Source: Cercospora beticola
Lineage: Eukaryota; Ascomycota; Dothideomycetes; Mycosphaerellales; Mycosphaerellaceae
Direction: 5' to 3'
DNA length: 64,000 bases
Assembly: GCF_033473495.1 (NCBI RefSeq)
Contig: NC_088938.1
Coordinates: 682,001 to 746,000, forward strand
Part shown: positions 1 to 64,000 of the stretch, piece by piece
Layout of the letters: each line of letters starts with the position of its first letter
How positions within the stretch are numbered: position 1 is the stretch's first letter
The notes under the pieces: generated by a model
Database searches by the model: none
What the model saw: the letters and a program-made list of their open reading frames with translations, nothing else
Told to the model about the DNA's origin: nothing
Made by a program: the position numbers and the translations under genes

Positions 1-680
1 GAAAGACTGACCAATTTGAAAAGCAGAGCTGTGACATTCATCTCGGCCGTATCTCCAGGCCTCATAAACACTCCAAGCCACTCAACGTCAAGATGCTGTA
101 GAGAATGAATCGGCTCGGGGAATGGAGTTGTGGCAAGTATTTGAGCCGTATCTCGAGAACTCAAATTGATTCGACGCCAACTGGTGGAAATATGGGGTGG
201 AAAATTGAACGAGAGGCGGAGTGAGTTGAGGGATGGGTTCGAGCTGTATCTCTGAATTCCAGCACGCTTCCGAGCCCATGGATGTAAAGACGTTACGGGA
301 AATCGAGGGATGAGGAGACGGAGCTAGATTTCTATTTGATGCTGTATCTCTGCATCATTGAATGCTCCCAAGCCAATAAATATGAAGATGCAGTCCAATA
401 TTTGGCGCGTTGGATAACGGAGCTGGGAGATTGGATTGAACAGCATCTCCAAATTCCGAGATATTTCAGCGCAATGAGTGTAGATATGCCGTGGAAAATG
501 AGATTGACGGACCGACGGAGCTGAATTGGCATCTCAAGCAGTTTCTCCGATGATTCACACTACTTCAAAGCCATCGAGTGCAAAGACAGCCTACGAAATT
601 TCATTTCTTGAGTAACAGAGCTAGATCGACAAGCATCATTTCTCCAAAACCAAGCACGACAGAGAGCCACTGTATGTCCA
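1..680. repeat. Degenerate ~98-bp tandem repeat array
   Basis: The word GTATCTC or GCATCTC recurs at about 49, 148, 246, 344, 443 and 529, with a weaker copy near 633. The steps are 99, 98, 98, 99, 86 and ~104 bp. A second shared block (CCAAGCCA followed by a TGTAAAGA-like word) sits about 25 bp after each GTATCTC, and CGGAGCT sits about 20 bp before the next copy. At least six or seven diverged units are visible, and the array probably runs off the left edge. There is no convincing coding frame through it. It could be a decayed minisatellite or the ruin of a repeat-protein gene. Confidence 0.7.
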
Positions 681-723
681 GACACCCTCCCAGATCATAG
701 TTCCACTCTTCCAGAGTCAACCC

Positions 724-1716
724 TTAGCCAAAGCATCGAATAGCATAATTGCCAGCCGAAATGCCATCATTCACAGGGAACCAAGCCTGCACAAAGTCTC
801 CCGAAGGCAAAGCATTACCCTCGATCAGATCGTACAGTGGGCTCCACCAGATCTGTCCCTCTTGACCCGGGCTGCAGTTGATTGGAATGGTGACGCTCTG
901 GGTATTGGTTGTTGTGCTCTCAAAGTTGACGGAGAAACTGACAGAAGCGGAGAGCACGCCTTCGAAACCGGCAGAGATCTCGGTTCCGGCGTCAAAACCT
1001 ACGGTCTGGCTTTCGCTGACTTCGGCTGTGCTGGTGCTGCCGGCTGGGTAGCGGGGAGAGACTGCGAAGTCGAAGCCGGGGCGTTGGACGCTGCGGCCTG
1101 TGCGGGTGACTTCGATGCCGTCATCCTTGAAGCGCTGTCAGTGAAGCTGAATAGAAATCATGGTCTTGGAGTCATATGAGGCTTACGTTCGGCTGCTGCC
1201 TCTTGGCCACTGCCCTTGGTACGGGCACGATGGAGCTATTGGTGATCTCTGTAGCCGCGACTGGCTCTGGCACAAAGTCTGGATTTTCTTTGACTTCAGT
1301 ACGCTGGGAACCTAGGTCTCTGAATCCGCCGGAGTTGAGCGGCTCGCAGTTCTGCTTGACGAAGTTGGCTCCGAGACCAATCGTGAAGTAGTTGGCATTC
1401 TGGGTGTTCGCGTCGAAATTGCAGTGCGAGATCAGGCAGTTGCCCTCAGCGAATGGCAGGCAAGTGTTGGGTTCCAAAGGCTGATCGATGTCGGTAATGA
1501 GCAGACGGTTGACCAAAATGTCACCCGGTAACGTGGTATGTGAGCGAGAAACCCTTTGTATTGCTGCAATCTTGCTAGGCCCTGCTTACAGTCTCCGTAG
1601 TTTGGACCAAATGTTCCGACGCATTGGAAGACGCCATCTTGACGGCGTTGCAAAGGAGATGCCGCGGCGGCTGCTGCGGAGGCGACTAAGAGGGTATTGA
1701 AAGTTGTGGAAACCAT
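724..1716 (-). CDS. Secreted protein, unknown function, frame break near N-terminus
   Basis: The ATG at 1716 starts a signal-peptide-like N-terminus (about 19 residues with a run of Ala), followed by LQRR, a possible Kex2 site, and a Cys-containing segment (CVGTFGPNYGDC). The middle exon carries several Cys (NTC, GNC, SHC, QNC). The last exon (724-1134) is a Ser/Thr-rich, beta-strand-like domain ending near IWWSPLYD and CFG. The last intron is clear: 1135-1186, GTAAGC to GACAG, phase 0. The first junction is not: a frame-keeping GT-AG pair exists only as a 26-nt segment (1564-1589), shorter than normal, so a frameshift or a damaged allele is possible. The family was not identified. A TATAAA word lies at 1809-1814 on this strand. 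Confidence 0.6.
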
Positions 1717-1808
1717 GATGGCGGATTTCGGTTGGCTGCGAGATCTGTCTGATGATTGAGGAGTTGCTGCTCTGCTGTTTCATCGGAATACCGTCTTTCT
1801 GCAAGACT

Positions 1809-1814
1809 TTTATA
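1809..1814 (-). promoter_or_regulatory. Candidate TATA box for the secreted-protein gene
   Basis: TATAAA on the minus strand lies about 95 nt upstream of the ATG at 1716, within range for a fungal core promoter. This rests on sequence match and position only. Confidence 0.35.
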
Positions 1815-3419
1815 TTGCCCAATTCCCTCATCACGTAGTCAAATGGTATCGACATCGTCACTGCTGTGACGACCTCGTCGCTGATCCATTGTGACCCAAG
1901 ACATTGGCAATGTTGATTCTTCCGTGTCATTGACAGCTCTCGATGAGTATCCCCGCGAACCTATGCCCGAAAAGCTCTCCTTTGCGAAGCTACTAAAGCG
2001 TTTGAGGGCGATCGAGCCGCGACATGCAGAGTCACATTGACTGCCAATGCCCGAGCATCGATCATAAGCGCAGGCAGTGGTCATGAAAGCAGCGGAATCG
2101 ATACGAACGTAGAAGTGATGTGCGATACCAAGCGGCCAGCAACATTGCCCGTCACAAGAGCTGCCGCATATCCGCACGTGGTGGACGATCCATTCTCATG
2201 GCAGTACCACATGGTCGCGAAGTGCTTGAGTGGACATATTTTAGCCGAAATGCTGTTCCTGGGCGTGCTTCGTTGCCCGCGATCAGCAGTCTTCGCCAGC
2301 AGTAGGATGCTGCCTCACCACGATGGTCCTTTTGGTAGACTAGCACCCTCTGATTTTTGAGCCTGGAATAGGCAGGTTCATTGGAAAAGCTGCTCCACGG
2401 CTGACTGCATTATGCTATTGCGCCTTGAATGAAGAAAACGTTGTTGCCATCTGTAGACGCTTTCGGGAGTGCTGCTGCTGTACAACATCAGCCAAGAATC
2501 TGATACAGTTCGTCGTCCTATCACATCGAGTCTCCCGATATGCATTCCAACAGCATACACAAGACTGCCTTAGAAGCACGATGGAGCGCTAGAGATGAGA
2601 ATTTTGGCACTTTGGTCGGATCATTAACAAATTGGTCCTCATGAAGCCGCTGTATGCTTGGCAATTGTGTAAAAGCAAAAGGTTCTGCGGAATCGACGAT
2701 GCGACACGGGTGGTGACGAAGGAAGTGATTTTCCGGCAGTGTCTTGTCTAGCAGAAGTTCTTGAACGGCCCCGAATCAATGAAGGAGAGAGGACGATGTT
2801 AACTTTTGTCGTTGGCCGAAGGATTGCCTTGGCAGCATGAGCCCTTCGGCGAAGGATGCGCTGCTCAGTCCGTCGAAACCATAGTCCTTGGCACGCATAT
2901 TCGCAGCCGTGTAGGAGGTATGATGACATTGACGTGCAGGATAATGCAAAAGTGCAGCTGCTGCGGAAGCATACTGTGCCGAAGCAAGCAAGCACAAAAT
3001 ACATTGCGTGCGCATTTGGCGGAGGTCAGCCGTAAGTGAAGGTATACTCCAACTTGAGTTCTTACTTCCAAAGCCAGCTGATCCGATGCCATACCACAGA
3101 TTCGGGCAACGTTGCAGACGTCGTGGTGAGAGTGTAAACTCACTCATCGCCAGCCGAAAGGCTCGTTCGAGTCTGGCCTTCGCATGTTCGATCTCCCTAT
3201 TATCTTGCTGGTTCGTTGTCGATGCTGATGTCAAGGTCTGAGGTAGCGTGTAAGTTACCGCCTCTGGCTCCAGTGGGAACGTCGAGTAGCAGTGACCAAG
3301 TGTCCATGTCTCAATCTCTGGTACAGCGAAAATCTTGTACCAAGCCTCAGACTCTTGTTCCTTGCATCTTGACAGCACCATTACGCTTGCCTTCTCTCAC
3401 CTCGCGTCACTCTGCGAAC
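1815..3419. other. Intergenic, no supported gene
   Basis: No ORF here has recognisable domains. The longest candidate is a 201-codon minus-strand ORF at 2776-3381. It ends in low-complexity sequence, matches no family I know, and its 5' end lies within 40 bp of the start of the F-box-like gene. I treat it as unproven. Confidence 0.5.
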
Positions 3420-4040
3420 ATGGGAAGCATCCTTTCAAAACCCCGACAACTATGCCACGGGCAGAAAATCACCCCTAAGCTGGATGGCAAGGCTGCTGGC
3501 GCTGTCCAGGCTGCCATGCCTCTTGAAGAGGGCCCAACGTTCAATTTCCAAAAGCTCCCCTGCGAGCTGCGGCTAGAAATTCTGCGCATGGCGATCGGCG
3601 ATAGTCCGCCTTATATCAACCAACACGGCAGGCTACACCACAAATTGCTCTCGGAAAAGCTCCTTGCAATCCGTGGAGACGTCTTGGATGTCATCTTTCA
3701 TACCGTACCCATAAAGGTCTCCAAGCTGTATGTGGACTTCTGGCATCCTTCGATGAAACCGGACTTCGTCAAAATGCATGATGCGGTCCACGGGAGATAT
3801 CAAGGGCACAGAGTGCAACTGCGGCCGAGTGCAGAGCGATCAAGATCCCGCTTCCTCGAGCTGGTGGAGAGACTAGACCAGGAGGACCCAGATCACTGTG
3901 GGCATGGAAGACTGTTGTTCGAAATTCACAAGCTCCAGCTGAATCTAGCTTTCTCTGCAAAGGAGTTGCGCGCTCTTGCGAGAAAGTTCTATCTAGGAAG
4001 TGATGGTGTCTTCATCGATGGCAAGACGCTGTCAGATTGA
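3420..4040 (+). CDS. Short F-box-like protein with N-myristoylation motif
   Basis: This 206-residue protein has an F-box-like helix near residues 42-61 (FQKLPCELRLEILRMAIGD), the pattern of fungal F-box domains that bind Skp1 in SCF ubiquitin ligases. The rest is typical of the short ascomycete F-box-like proteins that lack a recognised substrate domain. The ATG at 3420 was chosen over an upstream in-frame ATG at 3216 for two reasons. The preceding stretch has no conserved look, and starting here yields MGSILSKP, a good N-myristoylation signal (Gly2, Ser6). Membrane anchoring is therefore possible but inferred. It is single-exon, and its stop lies about 200 bp from the convergent TIP41 gene. 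Confidence 0.65.
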   Translation: MGSILSKPRQLCHGQKITPKLDGKAAGAVQAAMPLEEGPTFNFQKLPCELRLEILRMAIGDSPPYINQHGRLHHKLLSEKLLAIRGDVLDVIFHTVPIKVSKLYVDFWHPSMKPDFVKMHDAVHGRYQGHRVQLRPSAERSRSRFLELVERLDQEDPDHCGHGRLLFEIHKLQLNLAFSAKELRALARKFYLGSDGVFIDGKTLSD

Positions 4041-4243
4041 GTCGGAGCAGATTTCATTGGTGCGGCAGCGCAATTTGGAAGCCATGCGGGAGAACCATCC
4101 GTCGATTATCTTGTTTAGGTTGACTGGGAGGGAGCCGCAACAGTAGGCTGGCATCACTTGGATCGCTCCAGACTCTCGAAGTGCAGTCTGCCTGTGACTT
4201 GTTGAAGAGAGTGGCCCACCGAGCAGGTTCAGGATGGCCAGAT

Positions 4244-5053
4244 TCAAGTCACTTCGAAGACATCGGTTTTCTCTTCAATTGTGGGTAGAAGCTGAGCCAG
4301 CTTGTTCACATCTCGAAAAGCCTCGGGCACATTTTCTCGTCTAGCCTTTAGCTGTTCAGCGACAACATCGTATTTCTCTTCCTTGTTGGTGTACTGCCGT
4401 ACGACCTTGTTCGTGCTGTGCTCCACATATACTCGCGTATCACGGATTCTGATGATGACGCCGTCCAGCCGCAGGAAGTACCTGCTGAGAACCAGTAAGC
4501 GCTGAGGCATCATCCGCACCTTGATGTTGAACAACGCAATTCCGTTGTCCGCCAGCTCGTCTTCATAGAGATCAACAGCGTCAAAGAACTGAATGGGATC
4601 CTGGCGGCTGAGCAAGTCAATGCGAATGGGATCCGCAGTCTGGTTGCTCTGCCTCCACTGGCTCTCTTCGACCAGCGAGCCGTCTTTGTCACTTGTAGTT
4701 CCTCTGTAGTCTGTGCTGTAGCTCCAATCGAAAGGCTTTACGACCTGCTTCACCTCCTCCTGATGGCTGCGCTCTTTCTTCCATTCTTCGGCGACCGCTA
4801 CCTGCAACATGCCCTCTTCTGTCTTGCTCACACGGTCCATGGCATCGCGTGCGTTGAAGTGCAAGTTCCATCCTGAAGGCACATGAGTGAGGGCGACGTA
4901 GTTGTCTCCGAAGATCATTTCAGGAATGGGGATGCCAATATCCTGGTGCAGCTCTTCGATCGGCTCGGCCTTGAGGATGGGCTGCTTGCGCGTCGTGAGC
5001 TTCCACACGCCGTTGGGCGACGTGTGCGAGAAGGTGCCATAGCTTTGCGCCAT
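4244..5053 (-). CDS. TIP41: TIP41-like protein (PP2A/TOR pathway)
   Basis: The 269-residue protein shows the TIP41 family blocks in order: IPEMIFGDNYVALTH, GWNLHFNARDAMDRV, PFDWSYSTDYRGT, the long block DPIQFFDAVDLYEDELADNG, and a basic segment ending in RDTRVYVEH. In yeast, TIP41 binds Tap42 and affects PP2A-type phosphatase signalling downstream of TORC1. The role here is by family. The start at 5053 (MAQSYGTF) was preferred over the longer ORF start at 5218, because the extra 55 residues are not family-like and lie in the promoter shared with the divergent Aurora kinase gene (265 bp between starts). Length and domain coverage are normal. No intron is visible. Confidence 0.9.
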   Translation of the reverse strand: MAQSYGTFSHTSPNGVWKLTTRKQPILKAEPIEELHQDIGIPIPEMIFGDNYVALTHVPSGWNLHFNARDAMDRVSKTEEGMLQVAVAEEWKKERSHQEEVKQVVKPFDWSYSTDYRGTTSDKDGSLVEESQWRQSNQTADPIRIDLLSRQDPIQFFDAVDLYEDELADNGIALFNIKVRMMPQRLLVLSRYFLRLDGVIIRIRDTRVYVEHSTNKVVRQYTNKEEKYDVVAEQLKARRENVPEAFRDVNKLAQLLPTIEEKTDVFEVT

Positions 5054-5318
5054 GGCTGCAGCGATGCGACAACGTTGTCTGCAGTGGGCGTGCAGAATGA
5101 CTGAGAGCTCAGGATGAAGCCGAAGCTGGGTCTTGGCATCGATAAGATGGTTGCTATGGCAGTTGCTACGATAAACAGTAGCTCCATCCTCCCCATCGCA
5201 CATTGCCCGCCCTTCCACACTTCACCCAAGAGCCGCACCACGTCCGCGCTGCACACATCGCCGGTCACTGGAGGTAGACTTTACATCTACATTCATTGAC
5301 AGCAACTTCACACACATC

Positions 5319-6552
5319 ATGGCCGAGACTTTGGAGAAGCGGCTCGAAGCCGTTTCAATATCAGAGGAAAATCGCGATCCCAATGCACCGTTTCAGCACA
5401 AGGCAAAGGTGAGCAGCATTGGCGTGCTCGTTCACTGCTCCTGCTAACTCGGTCAAACAGAGCTCCGTAACAGGAATCTCACTTTCAAGCCTGAGCGCTG
5501 CAGCACAAAGCCGCATGAAGCTGCCGCTGCAAAAGCTGCAATCAAACAATGCCGGACAAAAGCCTGCCCTCCAACCCATACCGACCAAGATCACCCTTCC
5601 ATCCCAAAGCGCGCAACGCATCTCCGCCGAATCGCGCCCGTCCGATCCCGAGCCTCTCTCTGCCGCGCCTAGCGAGCAATCGAAACCCAAGCAGTTCCAC
5701 CTAGGCATGTTTGAGATTGGCAAGCCTCTTGGAAAAGGAAAGTTCGGTCGTGTATACTTGGCCAGAGAACGTAGTACAGGGTTCGTCTGCGCGTTGAAGG
5801 TTCTTCACAAGTCTGAACTGTCGGCTGGCAAGGTCGAAAAGCAAGTCCGACGCGAGATCGAGATCCAGTCCAACCTCGCCCATCCCAATATTCTCCGACT
5901 ATACGGCCACTTCCATGACACGAAGCGAATCTTTCTCATCCTCGAATTTGCAGGCAAGGGTGAACTGTACAAGCACTTGCGAAAAGCACAACGCTTTCCA
6001 GAGTGGCAGGCGGCACAATACATTGCGCAGATGGCCAGCGCATTGAAGTATCTGCACAAGAAGCATGTTATGCACAGAGATATTAAGCCTGAGAACATTC
6101 TCGTGGGTCTCCATGGAGAGATCAAGATCAGTGATTTTGGGTGGAGTGTACATGCACCAAATAACAGGAGGAAGACGATGTGTGGAACTCTGGACTACTT
6201 GCCCCCGGAGATGATCAAGCCTGGACGAGACGAGAACTGGTATGACGAGAAGGTGGATTTGTGGTCGCTAGGTGTTCTTACCTATGAGTTCTTGGTCGGA
6301 GAAGCACCGTTCGAGGATACACCTGTCATGACCCAGCGCAGAATCGCACGATGTGAGATGACTGTGCCGCCATTCGTCAGCTCGGAAGCAAAAGACTTGA
6401 TCAAAAGACTTCTCGTCCTTGACCCAGAGAAGAGAATCAGTCTGGAGGAGGTGGAACAGCACCCCTGGATCTTGAAGCATTGCGTCAAGGGCGAGAGGCA
6501 CTATCAGCGCACGAGTGGACAGAGCAAGCAGAAGGAGAAGGAGAGCCAATGA
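5319..6552 (+). CDS. Aurora/Ipl1 serine-threonine kinase
   Basis: Exons are 5319-5408 and 5461-6552, joined across a 52-nt GTGAGC...AACAG intron in phase 0, giving 393 residues. A low-complexity N-terminus precedes a kinase domain from about residue 113: glycine loop [11 protein letters not shown], the VAIK-type lysine in [18 protein letters not shown] around 235-242, DFGWSVH from 255, and the activation loop [16 protein letters not shown] with the Aurora-type Thr near 269. DFGWS and [11 protein letters not shown] are Aurora hallmarks. Aurora kinases act in chromosome biorientation and spindle control with INCENP/Survivin-type partners. The gene shares a short divergent promoter region with TIP41. 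All catalytic residues are present. Confidence 0.95.
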
Positions 6553-6923
6553 TGATAGAATTGTAATGGTGTCGACTGTAAAGGCCAGCTCACATTTGGC
6601 TGACCTGGATTATGGCGTTGGAAAGTTCGAAGCATCGCAAGCGAGGAGTTTGGGCAGGTTCTTCTGGTGACAAACAGTAGCCAGTGCATGAAATGACATA
6701 TCCTGATTTTCAAATACTTCTTCCTGCTCTCCGCATTATACTCTAGCCTAATCACCAACTGTTGTGCTGTATATAAGACTTGTAGTGTAGCAAGAAGCAT
6801 GATGCCGATCTTGTCTTGGCATCAGCGAACCCCCGAAGTGAATGTTGGAACCTCATCTCTTGACAGCTTCTTTGGTCTGCATCGCCCTCATCTCCAGGAC
6901 CTCGCTATAGCGGTCGCATCACA
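6553..6923 (+). other. Intergenic spacer, Aurora kinase to ATP23
   Basis: This 371-bp gap between two co-directional genes holds no further coding signal. It carries a TATATAA word near 6770-6776, about 150 nt before the ATP23 start, which may be its core promoter. Confidence 0.4.
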
Positions 6924-7625
6924 ATGGCAGAAACAGCACAATCTCCCTCCACCACGAACCCCTCCGACAACCAAACATACCTTACATGGTCCAACTTCTT
7001 CTCCATCCTCACGAATACCGCACCCCCAGCGACCCGCGAAGCCTACTTCAACGAACGCGATATCCGAAACGAAGAACGCGACATCAAACGCGCCGAAGAC
7101 GACGTGAAATGGCTCTTCAAAGCCTCCCCCATCATAACCTTCCTCCAACACCAAATCAACCTCCTCGGTCCCGCCGACGGCTCCGCCTCCATCGGCCCTC
7201 ACAACGTCCGCTGCCGCCGCTGCGACACGAAACAAAGCGGCGGCTTCTCCTCCGAACACGGCATCCTCTTATGCGCCAACCACTTCCGCAACCGCGGCCA
7301 CTTAGAAGACACTCTAGCACATGAAATGGTTCACGCATACGATCATTTGCGCTTTGTAATGGATCCTCTAGATCTGAGACATGCGGCTTGTATGGAGATT
7401 CGAGCGAGTATGTTGTCGGGGGAGTGTCGATTTGCGAGGGAATTCTTTACACGAGGGCAGTGGAGTTTGACGCAGCAGTTGCAGGAGTGTGTGAGAAGAC
7501 GGGCGACGATTTCGGTTGCGAATCGGCCGGCTTGTAAGGATGATGTGCAGGCTGCGAGGGTGGTGAATGAGGTTTGGGATAGTTGTTTTAATGATACGAG
7601 GCCGTTTGATGAGATTTATAAGTGA
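6924..7625 (+). CDS. ATP23: Mitochondrial inner membrane metalloprotease ATP23
   Basis: The single-exon 233-residue protein has the M76 family layout: a paired-Cys region ([13 protein letters not shown] and LLCANHF), then the zinc-protease motif [12 protein letters not shown] with H133, E134 and H137, and a conserved [19 protein letters not shown] segment. C-terminal Cys residues (ECVRRRA, ACKDD, DSCF) match the CX9C-type disulfide pattern of the family. ATP23 processes the precursor of ATP synthase subunit 6 and helps F0 assembly in the intermembrane space of yeast. The first half uses strongly C-ending codons and the second half T/G-ending codons, a visible change in composition near 7330 with no break in the frame. 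Confidence 0.95.
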
Positions 7626-9587
7626 GCGGGAGCAGATGAAAGAGGATGCATACTGCATATTGGGCGAAGTGCTCTGCCGTGGAAGCATGGAGACGCTGAA
7701 GAGATGATCACACGCCCAGGTTGGAGCATGTAGAGGGTGATGAGGACATGACGTACTTGATAGAGGACAAGCCATCAAGCTTGATGCTGTCCAGAATGAG
7801 ACAGGGGCGGAGTGAGACGTGGTACCAGCAGCTGCGTCAGAGAGCTAGACGTGATCTGCTGCAGCGTATGTTATGACTGCACGCCCTTGGAGCTGTCGGA
7901 GGATACACGAAAGTTCCGAATTCTTGCGGTATGTCCCCATGGCTCTGAGTCTTGTGCGGAATCGAAACCTGACGATGGCTAGTTGGCATGGCTTCAAGAG
8001 CCGTAGTGATCTGGAGAGTGGCAGGGTCTGGTCACAATCGCCTGTGATAATATAGAAGTACGCCCGGACGATGGAAGTATGTGAACATCAGTTCAAGGTA
8101 ATTTTGAGTTGAATCTCTACTATTGTCCCATACTCTCTCTTTCTCCGAATACTTTGAGCGCGCCATAACTACTGCAGTTCGACACTCCGGGGCCCCGAAC
8201 GAAACGGACATGGAGAGACATCGTTAGTGCATGCGGCTGACCTGGACTCTTCTACGATCTGGTCAGCTTGAGTCTCAAAAATCCACAGCACGATGATAAT
8301 CTCAAGGTGTCCATGCTCATTGCTTTCGAGTAGCGCTTACCAGCAGAGAAAGCGCGCGGATGGACTAGTCTTTCTCGCTCAACGTTGGAACCACAAGACT
8401 TGCTGGCCGAATGATGAAGCGCGTGGTGTCGCAGCAGTCGCATGAGGCAACGCTCTTCAAGCCGTTTCTTTCCCTCACGCGGTCGTATGCTCTACCCCTC
8501 GCTCTTCTCGGAATATACTTACACACTAGGCATAGCTCTAAGCCACTGTTCAATAGAACGACGGGCCCATATCACCCGAATCTGAAGGTCCTTCGCGGTC
8601 GTCGGTGTCCTTTTTGGGCTTTGGAGCGTGTGTGGGAAGTAGGTCTTCTGGACGACAGCAATCGAGAGGCTGAGGAGCATGATGGGGAAGATGTGCCCAG
8701 GGCGCGGAGATGGCCAGAGAGGCATGACGGTAGTTGATGTTGGTGGTCGATGGAAGCAGAAGTTGGATCGATGCGGAGTGTGGTTGTACGCGAATGGTCG
8801 TTGTGGTACGGGGTCCTGGATGTGTACGCGATCGATGGAAGAAGAATTGAAGAGGAGGCGATGCGGTGATGTCTTGTTGCGGTAAGACAGTTGGAGACTC
8901 AACGAGCTGATGAACTGCGTGGCGCCACGCCCTTGTCTATTGTCGCTGCATGTCTTACTGCACGTCCACCGCAGCTCAAGATCCTGCTCGACGGTTCTGC
9001 TCGCTGCCAGCAACTGTCAGATGCTCATGAGCACTCGAAGGCACGCACGGAAGTTGCACGAGTCTTCTGTGGCCCAACACAGCCGGGACTCTTGCTGGGC
9101 AAACACTGAAACAAGGGCATGAAAGGTAGGCCGACGCTTTGAGCAAACGACGAGCAAACGAAGAGAGACACTGTTAAGACACGGAAAGACGCATTGCAGA
9201 GAGGAGCAAGCAGCACGCCTAGTCTTCTCAATAAAACTCCTACCGAACTGACTATAAGCACGTTCATCCTCCTTCTCCAGCGCAGCTGCGAGCATACCAC
9301 CGCGTCCCTCTTGCAGGCCAGTGCACTGATTGGACATTATATGCTCCATCGCATTGTCCTCGACTCGATCTTGAGCCAGTTCATTGGGAACTGGTGAACG
9401 AATAGAGCAGTGGGTCCCTCAAGACCCCAGCAATTCACCCGTGCCTAATCGGTACTAGCGGTACCCACTTTGTTTTCGAATATCCTTTGCCCTTCTGCCG
9501 ACACATCTTCTTCAATCTTTGCCTACACACAAACATCCTCCAGCACCAGACAAATAAGACCACAGCTTACTCGACAGTCATTCTTGA
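7626..9587. other. Intergenic, no supported gene
   Basis: About 2 kb with only short, mutually overlapping ORFs. A minus-strand ORF at 8519-9013 contains a hydrophobic stretch near PGHIFPIMLLSLSIAVV and could be a small membrane protein if it begins at the internal Met. Nothing else supports it. The 5' exon of the downstream C2H2 gene probably lies near 9470-9580. Confidence 0.4.
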
Positions 9588-10654
9588 CCATCAACGCATC
9601 CGCCATCGACTACAGCTGTTTCGCATCTACTCCCTGCCGACAATCAATCACTCGAGCGCCGACATAGACTCGAGCATTCGACCGATTCCACCACTTCCAT
9701 CGTCCTCTTCTCCATCTACTTCACGCACTCCACGCCATCCACCACGTCTGCCCGTTCATTCCCCTGCAAGTATTGCGGCCGCGAGTGCAACAGCGGTCCG
9801 GGCAGACGTGCCCACGAGAAATCGATGCACGAAGGCATCAGCAGCAGGAGCAAGACGGCGGCTCCTGGTGCTCGTGCGCTCGCTGAACGACCACGCGGCC
9901 AAGCGTAAGTAACAACATCCTGTCCACGTCAAGTGTAATAACACTAACCTCAACCAACAGTCTCGCCACCAGCTCGTCGCCTGCCGCCGCCCCATCGGCC
10001 TCTTCGCCAGCAGGCGCTGCTGGTACATCTAGAGACCCAGTCGTTGCTGCGCTGGGCACATATAACAACAATATGCCAGCGTTCCCAGGCAATGCTGCTC
10101 CGCCTGCTGGCCCGCTCTCGTCTCCACTGGCTCCTCGCGGCAGTGCCAATCCCCTTGCCGCTCAGCAGTCACCAGCAACACCAAGCCGGCCAGAGCCACT
10201 GCAAAAGAAGGCAGGTGATTACGCTCGTGATCACCGCTTCCACGCTCGCGGCCAGGAGATCAGCAAGCTCTCCTGGTCAGATTTCCAGCGCCTGACCGTC
10301 GTCGAGCGCCTCAAGTACCAAGACTGGTACGATCAGGCGTTGAACGAGATGGAGAGTGCGGCGAAGGAGAGCGTGACATACGCGAGGAGCCAGAAGCAGC
10401 GGGACGACGAGGCGGATGTGTTTCTTGCTGGCGTGAGGGGGCAGAGGCTAGCCTGGGTCCAACAGACAGGGCAGTACGTGGAAGAGTACGGCAGAAGCAT
10501 CCGTACTGGGCTCGCGATGGTGAGGGAGGAGAGAGACATCGCCGCCAATTTGAATGAGCGCGTGAAGGAAGTTGCGGTGGTGGCCACGCCGGAGCTGGGC
10601 AGCGAGAAGGTACAGAAAGCCATACGAACGGCTCTCGAGCAGGCAGAGAGTTAG
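9588..10654 (+). CDS. Single C2H2 zinc-finger protein, 5' exon unresolved
   Basis: The frame open from 9588 carries one classical zinc finger at 9765-9830, with the spacing C-x2-C-x12-H-x4-H, ending in HEKSMH. An intron (9905-9960, GTAAGT to CAACAG, phase 2) joins it in frame to the ORF running to 10654. That part is Ala/Ser/Pro-rich, then a charged, probably helical region (ARDHRFHARGQEISKLSWS and following). The frame has no ATG between its upstream stop at 9585 and the finger, so at least one 5' exon is missing from this model; 9588 is only the limit of the open frame. Nuclear DNA or RNA binding is likely but the target is unknown. Confidence 0.6.
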
Positions 10655-11062
10655 GGACTCACTGCCAGCGAGAGAGACGAGCATGTGCGATCTGCTCGTG
10701 ACGCTGCCATGGCTGACGAGTGAATGGGGCTTCGGGGGTCGCTTTTTCTGCTGTTTGATCGCTTGTTTTTTCTTGGCTCTGTGCGATTGCACTATGATTT
10801 GAGAGCATAAAAGTCTTTGAGATAGAATCTTCGAAATGCAGAAATTGACTGCTTGCACACCCGTTTCTTGCCCATGCCTCTGATTGATCAAGTTATTGAT
10901 ATGCCGTTGAATCTGCAGACACTGTAGCGCTTTGGCCCAGCGAGATTTCCTGAGATACATAGTGTTGATGTGTAAATTAGTTCCTAACGAGTATCACCAA
11001 GCCCTGTTCTCCAGACAACTCTGCCACTGAACGCCAATGGACCAACAGATGCCGCAAATTTA
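10655..11062. other. Intergenic spacer
   Basis: This is the 3' flank of the zinc-finger gene. It is T-rich just after the stop (10740-10800), compatible with a 3' UTR. No gene is seen. Confidence 0.4.
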
Positions 11063-11600
11063 GGTCGAAATCTTTGTGAGCAATATCGAAAATGGCAAAG
11101 ACATTCTCATCAGCTCTTTCTGCATGAGTTTAGTTGTCGAAGCCACTTGATCTGCAAATAGTCTCGATCGACGTCTAGCATTCAGCGAGAATATGTGTTC
11201 GATTGTTTGAAATAGCGATATATCCTTGGTCTTCGACTAGGCCTTTCTCAACGTATCAAAAAGATGCCATGGCTTCTGGTCGAAATCTCTGCGAGCGACA
11301 CTTGGAATCGCAAGGACACAGCCATCTTTCAACATTCTTATCAGCTCTTTCCGCACGATTTTGGCGCTCGAAGCCATCTGGTCTTCGAAGGGGCCAGGTA
11401 GAGGCCTAGTATTCGATAGGAATCTGTGCTCGATCGTTTGATATGGCTGATCTCCGACCAGGGCTTTCTGTACAAAATTGGCCATCAGTGCCGTCCAGTC
11501 TGCAGATGCACCCGATCAAGACAGTTCGCCTGATGGGAAAGTCTTGCAGATCGTTTGACATAGCGCTTTGCATGTCTTCGTATGTCATGTCTCCGTGGTA
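11063..11600. repeat. Decayed coding-like tandem duplication
   Basis: Two diverged copies of a ~200-bp unit start at 11063 and 11278; both begin GGTCGAAATCT and share TCATCAGCTCTTTC / TTATCAGCTCTTTC and a TCGA-GTTTGA-AT block. A third partial copy of the last block occurs near 11551. On the minus strand both copies translate to related peptides with QTIEH, DQxAS and KELxRM words, but the frame is broken by stops and shifts between copies. This looks like the remains of a repeat-containing or tandemly duplicated gene. Confidence 0.5.
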
Positions 11601-12356
11601 TATACACAGCTCGATGACACCAGTTCTGCATATGGTGTAGGATGGAAGTGATGGCGTTACGCGGAGACGCCTGTGTGGTGGCTGACATAGCGGCTTCGAA
11701 GCAGTTTCTGCCAGGCTTTCCGCTGCATATCAGCGCTCAAGGCTGCTTCGTAAGCACATTCGGCAGGCCTGGACCCATTGTCCCCAGTGAGACAATTTTA
11801 GAATGTCGGAAGTAGCGATTAGGCCTCGTTTCAAGGCAGCTCGTCCCATATACTTTTAGCTTTCAATGGCATCTCGTATGCACCGTTCCAGACTCGTGGT
11901 CAAGAGCTCCAAAGGAGGATGTGTTCAGAAGATGAGACACACTCATTTGACCGTGTTTCTTGCCATGTTCCTCCGGGAGACCTTGACATTCGGTGCTGGC
12001 CAATCTGCAGATCTGCCACGATTGTGTTGTGCACGAGTTCTGATTGACGAACCCGACCACGACCTCTATTTGGATACCGGCGCCGGATGCTCAATGGTTC
12101 ACCAGTGCTCCCTCGATTATTACGGCCCAGACGTTGAAGTACATCTCTTGGACGAATTTTACAAATTTGCGGTACTGTATCTCCGGCGCACAGAAAGCCA
12201 CACGTTACGCGGTCGTTGATCTGTGGGTCCCAGCCTTGATCAAAGGCGTACGCGTGCTTCGTAATTTGTGACCGGGTTTGCCCAGAAGTTCGAGGAAGCT
12301 GAAAGCTGACAGTTCGCCAGGTAGCATAAGTCTTCTCATTACCATTTTTGCAAATA
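11601..12356. other. Intergenic, no supported gene
   Basis: Only short overlapping ORFs on both strands. A plus-strand ORF at 11866-12219 has no recognisable domain. Confidence 0.4.
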
Positions 12357-12857
12357 CTATCTCTCCCACTCCTCGTCGCAATATCCCCAGTAGTTCCGAC
12401 GAAGCCCTTCTTCGCACAGGGGCATGCAAATCCGACCATAGTAGTATTGATCTAGAAGCTCGGCGCCCTCGCTGCAAGTGCAGTCTCCTGCAGAATTACG
12501 CGGTGCATTCGTCGTATAAGGATTTGCCGCCTCGCATTTCGCCACACAGGTAGTACTGCTCCCAAGTCTCTCGTAGTTGGCCACACATGGACACTCGCCA
12601 GTCCTCTGATTGAGCCTTTCATTAGAGCCGCAGGAGCGGATGCACTGCCCGTAATTGTTTCTGATTGAAGGCGCTTGGCAAATAGGCACACACGTGTAGT
12701 ACGGGATCACGTTCTCTGTTCGAATGGAGAATTCGTGGTCAGTCGCGCAGCCACAGGTCCCATCGTTCTTGTTGCAGAGCCTGTTCCAGGATTGCCTTGT
12801 GGAGGTCAGACTCTGCGAGCTGTTAGCTATCCACAATGAACCCAGCCTCCATATCAC
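12357..12857 (-). CDS. Cysteine-rich protein, 5' end unresolved
   Basis: The C-terminal exon encodes about 150 residues with roughly 20 cysteines in closely spaced pairs (CNKNDGTCGC, CVPIC, CIRSC, CPC, CVAKC, CTC, CMPLC), an EGF-like or disulfide-knot spacing typical of secreted proteins. The ATG at 12857 is probably not the true start, because the residues before RLCNKNDG look like an intron tail (TAACAG and CGCAG acceptors at about 12820-12832). A likely upstream exon near 13045-13195 in the same orientation carries PSLCKRNAFDPPSA and ends at a GTACAT donor. No clear signal peptide was located. Function unknown; a secreted or cell-wall role is inference. Confidence 0.5.
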   Translation of the reverse strand: MIWRLGSLWIANSSQSLTSTRQSWNRLCNKNDGTCGCATDHEFSIRTENVIPYYTCVPICQAPSIRNNYGQCIRSCGSNERLNQRTGECPCVANYERLGSSTTCVAKCEAANPYTTNAPRNSAGDCTCSEGAELLDQYYYGRICMPLCEEGLRRNYWGYCDEEWER

Positions 12858-13689
12858 GTTCCAGGATCACGATCGGGGCTCTCTGAGAAATATTCATTTT
12901 TCAAGCCAGTATGATTGCGGACTCACTGGGCTGTCAATACGAATGTGTTTTAGAGGGCAGATGATCGAAGTAAGTGGCGTGTTGATTGGAGCTGTGCTCC
13001 CTGCCATGCTTCCATGTTGTTTCCGTAGCCATGACAATTGAACTGGGAATGTACCTGGACGTCCAATGCACTTGCCGTCGGGAGTTCAAAGTTACGATTG
13101 CGAGCAGTCACTGCCTTGCAGGGATTCTGAAGAGGGGTCTCCATAGCAGAGGGCGGGTCGAAGGCGTTGCGCTTGCAGAGACTTGGAAAATCGACGAATT
13201 CTTCTGCGTGTAGAGCGGTGTTTGGTAGGCCTCCTGCAGAGAATGCTCACATGCGGTTGCCCCTATCCCGCACGCTCAACTGTCAGAGCCAACGTGGTTT
13301 CTAGTGAGCCAGACTGGCCGAGGGCGTCCAGCATCCCATCGTTGTGGATGACAGTGCGATCATGGTTGCGAGTTCCCTAAACGTAGAGCGTCGATCTGAG
13401 AAGTGAAGGAAAAACAATAGCAGAAGATGCAGGAGGAGTAGAGACGAGAGTCTTGGCAAGTGAAGATCCGAATGAGGGACGAGGGACCCTGGTCGGCGGA
13501 CGGAGCAACTGGTGACCTCAGCGTCGAGGGGCTCTGGTGTTTGGGGCGGGCGGCATACATAGCTCCGACACCAAGACTGGCGCTTGCACTTTCACCGCCA
13601 GAGATAAACACGCTGTCCTCACATCACACCTTTTCGCCCATTTTCTGCTCGAATCTCATCGCCGGCACCGCTCCCGCACGCACACAGCC
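12858..13689. other. Promoter side of Rab GDI and possible 5' exons of the Cys-rich gene
   Basis: On the minus strand this stretch probably holds the missing 5' exon(s) of the Cys-rich gene. On the plus strand 13540-13689 is the C-rich 5' leader of the Rab GDI gene. No other gene is supported. Confidence 0.4.
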
Positions 13690-15208
13690 ATGGAGGAAAT
13701 CGCCCCCGAATACGACGTCGTGGTGCTGGGCACTGGCCTGACGGAATGCATTCTGTCCGGCGTCCTGTCCGTCAAGGGCAAGAAAGTGCTGCACATGGAC
13801 CGCAATGACCATTACGGTGCCGAAGCCGCCTCGCTGAACATTGAGCAAATGTTTAAGCGGTATGGCAACTACAACAAGGGCGAGGAGCCGTGGAAGAAGT
13901 ACGGACGTGCCAACGACTGGAACATCGATCTCGTGCCCAAGTTGCTGATGAGCAATGGAGAGCTTACCAACATCCTCGTGTCCACTGATGTGACACGGTA
14001 CATCGAGTTCAAGCAGGTTGCTGGCAGCTACGTGCAGCAGGGCGCCGCAGCCAAGGCGACTGTCGCCAAAGTGCCCAGCAGTGCTGGTGAGGCGTTGAAG
14101 AGCCCGCTGATGGGACTGTTCGAGAAGAGGCGAGCAAAGAACTTCTTGCAGTGGGTTGGCGAATTCGATGAGAGCAACCCATCCACACACAACGGTATGC
14201 AGGTTGGCTGATAGGGGAAGCACGCCGTCTGACTTGATGCACAGGCATGAACCTCGCCCAGACCACGATGAAGCAGGTCTACGACAAGTACGGCCTCGAA
14301 GCCACCACTCGCGACTTCATCGGACACAGCATGGCCCTCTACCCCACCGACGACTACCAAGAAAAGAAGGGCGAGGCAAAGAACTGCGTCGAGCGCATTC
14401 GATTGTACGTCAACAGCATGGCTCGTTACGGAAAGAGCCCTTACATCTACCCTCTATACGGCCTGGGTGAGCTGCCTCAAGGCTTCGCTCGTCTCAGTGC
14501 CATTTACGGTGGAACATACATGCTCAACGCGAACGTTGATGAGGTCAAGTACGAGAACGGCAAAGTTTCGGGCATCCGAGCAACCATGAAAGAGCGGGAC
14601 CAAGAAGGCGAGGGCATGAAGTTTGAGACCAAGTGCAAGCAAATCATCGCCGACCCATCATACTTTACCGACAAGGTGAAGGTTACAGGATACCTGATCA
14701 AAGCGATCTGCATCTTGAAGCATCCCATCCCCAACACCGACGATTCGGACTCGCTGCAACTGATCATTCCTCAATCGCAAATTGGCAGGAAGCACGGTAT
14801 GATCCTTGCCTTCTCCCACTTCACATGCAAACAAGACAGCTAACAAATTCCTCAGACATTTACGTTGCGATGGTCTCCTCCACCCACAACGTCTGCCCCA
14901 AGGGCTACTATATCGCCATCGTCAGCACCATTGCCGAAACCGATGCAAACCACCACCTCGAAATCAAGCCTGGCCTCGAGCGCCTCGGCCCAATTGAAGA
15001 GCAATTCTTGGGCAACCCAACACCAATCTACGAGCCCGTTACCGATGGTACACAAGACCAAGTCTTCATCAGCAGATCCTACGATGCCAGCTCGCACTTT
15101 GAGAGCATGACAGCTGACGTCAGAGATTTGTACCAGCGGATCTCCGGCGAGGAGCTCGTGGTCGAGGGCCTTAAGAAGGAAGGAGCGAATTTTGAGGTTA
15201 ACGAATAG
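13690..15208 (+). CDS. GDI1: Rab GDP-dissociation inhibitor
   Basis: Three exons, 13690-14194, 14245-14796 and 14856-15208, join in frame (both introns GTATG-type donors, CACAG and CTCAG acceptors) to give 469 residues, normal for GDI. Family blocks are YDVVVLGTGLTECILSGVLS (nucleotide-fold-like N-terminus), MDRNDHYGAEAASL, the Rab-binding platform SMARYGKSPYIYPLYGLGELPQGFARL, IYGGTYMLN, and the C-terminal FISRSYDASSHFE. GDI extracts GDP-bound Rab GTPases from membranes and recycles them through the cytosol during vesicle traffic. It is single-copy and essential in yeast (known of the family). Nothing is missing. Confidence 0.95.
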
Positions 15209-16209
15209 ATTGTCGTGATGTGCTGTTCTGCTGGAGGGATTGCAGTTTGATGTTGCCCAGCTTTGATGAAGGGAGATTGGACGCAGTACTTTGGAGGAAA
15301 GAAAGTCCGGTCTTGTTGTAGAAGAAGAAGAGGACACTGATGAGGGTGTGCCGAAATGATTGAGGATCACGAAGAGTTTATACCACAACTACTACTGCTA
15401 CTACCGATAGTCAGATATGACATGTCCAAGAAGGATATAGAAAGGCACAAGGATCACAATGTTGCATGACTTTACTGCCTATTCCAAATGATTGTGAGCC
15501 TCACTTTGTTAGCCGCAAACCGCGGGTTCGAACACAATTGGAGGAAGTGAAACAAGAAACTGCCTCGTCATCGTAAAAGTCGATTTGAATTCGCATTTGA
15601 GACCACTGGCTTCAAGCATCGAGAAAGCCAGTTCCCTCAGTTCCTTCCCTCTATGTACACACAATCCATTCCAAAAATTTCCGTAATTGCAAGGCGCTTT
15701 CCTTGCTGACCAGCACCAAACCGTGCCGTAAAATGCGCGCTGCCGCTCCTGGCTTCCTGTATCATTCAAGAGAGCCAAAGCGCAAGACGATGCATGCAAT
15801 GGTGCGGTGGAAGAAGTAGAAGTTGAAGAAAAAACAGCAATTCTGCGAAGGTCTGGAACCGTTCTTGGTTTCGCCTCGCCAAATATGTACAGGACCCGCT
15901 GCGTGTAGTAGGATGCGAAAAGGCCTTCGCTCGTGCACTTTTGCGCGTGCAGACCATTTCGTCAAGAAAAGCAGGATGGGCCGGCAAACTTTCTGAGTGG
16001 CCAAGCCGGGTGCTCTTAGGATGGGATGCGGTGGCGATACTGTTTCGTGAGGTGTAATGCGATGGTGATGATGATGCGATGGGAGAGTCTTGCTCTGGGT
16101 GGCGTGGATAATTCGTTACTCGTGGGTAGTTTTGGTCGTAAGTCGCTAAAATGCGCTGAGAGAGGGGCTGGAGAGTCGAGAGGAACGAGCAAAATGCTTC
16201 GCGCTTCTC
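15209..16209. other. Convergent intergenic region, no gene seen
   Basis: One kilobase between the 3' ends of the GDI and RING genes. It contains A/T-rich 3' UTR-like sequence and only short ORFs. Confidence 0.5.
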
Positions 16210-17510
16210 TCAGCGCCGCTGCCCGGCTTCCAAGTCGCTGGCGGACACTGTGACCTGCTCGCCAGTGCCGTGTTCTTGCTGCTGTTGATTCCGTCGACCG
16301 AAGCGCGGAATGGAAACGGCCGGTAGTCGTGATCTCCAGCTTCGCGATGTGGGTTCTGCTTGAATGGCGGGATCCTGATAAACGTCCCGCTCTCGCCGTG
16401 CACGTTCTGCAGCTGCTGGATTCGGCTGCTCCGCGCGTGTTCCGTCGCTGACAAAGAAGCGTGGTGTGGCAAAGAGCATTACGCGCGGTGCAAATGGCAG
16501 ACCGTGTCGTCGTGCTGGAGGTGGCTCTTGAGGCAACCGGCCGTTGCGAGCTGCGGCTGCATTGGCCCCGTCTGCATCCGGCCTGGGCTTGGGCACATAG
16601 TAGTCGGCTTTACAAAGTGGACAGCAAGCCCTCCTACTTGTGAGCCATGGGTCGACGCAGGATCCGTGAAATGCGTGCCCGCATGTGAGCCCTCGCACAT
16701 CGTCGTCATCATCGAGGTTATCCAGGCAGATGGCGCATGTGTCACCAGGTGCAGCAAGCATCTCAGGTGGCGCTGCCGTTGCTATTGGGTCGTCCTCGTC
16801 GTCGTCCAAATCTGTGACAGCCGAGTTGTTTCGATCAATGCTCCTCTTCCTGGCTTTCTCCATATCTTCGATGGTAACCATTTCCGGCCCTTTCTCTCCG
16901 CTGGCAGTAGCTTGCGCTTTCGGTGGGTCCCCAAGCGCATTTTCGTGATCCTTCTGTGCGATGCTGAGCGCCGTTCCAGGCCGTGCGGTATCGACGGAGT
17001 TCTTGCCAAACGCTTCAATCGTACCCTCTTCGTCTCTCATACTCCCAGCTCTGCTGGTCGGTGCGGTCACTCCACCCTCTGCAGGAAGGCCTTGGGCTTC
17101 GCGCGATGATCGCCATGTCTTGTACTTGATCAATGGGAAGCGCTCGTTCACATCTTCCATGGACATGAGCTTCTTCTCGCGCCTCCTCCGTCTCGGGTGC
17201 GGCATTTGCGCAAGGTCAATGGGTTCGCCATTTTCGTTCAAGGCACGCGCTGCACGATTGCGTTGGTTATATCTGAAGCAGTATTTTACGCCGACGATGA
17301 TCCTGTGAGCGTCATTGTTAGCGTCACATGGAGCCATGGCAGAACCGCGGGAGTCGGAGGAGGAGAGCTGTCAGCATACCATAGGTTCGTAAAGACTACA
17401 CCGAATCCGAGGGCGACGAAGAACAACAGCGGCGAGCTCGTGGGTCCGCCTTTACCGGTGTCGGTGCCGGTGGTGGTCGACGCCGGAGCGCTCGAGGTGG
17501 TCGACGACAT
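16210..17510 (-). CDS. RING-H2 transmembrane E3 ubiquitin ligase-like protein
   Basis: Exons 17380-17510 and 16210-17302 (minus) join across a 77-nt GTATGC...TCACAG intron to give 407 residues. The N-terminus is Ser/Thr-rich, with one membrane helix at about residues 27-48 (LLFFVALGFGVVFTNLW, continuing into the second exon), then a basic RRRRREKK patch. A RING-H2 finger lies near residues 233-274: CAICLDNL, an acidic insert, CGHAFHGSCVDPWL and CCPLCKADYY. A Pro/Arg-rich tail follows. RING-H2 fingers recruit E2 enzymes; a single-pass ligase in an endomembrane is the usual arrangement. The substrate is unknown. Confidence 0.85.
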
Positions 17511-19918
17511 GGCTGTCGCCGGCGGTGGTGCTGTGAGTTGCGAGGCGCACAGCAGCGGCGCGCGACTGAGCGGCCAGAGTGGCGGCGCAGGCGCTTAGCG
17601 CAGGATGGTAGAAGTCGCTCGACGCAGATGGGTGTGTTGACAGGGCTGGGAAGACGTCCACACGGCTATAACATGGTATGCGGGTGTAGGCTCCTTGGCT
17701 GCTGATGCGGAGATGAGGCCGTTTCGGTATTGTTTCCTGGGTCGCGGCCGCAGATGGGATATGTCGCGCAGACGCAACAGCGAGAGATGCAGGAGTGGTC
17801 GTAGGGTGGCAAGATCGACGTCTAAGTCGTCACCAAAGCGATGGTGAACGAGAGGAGGATGTGGGCTGCCTCTATTCACGCCAGTCGACTAGAACTAACG
17901 GGCGCCGCGCCGGAACGTGCTGCGCATCAAGCGAAGCGTGCGACTTCGGCAGCTGTTGCGAAGAGGGGAAAGGCTGGCGCCGCGGGCTGAACGCGCAACA
18001 AGACTCTCACACTCGGCGACGCAGCTGTCTATCGCGGGACGGCACACTTCTCGCATTCGACGGGCAAGCAGTAGTGGTGTATGGCGTGCGGCGTGATGGG
18101 CTGTTGGGTTGGTGGGCAGTGCATGAATCGTGGATGCACGTTGGCTGCGTTCCAAGGAGAAGCGGTGCCAAGAATCACGGCTTTGTGCAATCGTCACTCT
18201 CTCTTTACAATGGGGCTGTCAATGATGATGATGAACAGCTCATCTTCTCCACTATTTCCCCAGCCATGGGACGAGGCGACTTCGTTATCATTGTCGCCAC
18301 TCCACATCTCCAAGACAATTGCTCGGCATGGCTGTAGAACTGCAAAAGCGGCGAGTACCTTCAGTGGTACTGCGGTACTTCTGCTAGACCGGGTGCAGAG
18401 TCAGCCGGCTGCACTGCATCTACGATCACACGATCGATTTTCCCTACGTGGCGTGCTGTACAGCCGCGGCGGATAGATTCTCTTATCACATCTCCTGTTT
18501 GGTCACTGATTTACAGGATAACGTGCCCAACTGGGCTGACACCGCAACTCTCACTGCTGTTCTTGGACAGGCAGGACAGGGATTCAGCGGTGCCATGACT
18601 GGAGCTTACCGCGACCACTCGCTGGAAGCTGTGGAAGCTATCCTCCGGCTAAGCCTAACGTGCAACGCCGAGCACTTCAGGTACAGGGCGTATCGTTGGT
18701 CGTCAACTCGTGGTCTAGAAGATGCTCTCGCCAAGCATGATAGCCACATGCTCTGTATCAACACCTTCGTTTACGGCGTGCGATGTCGTGGCTGGTGAGC
18801 ATCGAAGGATGTGTGCACCACTCCTATGCCGTTTGCACGAGGTATACTTAAATGGTGAAAGATCGGTCACATCGCATTGGCTCTTGTTCTCCAATGCCTG
18901 TCCCTACACATTGTTGTCTCCAATTCGAAGCCTGTGCGTTTTAGCATGTGCGAACGGATTGTCAAACCCTGCGTCTTCCGATGCAAACGTGTTGATACCA
19001 CCAAGGGATCTGGGCCAAGAATAGCTGCTCTTTGCAGGCCCCGTACCGAAAGGCCGAACGGGTAGGAAACGGCCAGCACGTTGTACCCAACGTGAAGTGC
19101 TGCGCTTCCTGATCAAGCAACACGGCTTCTAAGAGCCATGGTTCCAAAGGTCTCGGCTTGACGCCCAGAAACGGCCGCATGGGCTCCCGCCCTCAACCTG
19201 TGTGGACAGTTGTGGTGCTCGAAGATAATATATGTCAGACTACTGCTGTCCGCGAACAATGTTGGCAAAGGCAAACACGGTTGGGAAACAGCCTGGAAAT
19301 AAATGCCAATTCTGGGTGTGATGACCACTCATAAATCTCGCTTCATCGTACTCGTCGCCTTGAAAATCGACAGACAAGGTCAACAAGCAGACGATGCTGA
19401 TCAGGCAGAACCACTAGGACTGTGGCCGGTCAAGGAATAATACAAACTTCTTCACTCTACAGGCGCAGCTGCACGGCTCCTCCGTAAAAGGTTCGCTCCT
19501 AGATGTCGATTGGAATTTGTGAGTACAGAAACAAGGATGAAATCCTGTTACTGGACAGGTCTAGGTCGAAGCGGACCACAGCTCTTTGTCGCGTAGAGCA
19601 AAGGAGGCAAATCTGCTGCACAGTTAAGCGAGAAGACTTGACCGTTGTGTTGCGGAGATGGCCTCTTGCATCGCGGTGGCACGGTAAAAGCGTCCAGGAG
19701 CAGAGAAGGTGAAGGAAATGGTTGGTGGAGAAGAGATCGTAGAATCTGCAGCGGGAAGGTCCGAGCGCGATGCGGCTTGCCGAAGCTTGGGGAAGTGATG
19801 TCAGTCCAGTCAGGAACGAATCGCGAATCGCGTGTGAATAATGAAGTCGCGTTTCTTTCTCTTTGCTGTGCTCGCCTCCCTCCGCTGTCCCATCGCCACA
19901 TCATGACCGACAGTCAAC
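17511..19918. other. Gene-poor 2.4-kb interval
   Basis: No ORF has a recognisable domain. The longest plus-strand ORF (17795-18337, 180 codons) has the biased, Arg/Ser-rich composition of chance ORFs. The last ~150 bp form the promoter and leader of the Rad4-like gene. Confidence 0.45.
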
Positions 19919-22900
19919 ATGCCGCCCTTCGTCTCGCGAAAGCGTCACTCCGATGGCGCATCGCCACCACCTCCAGCAAAGCGAGCAGCAACTACGAAGG
20001 CGAAGAGTGCCTCGAAGCAAGCCAAGGCCACCTTATTCGATGCCGCCGATACGCCGAGGAAGACGAAGTCGGCAGCAGAGACGAAGAAATTCTTAGAAAG
20101 CCTTGATGACGATGATGACGACGTATCCCTCAGTGAGGTCGACAGCGACGAATTCGAAGATGTGCCACCTGCAAAGAGACAAAAGATGGCAGCGAACGAT
20201 GAGGAACGGGACGATGAAAGCGATGAAGATGACGACGGGATGGACTGGGAAGACGCGACTGCTCATCCTGTCGCTTCTTCGTCAAAGCCTGAGCCCGAGA
20301 TTGGCGACATCAGTGTGTCCTTGAATGAGGAAGGAGGCTATATCGAGCCCGAGATATCACTTGCAACCGGCAAGAAGGGTCCTTCAAAGCGTGAGCGGCA
20401 GTTCCGTGTCCTCACGCATTGCCTCCACGTTCAATCGCTCATGTGGCACAACACTGTGCGTAATTCCTGGTTGAACGACAAAGAAGTACAGAGCATTTTG
20501 GTCAATGGACTTGGTGATGGCGTTAAAAGAGAAATCACAAGATGGCGAGAGAACATGGGCACTCTGACGAAGGAAGAGTTGGATGCAAAGAAATCTGCAG
20601 CGGCAAAGGTCAAAGCGCGGAAGGAGAAGAAGGGCAAGGAAACGAGCAAGACGAGGGACTGGGGTTACGAGACTGCACATCTGGAGCAGGGAGTGCCCAA
20701 TCTGAGCCAAGGTGATCCTCTATTAAGGCTGCTCAAGGTGGTCACAGCATACTGGCGCAAACGCTTCACTGTGACTGCACCAGCATTTCGCAAGCAGGGA
20801 TATATGCCGCTAAAGAGGTTGCGAGAGGAGATCAAGCATTGGGAGAAGAATCGCGAGGATTGCGATGAACATGGCGAACGCATTGAGAATATTGAAGCGT
20901 TTCGGAAATTGGCGAAGTCGTGCGAAGGGTCGAGAGACGTGGGCGCTCAGCTGTTCGTGGCTCTGCTCAGAGGCATTGGTCTTGAGGCGAGAATGGTCGC
21001 AAACTTACAGCCCGCGGGCACAGGCTTCAGCAAAGCCGAGGAAGCTAATGAGAAGAAAAGCAAGCAGACGAAGAAGACTGAGGTCAACCTGGACGCCACA
21101 GCTTGGGAAGGTGAGGCTGATAGCACATCGCAGAAGAAAGCAAAGACATCAAAGAAAGCGCCTCCCAAGCTGAAGAATGAGAAGCCAAATCGCAAGTCCT
21201 CCAGAGGCAACAAATCGGAGCCAATTCAACTGGAAGATTCGGACAGCGCTCTCAGCGAGCCACCTTCTGATTTGGACAATGCTACACAGGACGACCTTGA
21301 CCACGACGACGATGATGACCTTTCAATCATCGATGTTACTCCGGCCACGCGAAAGAAGCCTGGCAAGAAATATGATTGCGACCTCGCGTTCCCGACGTAC
21401 TGGGCTGAAGTTTGTTCGCCTGTATCGCATAAGTGGATACCTGTAGATCCTATTGTGCTGTCCACGATCGCTTCAACCGACGAACTATTGCAAACCTTCG
21501 AGCCTCGAGGAAAGAAGGCAGAAAATGCAAAGCAGGTTATCTGCTACACCATTGCTCACAATTCTGATGGCTCCGCAAAGGACGTGACAGTTCGCTATAT
21601 CAAGAAACATCAACTGCCCGGCAAAACAAAAGGCATGCGGATTCTGGCTGAGAAAGTCCCCATTTACAACAAGCGGGGCAAGGTCAAGAAATATGAAAGC
21701 TACGACTGGTTTCGGACAGTCATGTCGCCATACGACCGACCACAGAAAAGGCGCACGACTGCGGACGACCTCGAAGAGCAGACAGATCTGAAGCCGTTCA
21801 AGCCTGCTAAGGAAGTTAAAGAAATCGAGAAGGAAAGCCTGCAGTGGTACAAACAGTCCGCCGAGTTTGTCCTTGAGCAGCATCTGCGGCGCGAAGAAGC
21901 GATTCTGCCCGGCGCGAAGCCTGTGAAGACCTTCATAGCTGGAAAAGGCGACAAGGCTGTGGAGCATCCTGTGTACAAGCGGTCAGACGTGGTCAATTGC
22001 AAGACTGTTGAGTCGTGGCATAAAGAAGGCCGCGCAGTCAAGGTCGGCGAGCAACCGATGAAGCACGTTGCAGTACGGGCAGTGACAATCGTCCGAAAGC
22101 GAGAGATGGAAGAGCACTTTCGAGAGCACGGTGAGAAGCTGCAGCAAGGACTGTACGGGTGGGACCAAACGGACTGGATCATCCCACCGCCGATCGAAAA
22201 TGGTGTGATACCTAAGAATGCATTTGGCAACATGGATGTCTATGTACCCACGATGGTTCCAGAGGGAGCTGTACATCTGCCACTCAAAGGCTCTGCGAAA
22301 ATCTGCAGGAAGCTGGAAATCGACTATGCTGAAGCATGTACAGGCTTCGAATTTGGCAAGCAACGTGCTGTGCCGGTTTTGACAGGAGTTGTCGTGGCCG
22401 AAGAGCATGAGATCCTCGTCAGAGATGCTTGGAAGGAACATCAAAAAGAGGTCAAGCGCAAAGAGGACGTCAAGCGCACCGCGGCCGCCTTGCATTGGTG
22501 GCGCAAGATGGTGATGGGCATGCGTATCGTGGAACGGATGCGTGCAGAGTACAATGAAACATCCGGCGACCCTGATGCGAGCAACCCATTCGCAAGGAAA
22601 GGAGCCGAGGGTCGAAAAGCGGAAGCCGATCTGGATGAAGACGCCGGAGCTGGTGGCTTCTTCCGCCCTGGGCACGACGAGGAAGAGGTTCCCCAGACCT
22701 CGCGCCGTGACGTTGATGCAAAACCACCTTCAGAAGAAGATGGTGGAGGTGGATTCTTCGCTGAAAGCGAGGACGAAGCCCCGGAGCACCATGCTGCCGA
22801 CGATGGCTTGCTCGTTGAGGAAGATCCTGACGGTGCCGACACTTCGCTGCGATCATCTGTCGCTGCCATGCCATTCACGCCGATGTCATTGCAATCTGCT

Positions 22901-23431
22901 CACATGCCGCAGGGAGCTAGTGAGCCGGAGGACGAGGACGAGGATGACGATGAAACAGAAACAGCAGGCGGCTTCATTGCCGATGATGAAGAAGTTGACG
23001 CGCCAGCGTCGAAGAAGGCGCATGTTGAAAGACATGCCGTGTCCAAACCACCGAAAAGCACCGCTAAGCCAAACGGCCGGCGTTCTTCCAGGAAAGCTAT
23101 CGTCTCTACAACCACCAGTGACGAAGATGCCTTATCCTCATTGTCAGAGCTTGAGGAGACAGACGATGGAGTGGCAAGAGAAGAGGAAACTCCAGCATTA
23201 CGCCGGGAACGAAGCTCTCCCCAGGTTGTCATACCATTGACCAAGAAGCCCGTGAAGCCAGCCAAACGCGTTTCCCGAGCACGAGTCGCGAAAAAAGCAA
23301 CGCCGACGAAAAGTCAATATTTTAACCACGAAAGCGATCACCAGGGAGACGAGAACGAAGAAGATGACAGCGAGCCAGAAGTTGTCAAGCCATCACGCAC
23401 AACGGCGAGAACCAGATCGAAGAGATCCTAG
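19919..23431 (+). CDS. Rad4/XPC-family DNA damage recognition protein
   Basis: The intronless 1170-residue protein has an acidic N-terminus with basic NLS-like clusters, then a transglutaminase-like fold: the FVALLRGIGLEARMVANLQP block near residues 345-365 and DLAFPTYWAEVCSPVSHKWIPVDP near 487-510. The three beta-hairpin domains follow from about residue 640 to 845: REEAILPGAKPVKTF with YKRSDVVNCKTVESWHKEGR, then DQTDWIIPPPIENGVIPKN, then HLPLKGSAKICRKLEIDYAEACTGF. An acidic and Ser-rich tail ends in a basic RTRSKRS. XPC/Rad4 flips out damaged nucleotides and starts global-genome nucleotide excision repair. The order and spacing of blocks are normal. Confidence 0.93.
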   Translation: MPPFVSRKRHSDGASPPPPAKRAATTKAKSASKQAKATLFDAADTPRKTKSAAETKKFLESLDDDDDDVSLSEVDSDEFEDVPPAKRQKMAANDEERDDESDEDDDGMDWEDATAHPVASSSKPEPEIGDISVSLNEEGGYIEPEISLATGKKGPSKRERQFRVLTHCLHVQSLMWHNTVRNSWLNDKEVQSILVNGLGDGVKREITRWRENMGTLTKEELDAKKSAAAKVKARKEKKGKETSKTRDWGYETAHLEQGVPNLSQGDPLLRLLKVVTAYWRKRFTVTAPAFRKQGYMPLKRLREEIKHWEKNREDCDEHGERIENIEAFRKLAKSCEGSRDVGAQLFVALLRGIGLEARMVANLQPAGTGFSKAEEANEKKSKQTKKTEVNLDATAWEGEADSTSQKKAKTSKKAPPKLKNEKPNRKSSRGNKSEPIQLEDSDSALSEPPSDLDNATQDDLDHDDDDDLSIIDVTPATRKKPGKKYDCDLAFPTYWAEVCSPVSHKWIPVDPIVLSTIASTDELLQTFEPRGKKAENAKQVICYTIAHNSDGSAKDVTVRYIKKHQLPGKTKGMRILAEKVPIYNKRGKVKKYESYDWFRTVMSPYDRPQKRRTTADDLEEQTDLKPFKPAKEVKEIEKESLQWYKQSAEFVLEQHLRREEAILPGAKPVKTFIAGKGDKAVEHPVYKRSDVVNCKTVESWHKEGRAVKVGEQPMKHVAVRAVTIVRKREMEEHFREHGEKLQQGLYGWDQTDWIIPPPIENGVIPKNAFGNMDVYVPTMVPEGAVHLPLKGSAKICRKLEIDYAEACTGFEFGKQRAVPVLTGVVVAEEHEILVRDAWKEHQKEVKRKEDVKRTAAALHWWRKMVMGMRIVERMRAEYNETSGDPDASNPFARKGAEGRKAEADLDEDAGAGGFFRPGHDEEEVPQTSRRDVDAKPPSEEDGGGGFFAESEDEAPEHHAADDGLLVEEDPDGADTSLRSSVAAMPFTPMSLQSAHMPQGASEPEDEDEDDDETETAGGFIADDEEVDAPASKKAHVERHAVSKPPKSTAKPNGRRSSRKAIVSTTTSDEDALSSLSELEETDDGVAREEETPALRRERSSPQVVIPLTKKPVKPAKRVSRARVAKKATPTKSQYFNHESDHQGDENEEDDSEPEVVKPSRTTARTRSKRS

Positions 23432-24472
23432 GCCCGCTGTCTAAGCACACTATCCACGATTCTGCCAGCGAACCAGGCGTGTCCGCATATGTATGTATAG
23501 CGAAGGAAACCATGTACCGTCTAGCGACTGTTTCGCTAATCCAGTTCTGTTGACAAGTCCTCCGGTTCCTTCACGAAGAGACTTGTTGTCACGTGCGGGC
23601 GCCTGGGCTGGTCTCATGAAAGAGGTCGAAGTGTATTCGTATTGTAACATGTTCACAGGACTATTGCGAAGTGACGCCAACGAAGCGCGAGAGTTCGCAT
23701 TCCGGCTCGTGCGTGACGTGAGATATCCTGCGCAGCCGTGTCTGCGCCGAGATTTACTCTTCGGACTTTATTACCTCAAGGCTGTCACCGCCCATTGAGT
23801 CTCGCCGATGTGATTATGCGGTGTGCCGATGGCACTCAGCTCATTGCACGTCGTCCACGTCAAGCAGAACGGACACAGTCGGATAAACAGGCACGAGGGC
23901 GAATGGAAATTCGATGCGAGAAGATCGATCAGCAACAGGATATTCTATGCGAAGACTGTTGACAGAAACAGGAACTTTCAACATGTACCGCGCCACACGA
24001 TGCCACAGTTGCTCCGAATTCCTTATCCCATGTCGAGCAGGCACGGATCCAAACTGTACGTCCCGTGGTGCAATCGAAGTTGAAGGACCCAGCTGTCCAC
24101 AGTCGTCTGCAGCTGGCTTTCAATTGCCACATTGTCTTGGATCCTCATCATCAGGTTACCGATGATAAAGGTCTTTCTGCAAGCTGTTTTACGTCAACCA
24201 ACCGGAGAAACTCGAGCAAGTTTGACGGCAACCGTCGGCTACTGTCCATTGTATAGTACATGCCATTAGTCCTACGCTCGTACCGAACAGGGCATTCCAT
24301 GAATAGACTCCAGACTAATAAGCGTTACTACTAGTTTCACCTACCCTGCGACCATTCGGGTTTATCTATAAACCCTATTCTATAGCGGTAGACCGCATTG
24401 TACCGCGTTTGTGTCCTCCATCATCGAAGACTCCGTATCGCCTGTTGCGCTACTCGTTCATGATCAGTCATC
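23432..24472. other. Intergenic, no supported gene
   Basis: About 1 kb with short ORFs only. Near 24320-24410 the sequence is rich in TA steps (CTATAAACC, CTATTCTATAG) and probably contains the core promoter of the F-box gene. Confidence 0.4.
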
Positions 24473-25855
24473 ATGTTCAAACTACCCCCCGAGATCCTAC
24501 ATCTCGTGTGTCAGCACTGCGACACGCGTGATGTTCGCACACTACGACAGGTCTCGTCAGAGATCAAAGTCATTGCGGACGAGTACATGCTGAAATCATT
24601 GCGATTGTCCTTCGACCGTCAAGAATTTTCTGAGCTTGCGGTGTTCATCAGTAACAACCCGAATGCTGCAAAGCAGATCTCGAAGATCCATTTCCAAGCC
24701 GATCGGTTACCTATCGTCTCCTGTCAAGAAGAATGGGAACGATGCAGATTGAAGACGATCTGCGATGAAGCCATCCTGCGCGGCGAACTACAGAGCGCAG
24801 AACACAGCTCTCATGACGAACCTGATAGCGACATGGAACGAACGCATCGAGGCTTCCAAGTATTCGAAATCATGCAGCGCGAAACATCGAAATATAACCA
24901 AGAAGAGGTGAATCAAGCGTGGACATCTTTCCAAGACGTGATGCAAGATCAGCAGTCCATGGATCGTGAGAGTGAAGTCTATCACTGCATGGCCGACCTC
25001 TTCAAGAACTGCCGACGTCTCGATACTATCACTCTCACCCTCAAAGATCGCACGCAGAGCGAGCCCTTTCGATGGCGACGACAGGAATCCTATGCACGCG
25101 GAATGGTACGACCTTGGGGAGATGATGGTAGTTGGAGTCCGAACACGAGAGTCCTCGATCAGATTCTCCTCGCTGCTTACACGACTGGTACAAAATTACG
25201 AGAGCTGAACGTGATGCCGATATCCTATCAGTTTTTTGGACAAAAAGGAGCGTTGATAGAGAAGTTATGCGAGCCGATTAAGGACTTAAGGAAGATCCAG
25301 ATCCAAATCAATGATAATTTTGGGATTGACCGGGAAGTAGAATTGGAAGATGGAATGCTAAGGTCTGCGGAGGCGAGGTGTCATCCATTCGCACACCCAC
25401 GTCATTTTGGTTCGACGTTAAGACCTTTTCAACTTCCTGTTACGGCGGCGATGGAGGCTACGAGGGTTATTGATGCCTTGAATGATGGGAGAGTTTATGA
25501 GTTTCTTGGAAGAGCACAGGGGTTGGAGGAGTTGGTGTTTCATGGTCCGGACACGGGTATTGGATTTGCGAAGATGGATCTCAAGGCTATTGTGGGGGAA
25601 TGTCCTTGGAAGGAGCTGAGGTTCGTGTGTCTTACGAGGTTTGAATGCACGGAGGATGAACTTGTTGGATTTGTGGGGAAATGTGGTTCCACGCTTCGGG
25701 GACTTTGTTTGGCGGATGTGTTTCTGACTGAGGGGGAGTGGAAGAGTTGTTTTCGGAGCATGGCGAGCGGTTTGGAGAAGGGGACTTGTGTTGAGTTGAA
25801 GGGGCGATTTGGGAGCTTGCAGGCTGAGCGGGAAATTCTGATGGCAGGGCATTGA
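24473..25855 (+). CDS. F-box domain protein
   Basis: The 460-residue, single-exon protein begins directly with an F-box (FKLPPEILHLVCQHCDTRDVRTLRQV, residues 2-28, continuing to about 45). A long region of Leu-spaced segments follows, of the kind seen in fungal F-box proteins with degenerate repeats. Known F-box proteins bind Skp1 and bring substrates to an SCF ubiquitin ligase; the substrate is not predictable here. The second half shifts towards G/T-ending codons (25480 onward). The start has a normal context and lies close behind a TA-rich promoter. Confidence 0.75.
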   Translation: MFKLPPEILHLVCQHCDTRDVRTLRQVSSEIKVIADEYMLKSLRLSFDRQEFSELAVFISNNPNAAKQISKIHFQADRLPIVSCQEEWERCRLKTICDEAILRGELQSAEHSSHDEPDSDMERTHRGFQVFEIMQRETSKYNQEEVNQAWTSFQDVMQDQQSMDRESEVYHCMADLFKNCRRLDTITLTLKDRTQSEPFRWRRQESYARGMVRPWGDDGSWSPNTRVLDQILLAAYTTGTKLRELNVMPISYQFFGQKGALIEKLCEPIKDLRKIQIQINDNFGIDREVELEDGMLRSAEARCHPFAHPRHFGSTLRPFQLPVTAAMEATRVIDALNDGRVYEFLGRAQGLEELVFHGPDTGIGFAKMDLKAIVGECPWKELRFVCLTRFECTEDELVGFVGKCGSTLRGLCLADVFLTEGEWKSCFRSMASGLEKGTCVELKGRFGSLQAEREILMAGH

Positions 25856-26132
25856 TATTCTTCTGGAGAACGGTCGATCAGGTATCTCCAGACTGAGGTG
25901 TGAATGGAAAGTGTGGTTTATCACGACTCGTCCGCGCTGTCATCCCTCCTTCTGCGAAATGGTGGCCTTTGAGATGTAGGATCATGAGCTGTATGTTGGC
26001 GCAAAGGATTGACAGCTCGCTGCACGTAGGTGTTACACACGGACATGCGGAGTTTAGAAGCTCTACCGCCGCCTCCTTGAAGATGATAAATGCCATGAGC
26101 TGAGCTTTTGATCCTGCTATTCTGTTCCCCAG

Positions 26133-27238
26133 TCGAGCTCTATCAACAATAACGACTCCCAAAGTTCTCCTGACAGGTGCCACAGGCTACCTAGGCGGCA
26201 CCCTTCTCGCCCACCTAGTTGCCTCTGAACACCCAGCCTTGAAAGACATAACATACACCTGCATCATTCGAGGCGAGGCTCGTATTCCCAAGCTGAAGGC
26301 AGCCTACGGCGACCGTGTCAAAATCGAAGTCGTTGACAGTCTCGATGACATCGGGCGCACCGCAGACATCGCCTCGCAGCACCACATCGTCATCAATGCC
26401 GCCATTTCCTTCCACGTTGAGAGTGCCCTCGCCTTAATCCGCGGTCTCTCTCGACGACAAGAACAAGAAGACAACAAAAAAGTTCTTATGCTCCACACCT
26501 CCGGGACCTCAAACCTCGCCGACCGCCCCATCACAAACCCAAGCTCGAGCCCACCTCGCGAATTCGACGACACCCAAGATGACATTTATACCTTCCTCCA
26601 AAAGGAAGAGTCTGGCATTCCTTACCCCCAACGAACAACTGAACTCGCCGTACTAGACGCCGCCGCAAATCATCCCAAAATGGTAGCACTCAGCATCATG
26701 CCTCCAACCATTTTCGGCACTGGTACAGGAATCTTCAATACACGAAGTGTACAGGTCCCAGCGTACGTGAATGGCGCGCTGAAACACGGCAAAGTTGTCA
26801 TGGTCGGTACGGGCGGTGCGCAGCTAGATCATGTACATGTCGAAGATCTTGCGGAGTTGTATGCGCTCGTTTTGGTGGAGTTCATTGAGGACGGTGGGGA
26901 GAAATTGCCGAGGGGCAGAGAAGCGATTATTTTTGCAGAGAATGGGAGACATTCGTGGGGAGAGGCTGCGCAGGGAATTGCGGATACTGGGTTTGAGATG
27001 GGAGTGCTGGGGAGTAGAGAGGTTGAGTCTGTGACGCTGGCGGAAGGGGCAAAATTGTTTGCTGGAGGATTGATTCCCGAGGGGAATGAGGAGTTGATTT
27101 GAGGTGAGTTTGTCGAGTAATGGGTTGACGAAGGCGAGTTTTGCGCGGGAGCGGCTGGAATGGAGGCCCAGAAGGGATCAGGAAGAGTGGGTGCGAGGTT
27201 TGAAGGAGGAGATGGAGCGGTCGATCGAAGCGAGATGA
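26133..27238 (+). pseudogene. NAD(P)-binding Rossmann (extended SDR/NmrA-like) gene, apparently damaged
   Basis: The frame contains an intact dinucleotide-binding motif (VLLTGATGYLGG, coded near 26160), an HIVINAA strand, PPTIFGTGTG and DHVHVEDLAELY, the order of atypical SDR epimerase-like proteins. Two defects are seen. First, the frame has no ATG between its upstream stop at 26101 and the Rossmann motif; a splice acceptor CCCCAG at 26127-26132 suggests a 5' exon that I could not find. Second, the frame ends at 27102, but family-like C-terminal sequence (ARERLEWRP, then EEWVRGLKEEM) continues in another frame to 27238, with no intron able to join them. A sequencing error or a real frameshift would both explain this. 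Confidence 0.5.
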
Positions 27239-27302
27239 GCTTGTCAAGATCTGTGACGGGAGCAGGGAAAGAAGTGGTCATCAGCACTTCACAATATTGA
27301 CA

Positions 27303-29661
27303 TTATACCTCTTCTGTGTCTACAGTGGCCACTTCTTCGTAGCCGCCGCGTCGGTAGTTCATGCCGCCGCGAGGTACATCGTACATGATTGCGTAGTCAA
27401 CGATCTCGCCATTTAGGAGACCTTTGTTGACGGGCTTCCTTCCAAATACGGGCCCGTCCATCCAGAAATCTTGGCAATTCCGTAATATTCCTCTCGTGAA
27501 CGGATTCGTGCGTTTCGGTTGCTTCTGTTTCTTGTTTTTGTGGCCTTTGTAGCCTGAGAAGGCGATCGCAATGAAGACATCAGCTCCTATCATCTTTCCA
27601 CACCTCGTAAGAAAGCCTTCTTTTTTCTTGAGCTTGTGGCCGTGTCCGGTTGGGTTGGGACCGCCACCACTACTGTCTAGCTGTGCAGATTCGACGTTCA
27701 TCGTACCAGCAGCAACAGCCGTCATTAGTGGGTTGACGTGATCAGTATTTCGCATGCTTTCGTATGTAGTGATGTTACGTGCGACTTGGTAGAAGTGCAC
27801 GAATAGAAGCATGAATGTCCAGGTAAGCTGAAGTGAGCCCCAAGCATTCGTGATTATTGTAAGCGGATCTTTTGAGAATTCCGCGCAAAGCTCGGCTCTC
27901 AGGAACGTGCAAGTAGCGTCTTTCGGAGCAGGTAATACGTCCAGATCTGATGCCATCAGCGTCGAGTCAAAGCAAGATCATTTTTGACACTTACATGCAA
28001 GGGTGAGCTGGATCAGGAACCCGATGCCTACGATCAAGAATAGCACATACAAGATGAAGTGCTTGTGGTTGTTGACAGCCACACAATTATCGACCCAGGG
28101 GCAGTGGCTAGGATGTGTTAGTCGTGCCTTCTCTAACTCAAGGGCAGCTCAACTCACTGGTCTTCTCTGGCTACGCACCGACCGCAACGCCGGCAATGCT
28201 TACTCCGAAGTGGTTTTCGTATCATACAGGTCGTACAAAAGTGGGTCTCATTGAAAGCAGTATGTTCAACAAGCTCATCAATCGTTTTCTTGGTCTGGCC
28301 TCGACTCGCGCTTTTAGGGATGAATCCAGGATCTGCCGTCATCGTCATGAAATAGAAATATGTACAGAGGCCGTAACTTGTCGCGAAAAGCAGGTTGAGG
28401 AGAAAGTTGGTAGAGAGAGTATCTGGTGCGGTGTGAGTGAGCGTCGTCAACAGACGTATGCATTGACTTACTGGGGAGTATCTTGGTGATGTAGCGGACG
28501 CCAACCCAGAAGAGAGTACCTGCAAAGATGCCCGCGAGGAAAGGGGTTTTGTGCATCGTGTTCATGTCTGAAGGGGCCCAGCGTAGTGTTTTCGTGACTG
28601 CGTACTGCAAACCGTAGCCAACGACCAGTACACCAGGGATGGATACCCAGGGGTTCATATATGCCAACATGTGTAGTTGCAGCCCACCGAGCACGAAGGG
28701 CCATAGAAAGAAGAATCGCTTGAAGAACAACCTTCTGTCGTTGACGAATGGAATCGGAAATGCCAGAGGATTGCCAGACTCATCGTAACCGCATTCGATG
28801 AGTGCACGATGCCACATGCGCTCACTCTTCATCTTGGCAGCTGTTTCTGCCGGAGTATCGCCTTCAGTCTGTCCTTCTTGAGGCTTGCTTCGTACGAAAC
28901 GATCACTTCCGTACTCGATAAGCTTCAGAATGCTCATGTAGTTGCCCTTCACCAGCGCCCAGTGCAGAGCCGTGAAGCCCATATCATCTGTCGCATGTAC
29001 ATCTGCACCAAATCGCAACAATACATCGATGCATGCAGGGTAGCCCTTATACGCTGCCCACATCAACGAGGTATGGCCTTGCGCATCCGGTATGTCAACA
29101 GGTAGGTCTGGGTGATGTAACAGCATAATGAGCTGGTATACATTGCCATCGAGGGTCGCAGAGTGCAACAGATTGTATCCTTGATCATCTCGTATTAATG
29201 GGTCGGCTCCGCTGGCTAGGAGTAAGGATACGATTGGCAGGTTGAATCGCTTGCTCGCCCATAGTACTGGCGTCGCCTGTGCATCACCGCCCTTCGCGTT
29301 GACGTCGGCGCCGGACTGGATGAGGAAGTGGCATAGCGCATGGTGTCCGTTGATCGCAGCCCACTGACTCGCCGTCAGTCTATGTCTTTATGTGTCTGCC
29401 TCTTCATCGCGATGCTCGTACATGTAATGCTGTGATGCCCTGCTCATCGGTCGACTTGGCGCTGTATCGGCCGCTGTCGAAGAGCTTCTGGATCGATCGT
29501 AATTCCCCCAGTCGCGCCAATTGCATGAGGTCCGATTCGACGGGAAGACGCGGCGGGCTCGAGTCCAGATCGCTCAGCTCGACTTTGTCCAGCGTCTTTG
29601 ACGGCGAGTTGGGCGCGCTGCCCGAGTCTTTGCGGCCTGGAGAACTGTCGCGCGACGGCAT
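27303..29661 (-). CDS. AKR1: Akr1-like ankyrin-repeat DHHC palmitoyltransferase
   Basis: Five exons (29422-29661, 28472-29363, 28158-28422, 27995-28107, 27303-27946) join in frame to give 717 residues; the introns are 48-58 nt. The N-terminal tail is Ser/Pro-rich. About six ankyrin repeats follow (GITALHWAAINGHHALCHF, DAQATPVLWASKRFN, GHTSLMWAAYKGYPACIDVL, GFTALHWALVKGNYMSIL). Four membrane helices come next, with the CRD between them: HFCTTCMIRKPLRSKHCRRC, then DHHCPWVDNCV, where the catalytic DHHC is created exactly at the 28108-28157 splice junction. Akr1-type enzymes S-palmitoylate proteins at the Golgi. The splice-formed DHHC supports the model strongly. Confidence 0.93.
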
Positions 29662-29894
29662 GTTGAGGTGAAGAGCAGGAGAGGAGGTGCCTTACGGCGG
29701 CAGCGCCATATTGTTGGTCGCAACGTTGCTGGCGGATTCGCGAGACGATGGCACTTCGTATGGATTGTGGCTGCGAAAGTGGCTTTGACGGCAAGCACGG
29801 CCAAGACGGCCCATCGACGCGTGGCAAGTGCAGCCCGCCAGCTCCCCGAAGTTCTGCCACTGCACTCAGCTTGTTGCGGTAGACGACTTCACAC

Positions 29895-32036
29895 ATGGAT
29901 GACCAGTCTGCACGATTACCAGTCACAGGAAATGCTCCTGCTACTGGACCTCGAGCCTCGGAAGGCCTCTCTGTGACTGCCCCCAGCGAAGCTCCAACGC
30001 CTCATGGATTGTACAATTACAAGCCACTGGCTCAGGACAACAGCAACATACGAGTCTTGATAGTCAACCCAGGGAAGTTTGACGATGAAATCCAGATACA
30101 GCTGATGACCGTGCCGTTCAATGGCCCCAAGCGCAAGTTGCCCTACGAGGCATTGTCCTATACATGGGGCAGTCCGGAAGACCCCCAAGTCGTCCAAGTC
30201 AAGCTCAAAGACGCTTTTCAACTGATCACAGTGACTCGCAACTGCCTAGAAGCTATCAGATATCTACGCCGCAATGATAAACCAAGGATGGTCTGGATAG
30301 ATGCGATCTGCATTAACCAAGCTGACCTCGATGAGCGGGCTCGACAAGTTGCGATCATGAGAGATATCTATGCCAGAGCCTTGCGAGTCGTAGTCTGGAT
30401 TGGACCAGCATCGAGCGATAGTGGCCTGGCTTTCAGATGGATTGAATTAGTTCGCCGCGAGGTTTGGTATGATGTAACAACAATGGAGCTGCATCCTGTC
30501 ACGAGCGATTCCCGACGGGCCGACATGAAGGAGGTCCTGGCTAGTGAGGCCGAGCTGGAAGCATTTACCAATCTGATTGAACGGCCATACTTCGAGCGTC
30601 TGTGGGTGTGGCAAGAAGTCCGGATGGGTGGACAAAACGTGAAGCTTCAGTGCGGCAACGAAGAAACAACATTCGCATCACTTATGAACATCGTGAACTA
30701 CTGCTGTCGCAAGTTGGTGAAGGGAGACATAGGTGTGCGCCGACTGACTGCCCGTGGCAACTTCATACGCTTGCTTCCCTTGGCTGGGCAGTTTTCCAGC
30801 CTTGACGCGATCAACACGATGCGAATCTGCCAATGTGCGGACCCCCGGGATCGAATATACACTGCTCAAGCGTTCGCTCCTGGCTCTGCGGCCCTTCAGC
30901 TTGCAATCGATTACAGACGGGCAATATGGGAAGTCTACACCGAGTATACTCTTCGCCATCTCGTTTCGGTCAAGGACTTGGATTTCTTGCTCTACGTTGG
31001 CGACGACGTGCCTCATGAAAACGGAGTCTTGATAGACGACCTCCCGTCCTGGGTGCCTGATTGGTCCAGACAGAATACAGCAGAGCGATTGGCGCTGAGC
31101 TTTGCGAGCGGCACCTCAGCAGCCTCCATTGTTAGGCTTTCTCCAGATGAGCGGCGATTGACTGTTCGTGGAGTTCATGTTGGGAAAGTCGCCAAGACAC
31201 ACCCCATTGGAGTCAACTTACTCACCCACAAAAACTCAAACGTGTTTCGCAGGACTCTTCATGATGTACTCGAAGCTGCACTGCCAAAGGAGCTGAAATT
31301 ACAATCAGTCATCCCTCCGAATGCCGATCCGAAGATATGGCCGCAGGGCACAGACCGCAGTCTTTTCCTTCAGCTGGTTCGAGTACTGACCACCGACTCG
31401 TACGCTGAACATTATGTTCCCAATTCTAGCCGTCCGACATTTAAACAAGTCGAAAGGTTCGTTATCGAAGCACTTTGGAACATTGGCCCCGAAATCGTGA
31501 GCTTGGAAACAGCGTATGTGATCAAATCGTTCTACAACTGCCGTGGTCGATCTTTGTTCACTACTGGCGACGGGCAGCTCGGCTTGGGACCACACAATAT
31601 GCAAGAGGGGGACTGCATGGCTGTACTGCTTGGCTGCCCCGCCGTCATGATTCTTAGACCACAGGCTGATACTAACGACAACACCTACGAGGTAATCGGC
31701 AACGCCGTCTGTACCGGCTTGATGGACGGCGAGGCACTCTTGGGCCCTTTACCAGAGCAGTACGAGACTGTCAATGTCTTGAATGCGTCTTCCGGAGCTT
31801 ATCGCCCTGCTTTCCGGGACAAACCAACAGGTGAAGTCATCTATGAGGACCCTAGGCTCCCGCCACTGTCGCCAACGTGGAAGAACGTCACAGCGCAGAC
31901 TAATAATGAAGATGCGCCGTTGTGTTGGCGCAACCAGGAAACGAACGAATGGCGACATTATTTGCGAGATCCGAGACTTGATGCTGATGCACTGACAGGT
32001 CGCGGCTGTAACTTGCAGGAGTTTTGTCTTGTATGA
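29895..32036 (+). CDS. HET-domain protein
   Basis: The single-exon 713-residue protein has a HET domain from about residue 82: LPYEALSYTWGSPEDPQVV, then MVWIDAICINQADLDERARQV and ARALRVVVWIGPAS. These three blocks define the family known from vegetative incompatibility loci of filamentous ascomycetes. The C-terminal 450 residues carry the usual conserved companion region (ADPRDRIYTAQAF, DDLPSWVPDWS, GCPAVMILRP) without a second known domain. HET proteins trigger cell death after fusion of unlike strains; many copies in a genome have no tested role. It is divergent from the AKR1-like gene with 233 bp between starts. No NACHT or WD repeats are attached. Confidence 0.9.
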   Translation: MDDQSARLPVTGNAPATGPRASEGLSVTAPSEAPTPHGLYNYKPLAQDNSNIRVLIVNPGKFDDEIQIQLMTVPFNGPKRKLPYEALSYTWGSPEDPQVVQVKLKDAFQLITVTRNCLEAIRYLRRNDKPRMVWIDAICINQADLDERARQVAIMRDIYARALRVVVWIGPASSDSGLAFRWIELVRREVWYDVTTMELHPVTSDSRRADMKEVLASEAELEAFTNLIERPYFERLWVWQEVRMGGQNVKLQCGNEETTFASLMNIVNYCCRKLVKGDIGVRRLTARGNFIRLLPLAGQFSSLDAINTMRICQCADPRDRIYTAQAFAPGSAALQLAIDYRRAIWEVYTEYTLRHLVSVKDLDFLLYVGDDVPHENGVLIDDLPSWVPDWSRQNTAERLALSFASGTSAASIVRLSPDERRLTVRGVHVGKVAKTHPIGVNLLTHKNSNVFRRTLHDVLEAALPKELKLQSVIPPNADPKIWPQGTDRSLFLQLVRVLTTDSYAEHYVPNSSRPTFKQVERFVIEALWNIGPEIVSLETAYVIKSFYNCRGRSLFTTGDGQLGLGPHNMQEGDCMAVLLGCPAVMILRPQADTNDNTYEVIGNAVCTGLMDGEALLGPLPEQYETVNVLNASSGAYRPAFRDKPTGEVIYEDPRLPPLSPTWKNVTAQTNNEDAPLCWRNQETNEWRHYLRDPRLDADALTGRGCNLQEFCLV

Positions 32037-33150
32037 GGGACCGGTATCGGGTTGTTTCTGAGCAACCCCTTCAGCTCTAGCGTGGACTGGCACTGTAGTA
32101 GGCGCGTTGTACGGAAAGTACAGCTTCAGCTTTACTGGCTCAGATTGTGGTAAGTTAACCACAATGCATCACGAGGGACTTTTTCACAGTTGAATTTGGG
32201 TTTCTTTTGAACGAGCCTTGTGTGGCGAGAGTCCTTGGCATCCGATGCGCCCATGCGCCCACGCGCCCTACCTCGTGTCGCACCTGCACTTGATCAGTAA
32301 TAACAAAAAGTCAACATTCACTTCTCCGCTGTCTCCTTTTTCCATGTGCGAAGGAGAGAGCTGTCTTGGATTGCCGTTGCGCATCGACGTGAATTGCAAA
32401 CCACGCAACTTCACACTTTGACCAGTTGGGCGTGGACGTGGCCACCACCGCTACAGAAAGCCTTCAGAAGAACACACTGTGAAACATTGAGTCGGAAATC
32501 TCCCCGCCCTCGCGCGGCGGCCGCGAATCTGACAAGAACCCAGCTGCCACGAGCACGAGCATCATCCCAGCTCCTGCCTGAACGTGCAAAATACAGTAGC
32601 AAGACATCTCCGCTTAGTAATCAGTGGCTAGACCCGCCGCCGCGAGACTGGAGTCCGCAGTCTGCCGTCTGGAGACTGGAGACTGAGTAGAGCAGTCAAC
32701 ACTTATTTTTCTTCCATGCCAACGTGATTGACTAGGTCTGTAGAGCTCCCACGGCGTCTCACACTATCAACAGCCAGAAGATACTGATTGACATCTCTAG
32801 ATCGGCTGCCGAGCAGGGAGCCGATGCCCAGGACTCGATGTACAACCTGGTTTACCAAGCCGTACTGGAAAGACCAGGCTTATTTCCCTTCACAGGTACC
32901 GGAATATCCGTCTGATATATTCATCAGCCAGACTGCACGACGAAATTCTGAGAATCAGACCTTCCACATTCTTCACCAAAGCGACGTGTTTTGTTGTTGT
33001 CGGACAACCCCTCGCACCATCTCAGCTTCGTGAGCGTTGAGGTACACCGCGAGCATTTATTTAGCACTCTCGCGTGTTCGGAGCGTCCTGCCAATCCGGC
33101 AGTCTCCGATTTGTTCACTCATCACAAGCGACCTACACCGAGACGGGACC
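32037..33150. other. Intergenic, bZIP gene promoter side
   Basis: About 1.1 kb without a supported gene. The last 100-150 bp should contain the leader of the bZIP gene. Confidence 0.4.
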
Positions 33151-35109
33151 ATGGAGAACCGCCCACGAGGTCGGCCTCGCCAACGCTCACCTCCAGGTTC
33201 AACGCCATCCGCGAAGATACAGAAGTCAGGACCTAGCAATTCGACCAATGTAGCATCGACCAAGCGAGATGACTCGGCTGCGGAACGTCGACGTGCGCAG
33301 GTTCGGGTCGCTCAAAGAGCCTATCGCCAGAAGCAAGAATCCACTCTTCAAAACCTACGCCGGCGGGAAGCAGAGCTGACTGAAACGATGAAGCTCATGA
33401 AGAAATCTTTCACAGACCACCGTGATCGACTAATCAGAAGCAACCTTCCCGACGACCAGCTGCAAGACGTACAAGAAACGGCTCTGAAGATAGAATCCTT
33501 CATGGATCTGATCCGCGATCCTGGCCAGAGTAGTTCACAAAAGGCGGTCGGGCGCAAAGGCCAGCGTAAAACCGCAAAGCCTGCTGCGGACGAGTCAACT
33601 CTGGAGCCAAAGCATGTTTCAGACTAGCTAGACCCCAATGCGTTGCTTCACCAAGACCAGTCTCCACAGTGGGATGCTCACCCCTCAAGTTGGGGAGGTC
33701 CACTCTCCATACATGGCCACAGCCCAACTCGTGATCACGTGCCTGGTCTGGAATCCGCGTCCACTTCCACACCAGCAGCAAGTAAGGACCCGGTCCAAAG
33801 CGATCAGCACGAATCCAATGTGCACCGGAAGACACTTATCCAGCAACCACGCCCACCAAGGACATACTCATTCGCAGAAACGACCTTCGCCAGACGTCTA
33901 CATCGAGCAACAGCGGAACAGGCTTATAAACTCCTGCACGAGTTCGACAAGCGGCCTACGACCTACAAGAGGTCTTTCCGACTTTCACTTATGAGCAGAG
34001 ATAGGGAAACGCTGATCAAAATGACAAGGGAAATGCTCGCCCGGGGTCCGCGTGAGCCTCTCGACCAGGAAACTGCTTTGATTCACGTCGGAGGCGCAGG
34101 AACACATTATCCAAAACGAGACGCCTCAGGCAGGCTTCTGCCAAAACCTCAGACGTGGCACGTAGGTATTGTGGGCCCACATAGATTGGCTTTGCTTGAA
34201 GATGCGGTGAAGGGCAAAATTACTGTGAACATGACCGTCGATATTGCAGGATTGGAAGGAGAGTGGTTCGACCCCTACGACGTTGAAGGCTACCTCGCGG
34301 AGAAGGGCATCTACATTGATCCATTGGCCTCTTTTGCCGTCGCAGAGATCGCAGTGCCATCTGTGGTTCCAAGAGATATGAGTGGTCCAGGCTTTTCATC
34401 TTCCGGAGCTGGACAATCTTCAGCCAATGTTGCGACTCTGCCATTCCTGCATCAACTAAGTCTTCCAAGGTTGTTCGGCGAAGAAGAGCAGCGACAAGAC
34501 TCGACTGGAGCGAGCATCGACGCCACAAGTGGCCAGGCATCGACTCTTCCCACTGTTGGCTTTTCAGATGCTGCTTCTGGAAGTTGGATGAATCTCATAC
34601 CATCATCGCAAGCAAACACTACGCAGACAGCAGCGGAATCCCAAACGCGAGCTCCTGAGAAGGCTACCACAGGTGGCAAGACGACGGATTTTCCCACAGT
34701 GGGCTTTTCTGATGCTGCTTCGGGGAGCTGGGTGAATTTCATGCCATCGACGCGGACGACCACTGAGCAGACACCGATTACCTCTCGCCCACGAGCTTCG
34801 CACGAGACATCAACCCCTGGAAGATTGCCCTCGTTGCAGGACTACTTGCAGGCGACCACAGATGCGAGCGCATGGGACAACAACGAGACGATGCACGAAC
34901 ACTCCAGGCAGACGAAGAGAATTATGATTGACGTGTCGAAATTTATTCACTGTAAGTTTGCTACCTGATCTTTACATGTGTTGGGGTACGTGTACTGATT
35001 CTCATCTCCAGTCTTGATGGTGTTCTCCGTATGCCTGTGTCGCACGCCAGGCTTCAACCGATTCGATGTAGATCGCGCGCTGGAATTGTCCTCAGTCGAT
35101 GCGTATTGA
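33151..35109 (+). CDS. bZIP transcription factor, AP-1/Yap-like basic region
   Basis: The proposed exons 33151-33565, 33632-34951 and 35012-35109 join in frame to give 610 residues. The basic region RRRAQVRVAQRAYRQKQEST contains the Yap-type QRAYR signature and is followed by a short zipper (LQNLRRREAELTETM). The C-terminal half holds a fungal bZIP-associated block (ATAEQAYKLLHEFDKRP, WFDPYDVEGYLAEKGIYID) and two copies of PTVGFSDAASGSW. Without the first intron (66 nt, GTAAAA to GCTAG) an in-frame TAG at 33625-33627 would stop the protein after the zipper. The second intron (34952-35011, GTAAGT to CTCCAG) is canonical. A nuclear regulator, probably of stress or metabolism; targets unknown. 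Confidence 0.75.
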
Positions 35110-35668
35110 GCGCTTCTTAATCTCGCGTTGATCGTGATTTTTCGGTACCGCCTCCTCTCGTCGCCTATCGGATGCTCCCAGAAGAACAACCAACTCAATG
35201 CGGAACGACCCACGAAAGCCTGGCCGCCTCCCCACTATTGAGCATAGTCCTTCCATATCGTGCTCAGGTCGTCTTCTTTATGCTATGCTCGCTAGAGACG
35301 GCAGACTCCCTTGGCAAATTTCCCTCGGACGGACTGCAATTCTGTTGGCTGCCCATCCTCGCAAGCCCAATACCACAAGATCTGCACTTCTACCGAGGTT
35401 CTGACGCCGAACGACGCTTTCCTCCCAGGCTGATGGTCTGTAAAGGGCGAGTTACTGGCAAGAAGAACCCACTCTGCTTTGCAATAGAGAAAAATTCCTC
35501 GATTAACACCGACACTACATACAACCGCCTATCTCCTATCTCCGACCACCATATGGCTCAAGTAGAAATGCAGTTTTCCATACTCTCGAGGGGTTGCTCC
35601 AAAGGTACTTTACACTCTCTCCAGTGATCAGGATCTCTCATGACAGCCTTCCAACTCGAAAACAGATC
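35110..35668. other. Intergenic spacer
   Basis: 559 bp without a supported gene; a plus-strand ORF at 35172-35627 has no domain. Confidence 0.4.
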
Positions 35669-36750
35669 ATGAATCCCGTGCAAGCTTACGAAGCCACAAA
35701 TCTGAATTCCAAGTTCACGCCTTTCCGCCTCAGACTATCAAATGGAGCACAAGTCTCGGGCATCGCATACATACCTTCATTGGCCAGCGATGGAACGGAG
35801 ATAGGGAGGCCGCTGCTTGTTGGCATTCATGGTGGAACATGTTCGGCGTACAATTACGATGCGTCGAGCGACTGCACGGCCTCGGTCCACGCAGACCTCT
35901 TCGCCTTGCCGTTCGTTGCTATCAACAGGCCCAATTATCTGGACTCCAGCGGCTGGGTTGTCGACAGAAAGTTGACTGAACCATATGATCCTAAATGGAA
36001 GCCCACACCTGGTCGCGCATACTTCGAAGAAGAAGCGCATTGGTTCCATGATTTGATCTTCCCGGCAATCTGGAAAGACTTCGGCGCCTCAAACGGTTGC
36101 ACATCGATCGTCACGACAGCTCATTCGATTGGAGTCGTCCCTTCTATCATTGCTGCGGGAATGTATGCCGAGCAGGCTCCTGATGAAAGGCAGTATCTCT
36201 GGTCGGGAATGATTCTCTCTGGACTTGCTCCGGAGAGCACGGGAGAGAGTCAGAAGCTTTTCACTATGACTGGTGATGACGGACAGTGTGACCTGGGCTA
36301 TCTGTCGAAATCATTGAAACCGACATCCATGCTCAACCAATGCCTCCAGCTGGAAAAGCGAAACTGATGCTCTCGGGAAACTGCTGTCCTTCTGGTCGTG
36401 AGCCGCTCGTTTGGAAACAAACTACACCTCTGATCAAAGATGAAGGGATAGAGTTGTACGGATGGTAGCAAGAGACCTGTCTTGCATTCCAGGCCCGAGT
36501 TCGAATGCCTGTTCTTTGTGCACTCGGGTCTGCGGATGTGCTGTTCAAGGGTACACGTCGAAATGTTGAGAAATTCGGAGCAGGATTTGTCAATGCTGCG
36601 AGTGTGGAGAATGCATTGGTATATGGAGCACGTCATGCGATTGAGCCGAGCTATGTGGGAAATGCGTGGTATAGGAGATGTTTTGCTTGGGCGCAGGAGA
36701 AGGCAATTGGGCTTGAGATGGAGTCGTTCGATGTTTCATGCTATGACTAA
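35669..36750 (+). pseudogene. Alpha/beta-hydrolase-like gene, interrupted
   Basis: The first ~200 codons look like an alpha/beta hydrolase: GRPLLVGIHGGTCSAYNYD (oxyanion-side HGG), a nucleophile-elbow position TTAHSIGVVPSIIA, and a conserved aromatic region NRPNYLDSSGW. The frame stops at 36367. Family-like sequence resumes in another frame and ends with RMPVLCALGSADVLFKG (the Asp-bearing strand) and ARHAIEPSYVG (the catalytic His region), to 36750. A 77-nt intron starting GTGATG near 36273 and ending CCTCCAG could join the frames, but an in-frame TAG near 36468 remains, and no frame-keeping intron removes it. The Ser in the elbow sits in HSIG rather than GxSxG. I read it as a probable pseudogene. 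Confidence 0.5.
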
Positions 36751-37316
36751 ACCGAAATGGGCAGTTTTGTCAGCATGAATGATCGTGTTGGGTGGACCGA
36801 TCGCAACAATGACGAGCCCTTCCTGAGCTACGAGAACTACAGTTTCCCAAATGGGTCAGCCGCCGATTGGGCGAAAATCGATGTTCTGCTAGCTCGAAGA
36901 CCAATTCTCAGAACGATTCTGGATCATGAGCTTCTCTTCGAAAAATCTCATGCCCCGGTATATCCGTTCGGATGAAGTGCGGCCATCTGATAAGATTTTG
37001 CAGACTAAGGGCCAGCACATGCCACAAAAGGCGAGGTGCGAACACTACAACGGCATACTATGCTGCAGTACCAGCCCTCACCGTCTTTGAATGGCGCTGA
37101 TGCTCACGCGATCCAGTGTCAGCACCAACTAGCGATGAACATGCTAGCTGGAACAAGGTCAAGGGGAAAAATTGTTCAACCAGAGTGGGCGACACCACGG
37201 GCGACACGTCAAATATAAAAAATGAGCTGTGTGCCACACGATGCTGCTTCTCACTTCCCTTCAGGACCTTGACAAGATCGTTGAACAATCTCAGCAAAAG
37301 AACATTCTTTCCAAGC
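36751..37316. other. Intergenic spacer upstream of the small secreted protein
   Basis: A 72-codon plus-strand ORF (36757-36975) has no recognisable domain and follows the damaged hydrolase by a few bases; it may be a relic. The rest is the promoter of the small secreted protein gene. Confidence 0.4.
37214..37219 (+). promoter_or_regulatory. TATA box of the small secreted protein gene
   Basis: TATAAA about 100 nt upstream of the ATG at 37317, in an A-rich context and in the same orientation as the gene. Confidence 0.45.
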
Positions 37317-37563
37317 ATGCAATTCCTCCAAACTCTCCTTACTATTGCCATGGCAATTGGTCTCGCCGCTGCAGTGCCACAAGGACCTCCTTCCGTAAGC
37401 CATTATTCCTTAATGTGCTTGGGCTGTTCTATTGCTGACGAGGGAATTGCAGGATCCTCGATGCAAAGCTGGTACTTGCCCTTGCATGTGCATTGCAGAC
37501 CAATGGGGATCTTTGGCGTGTCCTGATCCGAAGACTGCTGGTCCTTTGTGCTTGCCACCGTGA
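37317..37563 (+). CDS. Small secreted cysteine-rich protein (effector-like)
   Basis: Two exons (37317-37394 and 37453-37563) joined in phase 0 across a 58-nt intron (GTAAGC to TTGCAG) encode only 62 residues. The first exon is a complete signal peptide (hydrophobic LLTIAMAIGLAAA, cleavage expected near AVPQG). The second exon gives a ~36-residue mature part with six cysteines in the order C-x4-C-x-C-x-C-x9-C-x8-C. The size, signal peptide, even Cys count and TATA box about 100 nt upstream fit small secreted proteins of plant-associated or saprotrophic fungi. No family was recognised; an effector or antimicrobial role is inference. It is too short for ordinary gene-length cut-offs. Confidence 0.7.
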
Positions 37564-38086
37564 AAGGGTTCGGTGGGTCTAAAGAGCTGTGGGAAGGCTT
37601 GGGGAGGCTGGACTTTGATGGGGGCCCTTGGGGAGAGCAGAGCAGCTTGAGACGGGAGGTGAGGGTGGTGATCTTTAACGATCTGGAGCTTGTTGCTTGT
37701 CAATGGAAGAGCTGAAAAGTTGTGCATGATCGAGTTCAGGTCGAAACAACGCGTGGTAAGAGTGCCATTCGCTGCCTTCGTCGTTGAGGTAGACGCGATG
37801 TCTTGTGAGGAGAACCGAGGGGCGCTCATGCAGGATTAGCGTTGAATTATTGTCTACCTAAAGATCACATCAGTACGGCTGTAGTCAATCGACTTTGCAA
37901 TCATTGCGGTCCAAAGGGTCCTTTATTTTGTGCATTGTACTTCGAGTCCTGGAATTGTAGCTGTGTCGTAGACCTACGCAATCAATGTGTCTGGCGCACA
38001 CTCATTCAATCAATACATAACTCCGCCCAATGAATGCAGATCTATCCATTAACACCTCGCTAATCAATCATGTCTCATGGCTGTTG
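37564..38086. other. Convergent intergenic spacer
   Basis: 523 bp between the 3' ends of the secreted-protein and AN1 genes; no gene seen. Confidence 0.4.
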
Positions 38087-39029
38087 TCAATTCGTCTGGT
38101 CTGGAGTACTTGCCATCCCGGCTCCCACACCTCTCAGCAAAACGATAGTGTCTCCAGTCTTGACTTTCTGTCCCAGCTTGTCACCGAAATCCAAAAGCGA
38201 GCCGCCTTCGACGTGGAACACGCGAAGCTTATCCTCCTCACGAGGGGAGAGGTTGTTCACGTTGGACACGGACAAGCTCTTGGCTGCAAGGTCCAGGACT
38301 CTGCCGACTGAGTACTCGGTACTGTAGAAGAAGTTGCCCTTGGGGACTTTGGCTGTGACGGTATCCGAGCTGGCCTCCACGAAGACGTATACACGCTTCT
38401 CTTGTGGGATCTTCTCTTCACCTTTCGCAGTGCGCTTCAGCGAGCTGACAGCAGCAAGGTCCGCGGCAGCACTCTTCTTGGCTTTGCTTTCTGGCAGAGC
38501 GAAGCTTGATTTCTTGCTCATGCCCCATGCTTTCAGCCTATCCAATGCAGCGACTCGCTTCTCTTTCAGTGGGGAAGGAGGGTTCACGAGGCCCAGAGGG
38601 ACGAGTTTGTCACAGTTGTGTTCGCTCTCGTAGCGGTGTTTCAGGCAGTAAGCTCGTCGGCATTTCTCGCAGTAGATTCCGGTCGTCAGGGCGTGGTTGA
38701 TTGTGGTTTTGCACGTCGGCTCGCAGCACTGTCGCTTGTAGGTATCGAGATCGACATCTTTCAGCTTATTCGGCGCTGGGGCGTTGCGGAAGGCTTCGAG
38801 GTTGCGACGACCAAATGCGCCTTTTTGGGCACAGGCATGGCCGTCTTCGGTGCGGTGGTCGAGGCAGAATGTTCTAAGTCATAAGTCAGCATGTGATACA
38901 GTATGTTTAGAGGTTGGGAGGTTAGCGGACTTACCCGTTACAGCTCTGGCACTTGAATGGCAGAAAGTCGAGTTGTCTGCAGTGTTCGGCCTGGCACTGG
39001 GCTCCAATTCCAAAGAAGTCTGCAGACAT
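38087..39029 (-). CDS. AN1-type zinc-finger protein with ubiquitin-like C-terminus (Cuz1-like)
   Basis: Exons 38935-39029 and 38087-38873 join across a 61-nt GTAAGT...GACTTAG intron to give 293 residues. The protein starts with an AN1 finger (GAQCQAEHCRQLDFLPFKC, then CNGTFCLDHR across the splice site) and carries a second one (CCEPTCKT, GIYCEKCRRAYCLKHR). A basic linker leads to a C-terminal ubiquitin-like domain (RVYVFVEASSDTV through GDTIVLLRG). This order matches yeast Cuz1/Tmc1 relatives, which bind Cdc48 and the proteasome during arsenite stress. The start at 39029 was chosen because the family begins just before the first Cys; an in-frame ATG at 39122 would add 31 residues. Confidence 0.88.
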
Positions 39030-39917
39030 GGCGCGGGCTCTGGCGGCCTCGGTTACTATGAATGGTTCGTCGGCGTCGAACTTGCGTACCTTTCGCGTCT
39101 GGTTAATGTTTCCGGCGTTCATCGTGGCGGGGCTCGGCCGGCGGGGCCCGTCTTATACTTCTATCTCGCTTCTAACTAGTGCAAGGCAGGAGCCGCTTGC
39201 GTATGCAATGAATAGGCTGTCTGTACGATTGCTAAGCGAGCAGATGGCAACGAAGATTCTGGGCACTACGCGGCGAACTTCTCAGCGGTCTGGAGTTCGA
39301 AGCGGTAGTGTTTTCTGGTCTACATCTACATGGTCGAGGTTCTGCCCTATATAGCGGCGAGAACAATGCCTGGGCATGCGTTCCATCGTGAAAGGAGGAG
39401 ACAAAGGAAGGTGAGTCTGAATGAACCTCAATTCTAAACGAAGGTACATCTGGAGTCTCTACAATGGAGGACAAAGCCACATTGTTCTCCCTTGATCGGG
39501 CGAACAGCGCGCACGGGCTCCTTGCTGAGTCAGCTGGTCAGACTCTTGCCGCAGACTCGCAGTCCCTCTCCAGCACTCTTACCTTGATTCCATCAACTGA
39601 ATGATCGGCCCATCTACGCACTTTCACGGCTTTTACTCGAGCGGGCCTTGTCGAGATGGACTGCACTTAGCTTGCAGAAAATCCGCGCCCACGACTTTGC
39701 CGGACTGACCACCGCTGAACATGGTCAGACTGCCGGAGTCCGGAAGGCGATGATGGCGTTAGCTGGTTTGCTATGCCTTTGATCAGTGATGGCCGAGCAC
39801 TTCGCCGTCTTCGCTGTCTTGCGCCAGCCTTCTCTCAATCATTCTGGAGCAGACAGACTCCTTGCCTTCAGCGCATTCAACTCCGTTCAGTAAACACTGC
39901 AAGGACGATCTCGCAAC
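39030..39917. other. Intergenic, left border of the RiPP cluster
   Basis: 888 bp without a supported gene; it separates the housekeeping-like AN1 gene from the first UstYa-like gene. Confidence 0.4.
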
Positions 39918-40661
39918 ATGGTGTTGGCATGGCCCAAGAACACTTCGAACACGTATTCGCCCCTTGGAAGCACAGAAAAAGGCCAACAACCAGTCACGAG
40001 CGAGGAACCTGAAACGCATGGCGATAGTGCTTCCTGGGAGCGCACTCCAAGCACGTCTCGACGATCCAGAAGCTGGGAAGCCGTTCAGATTATCACCTGC
40101 ATCCTTTGCATCGCTATACTCCTGGCAACTATAGGCCAGAACTTCCGACGCCCGTCCACGCTGCCTACCAAGTACCGCAAAGAGACTATAACATGCGGGA
40201 ACACAACTGACGAGGCAAAATCGCGAGGCTGCGTCTTCGATCTGCTGGCAAACAATTGGGTGGCACCCCAATGCCTCGATCCGTTGACTGAATCCGAATA
40301 TCGAAGCTGGCTTTTCAGTCCGGAACGTGCACATGGATCTTTTCCATTCTTCTATGATCCAGAGGGCAGACATCGTGTTCCGGACGAGCATGCTCTTTCG
40401 CTCCACGCTGATGGACCGACGGAGCACGACAGGCGCGTATACACCACTCGCGAGCAACACCTGAATCATTGCATCTTCGTCTTGAAACGACTTCATCGTG
40501 CTATGCGGGGACAAGTCGTACTCAATGATGAACATGGGGCATACGCGCACACCGAACATTGTGCGACGCAACTCTATCTCGATAACGTGAGCATATTGGA
40601 CAAGCTTGTGGAGGAATGCTACATCGGGTATGCGAATTGTACGATAGACGTCCCAATTTGA
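39918..40661 (+). CDS. Divergent UstYa-like (DUF3328-related) type II membrane protein
   Basis: The single-exon 247-residue protein has a Ser/Thr-rich cytosolic N-terminus, one membrane helix at about 54-73 (QIITCILCIAILLATIGQNF) and a lumenal domain. The domain begins with ITCGNTTDEAKSRGCVFDLL, carries acidic and aromatic segments, and ends with the paired motif HLNHC ... HTEHC. Two HxxHC motifs are the hallmark of the UstYa family, whose members catalyse oxidative cyclisation in fungal RiPP pathways. This subtype (CG-x4-EA-x3-GC-x-FD) is more distant from canonical UstYa but shares the pair. The same subtype recurs at 56863, so the two mark both ends of the cluster. Catalysis is inferred. 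Confidence 0.8.
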   Translation: MVLAWPKNTSNTYSPLGSTEKGQQPVTSEEPETHGDSASWERTPSTSRRSRSWEAVQIITCILCIAILLATIGQNFRRPSTLPTKYRKETITCGNTTDEAKSRGCVFDLLANNWVAPQCLDPLTESEYRSWLFSPERAHGSFPFFYDPEGRHRVPDEHALSLHADGPTEHDRRVYTTREQHLNHCIFVLKRLHRAMRGQVVLNDEHGAYAHTEHCATQLYLDNVSILDKLVEECYIGYANCTIDVPI

Positions 40662-40876
40662 GCCATGGGGGCTTTCCCAGCGCTGATTGCGTCCTACTCT
40701 CTTCTGATAACCAATACTGCTCTCGTAACTGGAATGAGCGTTTCACGTTGACAGCTGAAGCTTCCGCTCCCGACTCGCGCGATTTGACAGTGGCGCCAAA
40801 TAACGAGATTCTGACCGAGAGCACGATTGACAATACGATTTTTGATATTCGATACACCTCAACTGCAATCAAGTAG

Positions 40877-42595
40877 CTAATCGCTCGTTCGAACCTCTCG
40901 GAGTAAATGCCACGATCTCCACGAGGCACCAACTCCTGCCGCACCAGCTACAGCCATGGCCCACCTAAACTGGTCGTCGCTTGCGACATCTAGATATCTT
41001 GCCACCATAAACGCAAATCCACAAAGCCCAGCGGCGAGTATTTGTGGCGCGGAAAGCGCTGCATTGTGCAAGCTGGTCAAAGTTCCTGCATCATGGGACT
41101 CTGTGACTTTCCTCCCAATCAGAGCGTATGGTATCCAGGTCGACAATGCTCGCGGGATGCCAACCAGCGCGAAAATCCAGACACCCTGTGTCTCAGTCAC
41201 TGCGAACAGACTGACTACCATTGCCAATGCAAACAGAATATGGCCTCCAGCCCAGATGACGACAAGCGTAGTTAGGGATCCGATCTTGCCACCGAAGGTG
41301 CTGCGTTTAGATGATGTGCTCGCCCAGTGCGACGTGGCTGCCATGATCACAGCGGTTGCGAACATGACCACGGTGTGAGGTACGGAGTCGGCAGCTGCGT
41401 GTTCTGCTTCATTTGTTGGCTGCGAAAGTCCGTAAGCACGGCCGACTTTGTAGAGGCTGGCCAAATAGCTATGTCCAAGTCAGCAAAGAAGCAACGAGGG
41501 AGTCGCTGCGCAAAATGCAAATCAGAACGTACCCTGTCTGGTAGTACAACGCGGGAAACCATCCCAACCAAGAGAAGAACTGAACCTGCAGCGTGAGCTG
41601 AATGCTCCTCGGCAACAACCTCAAGCAATTTACATTCCGCTTGACAGCATGCTTCAGTGATGCCGAATACTGCGACGAACTCGCAGCCCCATCAATCTTC
41701 TTCCTCGGACTCCGGAAAGGACAGACCATCGTAATCGCCGAACACAACAACAATATCATAGACACCACCAGCGTCAAATTCTGGAACTGCCAGATCGCAG
41801 ACCACGCTCCTGGACGATTCCCGAATTGAACAGAAGCCAGGAAATATCCACTCACTGTCCCAAAAGCGACCAGAACCCCTTGACTAGCCGCAAATCGTGC
41901 CTGCGCCTCTTTGGAACAAATCTCATGCAATAACGTCCTTATCCCTCCTTGCAGAGGCTGCACGGAAATACTCAGCGCCCAGACCCAGATTGTAGCGTTG
42001 AGAATGAGTAAAAGAGTCTCGTATTCTTGTCCAAGGTTCAAAAATTTCTCCAAGAAGACTACGATGTTGGGGATCCAAGCTAAAGCGATCATGGAAGTTG
42101 CTGTTGCGATTGCTCCCCCGAGGATAAAGGGTTTGCGTTTGTTACGTCCGGTTCGGCTTCCTTTTGGTTCGTAGGAATCGCTGAGTGCTCCCATGAGGGG
42201 TTGCACGATCATGCCGCAGATTGGACCGGATATCCAGAGGAATGCTGAGACGGACATGGGGATGCCGATGTAGGTGAGGTAGGACTGCAATCCGGTCAGC
42301 GGAGTGTTTTCACGAAGTGTTATCACGATCCGGGTTGACGAACTGTGCCTCGAGCGAAAATCGTGGACCAGACGAGCTGCAGCCTTTTGGGAAGTCAGGT
42401 CAGTCAATTTCGCCAAGAGGAGCAAGACTTTGGCACTCACGCCCATAGTGTACTGCCTGCCGCTGCAAGCTGGGTGAGATTTCCACCTCCATCGTTGTCT
42501 TCAACGGGCTCGTCTGCAAGATCAGCCTTTTCGAGCAGCGAGAAGTGCTGCTCTATGCTTTCTCTTGGGCTTGACGTTGACGGACGTGAAGACAT
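40877..42595 (-). CDS. MFS transporter, SUT/GPH (sucrose-proton) type
   Basis: Four exons (42441-42595, 42344-42383, 41533-42284, 40877-41468) join in frame to give 512 residues; exon 2 is only 40 nt and restores the family block LQLVWSTIFARGT. About twelve membrane helices are expected. The loop between helices 2 and 3 reads RTGRNKRKPFILGG, the glycoside-pentoside-hexuronide/SUT signature, after ISGPICGMIVQPLMGALSD. Family members import sucrose, maltose or related glucosides. It converges on the UstYa-like gene at 39918 (215 bp between stops), so it may belong to the RiPP cluster as an exporter, or be a sugar carrier next to it; the sequence cannot decide. Confidence 0.85.
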
Positions 42596-44811
42596 TTTGG
42601 CACTGCTTTCGAGGAGAGTCACACACAGAAACGACGCGTCTCGTTCACACTCAGGATCTTGTTACATTACATCTGATAGCATATCGATCGGCCGGGTCTC
42701 GGAGTTGTGAGCCATTGCGAAAGGACGGTCATGATGAGCATGTCAGCGATCACGAACTGTTCTGTCACTTCCGAACCGACCTGTGGATTCCGGGTCAGCG
42801 ACCACGACCCCTTCGTCAAGACCCTCGAGGGTATTCTGCACATTCTTGGGTCTGGTACTCTGAGCATACGCCGAATGAACGTGACTATTGCTTCGGACTC
42901 CGTACTATCACCGAGCTGCACTAGCGTCACTACTGCACGCTGAGCTAAGAGCTGAGTCGAAGCCTGCGGCCAAGCTGCACTCCAACGTCAAAACTTTCGC
43001 TCCGGAGTCCTTCCTTCGGTTCGGTTCCTGCAGCGTACGTGTGACCATTACCGCAAATCGTAGTGATGGTCGATCTTGCTCGACCGGATCGCATCAGGGT
43101 AATGATATGTAGAGATGCTTCATCACGATCATGAAGCAAAAGTGCCATCGCAGAGCGAAGCAGACTAATTGAACCCATTTATTGACCTTCATTTCGGGCT
43201 AGCGAAGGAACCCACCACCGCACAAAGCAACTGGATCAGATTTCATCATCTTCTTCGCATCGATTTCAAGCTCACCGAAAAGAAAAGAAATTCGGAATGG
43301 AAAGAGTCATCTTCACAAACTGGTCAATGCACAACTTCTCCAGACCTCGACTGCAGAAGACTATTTCTAGCCCAGTGGAAAAGTCATCTGTCATTACCAG
43401 TTCGCTTCCCACCAGACAAGTAGTGCAACGGCCATCATACAATAACAAGACCGGAAACGATTATACCCTACAACAAGACTCTCTGCGAACGCAATTGCAA
43501 GCTTTAGTATTCTGTTTGGCGCCTAGTGTGCTGGCAGTCGCATTATGGAGGCTACGATAGAGCTTCGCTGTTGATTTGAAGACAGAAGTGGTGGTGTCCT
43601 TACACGGCTGACGCATTCGTCACGGAGCCACATGGACCGGACATGAGGGCCAAACTTTCGTACGTACCGTACTGTCGGTACGGCGTTGCAAAACCCTCAT
43701 GGTGGTTGGGGTCCCGGTTGATGAGGAAGTGGCAAGAAGGCAACAGGTCGACTTTGCGACTCACAGGGCACTTGTCGCGGTCCGTTTTTACATTTATCAA
43801 TTTATGGCTTTCGGTTGCATCTTCATAAAATGAAATTAGACATCCTTTGCACAAACCCTAAGCACAGCTTACAGTTTCTGTCTTAACCTTTGGCATAGTC
43901 TATGCTGCAATCAATCTAATTCGTCAGCTCGCAGACCCCCGGCTCCTTGTACATCAGGGGCTCATCCTAGTCGATACTTTGAAGGCCTGTTGGTACATAC
44001 GGTCGTAGACTTACGGACGCATGTCGCGTGATCAAAGCTTATATCCCTCATGGTTGTCAATAGACTTTTCTCTGCAGACGAGAGTGCTTACGCAGAACTG
44101 GGCACGACCTTGTTCGTCGAGATGACAAAGTGCGTCGAAAGGATCTGTATCAATCGATTGAATTTCTGACACGCGCCTCGCGACTCGAAATATTTGGTGC
44201 AACCAGATGCTCTGTCTGCATAAATATCCGTCTACTCAACGCTGTGCTGAAGATGTCGTACTGAATGAACATTCTGCGTGATCGCGAGTCTGCGAAGATG
44301 TCTTTAGTCGTAGATAGCTTGCCAATTGCAAGAGATATGGAGCGTATTATCCGAACAGAATCATAAATCACGCGGCTCTTGAAGATCGCTAGATGTGAGC
44401 GGTGAATGCAGTACCAACCAAGGACTTCCCTTCCCAGGAGTTAGAGAAGTGAAGGCAAAAGCTCAAGAGTTTATTGATCACTATCGACTTCGACTTTTCT
44501 CTGCAGATACCAGTCAGTTAGTCTCGCTTTCACTATCACCATGCTAACAACGTGAAGAAAAGAAGAGTCTTAAGTAAAGCCAAATGATCTATCGCGAGTA
44601 TCTGCATCGAACTCCTAAGCATACACCAAAGCCAGAAACTCCAATACAAAAGGGAAAATCTATTTGTGGTTTTCGTCTGAATCGTTCCCTCCTTCGTCCC
44701 GTGCCCATTGCCACAATAGTAACTCCTCAAGTTCGTGAATCCCGTGCCCATGCGTGCACAAACTGTGAATACATGGCTCCGGCGCCACGTGCTTGTGTCA
44801 AGCTAAATCAC
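42596..44811. other. Intergenic region inside the cluster, 2.2 kb
   Basis: No supported gene. ORFs at 43169-43560 and 44150-44371 lack domains and signal peptides. The 15-base word GACTTTTCTCTGCAG occurs twice (near 44065 and 44492). The size is unusual for such a gene-dense cluster and may reflect loss of a former gene. Confidence 0.4.
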
Positions 44812-46550
44812 TTACTCCTTGTTGGCAGCCTTAGGGGACCAGACATACTGAGGAGCGGCCTCTGCGGCATCGCGCTTCTCAGCTGCCTTAGGAGACCAGA
44901 CATACTGTGGTGCAGCCTCAGCGGCGTCGCGCTTCTCAGCTGCCTTTGGAGACCAGACATATTGCGGCGCGGCCTCGGCAGCGTCACGCTTCTCGGCAGC
45001 CTTTGGAGACCAGACGTATTGTGGTGCGGCTTCAGCGGCGTCACGCTTCTCGGCGGCCTTTGGAGACCAGACGTATTGTGGTGCGGCTTCAGCGGCGTCA
45101 CGCTTCTCAGCTGCTTTTGGAGACCAGACGTATTGTGGTGCAGCCTCGGCGGCATCGCGCTTCTCAGCGGCTTTTGGCGACCAGACGTATTGTGGTGCGG
45201 CTTCAGCGGCGTCACGCTTCTCGGCGGCCTTTGGAGACCAGACGTATTGTGGTGCGGCTTCAGCGGCGTCACGCTTCTCAGCTGCTTTTGGAGACCAGAC
45301 GTATTGTGGTGCAGCCTCGGCGGCATCGCGCTTCTCGGCAGCCTTTGGCGACCACACATATTGAGGAGCTGCCTCGGCGGCGTCGCGCTTCTCAGCGGCT
45401 TTCGGTGACCAGACGTATTGAGGAGCCGCCTCGGCAGCCTCTGCATCGCGCTTCTCGGCAGCCTTTGGCGACCACACATATTGAGGAGCTGCCTCGGCGG
45501 CGTCGCGCTTCTCAGCTGCCTTTGGCGACCAGACGTATTGAGGAGCCGCTTCTGCAGCCTCCGCGTCACGCTTCTCGGCGGCCTTTGGCGACCACACATA
45601 TTGAGGAGCTGCCTCGGCGGCGTCGCGCTTCTCAGCTGCCTTTGGCGACCAGACGTATTGAGGAGCCGCTTCTGCAGCCTCCGCGTCACGCTTCTCGGCG
45701 GCCTTTGGCGACCACACATATTGAGGAGCTGCCTCGGCGGCGTCGCGCTTCTCAGCGGCTTTCGGTGACCAGACGTATTGAGGAGCCGCCTCGGCAGCCT
45801 CTGCATCGCGCTTCTCGGCAGCCTTTGGCGACCACACATATTGAGGAGCTGCCTCAGCAGCCTCCGCCTCGCGCTTCTCGGCAGCCTTTGGAGACCACAC
45901 ATACTGAGGAGCGGCTTCCGCACGCTTCTCAGCAGCTTTTGGAGACCACACATACTGAGGAGCCGCCTCCGCCGCTTCAGCTTCACGCTTCTCGGCGGCC
46001 TTTGGAGACCAGACGTATTGGGGGGCGGCCTCTGCTGCTTCCGCCTCACGCTTCTCAGCAGCCTTTGGAGACCAGACGTATTGAGGAGCGGCTTCTGCAC
46101 GCTTCTCGGCAGCCTTTGGAGACCAGACGTATTGTGGGGCAGCCTCTGCGCGCTTCTCGGCAGCCTTTGGAGACCAGACATATTGAGGAGCAGCCTCTGC
46201 AGCTTCCGCCTCGGCCTCACGTTTCTCGGCGGCCTTTGGGGACCAGACGTACTGAGGAGCGGCTTCGGCACGCTTCTCAGCAGCCTTGGGGGACCAGACA
46301 TACTGTGGAGCAGCCTCTGCGCGCTTCTCGGCAGCCTTTGGTGACCAGACATACTGGGGAGCAGCCTCTGCCGCCTCGGCCTCGGCCTCACGCTTCTCCG
46401 CGGCCTTCGGGGACCAGACGTATTGCGGAGCAGCCTCTGCGCGCTTTTCTGCCGCCTTTGGGGACCAGACATACTGAGGGGCGGCCTCTGCGGGATCGCG
46501 TTTGGCAGCGGCCTTTGGGGACCAGACATACTGAGGAGCGGCCTCAGCTC
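44812..46550 (-). repeat. 51-69-bp coding tandem repeats with 120-bp higher-order period
   Basis: The DNA of the precursor is built from units of 51, 57, 63 or 69 bp. Copies 14-20 alternate 63- and 57-bp units, so the real period is 120 bp there and those dimers are almost identical; the final ten copies (3' end of the gene) are all 57 bp. Differences between units are mostly synonymous inside the core, showing that the core peptide is held by selection or by gene conversion while the spacer length drifts. Confidence 0.85.
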
Positions 46551-46623
46551 TCACGTCGATAGCAGCGCCATTGGCGGTGGCGACAAGAGCAGCCAAAGCA
46601 GCGGCGGTGTAGCTGTACTTCAT
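44812..46623 (-). CDS. RiPP precursor with 30 Kex2-type repeats (dikaritin-like UstA-type)
   Basis: The intronless 603-residue protein has a signal peptide (about residues 1-19, MKYSYTAAALAALVATANG), a short AAIDVR segment, then 30 tandem repeats. Each repeat contains the invariant segment APQYVWSPKAA and, in copies 1-29, ends in Lys-Arg (AAEKR, once AAAKR); the last copy ends ANKE without Lys-Arg. Unit length is 17, 19, 21 or 23 residues, set only by the spacer after Lys-Arg (AE, DPAE, DAAE, DAEAAE, EAEAAE, EAEAEAAE). Secreted multi-core precursors cut at Lys-Arg by Kex2 are the substrates of UstYa-type clusters (ustiloxin, phomopsin, asperipin families). The core is expected around YVWSP. 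The high repeat identity may include assembly uncertainty in copy number. Confidence 0.92.
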   Translation of the reverse strand: MKYSYTAAALAALVATANGAAIDVRAEAAPQYVWSPKAAAKRDPAEAAPQYVWSPKAAEKRAEAAPQYVWSPKAAEKREAEAEAAEAAPQYVWSPKAAEKRAEAAPQYVWSPKAAEKRAEAAPQYVWSPKAAEKREAEAEAAEAAPQYVWSPKAAEKRAEAAPQYVWSPKAAEKRAEAAPQYVWSPKAAEKREAEAAEAAPQYVWSPKAAEKREAEAAEAAPQYVWSPKAAEKRAEAAPQYVWSPKAAEKREAEAAEAAPQYVWSPKAAEKRDAEAAEAAPQYVWSPKAAEKRDAAEAAPQYVWSPKAAEKRDAEAAEAAPQYVWSPKAAEKRDAAEAAPQYVWSPKAAEKRDAEAAEAAPQYVWSPKAAEKRDAAEAAPQYVWSPKAAEKRDAEAAEAAPQYVWSPKAAEKRDAAEAAPQYVWSPKAAEKRDAAEAAPQYVWSPKAAEKRDAAEAAPQYVWSPKAAEKRDAAEAAPQYVWSPKAAEKRDAAEAAPQYVWSPKAAEKRDAAEAAPQYVWSPKAAEKRDAAEAAPQYVWSPKAAEKRDAAEAAPQYVWSPKAAEKRDAAEAAPQYVWSPKAAEKRDAAEAAPQYVWSPKAANKE

Positions 46624-48817
46624 TTTTGCGGTGTGTTTGGGGGTCGGCTTTGACTTTGAATTGTTTGCTTGTCGTGGGGCTGGGAGCTTTGTAAGGAGTG
46701 GGAGCTTGGTAAGGAACGAGTTCGAGTGCTGATGAGATCAAATGCCTTCGAGGTGATGCTGTTGCTGATGCTGATGAGATGACATTCGACGGAATTTTGG
46801 CTTCCATATATACATGATGGTGGCCATTCGAATGTTCGGACTTTGCCATCGTTCGAAAGGGAAGTTGCTGCTTCGTTGCTGTCACAGTCCGTCCGCAGGC
46901 CCTTGTTACCCGCATAGCGCAGTACTACAGTGCGTTGAGCGTCTCTACCGACAGCAGATTAGCAGACCTGATGAAACAACGAAGTCCGTCCTAGATGCTC
47001 AGGACTTCGGACAAGACAAAGCGCTATCGAATTTGGCAAAGCGTCGACACAGTATCGAGTCAAACACGACGCACGCCGGAGCCCGTGTGAGATAGCTCCA
47101 CATCGTCGGTTCACTGGTGGTCAGATAATCCTGGAGCGCGATTCATAGAGAGGAGCGTGACATGCGCGCAATCAAAGGAAGACAGATTGACCGAGATCAG
47201 CAACGGCCGCAAGCATTGGCCGTCCGATGCCATAACGCAACAGCCGCAGGGTTCTCAATGATACTCCCACCTGTCGGTATCCGATCGAAAGGTCAATGAA
47301 TTGCTTCTGGCCGTCTCGACGAACGCTCAGCTCTAAGGTGCCAAATAAGGATATTCCTGCCAGAGCTTTGCCGTGCAGATTGATCCATGCCGGACGCCGT
47401 CTCTTACAGGCACAGTCCGAGTACTGTGCCGCTTTTGGACTCGGGGTTCATGCTGTCGTCCAGCATGTTATCCACATGCAGAAGGGAAAGATGCGTCTGG
47501 TACTCGGAGTGCGTTGTGCCTGACGACGGGGTCAGCGGATGACATCCGTCAAAATTTCAATGGCGTGCATTGAGAAGACGCGGCCGCAGCTGAGGAGCGG
47601 CGCAAGCATCGTGTGATGAGGTGAGGTGAGGTCAAGCATGACCAATGTGCAATGTTGGATTGGAGTCGAACTGCGTCGCGTCGCGTCGCCAACTGAGGTC
47701 TAGTTCTACACGGGCCGTGCCGTTCGTCCGGCCGTTCGGGACTTTTTCGCGTCCGGTAAGCTTCTTAACTTCGTCCCCCATGCTCGAGTTGGATTCGCCC
47801 ACAACTTACAAGTCAGCAGGGATATTGCCTGATCCTGCTGGCATCAAGCATTACCAGCAATAACTCAGCTCCGCAGAGCTTATGGTGATTGCTGAGCAAG
47901 GCTCACATCCGGTCTAGACTCGAGCCGTACAGAATGCCATGCATTTTCGTGGAGCACAAGCGTGCGTGTAAGTCCAGAGTGCATCTGTTCGTTTGTGTCG
48001 CCTGGTATTGATATTAGCAACAAGTTCTGCAGGTACAGAGGCATGTTTCAGGTTGTACGAGTACCAATCACTAATCCGAAAAGGAATGCTGGTGCAGAGA
48101 TGCTCGGGGTCGATCAGACAGGGCGCAATGCCTCGATCCTCTAGACACCCTGCATGGCATTCCCCGTATGCGTGATACGTATCACTGCACTTGTAGCGAA
48201 TCACGCAAGAGAAGATGTAGACGGGCCGGGGCAGGCTTGAGCGTCCGCGAGACCTAAGGGTGGCGGAGGATTTGATTGTAGCCGTCTGAGAATACGGCGT
48301 TCACAGAGGGATCCACCTCGAATGATCGTGGCAAGAACTGATACACGCCCGCATGCAGCTTGGCCGACGTCCCTTGACACATAATTGTGGAAGATGCTCG
48401 GTAAATATTCGAGGATAGGACTTTGGAGGATCGTCGAGGTTGAATGGAGAGAAACACGTAATCTATCGCCCTTCCTGGTGATCGAGGTTTCAAGGCGGGC
48501 AAAGCGCGCGGACAACTCAAGTCACGGTCAACATCGGGGCTACGTGACCTAATGAGCGGTCAAGGGACAGCATGTGCAAGGCGGGAGAGCAGCACTCCCA
48601 ACGTCACCGACGACCTCGCACCGATCACTCCGCGCAGTCCGACCGTGCAATATTTCGGGCTTCGTTTCTGTTGCTGACTCAAAGCTGGCAAGGCCGAACG
48701 ACCGATGGTCAAACAAGGACGTCTGAGAATTGGCACTATGCATTTGCTTCTTGCCAACATTTGTTGCGCTGTCCCTGATGTTCTTGATTCCCCTCATTCA
48801 CGACACATCGATGCAAC
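46624..48817. other. Divergent intergenic region, precursor to first UstYa gene
   Basis: 2.2 kb between the divergently transcribed precursor and UstYa gene at 48818. No gene is supported. GAGGTGAGGTGAGGT (near 47619-47633) is a small direct repeat. Shared regulatory sites would be expected here but none is obvious by eye. Confidence 0.4.
46806..46812 (-). promoter_or_regulatory. Candidate TATA element of the precursor gene
   Basis: ATATATA, about 185 nt upstream of the precursor ATG (46623) on its coding strand. Position is compatible with a core promoter and a ~150-nt leader; not tested. Confidence 0.35.
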
Positions 48818-49786
48818 ATGAAGAGTATCTTCAACACTGAAGCCAAGCTGGGAGAAGAATATCGTCGCCTGTCCCTGGACGACGAAGAAGGGAACAGAAG
48901 CTCAAGCCCAAGGGTCATCTTTACGAAGCAAGGGAACAAAAGCCTCTACGCTTGCATAATTTTCCTGGCACTTGGCTGGCTTGCAACTTGCGCTTACGTG
49001 TACCGCACGCGTTTTCAGTCCAACGGTCTGCTCCACGTCTACTACAACACACCAATTCCCAAAGATGTTTTCAAGCCTGTGAAGAAGATCTTTCACCGTG
49101 ACGAGCGTTACGTTGGCTGGAACGATGAAGTAAATCGCAATTGGGACAGACTGGTTGCAGGTAATTCTCCCCAATGTAATGCCGCTTTTGTGAGCGAGCT
49201 CGCTGAGATGATACAGGTCATGACGCCGTTTGGATTGAGAACCCTGAAAGATGGGGTCTTCCGCCGGGACAGGTAGCTCCGTATGAGCATCCAAACACTC
49301 CTGATCCCAAGCCTCACGATTTCTACGTCATATCTACGCTGCATTCTCTTCATTGTTTGGTGAGTCTCTGGGTCCAAACATACAGATGCTGTCTAGACCA
49401 CTAATTCACGCCAAGAACATGATACGGTTTCAGTTCTTTTCAGACAAATATGGGCACGTTGAAGATGGCGACTTCAAGGACCCAGACTATACAATGAAGC
49501 ACTGGGATGTTCATATCGAGCATTGCTTTGAATACATGCGTCAAAGTATTTCTTGCGGTGGCGACCTAATTCTAGAGGGCTCAAGTGCAGTGGACATTGA
49601 CGGAAAACAAGTCACATCTGTGACGGGCTGGGGTAAGTCTCATCGATTTTCTCTAATGCAATTCCCAGAATGCTCACATGTTGTTTTCCAGGAGTCGAAC
49701 ACGATTGCATCGACTTTGACCTGCTATGGCAGTTTCAAACCGATCAAGAAGCAAAATACAATCGTACATGGCAGCTCCCTGGTTGA
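48818..49786 (+). CDS. UstYa-family (DUF3328) protein A, putative RiPP oxidase
   Basis: Four exons (48818-49160, 49217-49359, 49416-49632, 49692-49786) keep frame and give 265 residues. A charged N-terminus precedes one membrane helix at about 43-61 (LYACIIFLALGWLATCAYVY). The lumenal domain has the family blocks: AGHDAVW, ENPERWGLPPG, the first motif HSLHCLNMIR (split by intron 2), the second HIEHCFEYMRQSISC, and the C-terminal GWGVEHDCIDFDLLWQF. Paired HxxHC motifs are thought to bind a metal, and UstYa/UstYb-type proteins form ether or C-C crosslinks on Tyr-containing core peptides in dikaritin pathways. It is divergent from the precursor and converges on the GNAT gene (67 bp). Confidence 0.92.
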
Positions 49787-49853
49787 ACAGCAAGACTTTC
49801 TAAAAAAAAAAAACATACACGTAGATACTTCCATATCTGGAAACATTCGATCA

Positions 49854-50534
49854 TCACAGACCATACAAACTGATGTCTTTGCTCATTCCTGGCTTGACCC
49901 AGATAGCCACTGGTAGACCTCCGAACTCTTTCAAGTCCTTAACGCCACAATCTTGGAATTGCAAACTCCTAAAAACCGCCGCAGAGGCCTTGTTCTCAGG
50001 ATCGAAAAGCCCTAGAATGTCTCGTACTCCCAACGCAGATTCCGCATAATGCATCACCGCTTGCGATGCTTCGCGAGTGTAGCCTTTACGAGTCTCTTCG
50101 GGCAGTATGGCGAAGCCCAGATCGGGTGCTGAGAATGCAGTCGGCGGCTTGCCACGCATTAGTGAGACCGTTCCAATGGGTTTCGATTGTTTCAGGGTCT
50201 CTTGAAAGGATTCTGAGTGATCGTTCTGTGCACCCTCTGGGTCTCGTCGCAAGGATACCAGATACATGCCGTAGCCATTGCGTTTATGGTCATTCAAGAA
50301 TCGACCGCCGATTTCGTTTCGAGCGTCTTCGCGTGTTCTGACTTTGGTCTGTCCGCATGTCTTGATGAATTCTGGCGTATTCCACAGCTGGACCAGAAAA
50401 TCACAATGAGAATCGTTAGATGCTAGAAAGTGCGAGATGTAAAGTCTCGGCGTGGTGATGTGGAATTCAGGATCCATGTTTTCCAGGGCTAGCGGTTCTA
50501 CCAAGCGTGCCATAGATCCAAGAACAGAGCTCAT
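49854..50534 (-). CDS. GNAT-family N-acetyltransferase (RimJ/RimL-like)
   Basis: The single-exon 226-residue protein matches the RimJ/RimL-type GNAT fold: an N-terminal strand TPRLYISHF, the central PIGTVSLMRG, DLGFAILPEETRKGYTREASQAV (the acetyl-CoA-binding loop is a degenerate E-x-R-K-G-Y), and a C-terminal FDPENKASAAVFRSLQFQDCG. Relatives acetylate amino groups of proteins or small molecules with acetyl-CoA. It sits between two UstYa genes, so acetylation of the trimmed peptide N-terminus or of the Lys in the repeat is a reasonable inference, but RimL-like genes are also common as unrelated neighbours. Confidence 0.85.
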   Translation of the reverse strand: MSSVLGSMARLVEPLALENMDPEFHITTPRLYISHFLASNDSHCDFLVQLWNTPEFIKTCGQTKVRTREDARNEIGGRFLNDHKRNGYGMYLVSLRRDPEGAQNDHSESFQETLKQSKPIGTVSLMRGKPPTAFSAPDLGFAILPEETRKGYTREASQAVMHYAESALGVRDILGLFDPENKASAAVFRSLQFQDCGVKDLKEFGGLPVAIWVKPGMSKDISLYGL

Positions 50535-50975
50535 GAAACTTTATGTACACATGACCGGAAAAATTGTGGTCACTGCGTGATCCCACGGACGTAAGCGAAC
50601 CTTAACGCATTCTCAGCATCCGCCAGTCAGATTACTGAGAATCCTTCACCCTACAAAGTCTAATATTCATACGCGGACGACATGGGAGCGAAACTCAACA
50701 CTTGACAGGGCTTTTGTTGGCCAATTTCGCTCCCGATCGACATATTCGACAAAAGATATGAGGCTCTTCGGAATGTTCCTGGTAGTCAAGTTCGCGTGAT
50801 GGGAGCAGAATGACTCCATCGGCTGCCAAAAACGGGGTAAATGACCAGAGATCGATGTTTCTCTTGTCTTGTGTTCTTTGTATGCATGGTAGCAACTGTA
50901 GCGTTCGAAAAACCTGACGCGGATCGATCTATGGACGAACAAAACGGACCGTGAATGTTGCTTTGTCGAGCGTGC
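50535..50975. other. Spacer between the GNAT and UstYa B genes
   Basis: 441 bp between co-directional minus-strand genes; no gene seen. Confidence 0.4.
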
Positions 50976-52011
50976 TCAAGCTGTAGTATTCCATGTACGA
51001 TTGTACGCCTCTAGTTGCTGTCTTTGCCATTGCATCAGACGCTCCCAATTAATGCAAGAGTGCACGACGCCCTAGATAATAGTCAGTATGAAAACCAATA
51101 CTTGCAAAGAATAGGACTGCTGCACTTACCCAAGCCAGGCCTCCCTCATAGAACTCTGGCGGACTTCCAGGCGGAGAATCACTCTCCAAGACCATATAGT
51201 CGGCTGGAACACGATCAGTGATTCGCCACATAGTAACTTGATCGAGACATACCGCATGTGATCGAGTATCGCAAATATTCGATACAGTGCTCAACGTGCT
51301 CAATCCAATCTTCGTCCTCGGGATTCTTGGCCAGCGGGCTTACATCCGGATCGTAGACGAGCATATTGTACCTCCGTCTGATCACATTTGTACAATGTAG
51401 TTGATGTAGCGTATTGAGGACGTAGAAGTTCTTCACATTGTCCAAGGATGCAGCCGAGGCGGGAGGCTCATCGAATATGAACATAGGAGCACGGATGCCC
51501 GCATCATGAAGTCCATAACGCTCCGGGTCAGAAATATACACGGAGTCGGAGCCTATACGATGAGGTCAATGATTGGCAAAATCAGGTGCGATTTGTGAGT
51601 CTCGTACTTGCTGTCAAGGTATTCCAGTGAGAGTTGACTTCAGCCCCTGGGCCCATGTATCTGCGATCAGGACTGGCTTGTTGTCAGACGCATTCGAAGA
51701 GTTTGAATAGATCATACTCACCTGAATGCAACATTCTTACGCATCGTGAAGATGTCCTGAGGCACTGGTGTGTTCGGATTGACGCCCCAACTGGTGACAG
51801 AGAGTCGCGAATATCGCACACAGAAGTATCCTAGGACCAGCCCAAGTGTGATGTTAAGCAAAGAGAACGAAACATAGAACATGCGGCCATGTGCCTGAGA
51901 CTTCTGGCTGGGCGTATAGTGCTGCGAAGACGCCCATTGATCTTCTGCAAGTAGTTTCTCGGCCTCAGGGAAGCCGCGCTCGAATGCTCTGCCCTTTGAT
52001 TTTGCTTCCAT
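50976..52011 (-). CDS. UstYa-family (DUF3328) protein B, putative RiPP oxidase
   Basis: Five exons (51722-52011, 51608-51660, 51253-51552, 51130-51203, 50976-51071) all keep frame and give 270 residues. One membrane helix lies at about 44-64 (MFYVSFSLLNITLGLVLGYF). The lumenal part has NTLTA near a small 53-nt exon, then SVYISDPERYGL, the first motif HQLHCTNVIRRRY, the second HVEHCIEYLRYSITC, and the classical tail GVVHSCINWERL created at the last splice junction. All hallmark residues are present. In characterised clusters two or more UstYa homologues act one after another on one core peptide. It is divergent from the oxygenase gene at 53247 with 1.2 kb between starts. Confidence 0.92.
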
Positions 52012-53246
52012 AGTTGTGTGTTGGGAATGTAAGTCGATGGAAACCTCAACGAGTTGATGGATGGAAGTCGTTTTCCAACGGCTCATCAGCATTGCAATCG
52101 GCCTCCATCAACGCTGCTGTTGTCATTCCCGATGGCTCAGTCATGCTTAGTCGCGCAATCGCCAGGCCCACGTTAGGATCGGAGTCCAGCAGTGCTCACT
52201 TTTCGTGGCGTGACCTTCGGCCCTAGGATTTGTCGTAGCACACCGTCATTCCGGCTTCGTGGCCTCCGATCTTCAATCAAGGCATTGTTCGTGATTCTAT
52301 ATCAAAAAGTAGTAGTGGCTCTGAATAATGCTTCAGTCTCAGGCCCCATCATGATGGTGAACAGTTGATGATATACAGAACTTACGCACCAGTAGTCGTG
52401 TGGATTATTTGAAGCATCTCGGGCACTCCCTACTTCTGAGCAGACCGATCAATACGGACGGTAGGATTACCGGACGCTGCCGGGGCCAACCACGCAGGTC
52501 AGCCTAGGGCAGGCATTAAAGTTCGCAGTTACTGCATAGGGTTATTGGACAGGGCTAGTACGAGGGGCCCCAGGTCTGCTTCCAGGAATATCCTTGCTGC
52601 CAGGCAACGTCACCGCCTGTCTTTGCAGTAACTTTCGAATTTTCCGTACGTAGCGATGAGTCGTGCCTCATCTTAAGTCCGGACGTGGGATTGTTGCACA
52701 AGGTCAGAGTGGGCATCGTCGGACTTGGTCAGCCTAACGTACTCCCCGAATGCCTCTCACGGTGTCGAGTGCAGAGAACGACTTCGAATTACATCTTCTC
52801 GCCGTGAACTTTTCGAAATTACTTGCACTCCATTTGCTTCGAGTTGCTTCTGACCTTCAGCAGCGCTTGAGACTCTGTAGTCATTGTCATCATGGCATGG
52901 CACCAAGAATTGCAGAGACTTATCCGTGCTCCAGGAGACCTACGTCGCATGACAGCATGAGCTGCTTGGATCATCTTCACCGGGCACCGACCTTCAATAT
53001 ACCGATGTCCTCAACTAAGGTTCACCGCTGCTGCTGGCACCGATTGGATCGATGCAGTACAGCGTAGCTGTGGCTGAGTGAGCCTCCCTCATACGGAAGA
53101 TCGATGAGATAAGATAGAGCCTGAGATCCGAGGGCGCTTCAAGCTGTACAAATACATCCTCTAGCAGTTTCAAGCCGTTCTCTCCCTTTCGTTGCAAATA
53201 CTCTCCCAAAAGCTGTTGTCACGATTTTGCATTCGACTTGTTCAAT
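52012..53246. other. Divergent intergenic region, UstYa B to oxygenase
   Basis: 1.2 kb between divergent cluster genes, without a supported gene; ORF 52750-53067 has no domain. It is a likely bidirectional promoter region. Confidence 0.4.
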
Positions 53247-54266
53247 ATGGCATCTAAGAAGCCCTCCAATGACGGTGTTCGGACGGCATCGTCCAGCAAC
53301 AAATGGACAACTGCAGCTGTGCTGCTTCCCACCCTGCTCTTTGGAATCGACAAGTGGTCTCACATCAGCTCGAAGTTCTCACTTGACCAATGGCAACTTG
53401 CTCAAATGGTACCAAGCGCCATCATGCCAGAAGTCAAGACCGCCATGCCAAACATCACGGCCGCTCGAACAGAAATGGCGAATCGATATGCACAAGGATG
53501 CCCAGATCATCAGTACAGCACTCGACTCTTGTCCGCAGATCCACTTGTTATGTATATCGAGGGCCTAGTTACACAAGAAGAAGCCGACTATCTTCTAGTC
53601 CTGGCAGAGCCGTACTACATGGCTTCACCCCTATCAGGGCCCATGGGACGAACATACAACAATGAATATCGAAAGTCAGTCTCTGCGGTCGTACCAGACG
53701 ATCCCGTCGTCGCTTGTATTCGAAAGCGAGCGGCAGATTTCCAGGGCTTCATGCCTGTCGGACACGTTGAAGATATCCAGCTCGTCAAGTATGGGACGAG
53801 TGACGAGTTCCGACCACACTTCGACTGGCATCCAGGTATGCTGAATCCACGTGTCTCAACATTCTTCGTATATCTGGCCTGCGATGACAAGGAGAACGGT
53901 GGAAGCTGCGAGGGCGGTGAAACAGGCTTTCCACGCTGGTCAGGGCTCTTCGCAACAGAATGGTGCAACCAGGGCTTCGTCGACTGCAAGCAGTCGAAGG
54001 AAGGCGGAATCTACTTCCCGCCTGTGATCGGCAACGCTGTGTTCTGGCACAATTTCTACCCCAACGGAACTGGTGTCGATGGAACATATCATGCAGGCAT
54101 GCCTGTGAGGAAGGGTCGAAAGGTTGGACTGAATATCTTCAGCCGGAAGAATGAGTACTTTTCTGAGATTCTTGAGATTCATGACAGGAATCAGTTGTCA
54201 GAAGCCGACAGGAAACGATGTGACGCTGAGTCGAAGGATGGACCGTGCTACGTAGAGGTGCTTTAG
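53247..54266 (+). CDS. 2OG-Fe(II) oxygenase, prolyl-4-hydroxylase-like
   Basis: The intronless protein has 339 residues counted from the ATG at 53247. It has a hydrophobic anchor near residues 20-34 (WTTAAVLLPTLLFGI), then a P4H catalytic domain: YIEGLVTQEEADYLL, RPHFDWHPGM with the iron-binding H-x-D near residues 190-192, FFVYLACDD, GGETGFPRW, and GTYHAGMPVRKGRKVGLNIFSR with the distal His near 280 and the basic residue that holds 2-oxoglutarate. P4H enzymes hydroxylate Pro in peptides in the secretory lumen. The precursor repeat contains two Pro (AP-Q and SP-K), so it is a natural candidate substrate; that link is inference from position. Confidence 0.9.
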   Translation: MASKKPSNDGVRTASSSNKWTTAAVLLPTLLFGIDKWSHISSKFSLDQWQLAQMVPSAIMPEVKTAMPNITAARTEMANRYAQGCPDHQYSTRLLSADPLVMYIEGLVTQEEADYLLVLAEPYYMASPLSGPMGRTYNNEYRKSVSAVVPDDPVVACIRKRAADFQGFMPVGHVEDIQLVKYGTSDEFRPHFDWHPGMLNPRVSTFFVYLACDDKENGGSCEGGETGFPRWSGLFATEWCNQGFVDCKQSKEGGIYFPPVIGNAVFWHNFYPNGTGVDGTYHAGMPVRKGRKVGLNIFSRKNEYFSEILEIHDRNQLSEADRKRCDAESKDGPCYVEVL

Positions 54267-54838
54267 ACGAGGAATGGCGGATTTCCCATAGAGAAGAGAT
54301 TGTAGCGTAAGACTTTCAGACACATGAGACAATGATGAGTGTTTCCTTGTTCATTTGCTCCACCGTTCTGCTTCATCCCGGCTCAAATTTGATTAGAGTT
54401 GCATACAGCGCCACTTGAGCGTCGAGGAGAGGCATGTTCATCTGACGACGCTCAAAGTTGCGTGGTAAATCGTGACCAGGCTTTCCCGACGTCCCTGGTA
54501 TATCCCGTAGAAGTGGCTGAATCTTGGGGTGGCAATCCACCATCGGGATTACATAAACATGACTGGGTGCTCCGGTCTTCGTCAGGACCCTTTTGAGCTT
54601 CAATGCCGGAGTCCGTATACCTGTGTGTGTAGATGCGTCGTCGACGACGGTGCTGCTCGCCGTTGTTGGGATAATAGCGCTAGCGGTGTATAGAGAACCC
54701 CCTTTTGCAATCCTACCAAGTAACAGTCTTGCAGATCGTTGAGGGGCGAGCACTTCTTCCTTCCATTCCAGACTCGCTCAGAACAAGCACACTCTCTTCC
54801 ATCTCTTTTCTCCCTTTCTCACTTTCATATAAGCACAG
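54267..54838. other. Spacer between the oxygenase and UstYa C genes
   Basis: 572 bp between co-directional genes; no coding signal recognised on either strand (a 126-codon minus-strand ORF has no domain). Confidence 0.4.
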
Positions 54839-55703
54839 ATGGACAGCAAAGGAAGGACAAGCGGCTCTTACCTGGACGATGACTCCATCCACGAGGACAA
54901 CCCTCTCATGTCCCAGAACACAGGAGCCAAAAGACCAGTAACAAGAAGATGGCTCAATGGAAGAACAATCTTCACGACCCTCAACTTGGCTCTGTTCTTG
55001 ACAGGTATCTCTGTTTGGTCCCAGGTTGCGATGCTTGTCAAAACGAAGAATCTCAGCTGCAAAGCAATAGCCAATTCGGCTGGAGAGGCGGATTGTGAGT
55101 GCACTTCCTCGTTGTGGACACCCAGTATTCTGATCGAAAGCAGTGGCATACGACAGTAGAGTTGTCTTTCAACCAAATTGGCCGCTCGTCGATCCGCCGA
55201 CCAATGAAACGAACGAGTTGTGGAATCGTTTGTCTCCTCCTGGCGAAGGTGTCATCGAGCTTCCGAACGAAGCCACTGTAGGGCTTCCTCCATCCAAGCC
55301 GTCTACGAAGAGGCCTCTGACACATACCGTAAGTTCGACACGCTCACCTCGTGCACTTCGGATGCAAGCTAACAGTAGTTCCTTCTCATCGCAGGTATAC
55401 GGCGTCTCAGTCTTCCACCAACTGCATTGCGTCAACTTACTGCGTCTCAACATGTATCCCGAAGAGTTCTCGTGGACACTCACCGACAAGACTCCAGAAG
55501 AGATTCGCATGCATCGAGATCACTGCATCGATTACCTCCGTCAAGCCATCATGTGCAACGCCGATGTGACCTTTGAGCCATGGACGAAGCACGGCATCAA
55601 CGGCATGGATGCCATACATCAATGCCGTGACTACAACAAGATCTTCACCTGGGCCTATGAGCAGCGCATGGATAAAGAGAAGGATGTCATCGATCCGCTT
55701 TGA
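54839..55703 (+). CDS. UstYa-family (DUF3328) protein C, putative RiPP oxidase
   Basis: Three exons (54839-55094, 55144-55328, 55395-55703) keep frame and give 249 residues. A polar N-terminus is followed by one membrane helix at about 43-60 (TIFTTLNLALFLTGISVW). The lumenal domain shows FQPNWPLVDPPTNETNELW, GVIELPNEATVGLPPSKP, the first motif VFHQLHCVNLLRL and the second HRDHCIDYLRQAIMCNADVTFEPW. It follows the longer-loop UstYa subtype rather than the AGHDAVW subtype of proteins A and B, so it may catalyse a different step. It is co-directional with the oxygenase upstream and the UstYa-like gene downstream. Confidence 0.92.
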
Positions 55704-56862
55704 GGTTTCTGTTGGTGGAGGTGCTCAGTACGAAGGTCCAAAATCTTGTGGGTTGGGTTGATAGGGCGTAGTGTAGCAGAACTAGCAGATTGCTCGGTCC
55801 TCAAGTTTTCTTAGGTGTATATAAGAATGTTGTCCTGTTTGAATAGATTGCACAATGCGACGGTGTATGCCGGGTAGTACCTACTCCTTCTCATATGCGG
55901 GGAAATTGCCTGCGCGTAGCTCCCTTCCTTCCAGGTCAATGTTAAACCTTGCCAAGATTGATGCGGCCGCGCAGCGGGTCTGACATAGATCCAACACTGT
56001 GGCCTTTCCACCTACCAATTCAAATACGCATGACACAACGCCTCTTCGAGACGATGAGCACTTGAAGAACTCGTGCGATTCAAGTTTCAGGTACCTCGTA
56101 TACTTATTCCAGTCAAGAGGGTACAGTCTTGTAGCTAGCTGGAGTGCATTCGACAACGACTCGTGTAGAAAAAAAAAACTTAACGCGCTCCCTGCACGAG
56201 CAGTACGTAGTCCGGAGTTAGGCAACGCAATTCTTCTTGGGTTTGCGTACAAGTGTCTCGTCTGATGCTTCGCAAAGCTTCCTAGAGCCAGATCGAGTCA
56301 AGACGCCAGTACCTGTATTGCACTGCGTGGTATACCCTTAGGTGGTTTGAGTGGCTTGAACTGAACGTATACAGAACCCCTCTACAAGCATGCCATCAGA
56401 CGCTTTGCGACGAGCCTGAACAGACCAACCTGCCTCAACATGCATCAGAATTGATGCAGCTTCCGTACTGTAGAAGGTAGTTGCAACCTGGACGAGAAGG
56501 CACGTGCCAAGCGGCTGCGAGGTAGGGGAACCCTGATTTCCGTCGAATGGTCGTGATCACAAATCAGAACACTTTAAGTTTCCAGCATAATTGCAGTGCC
56601 GGACTTGTTGTCATGGCGAAACTCCGTGTCTTCGTGGCCTGTCGGTCCGCCGTTGTTCATGTCGTCTGGTTGGCCCCTCGAACTTGCTAAATATCTGCCT
56701 GACGGCATTGGCTGGGCCCACAGTAATGTGCTGCACATATTGCGGCCTCCGAAGAAAGAACATGCCCGAGCATACGCACAGCTGCTCTAAGCAGTGCAGG
56801 TGGTTAAGGAGATCAGCTTCATTCGTATTCGTTGTCCATGTGCGCATTGATCGGAATACAGG
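55704..56862. other. Spacer between UstYa C and UstYa-like D genes
   Basis: 1.16 kb without a supported gene. A TATATAA word near 55817-55823 falls in the 3' flank of UstYa C. Confidence 0.4.
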
Positions 56863-57639
56863 ATGCCAGCATACCTAGCGCGCGGTGGCAGTCTGATGAA
56901 GAAAATCGAAGCCAGCATCAACGGCAAGAAGAGATTGGCCAACGGAGGAGAGTACGATGGTGATCGATTCGAGTTGTGCCCAGGTTGCAGAAGTCGATCG
57001 CGACCGAGTCGTTTCTGGTTCGTAGTCCTAGCCTGCCTGGTTGTTGGGAACTTGTTCGCCTGGATGGTCTACGACATTCGCCATACACAGCGCGGAAGCT
57101 TCGCCTCGCCGCCACGTTACACGCACGCCGTGCAAGAACGAAAGAAACTCCAAGATTCTGCCAGACTCGACAGCCACGGCAAGCCCCTCGATTCATGCTA
57201 TTGCGGCAGGAGCGTGTCGGAAGCCAAATCGCTGGGATGCATTTTCGATCCCATCAGCCCCTCCTGGATGCCGCCACATTGCCACGACTCCGAGCTCGAC
57301 GCGAAATTTCGAGCAGAAGCCGCGCATTACAATGCGGACGGCGAATGGCACTTCTACCGAGACGAGAACAGGACAGAGGAAATGTCGTCCGAAGAGGTCG
57401 AGAACTTGGCGAATTACTGGGAGCATGAGACGGGCGTCGCCGGAGGGTATGCCAGTTGGGAGTGGCATATGTTGCATTGTCTGTATCTCTATCAGAAAGC
57501 AATGCTGGCACAGCAAGGAAAGGTGGTCTTGGAGGCAAGATACCAGACGCTTGGCCATGCTCAGCATTGTACGATGATGTTCACGATGCCCAAGACTACC
57601 TTTACTGTCGTTGCCACAGATGGAGCGGTTCATACTTGA
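56863..57639 (+). CDS. Divergent UstYa-like type II membrane protein D
   Basis: The single-exon protein has 258 residues from the ATG at 56863; an in-frame ATG at 56896 is an alternative. One membrane helix lies at about 51-70 (FWFVVLACLVVGNLFAWMVY). The lumenal domain begins CYCGRSVSEAKSLGCIFDPI, carries an acidic central part, and ends with HMLHCLYLYQKAML and HAQHCTMMF, the paired HxxHC motifs of the UstYa family. It is a relative of the gene at 39918 (same C-G-x(n)-EA-x3-GC-x-FD start and same motif pair), and the two flank the cluster. Its role could be oxidase, scaffold or chaperone; only membership of the wider family is supported. Confidence 0.8.
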   Translation: MPAYLARGGSLMKKIEASINGKKRLANGGEYDGDRFELCPGCRSRSRPSRFWFVVLACLVVGNLFAWMVYDIRHTQRGSFASPPRYTHAVQERKKLQDSARLDSHGKPLDSCYCGRSVSEAKSLGCIFDPISPSWMPPHCHDSELDAKFRAEAAHYNADGEWHFYRDENRTEEMSSEEVENLANYWEHETGVAGGYASWEWHMLHCLYLYQKAMLAQQGKVVLEARYQTLGHAQHCTMMFTMPKTTFTVVATDGAVHT

Positions 57640-58356
57640 CGCGCTCCATGGTAACACACGACTCAATCTGAGATCATGACGCGAAATGCCCGTTCACATT
57701 TGCCGGCATGGAGAGGTCCGGGCTCTATTTGCGTGCTGGAGGTGTCGCTGCAGTATGCTGGTGTGCTGTCGACTCGAGGCACATAGGAGGCAAATGGTAT
57801 GGTACAAGCAGGGCATTGAATGTAGTCATGGATGGACAGTACGATATAATCGAAGGGCTGGAACTCGATGTGCCTGACTTGAGCGCAGGCGTAGCTCACA
57901 TACCGGACGTGCGTATATTTCCGTCTGCTCACTGCGGAGCTCTCTCCCCATAGTCCCACGTCTCGTGATAGAGATCAGTCAGCGCCCCACACGAGTGAAG
58001 AGAGTGATTGGACGCACGCTGCGACACGACGCGGGGTCGGATGGTGCTAGATTGGAGCGAGGCACAGCGGCACGCGAGGTCGTGGACAACACCGGATGGA
58101 GCAACGGGTGTTTGATAGCGAGCTGAGCTCCTACACCTTCCATCGACTGTCGTGCCTGTTCCCGTTCCTCTCCTACTACTGCTGGCCACTTTCTAGACTT
58201 TGCTTGTCATTGACACCACCTCCAGCAGCCCGTCTGCTGTCCATCCACGCTTCACCATCATTGATAGTACGCAGATGACGTGTCGATAGCACAGATTCGC
58301 CGACAGCACGCTTGGACAGGGAGCTATACCGCTCGGCATAGCGGTCAGTCAGCGAC
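57640..58356. other. Intergenic, right border of the RiPP cluster
   Basis: 717 bp without a supported gene, between UstYa-like D and the large coiled-coil gene. Confidence 0.4.
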
Positions 58357-61300
58357 ATGCTCACACCTCACCTGCAGCAGAGCATCGCCTCTGCGAGACC
58401 TCGGTCCATGTCTACCAGCGCGCTCCGGTCGTCCACGTCCACCCTTGCCCGCCCAGGCACGACTTCCATTCAAGCCCGCAGCTTGTGGTGGCGACGACCT
58501 TGTGACTACACCTCGCAGATCGATCCAATGTATCACCGAATGACTCGCTATCGCACACTAAAGACACGAGCCAAGATGCTAGATAAACTCCGCAGACGAG
58601 GTCGATGGGACTGGGACTTGTTACAGCGTCCTTTCCTCACGCCGAAGCACATCAGATGGGCAAGCCACGTTGGCAGACCCAGATGGGCCCCCGAGCAAGA
58701 GCAGGACAAGCAAAATCATAAAGCCCAGGCTCGGAAATCAGCCGAGGACGATGGCATCGAGTTGAGCCAACGCGAGAGACAATGGAAGGAACACATGGAG
58801 GCATTGCGGAAACGCATAAACGAAGACCCATATGAGGCAGTCTTTGGCCGGCGCTTCGAACCGTTCTGGAATTCACTTGTACCAAGCTGGATGAAAGAAG
58901 AAATGGGTATGAAGGACGCTTCTCGGTCAAAGGATCCTTCCGAGGCCAAAGCCAATCCAAGCACAACCCCGAGCCGTCCACAGAAGGTAGATCCAAGTCA
59001 AGTATCCTATAGACCACTAGAACCGGAGACAAAGAGGCAAGTCCATTCGAGCAATGGGGCACCACAAGACCAGGCTGCGTCGACACGATACCAATACGAT
59101 CCGAAGAAAACAACCGTTGACGTGAGCAGTGACACACCCGATGGCCAACAGACCAGCTACTCTTATGGTGCTACAACTTCGTGGGACTCATGGACCAAGA
59201 AGGCAAGCCGCGTGGAGTGGGACTCCGTATCAGGTGAGAAGCGCCGGTACGAGTATGATCCAATCAGCAACCGTATGGTGCAGGTAAAAGGCCCGCCTGT
59301 ATCTGAAGTGAGGAAGGTTGAGGATGCGTTGAAAGACTACCCGGCAAGATCACAGTCGCCACTCATGTCGCATGGCTGGCAATCAGGCTTGGGCAACCCC
59401 TCGACGGAGTCAGCTACCGTTGGAGCTCCAGTCAATGCAGTAAGCGAGACTAAGAAGGCGATCTCAGTGCCTACGCAGGACAGCAAGGGCCGCAAGACAT
59501 CGGTCTATTTCCCTTCGCTGATCAACACCTCCGTAGTGGCTAATGCGCCAAAAGCAGCGTCACTTACGAAGCACGAGAAGTATCCTGATTCTTTGACCGC
59601 GGCAGACGTGCGCGCATCTGTAGGGCAAAAGAAAGCCGAGAAGAGTGCTGTTCCCATACGAACCACAGTCGACACTGATCGCGCGTATCGACATGGAAAG
59701 CCAGATCCTCGCAAAATGAGTGAGTGGGAGCAGGCAGAACATCGAGTCATGCTCAACCAGGAGCTGTACGACGTCACCAAGCAGAAGATGAAGCTGCTGA
59801 AGCAGGAAGTCGGTGCTTTCCATGTTGAGAAGATCCAGCGTGAGATTGCTAGGCTGGAGGAGAAGGCTTCGGCACTGCACAAAGAGCTAGATACCATGGA
59901 TGCTGTCAACAAGAAGCCGCTGCTTGACAAGTCGGTCTCCAAGCGAGTGCCAATTGAGCAGATGGGTTGCAACGATATGATGATTGCATCCTTGGATACT
60001 ACAAAACTGCCAGCGAGGGCGCAAAGCACTTCTCCAGCCGCAACTCCAGCACCCACAAGACTACAGCCAGCCTTGGACCGCATGCAGCACAAATCTACGC
60101 CACTAACAGAGGAGCCGGACGATTCTGCAGCTCACGAGTCAACAGGAGAATTCGGCGAATACAAGAGCAACGAAGTCGCAAAACAGCGCGAGGATCAAGC
60201 TGCACTCTTCCAAGCTGACCGCATTCAGAGGAGACAAGACTTGCAAGACTCTCTGGAGCAGAAGATTGACGATCTTCGTGTCTCTGGCGCAAACATGCTC
60301 GAACGAATGCGCGAAAGGAGAAGTCTGGAGGACCGTGTGCAAGGCGATGTACTTGGTCGCAAATCCAGCTCTCGATGGGTCGATATCGCGAGTGCTCGCA
60401 AAGCAACGTCAGACGCTAATGAGGCCGCCGAGAAGTTGGGTGCCGATGTTCGTGACATGGAGAAGCGGGCCAGGCTTTTGAAAGCAAATGCGCTTCTACA
60501 AGCCGAGGTCGAAGAACAGAAGAATCGCATGAACGCACGTGAACACCAACCCGTCGTGAGTGGGACGATCTGGAATACCACTTCGATCTCTCCCGCCACG
60601 GTCCCCCAGCCTGCTCGTGACGAGGTTCAAAGATGCCAGGAGAAGATCAAGGAACTCCGGAAGGAGCTTGACATTGCCTACAGGCAAAGCAGCGAGAACT
60701 CCGAAGGTCATGTAGACACCATCCGGAAGCTCGAGAAGCGACTGCAAACGACACCGGAGAGCCGCTCAGAGACATCGGATGTTGAGAAGAAGAAGTACAT
60801 CAAGAAGATCAAGGCATTACGCGAAGAGCTGGATACCACTTTCAAGCAGAGCAGTATCAATGCAGAGATGTTGGTTGAGCGTATCCGTGAGCTTGAGAAA
60901 GAAGTCGAACGTGCGCGCTCTTCTGACAAGCCAGTTGAAGCCGTGCAGGCTGAAGGCGACATGAGCACCAATGTTACCAAGTTCGCCAAAGACAGCAGCA
61001 AGTGGTACAAGCAGGATGCAAGTGCTCTCACGCAAGGTTTGCAGCAACTCCAGCCCTCGCTAAAGTCCTTGAACAATACTCGTGACCAGGCATTATCAGA
61101 GTACGATCTGAGAGCTGGCTCGGCATATGAACAGAAGGCAAGTCAAGAGAAGCCAGCAGAATCGGAACCAAAGCCGCACCCAATCGACCAAGCATTGGCT
61201 GAGTACGAACGAAGAGCCGCACAGAAGAAGCATGACCAGGCCCTTGTCAAAGAGGTCCGTGACATTCACGAGAATAGATATGGCAAGATTGACGTCGATC

Positions 61301-62415
61301 ACCGCCAATCGAATGTCGATGCGGCACTGGAAGCACACGAGAAGACACATACTGCCCGGCAAATCCACTCTGTCGAAGCCGTCGAGCTCGAGGCGAATAC
61401 AGACCTGGGCAATGCTCTTGCAGAACATGAGACGGGACAGAAGTACAAGTTTCAGCCAGACAACCTCGAAGCTGAGCTCGCCCAGCAAAACAAGGAATCT
61501 CGCGAAGCGGAATCTATTATGGACAAGGAAGTATACGGTACCAGAAGTGTGGACGCCGATATTCAGCACCCGATTCGCGCCACTACGATGCCCGGATTGG
61601 AGTGGGAAGAGCCTCCCATCTACAAGGTGCTCGCCTACGACTCCGGAAACGACTTCCTCGTCACATCGACGACCTCGACAAACTTCACTGGCAAAGAAAC
61701 TCCCATTTCGATACCCGAAGCTCTATCGCAGCTCTATCAGCCCGCACGCTTCATTCCAGAATTTGCTGAGCTACAAAAGCAAGGCTTCCAAGTCATATAT
61801 GGAACGAAAGATCTTCTCGTATTCCGCAAAGCCAAGTCGACGACCGAGGCCGCAACCCCTGCTCCTGAAAGCACACCAGCCTTCGAAGACCACGGACTTG
61901 TCGCACCTGCTGCAGTCGAGCCCACTGCCGCTGAATCCGCACCCAAGATCAATCCCGTCGACAAAACAGGCTACGAGGAGCCCGCAACAGGCAGTTTCGC
62001 CTCTCCAACAGGTTTCGTAGGTGATCGCTGGGAACACGAAGCCGCACAGAAAGAAGCAGCAGCCGATGAAGACACCGAAATCAAACACTACCCACGCGTC
62101 ACCCGTCAAGAACAAGTTTTCTCTGGAACTCGTCTCAAGAGCAGCAGTAGTAGCACAAAGAAAGATCGCAGCACCAAGAACGAGGAGAAAGAGCAACGAC
62201 GCAAATATCGAAGTTGGAGACAAAGCGCCAAATGGGCTCTGTTCTCGGGTCTGGGAGCTGGTACTGTGGCGTATAGTATTGGCGCTGCGGCCGAGAGTAG
62301 TCGAGAGAAAGAGTATAAGAGGTGGCAGAAGATTTTGGCGGAGCAGAGGGCTATGGGTGGATTAGGTGCTGATGGGAAGAGGTTGCAGCAAGGTGGTGGG
62401 GTGTTTTGGAGGTGA
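58357..62415 (+). CDS. Large coiled-coil protein, probably mitochondrial
   Basis: The single-exon 1352-residue protein has an N-terminus rich in Arg, Ser and Thr with few acidic residues (residues 1-55, QARSLWWRRPCDY), like a mitochondrial presequence. Long Lys/Glu-rich coiled-coil stretches follow (about residues 430-520, 590-730 and 750-870), then a small folded segment (IYKVLAYDSGNDFLVTSTTS through GTKDLLVFRKA, about 1088-1170). Near the C-terminus is a hydrophobic segment, WALFSGLGAGTVAYSIGAAA, that could span a membrane. Proteins of this layout occur across Pezizomycotina as uncharacterised proteins. A structural role at the inner membrane is a guess from composition; no enzymatic motif is seen. 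Confidence 0.75.
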   Translation: MLTPHLQQSIASARPRSMSTSALRSSTSTLARPGTTSIQARSLWWRRPCDYTSQIDPMYHRMTRYRTLKTRAKMLDKLRRRGRWDWDLLQRPFLTPKHIRWASHVGRPRWAPEQEQDKQNHKAQARKSAEDDGIELSQRERQWKEHMEALRKRINEDPYEAVFGRRFEPFWNSLVPSWMKEEMGMKDASRSKDPSEAKANPSTTPSRPQKVDPSQVSYRPLEPETKRQVHSSNGAPQDQAASTRYQYDPKKTTVDVSSDTPDGQQTSYSYGATTSWDSWTKKASRVEWDSVSGEKRRYEYDPISNRMVQVKGPPVSEVRKVEDALKDYPARSQSPLMSHGWQSGLGNPSTESATVGAPVNAVSETKKAISVPTQDSKGRKTSVYFPSLINTSVVANAPKAASLTKHEKYPDSLTAADVRASVGQKKAEKSAVPIRTTVDTDRAYRHGKPDPRKMSEWEQAEHRVMLNQELYDVTKQKMKLLKQEVGAFHVEKIQREIARLEEKASALHKELDTMDAVNKKPLLDKSVSKRVPIEQMGCNDMMIASLDTTKLPARAQSTSPAATPAPTRLQPALDRMQHKSTPLTEEPDDSAAHESTGEFGEYKSNEVAKQREDQAALFQADRIQRRQDLQDSLEQKIDDLRVSGANMLERMRERRSLEDRVQGDVLGRKSSSRWVDIASARKATSDANEAAEKLGADVRDMEKRARLLKANALLQAEVEEQKNRMNAREHQPVVSGTIWNTTSISPATVPQPARDEVQRCQEKIKELRKELDIAYRQSSENSEGHVDTIRKLEKRLQTTPESRSETSDVEKKKYIKKIKALREELDTTFKQSSINAEMLVERIRELEKEVERARSSDKPVEAVQAEGDMSTNVTKFAKDSSKWYKQDASALTQGLQQLQPSLKSLNNTRDQALSEYDLRAGSAYEQKASQEKPAESEPKPHPIDQALAEYERRAAQKKHDQALVKEVRDIHENRYGKIDVDHRQSNVDAALEAHEKTHTARQIHSVEAVELEANTDLGNALAEHETGQKYKFQPDNLEAELAQQNKESREAESIMDKEVYGTRSVDADIQHPIRATTMPGLEWEEPPIYKVLAYDSGNDFLVTSTTSTNFTGKETPISIPEALSQLYQPARFIPEFAELQKQGFQVIYGTKDLLVFRKAKSTTEAATPAPESTPAFEDHGLVAPAAVEPTAAESAPKINPVDKTGYEEPATGSFASPTGFVGDRWEHEAAQKEAAADEDTEIKHYPRVTRQEQVFSGTRLKSSSSSTKKDRSTKNEEKEQRRKYRSWRQSAKWALFSGLGAGTVAYSIGAAAESSREKEYKRWQKILAEQRAMGGLGADGKRLQQGGGVFWR

Positions 62416-63083
62416 TGAGTGTACAGAGTTCCTTTTTCTGTTGATGTTGACTGATTTTGGATTTGGTATGTATGGGTCTTTCGAGATGTTGATGAGCAAG
62501 TAAGTAAGCAAGCAGCATTGATGAGCATATGAGGATAGATGGCTTTTATGGGGTTCATGAGAAGAAGAAACAAGTAGCACTACACTCCACCAGATAGTCC
62601 TGATAGAGAGACGACTTGCCACTCCAGATCTTCCCTTCTGCTTTTCCACTATACTCCTTATTCGACTAAATTCAGGCAGTGGGATCGTCAAATGTAACTT
62701 GTGCGGAAGTACACACGACCATCCATTATCATGCACTACATCGTGAAGCCTTGCTCTTCTATACGTGGCAGACACACCATCTATGTTATGTATGGGCAAA
62801 TGCCTTTCTTATGAGCAACTGGATCGCAATGAGCCCCAAACGGGCATACCAAGCCCCTCGCTATCTGGTGCGATAGCGCACAGGCAAGACGCTTGCATCA
62901 ACATGTTCCCAAGCTCGAGAATAACTCAAATGCTGTATGAGCTGTACGGATGCTCCTGGGTATAGTGCTATTGCGCGTCCATTTCTTTTCGATCCAAATT
63001 GTGCTCTGCCAATCTTGGCCCCGGTTTTCCAAAAAAAAAAAAAAAAAAAAAAAAAAAAGTGTCGTTCGTATGCTTGATGCTTC
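62416..63083. other. Convergent intergenic region
   Basis: 668 bp between the coiled-coil gene and the convergent RanBP1 gene. It contains a pure 28-A tract (63031-63058); no gene seen. Confidence 0.5.
63031..63058 (+). repeat. 28-A homopolymer
   Basis: An uninterrupted run of 28 A (T on the strand of the RanBP1 gene), about 25 bp past that gene's stop codon. On that strand it is poly(T), so it is not a retrotransposed poly(A) tail of that gene. Its length may be a sequencing or assembly estimate. Confidence 0.8.
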
Positions 63084-64000
63084 TTACATTTCTTCTTGCA
63101 GAGCTTTGACTTTGTCGAAGAGCTCGAGAGCATTGACTGCTTTCACCTGTCACGAAGTTAGCCGATGGGCGCCCATCTTGACATGTGCAGAGGTTCCTAC
63201 CTTCAACTGCAAAAGCTGCAGCTCCTTCTTCTCATCAATGGTACCCATGAAGTAGACAAAGCTACCGTTCGGCCTGCTGCCATCCGGCTGGCCGAAGTTG
63301 ATCTGAGGTAGGATAGGCGTGTTGAGTAGCACCCTGTGGGACCCGTCGGCTCGCATGAGCAGTCGAGCGGTGGTCTTCGTGTCATCGTCGTCGTGCAGAG
63401 GTCGCTGTACGTTCAGGCGTAACACTCCGACGCCGCGTTCTCTCCACTCCTTCTTTCCACTCTCGCCGGTAGCAAAGTTGTACAATTTCGCGCGGCAGGT
63501 CATTTCAGTCGACTCTCCCTCTTCACCAGTCTCGATGTCTTGGGCATAGAATCGCTCGTCCTGCTTGTCGGATTCCTGCGACAGAGGACTCTTATATCCA
63601 GCGCCATCCTCGTCATCCTCGCCTCCATCCTCAGCATCATCGTCGTCTGCTGCTGCTCCAAATGGCTTTGAGTTGCTTCCTAGAGGGGCGGCAGGCTTAC
63701 CGCTGGCGAAGCTTGACAAACCACCGCCGCCTCCCAGACTGCTGAAGCCTGTGCTAGCAAAGCCACCTCCAAATCCTCCGCTGCTTGCTCCTCCAAGACT
63801 GCCAAATCCTGATGCGCTCGAGCCGAACGCGCTCCCGCTCTTAGCTGTAGAGGCAAAGGCTGATTGTTGACCAAGAGCACCACCGAAGCCACTGCCCGCA
63901 GCCTTTGGTGCTTCGTTCTCTGTGCTACCCAATGCACTGCCACTCCCACTTCCAAAGCCTCCACCCAGTCCTGGCCCGCCCGCGGTCTTACCAAGAGCGC
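63084..64000 (-). CDS. RanBP1-domain nucleoporin/Yrb2-like protein, partial
   Basis: The gene enters from the right edge and its start lies outside the window. Exons 63201-64000+ and 63084-63146 join in phase 0 across a 54-nt GTAGGA...TGACAG intron; the last exon encodes VKAVNALELFDKVKALQEEM. The N-terminal visible part is Gly/Ser/Phe-rich with FG-type words (GFGGALG, SAFGSSASGFGSLGG), then an acidic DDDDAEDGGEDDEDGAG stretch and a RanBP1 domain (CRAKLYNFATGESGKKEWRE, GVGVLRLNV, RLLMRADGSHRVLLNTPIL). FG repeats plus a RanBP1 domain fit Nup2/Nup50-type nucleoporins or Yrb2, which bind Ran-GTP in nuclear transport. The N-terminus is needed to choose. Confidence 0.85.

What the first reader, a model, noticed from the sequence alone, without database searches (positions are those of the whole stretch)
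39918..57639. A complete-looking UstYa-type RiPP (dikaritin-like) gene cluster with an unfamiliar core peptide
Seen: a signal-peptide precursor with 30 Lys-Arg-ended repeats, three canonical UstYa/DUF3328 proteins and two divergent ones (all with two HxxHC motifs and one membrane helix), a P4H-like oxygenase, a GNAT and an MFS carrier, contiguous over 17.7 kb. Known: UstYa-family proteins and Kex2-processed repeat precursors together define the ustiloxin, phomopsin and asperipin type pathways. Inference: this cluster makes a modified peptide from a YVWSP-centred core, which I do not recognise as the core of a described dikaritin.
Basis: partly seen in the sequence, partly recalled or inferred. 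Interest (0 to 1): 0.92.

Follow-up and report, generated by a model that had tools for sequence, protein, structure and literature searches.

The report
Fungal UstYa-type modified-peptide gene cluster
A fungal genome carries an 18-kb set of genes that looks built to cut thirty near-identical copies of a small peptide out of one precursor and oxidise them into a modified natural product, a known kind of pathway with an undescribed peptide and some unusual parts.

Summary
A 603-aa precursor (44812-46623, minus) carries 30 units sharing an invariant AEAAPQYVWSPKAA; 29 of 30 end in KR. Silent sites among units vary widely while protein change is almost nil (pN/pS 0.016), so the peptide is under strong selection. 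Around it lie three PF11807 (UstYa/DUF3328) genes, two HxxHC proteins without a Pfam match, a prolyl-4-hydroxylase-like enzyme, a GNAT and a sucrose/SLC45-type carrier.

Best reading: a UstYa-type KEP-RiPP (dikaritin-like) cluster, a new variant of a known kind. Crosslinking is inferred, not shown. No tyrosinase or S41 peptidase lies in the window, unlike ustiloxin/phomopsin clusters.

(2) The unclassified HxxHC proteins belong to a family found beside UstYa genes at 4 of 5 other loci in this genome. (3) A second UstYa+KEP cluster (contig C9) has the same hydroxylase (52%) and HxxHC protein type.

The core is unfamiliar but not unprecedented: a YVW[G/A][G/S] KEP class was reported in 2019.

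The parts
39918..40661 (+). Y1: divergent HxxHC membrane protein, 247 aa, HxxHC at residues 181 and 211
   Evidence: ORF; no PF11807; TM and motifs; paralogous to Y5 at 29%
40877..42595 (-). GPH/SLC45-type carrier, 512 aa, 4 exons; membership of the cluster uncertain
   Evidence: splice model; TIGR01301 GPH_sucrose 1.2e-27 but 96.9 bits against a cutoff of 511; PDB SUC1 3.1e-16
44812..46623 (-). Precursor (KEP), 603 aa: hydrophobic N-terminus, then 30 units with AEAAPQYVWSPKAA; 29 end in KR; spacers none, DA, DP, EAEA, DAEA or EAEAEA
48818..49786 (+). Y2: canonical UstYa/DUF3328, 265 aa, exons 48818-49160, 49217-49359, 49416-49632, 49692-49786
49854..50534 (-). GNAT acetyltransferase, 226 aa
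   Evidence: PF13302 2.9e-17; weak PDB match (0.0029) to spermidine N-acetyltransferase
50976..52011 (-). Y3: canonical UstYa/DUF3328, 270 aa, 5 exons (52011-51722, 51660-51608, 51552-51253, 51203-51130, 51071-50976)
   Evidence: splice model; PF11807 6.1e-17 for its first 247 aa
53247..54266 (+). Prolyl-4-hydroxylase-like 2OG-Fe(II) oxygenase, 339 aa, HxD (H191, D193), distal H and K/R present, N-terminal hydrophobic segment
   Evidence: paralogue in the C9 cluster 52-54%
54839..55703 (+). Y4: canonical UstYa/DUF3328, 250 aa, 3 exons
56863..57639 (+). Y5: divergent HxxHC membrane protein, 258 aa, HxxHC at residues 202 and 232

Best explanation
A UstYa-type (dikaritin-like) KEP-RiPP cluster. 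The precursor enters the secretory pathway; Kex2 cuts after KR, Kex1-type trimming removes KR, and a Ste13-type dipeptidyl aminopeptidase removes the X-Ala/X-Pro spacers, so 28 of the 30 units give the same AEAAPQYVWSPKAAE 15-mer and the first and last near-copies (order of these steps relative to oxidation unknown). Lumen-facing UstYa copper oxidases act on the aromatic part; the most likely outcome is an ether or C-C link from the Tyr phenol to a neighbouring side chain (Trp or Val beta-carbon), as Tyr is the linking residue in known dikaritins. The P4H-like enzyme would hydroxylate Pro or a neighbour, the GNAT would acetylate an amine, and unknown peptidases may trim the flanks. Shown: gene content, selection on the unit, spacer rule, family assignments, recurrence of the enzyme set. 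Inferred: every processing and chemical step.
For: 30 of 30 units identical over 14 residues with very high silent change. Three PF11807 genes within about 9 kb of the precursor, two more HxxHC proteins in the set. 22% of 7878 KEPs lie near DUF3328 genes, at 3.09 genes on average, while mating-factor KEPs nearly never do (PMC7329392, sections 7 and 8 read). DUF3328 CctR is a membrane-anchored, luminal, binuclear-copper, O2-dependent enzyme; its HxxHC(x)nHxxHC motif is the proposed copper site and its His/Cys mutants are inactive (PMC12435403, parts 1 and 2 of 3 read); Y1-Y5 all show that layout. The same genome holds a second KEP cluster with PF11807 genes, a divergent HxxHC protein and a P4H paralogue. 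The genome has two strong DPPIV_N (Ste13-type domain) matches elsewhere.
Against: No expression or product data. No tyrosinase or S41 peptidase in the window. Spacers are of the alpha-pheromone type, which Le Marquer et al. say is not predicted for ustiloxin/phomopsin precursors. The carrier is sucrose-like, not exporter-like. Neither protein search found any relative of the precursor, but both lacked a working positive control.
Confidence: 0.7

Rival explanations
1. The precursor gives an unmodified linear secreted signal, an alpha-pheromone-like peptide trimmed by Kex2, Ste13 and Kex1; the nearby oxidases act on something else.
For: Every non-empty spacer (23 of 23) is an X-Ala/X-Pro dipeptide run, the alpha-pheromone signature (signature described in PMC6339444, and PMC9769878). 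I identified no KEP with a two-Cys Pro-Gly-Gln-type pheromone core in this genome: two patterns gave 15 distinct places, 6 for the reversed control, and the 3 whose surroundings I read are not KEPs. A separate pheromone gene is thus not demonstrated.
Against: No cysteines and no PYGxPxG core of the Dothideomycete pheromones. UstYa genes on both sides; almost no pheromone KEP has DUF3328 neighbours. 'No pheromone identified' is weak: the patterns were narrow and 12 of 15 places were not read.
Confidence: 0.13
2. Two neighbouring units: the pathway proper is precursor, Y2, GNAT, Y3, P4H, Y4, Y5 (44.8-57.6 kb), while Y1 and the sucrose-type carrier are bystanders. This concerns extent and does not exclude the best reading.
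For: The carrier is SUC1/SLC45-like and separates Y1 from the rest; about 2.2 kb without a clear gene lies between carrier and precursor.
Against: Y1 and Y5 are paralogues and this family sits beside UstYa genes at 4 of 5 other loci.
Confidence: 0.3
3. The units give a structural or cell-wall repeat peptide needing no modification.
For: Such KEPs exist (Ustilago Rep1 is named in PMC9769878, passage); 30 near-identical units.
Against: The oxidase neighbourhood; the unit is short, with a compact aromatic centre (sequence, inference).
Confidence: 0.05

Closest known systems
Asperipin-2a type cluster (one precursor, one UstYa homologue AprY, transporter, reductase; PMC6514808 passages)
   Same: Kex2 repeats plus UstYa-type oxidase; no tyrosinase; Tyr-containing core
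   Different: Here three canonical and two divergent HxxHC proteins, a P4H-like enzyme and a GNAT; no reductase among the gene models scanned; different core; Ste13-type spacers
Ustiloxin and phomopsin clusters (dikaritins)
   Same: Signal-type precursor, repeated core followed by KR, several DUF3328 proteins; Tyr in the unit (PMC6514808 and PMC7329392)
   Different: No tyrosinase and no S41 peptidase in the window; Y-V-W core; dipeptide spacers, where UstA has ED before the core
KEP motif class YVW[G/A][G/S] (Le Marquer et al. 2019, PMC6339444, Results section read)
   Same: YVW in the repeated unit of a Pezizomycotina KEP
   Different: Next residues are S-P, not [G/A][G/S]; the sections read do not say whether those KEPs have UstYa neighbours
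Ascomycete alpha-pheromone precursors
   Same: Kex2 sites followed by X-Ala/X-Pro dipeptides
   Different: Core lacks the pheromone motifs; UstYa neighbours
Clan R2 lichen RiPP clusters (PMC12048977, passages)
   Same: UstYa-type genes with GNAT acetyltransferases
   Different: No repeated precursor found there; the words hydroxylase and oxygenase do not occur in its main text

Membership tests
KEX2-processed repeat protein (KEP) | Signal-type N-terminus and repeated units separated by dibasic sites | tested here: met
   30 units, 29 KR; hydrophobic N-terminus by eye, no signal predictor run
Dikaritin (UstYa-type) RiPP cluster | DUF3328/UstYa protein(s), the class-defining enzyme, near the precursor (definition quoted in PMC12048977) | tested here: met
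   Three PF11807 proteins above cut-off
Dikaritin (UstYa-type) RiPP cluster | Side-chain crosslinked product | not testable with these tools
   Needs LC-MS/MS or NMR
Ustiloxin/phomopsin subtype | Tyrosinase (UstQ/PhomQ type) in the cluster | tested here: not met
   25 PF00264 matches in the genome, none in the window; nearest on C4 ends at 485.6 kb against window start 682.0 kb
Ustiloxin/phomopsin subtype | S41 peptidase in the cluster | tested here: not met
   2 PF03572 matches in the genome, on C2 and C3. PMC12048977 notes that some functional clusters lack a peptidase
UstYa/DUF3328 for Y2, Y3, Y4 | PF11807 match plus HxxHC(x)nHxxHC and one TM helix | tested here: met
UstYa/DUF3328 for Y1, Y5 | PF11807 match | tested here: not met
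   No match at E<=1
UstYa/DUF3328 for Y1, Y5 | Double HxxHC, one N-terminal TM helix, remote profile similarity | tested here: inconclusive
   Motifs and TM met. hhalign 19% probability (14% the other way round), both HxxHC in register over 42 columns, score 30.1; 2 of 60 column shuffles scored higher (about 131), on 7-9 columns. Model pLDDT 57.8 puts both motifs on helices
Prolyl 4-hydroxylase-like 2OG oxygenase | PF13640 and HxD...H...K/R residues | tested here: met
   substrate not testable here
Ascomycete alpha-pheromone precursor | Ste13-type X-Ala/X-Pro spacers after KR | tested here: met
   23 of 23 non-empty spacers are in-phase X-A/X-P dipeptides; 6 of 29 gaps are empty
Ascomycete alpha-pheromone precursor | Dothideomycete pheromone core (two Cys, or PYGxPxG) | tested here: not met
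   Unit has no Cys and no PYG

The most novel reading that the evidence does not exclude
An alpha-pheromone-style precursor has been taken over by an oxidative RiPP pathway. Y1/Y5 are a second, unclassified family of HxxHC copper oxidases that work alongside, perhaps as heteromeric partners of, UstYa enzymes, and together with a membrane prolyl-4-hydroxylase they make a Tyr-Val-Trp-linked, hydroxylated peptide with no described counterpart.
Probability: 0.3. Interest if true: 0.7.

Novelty: new variant of a known kind. Interest (0 to 1): 0.5.

Why it matters
UstYa/DUF3328 proteins were reported as binuclear copper enzymes in 2025 (PMC12435403), and which member does which reaction in a cluster is largely open. 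This cluster supplies a clear substrate (thirty near-identical units), three canonical and two unclassified HxxHC proteins, and a 2OG hydroxylase that recurs in a sister cluster of the same genome. It makes two questions directly testable: does the double HxxHC motif mark a wider superfamily than PF11807, and can a Ste13-trimmed precursor feed UstYa enzymes?

Tried and rejected
Precursor homologues: two protein searches (first 293 aa, then full length) gave none among 8000 candidates each. Uninformative: common words such as AAEKR probably fill the candidate list, and not even the precursor itself was returned.

Second copy of the repeat in the genome: none seen; 30 of the 39 pattern places lie in this gene, and the other 9 are scattered hits with 2 (one) or 3 (eight) mismatches, against 7 for the reversed control.

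Alpha-pheromone elsewhere in the genome: two patterns, 15 distinct places against 6 for the reversed control; 3 of 15 read, none a KEP; inconclusive.

Text search for YVWG/YVWS/YVWA: 53 papers, 30 listed, none on fungal RiPPs by its title; 23 not seen. The 2019 KEP paper was not in the part listed, probably because it prints the motif with brackets. Searches gave no described UstYa cluster with this core or with a prolyl hydroxylase in the listings, sections and passages I saw; only openly licensed PMC papers are held and supplements could not be opened.

Structure: one model of Y5 (4 sequences, pLDDT 57.8), too weak for a fold comparison. A second model and the fold search never got a slot.

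PDB sequence search: no relative of canonical UstYa (Y4) at E<=1; for the Y1/Y5 alignment only a chance-level match, E 0.11, to an apelin-receptor fusion.
Full report
What is there. The window is G000:C4:682001-746000 of a 36.07-Mb, 10-contig fungal genome. Its Y5 protein is 93% identical to an unnamed protein (source 'lgn', one contig) and 47% identical over 80% of its length to a Septoria linicola protein, the only two hits at E<=0.001 among 177 candidates. That suggests Mycosphaerellaceae or kin (taxonomy); the species is not established.

Precursor. The 603-aa product of 46623-44812 (minus) has a short hydrophobic N-terminus and 30 units. Over the 14 residues AEAAPQYVWSPKAA all 30 are identical in protein. 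The silent codons vary widely: pS 0.65 against pN 0.010, ratio 0.016, and 24 distinct DNA versions among 30. So the units are mostly not fresh copies of one DNA unit; the peptide is held by selection. 28 units are AEAAPQYVWSPKAAEKR, the first ends AAKR and the last NKE-stop. The 29 gaps between units are empty (6) or made of X-Ala/X-Pro dipeptides: DA 13, DAEA 4, EAEA 3, EAEAEA 2, DP 1. This is the Ste13 signature described for alpha-pheromone precursors (PMC6339444, Results section read; PMC9769878, passages). After Kex2, Ste13-type and Kex1-type trimming, units 2 to 29 would each give AEAAPQYVWSPKAAE. Le Marquer et al. write that Ste13 is not predicted to process ustiloxin and phomopsin precursors, so this is an unusual combination; Umemura, however, notes 17 of 76 homologues of Ste13-type basidiomycete KEPs with DUF3328 neighbours, so it is not without parallel. 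Thirty units is high but not a record: Le Marquer et al. report up to 129, then 38.

Enzymes. Y2, Y3 and Y4 match PF11807 well above its cut-off (Y3 scanned as its first 247 of 270 aa). Y1 and Y5 do not match it at E<=1, yet carry two HxxHC motifs 30 residues apart and a single N-terminal hydrophobic helix, like the canonical three, where the spacing is 32-38. They are paralogues at 29%. Six family members were compared (Y1, Y5, P0002 and three paralogues): all six keep both HxxHC motifs and a stretch CGx4EAx4Cx8Wx4C, which none of 11 canonical sequences has; 10 of those 11 keep both HxxHC motifs. Three other paralogue open frames were left out as cut short, probably by introns: C5:292602 and C8:304951 show one HxxHC each and C9:86698 none. 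Profile comparison with the 11 canonical sequences (3 from the window and 8 of 19 frames extracted, hand-trimmed) aligned exactly the two HxxHC motifs with a score of 30.1 and a probability of 19% (14% with the roles swapped). Of 60 column shuffles 58 scored lower and two scored about 131 on 7-9 columns, which look like artefacts; the reversed profile scored 13.6. So distant homology is plausible, not proven. The low-confidence model of Y5 (pLDDT 57.8) places both motifs on helices 199-217 and 231-241.

Linkage of the divergent family to UstYa. Outside the window the Y1/Y5 family has matches at C5:292602, C5:846577 and 847832, C9:448673, C9:86698 (with a weak one at C9:85278) and C8:304951. 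Four of these five loci lie within 5 kb of a PF11807 match; C8 is 43 kb away. With 50 PF11807 places (merged by eye from 71 matches) a random point has a 1.0% chance of that, giving P about 6e-8 for at least 4 of 5. The 5-kb limit was chosen after seeing the distances.

A sister cluster. Contig C9, 448-460 kb, holds a Y1/Y5-type protein (448.3-449.2 kb), PF11807 matches at 448.1, 452.3 and 453.2-453.7 kb, a two-unit KEP with QGYPDGYYEDEAYVPP units (454.7-455.0 kb) and a P4H paralogue at 52-54% identity (459.5-460.4 kb). PF13640 finds only four places in the whole genome, a lower bound that misses the intron-split C9 copy. Of the three loci matched by the window's P4H, itself included, two lie in UstYa+KEP clusters; the third, C1:365 kb, does not. 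The tailoring set therefore recurs with a different core, which argues that the hydroxylase belongs to the pathway.

How it most likely works. DUF3328 CctR is a membrane-anchored enzyme with a luminal C-terminal domain and, by model, copper stoichiometry and mutants, a binuclear copper site made by HxxHC(x)nHxxHC; it needs O2 and electrons (PMC12435403, parts 1 and 2 of 3). All five Y proteins have that layout. UstYa-type proteins are needed for cyclisation of ustiloxins, asperipin-2a and phomopsins, through Tyr (PMC7329392 section 7; PMC6514808 passages). Here Tyr in YVWSP is the obvious linking residue, with Val or Trp the likely partner; this is inference. The P4H-like enzyme keeps its HxD...H...K/R residues and would act on Pro or a neighbour. 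The GNAT could acetylate an amino group, as PMC12048977 recounts for bacterial RiPPs when discussing GNAT genes in lichen clusters (passages). No tyrosinase or S41 peptidase is in the window, so it resembles the asperipin type more than the ustiloxin/phomopsin type.

Extent. Left of Y1 lie a ZFAND1-like AN1 zinc-finger gene (38087-38878) and, by eye among the 19 ORFs of 230 aa or more, genes that mostly look like housekeeping; right of Y5 a long ORF (58342-62415) without a Pfam match at E<=0.1. The carrier is sucrose/SLC45-like, so its role, and with it the membership of Y1, is less sure than the rest.

Novelty. The class is known. The core is not described in what I saw of the papers found, but a conserved YVW[G/A][G/S] KEP motif is (PMC6339444). 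Ste13-type spacing with UstYa neighbours, the P4H, and the divergent HxxHC family are what make it a variant. I score interest 0.5: useful and testable, not a new kind of system.

Noticed in passing
G000:C9:448000-460400 (L023, L024): Second UstYa+KEP cluster with a P4H paralogue and a divergent HxxHC protein but a Tyr-rich two-unit precursor.
   Followed up: partly
G000:C9:443456-447300 (L022, L023): A metal P-type ATPase-like gene (CPC motif, GMTCTGC, Cys-rich N-terminus, read by eye) lies about 1 kb from that cluster; notable because UstYa enzymes use copper.
   Followed up: no
G000:C9:90329-90829 (L031): KEP with five DVAKPDYQYLV units near a UstYa gene and a divergent HxxHC-family gene.
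   Followed up: no
G000:C8:1146879-1147208 (L035) and G000:C9:621077-621481 (L036): Two more Tyr-rich KEPs near UstYa genes.
   Followed up: no
G000:C5:849142-849969 (L029): KEP-like ORF with nine mostly RR-preceded DGGELSTADPEGDQSADAVENNKV units, without Tyr or Trp in that part, a few kb from UstYa and divergent HxxHC genes.
   Followed up: no
window 43297-43560 (+): Small ORF starting MERVIFTNWS and ending in a hydrophobic stretch, between carrier and precursor; may be spurious.
   Followed up: no
window 29883-32036 (+): 717-aa ORF that looks like a heterokaryon-incompatibility (HET) protein by eye.
   Followed up: no
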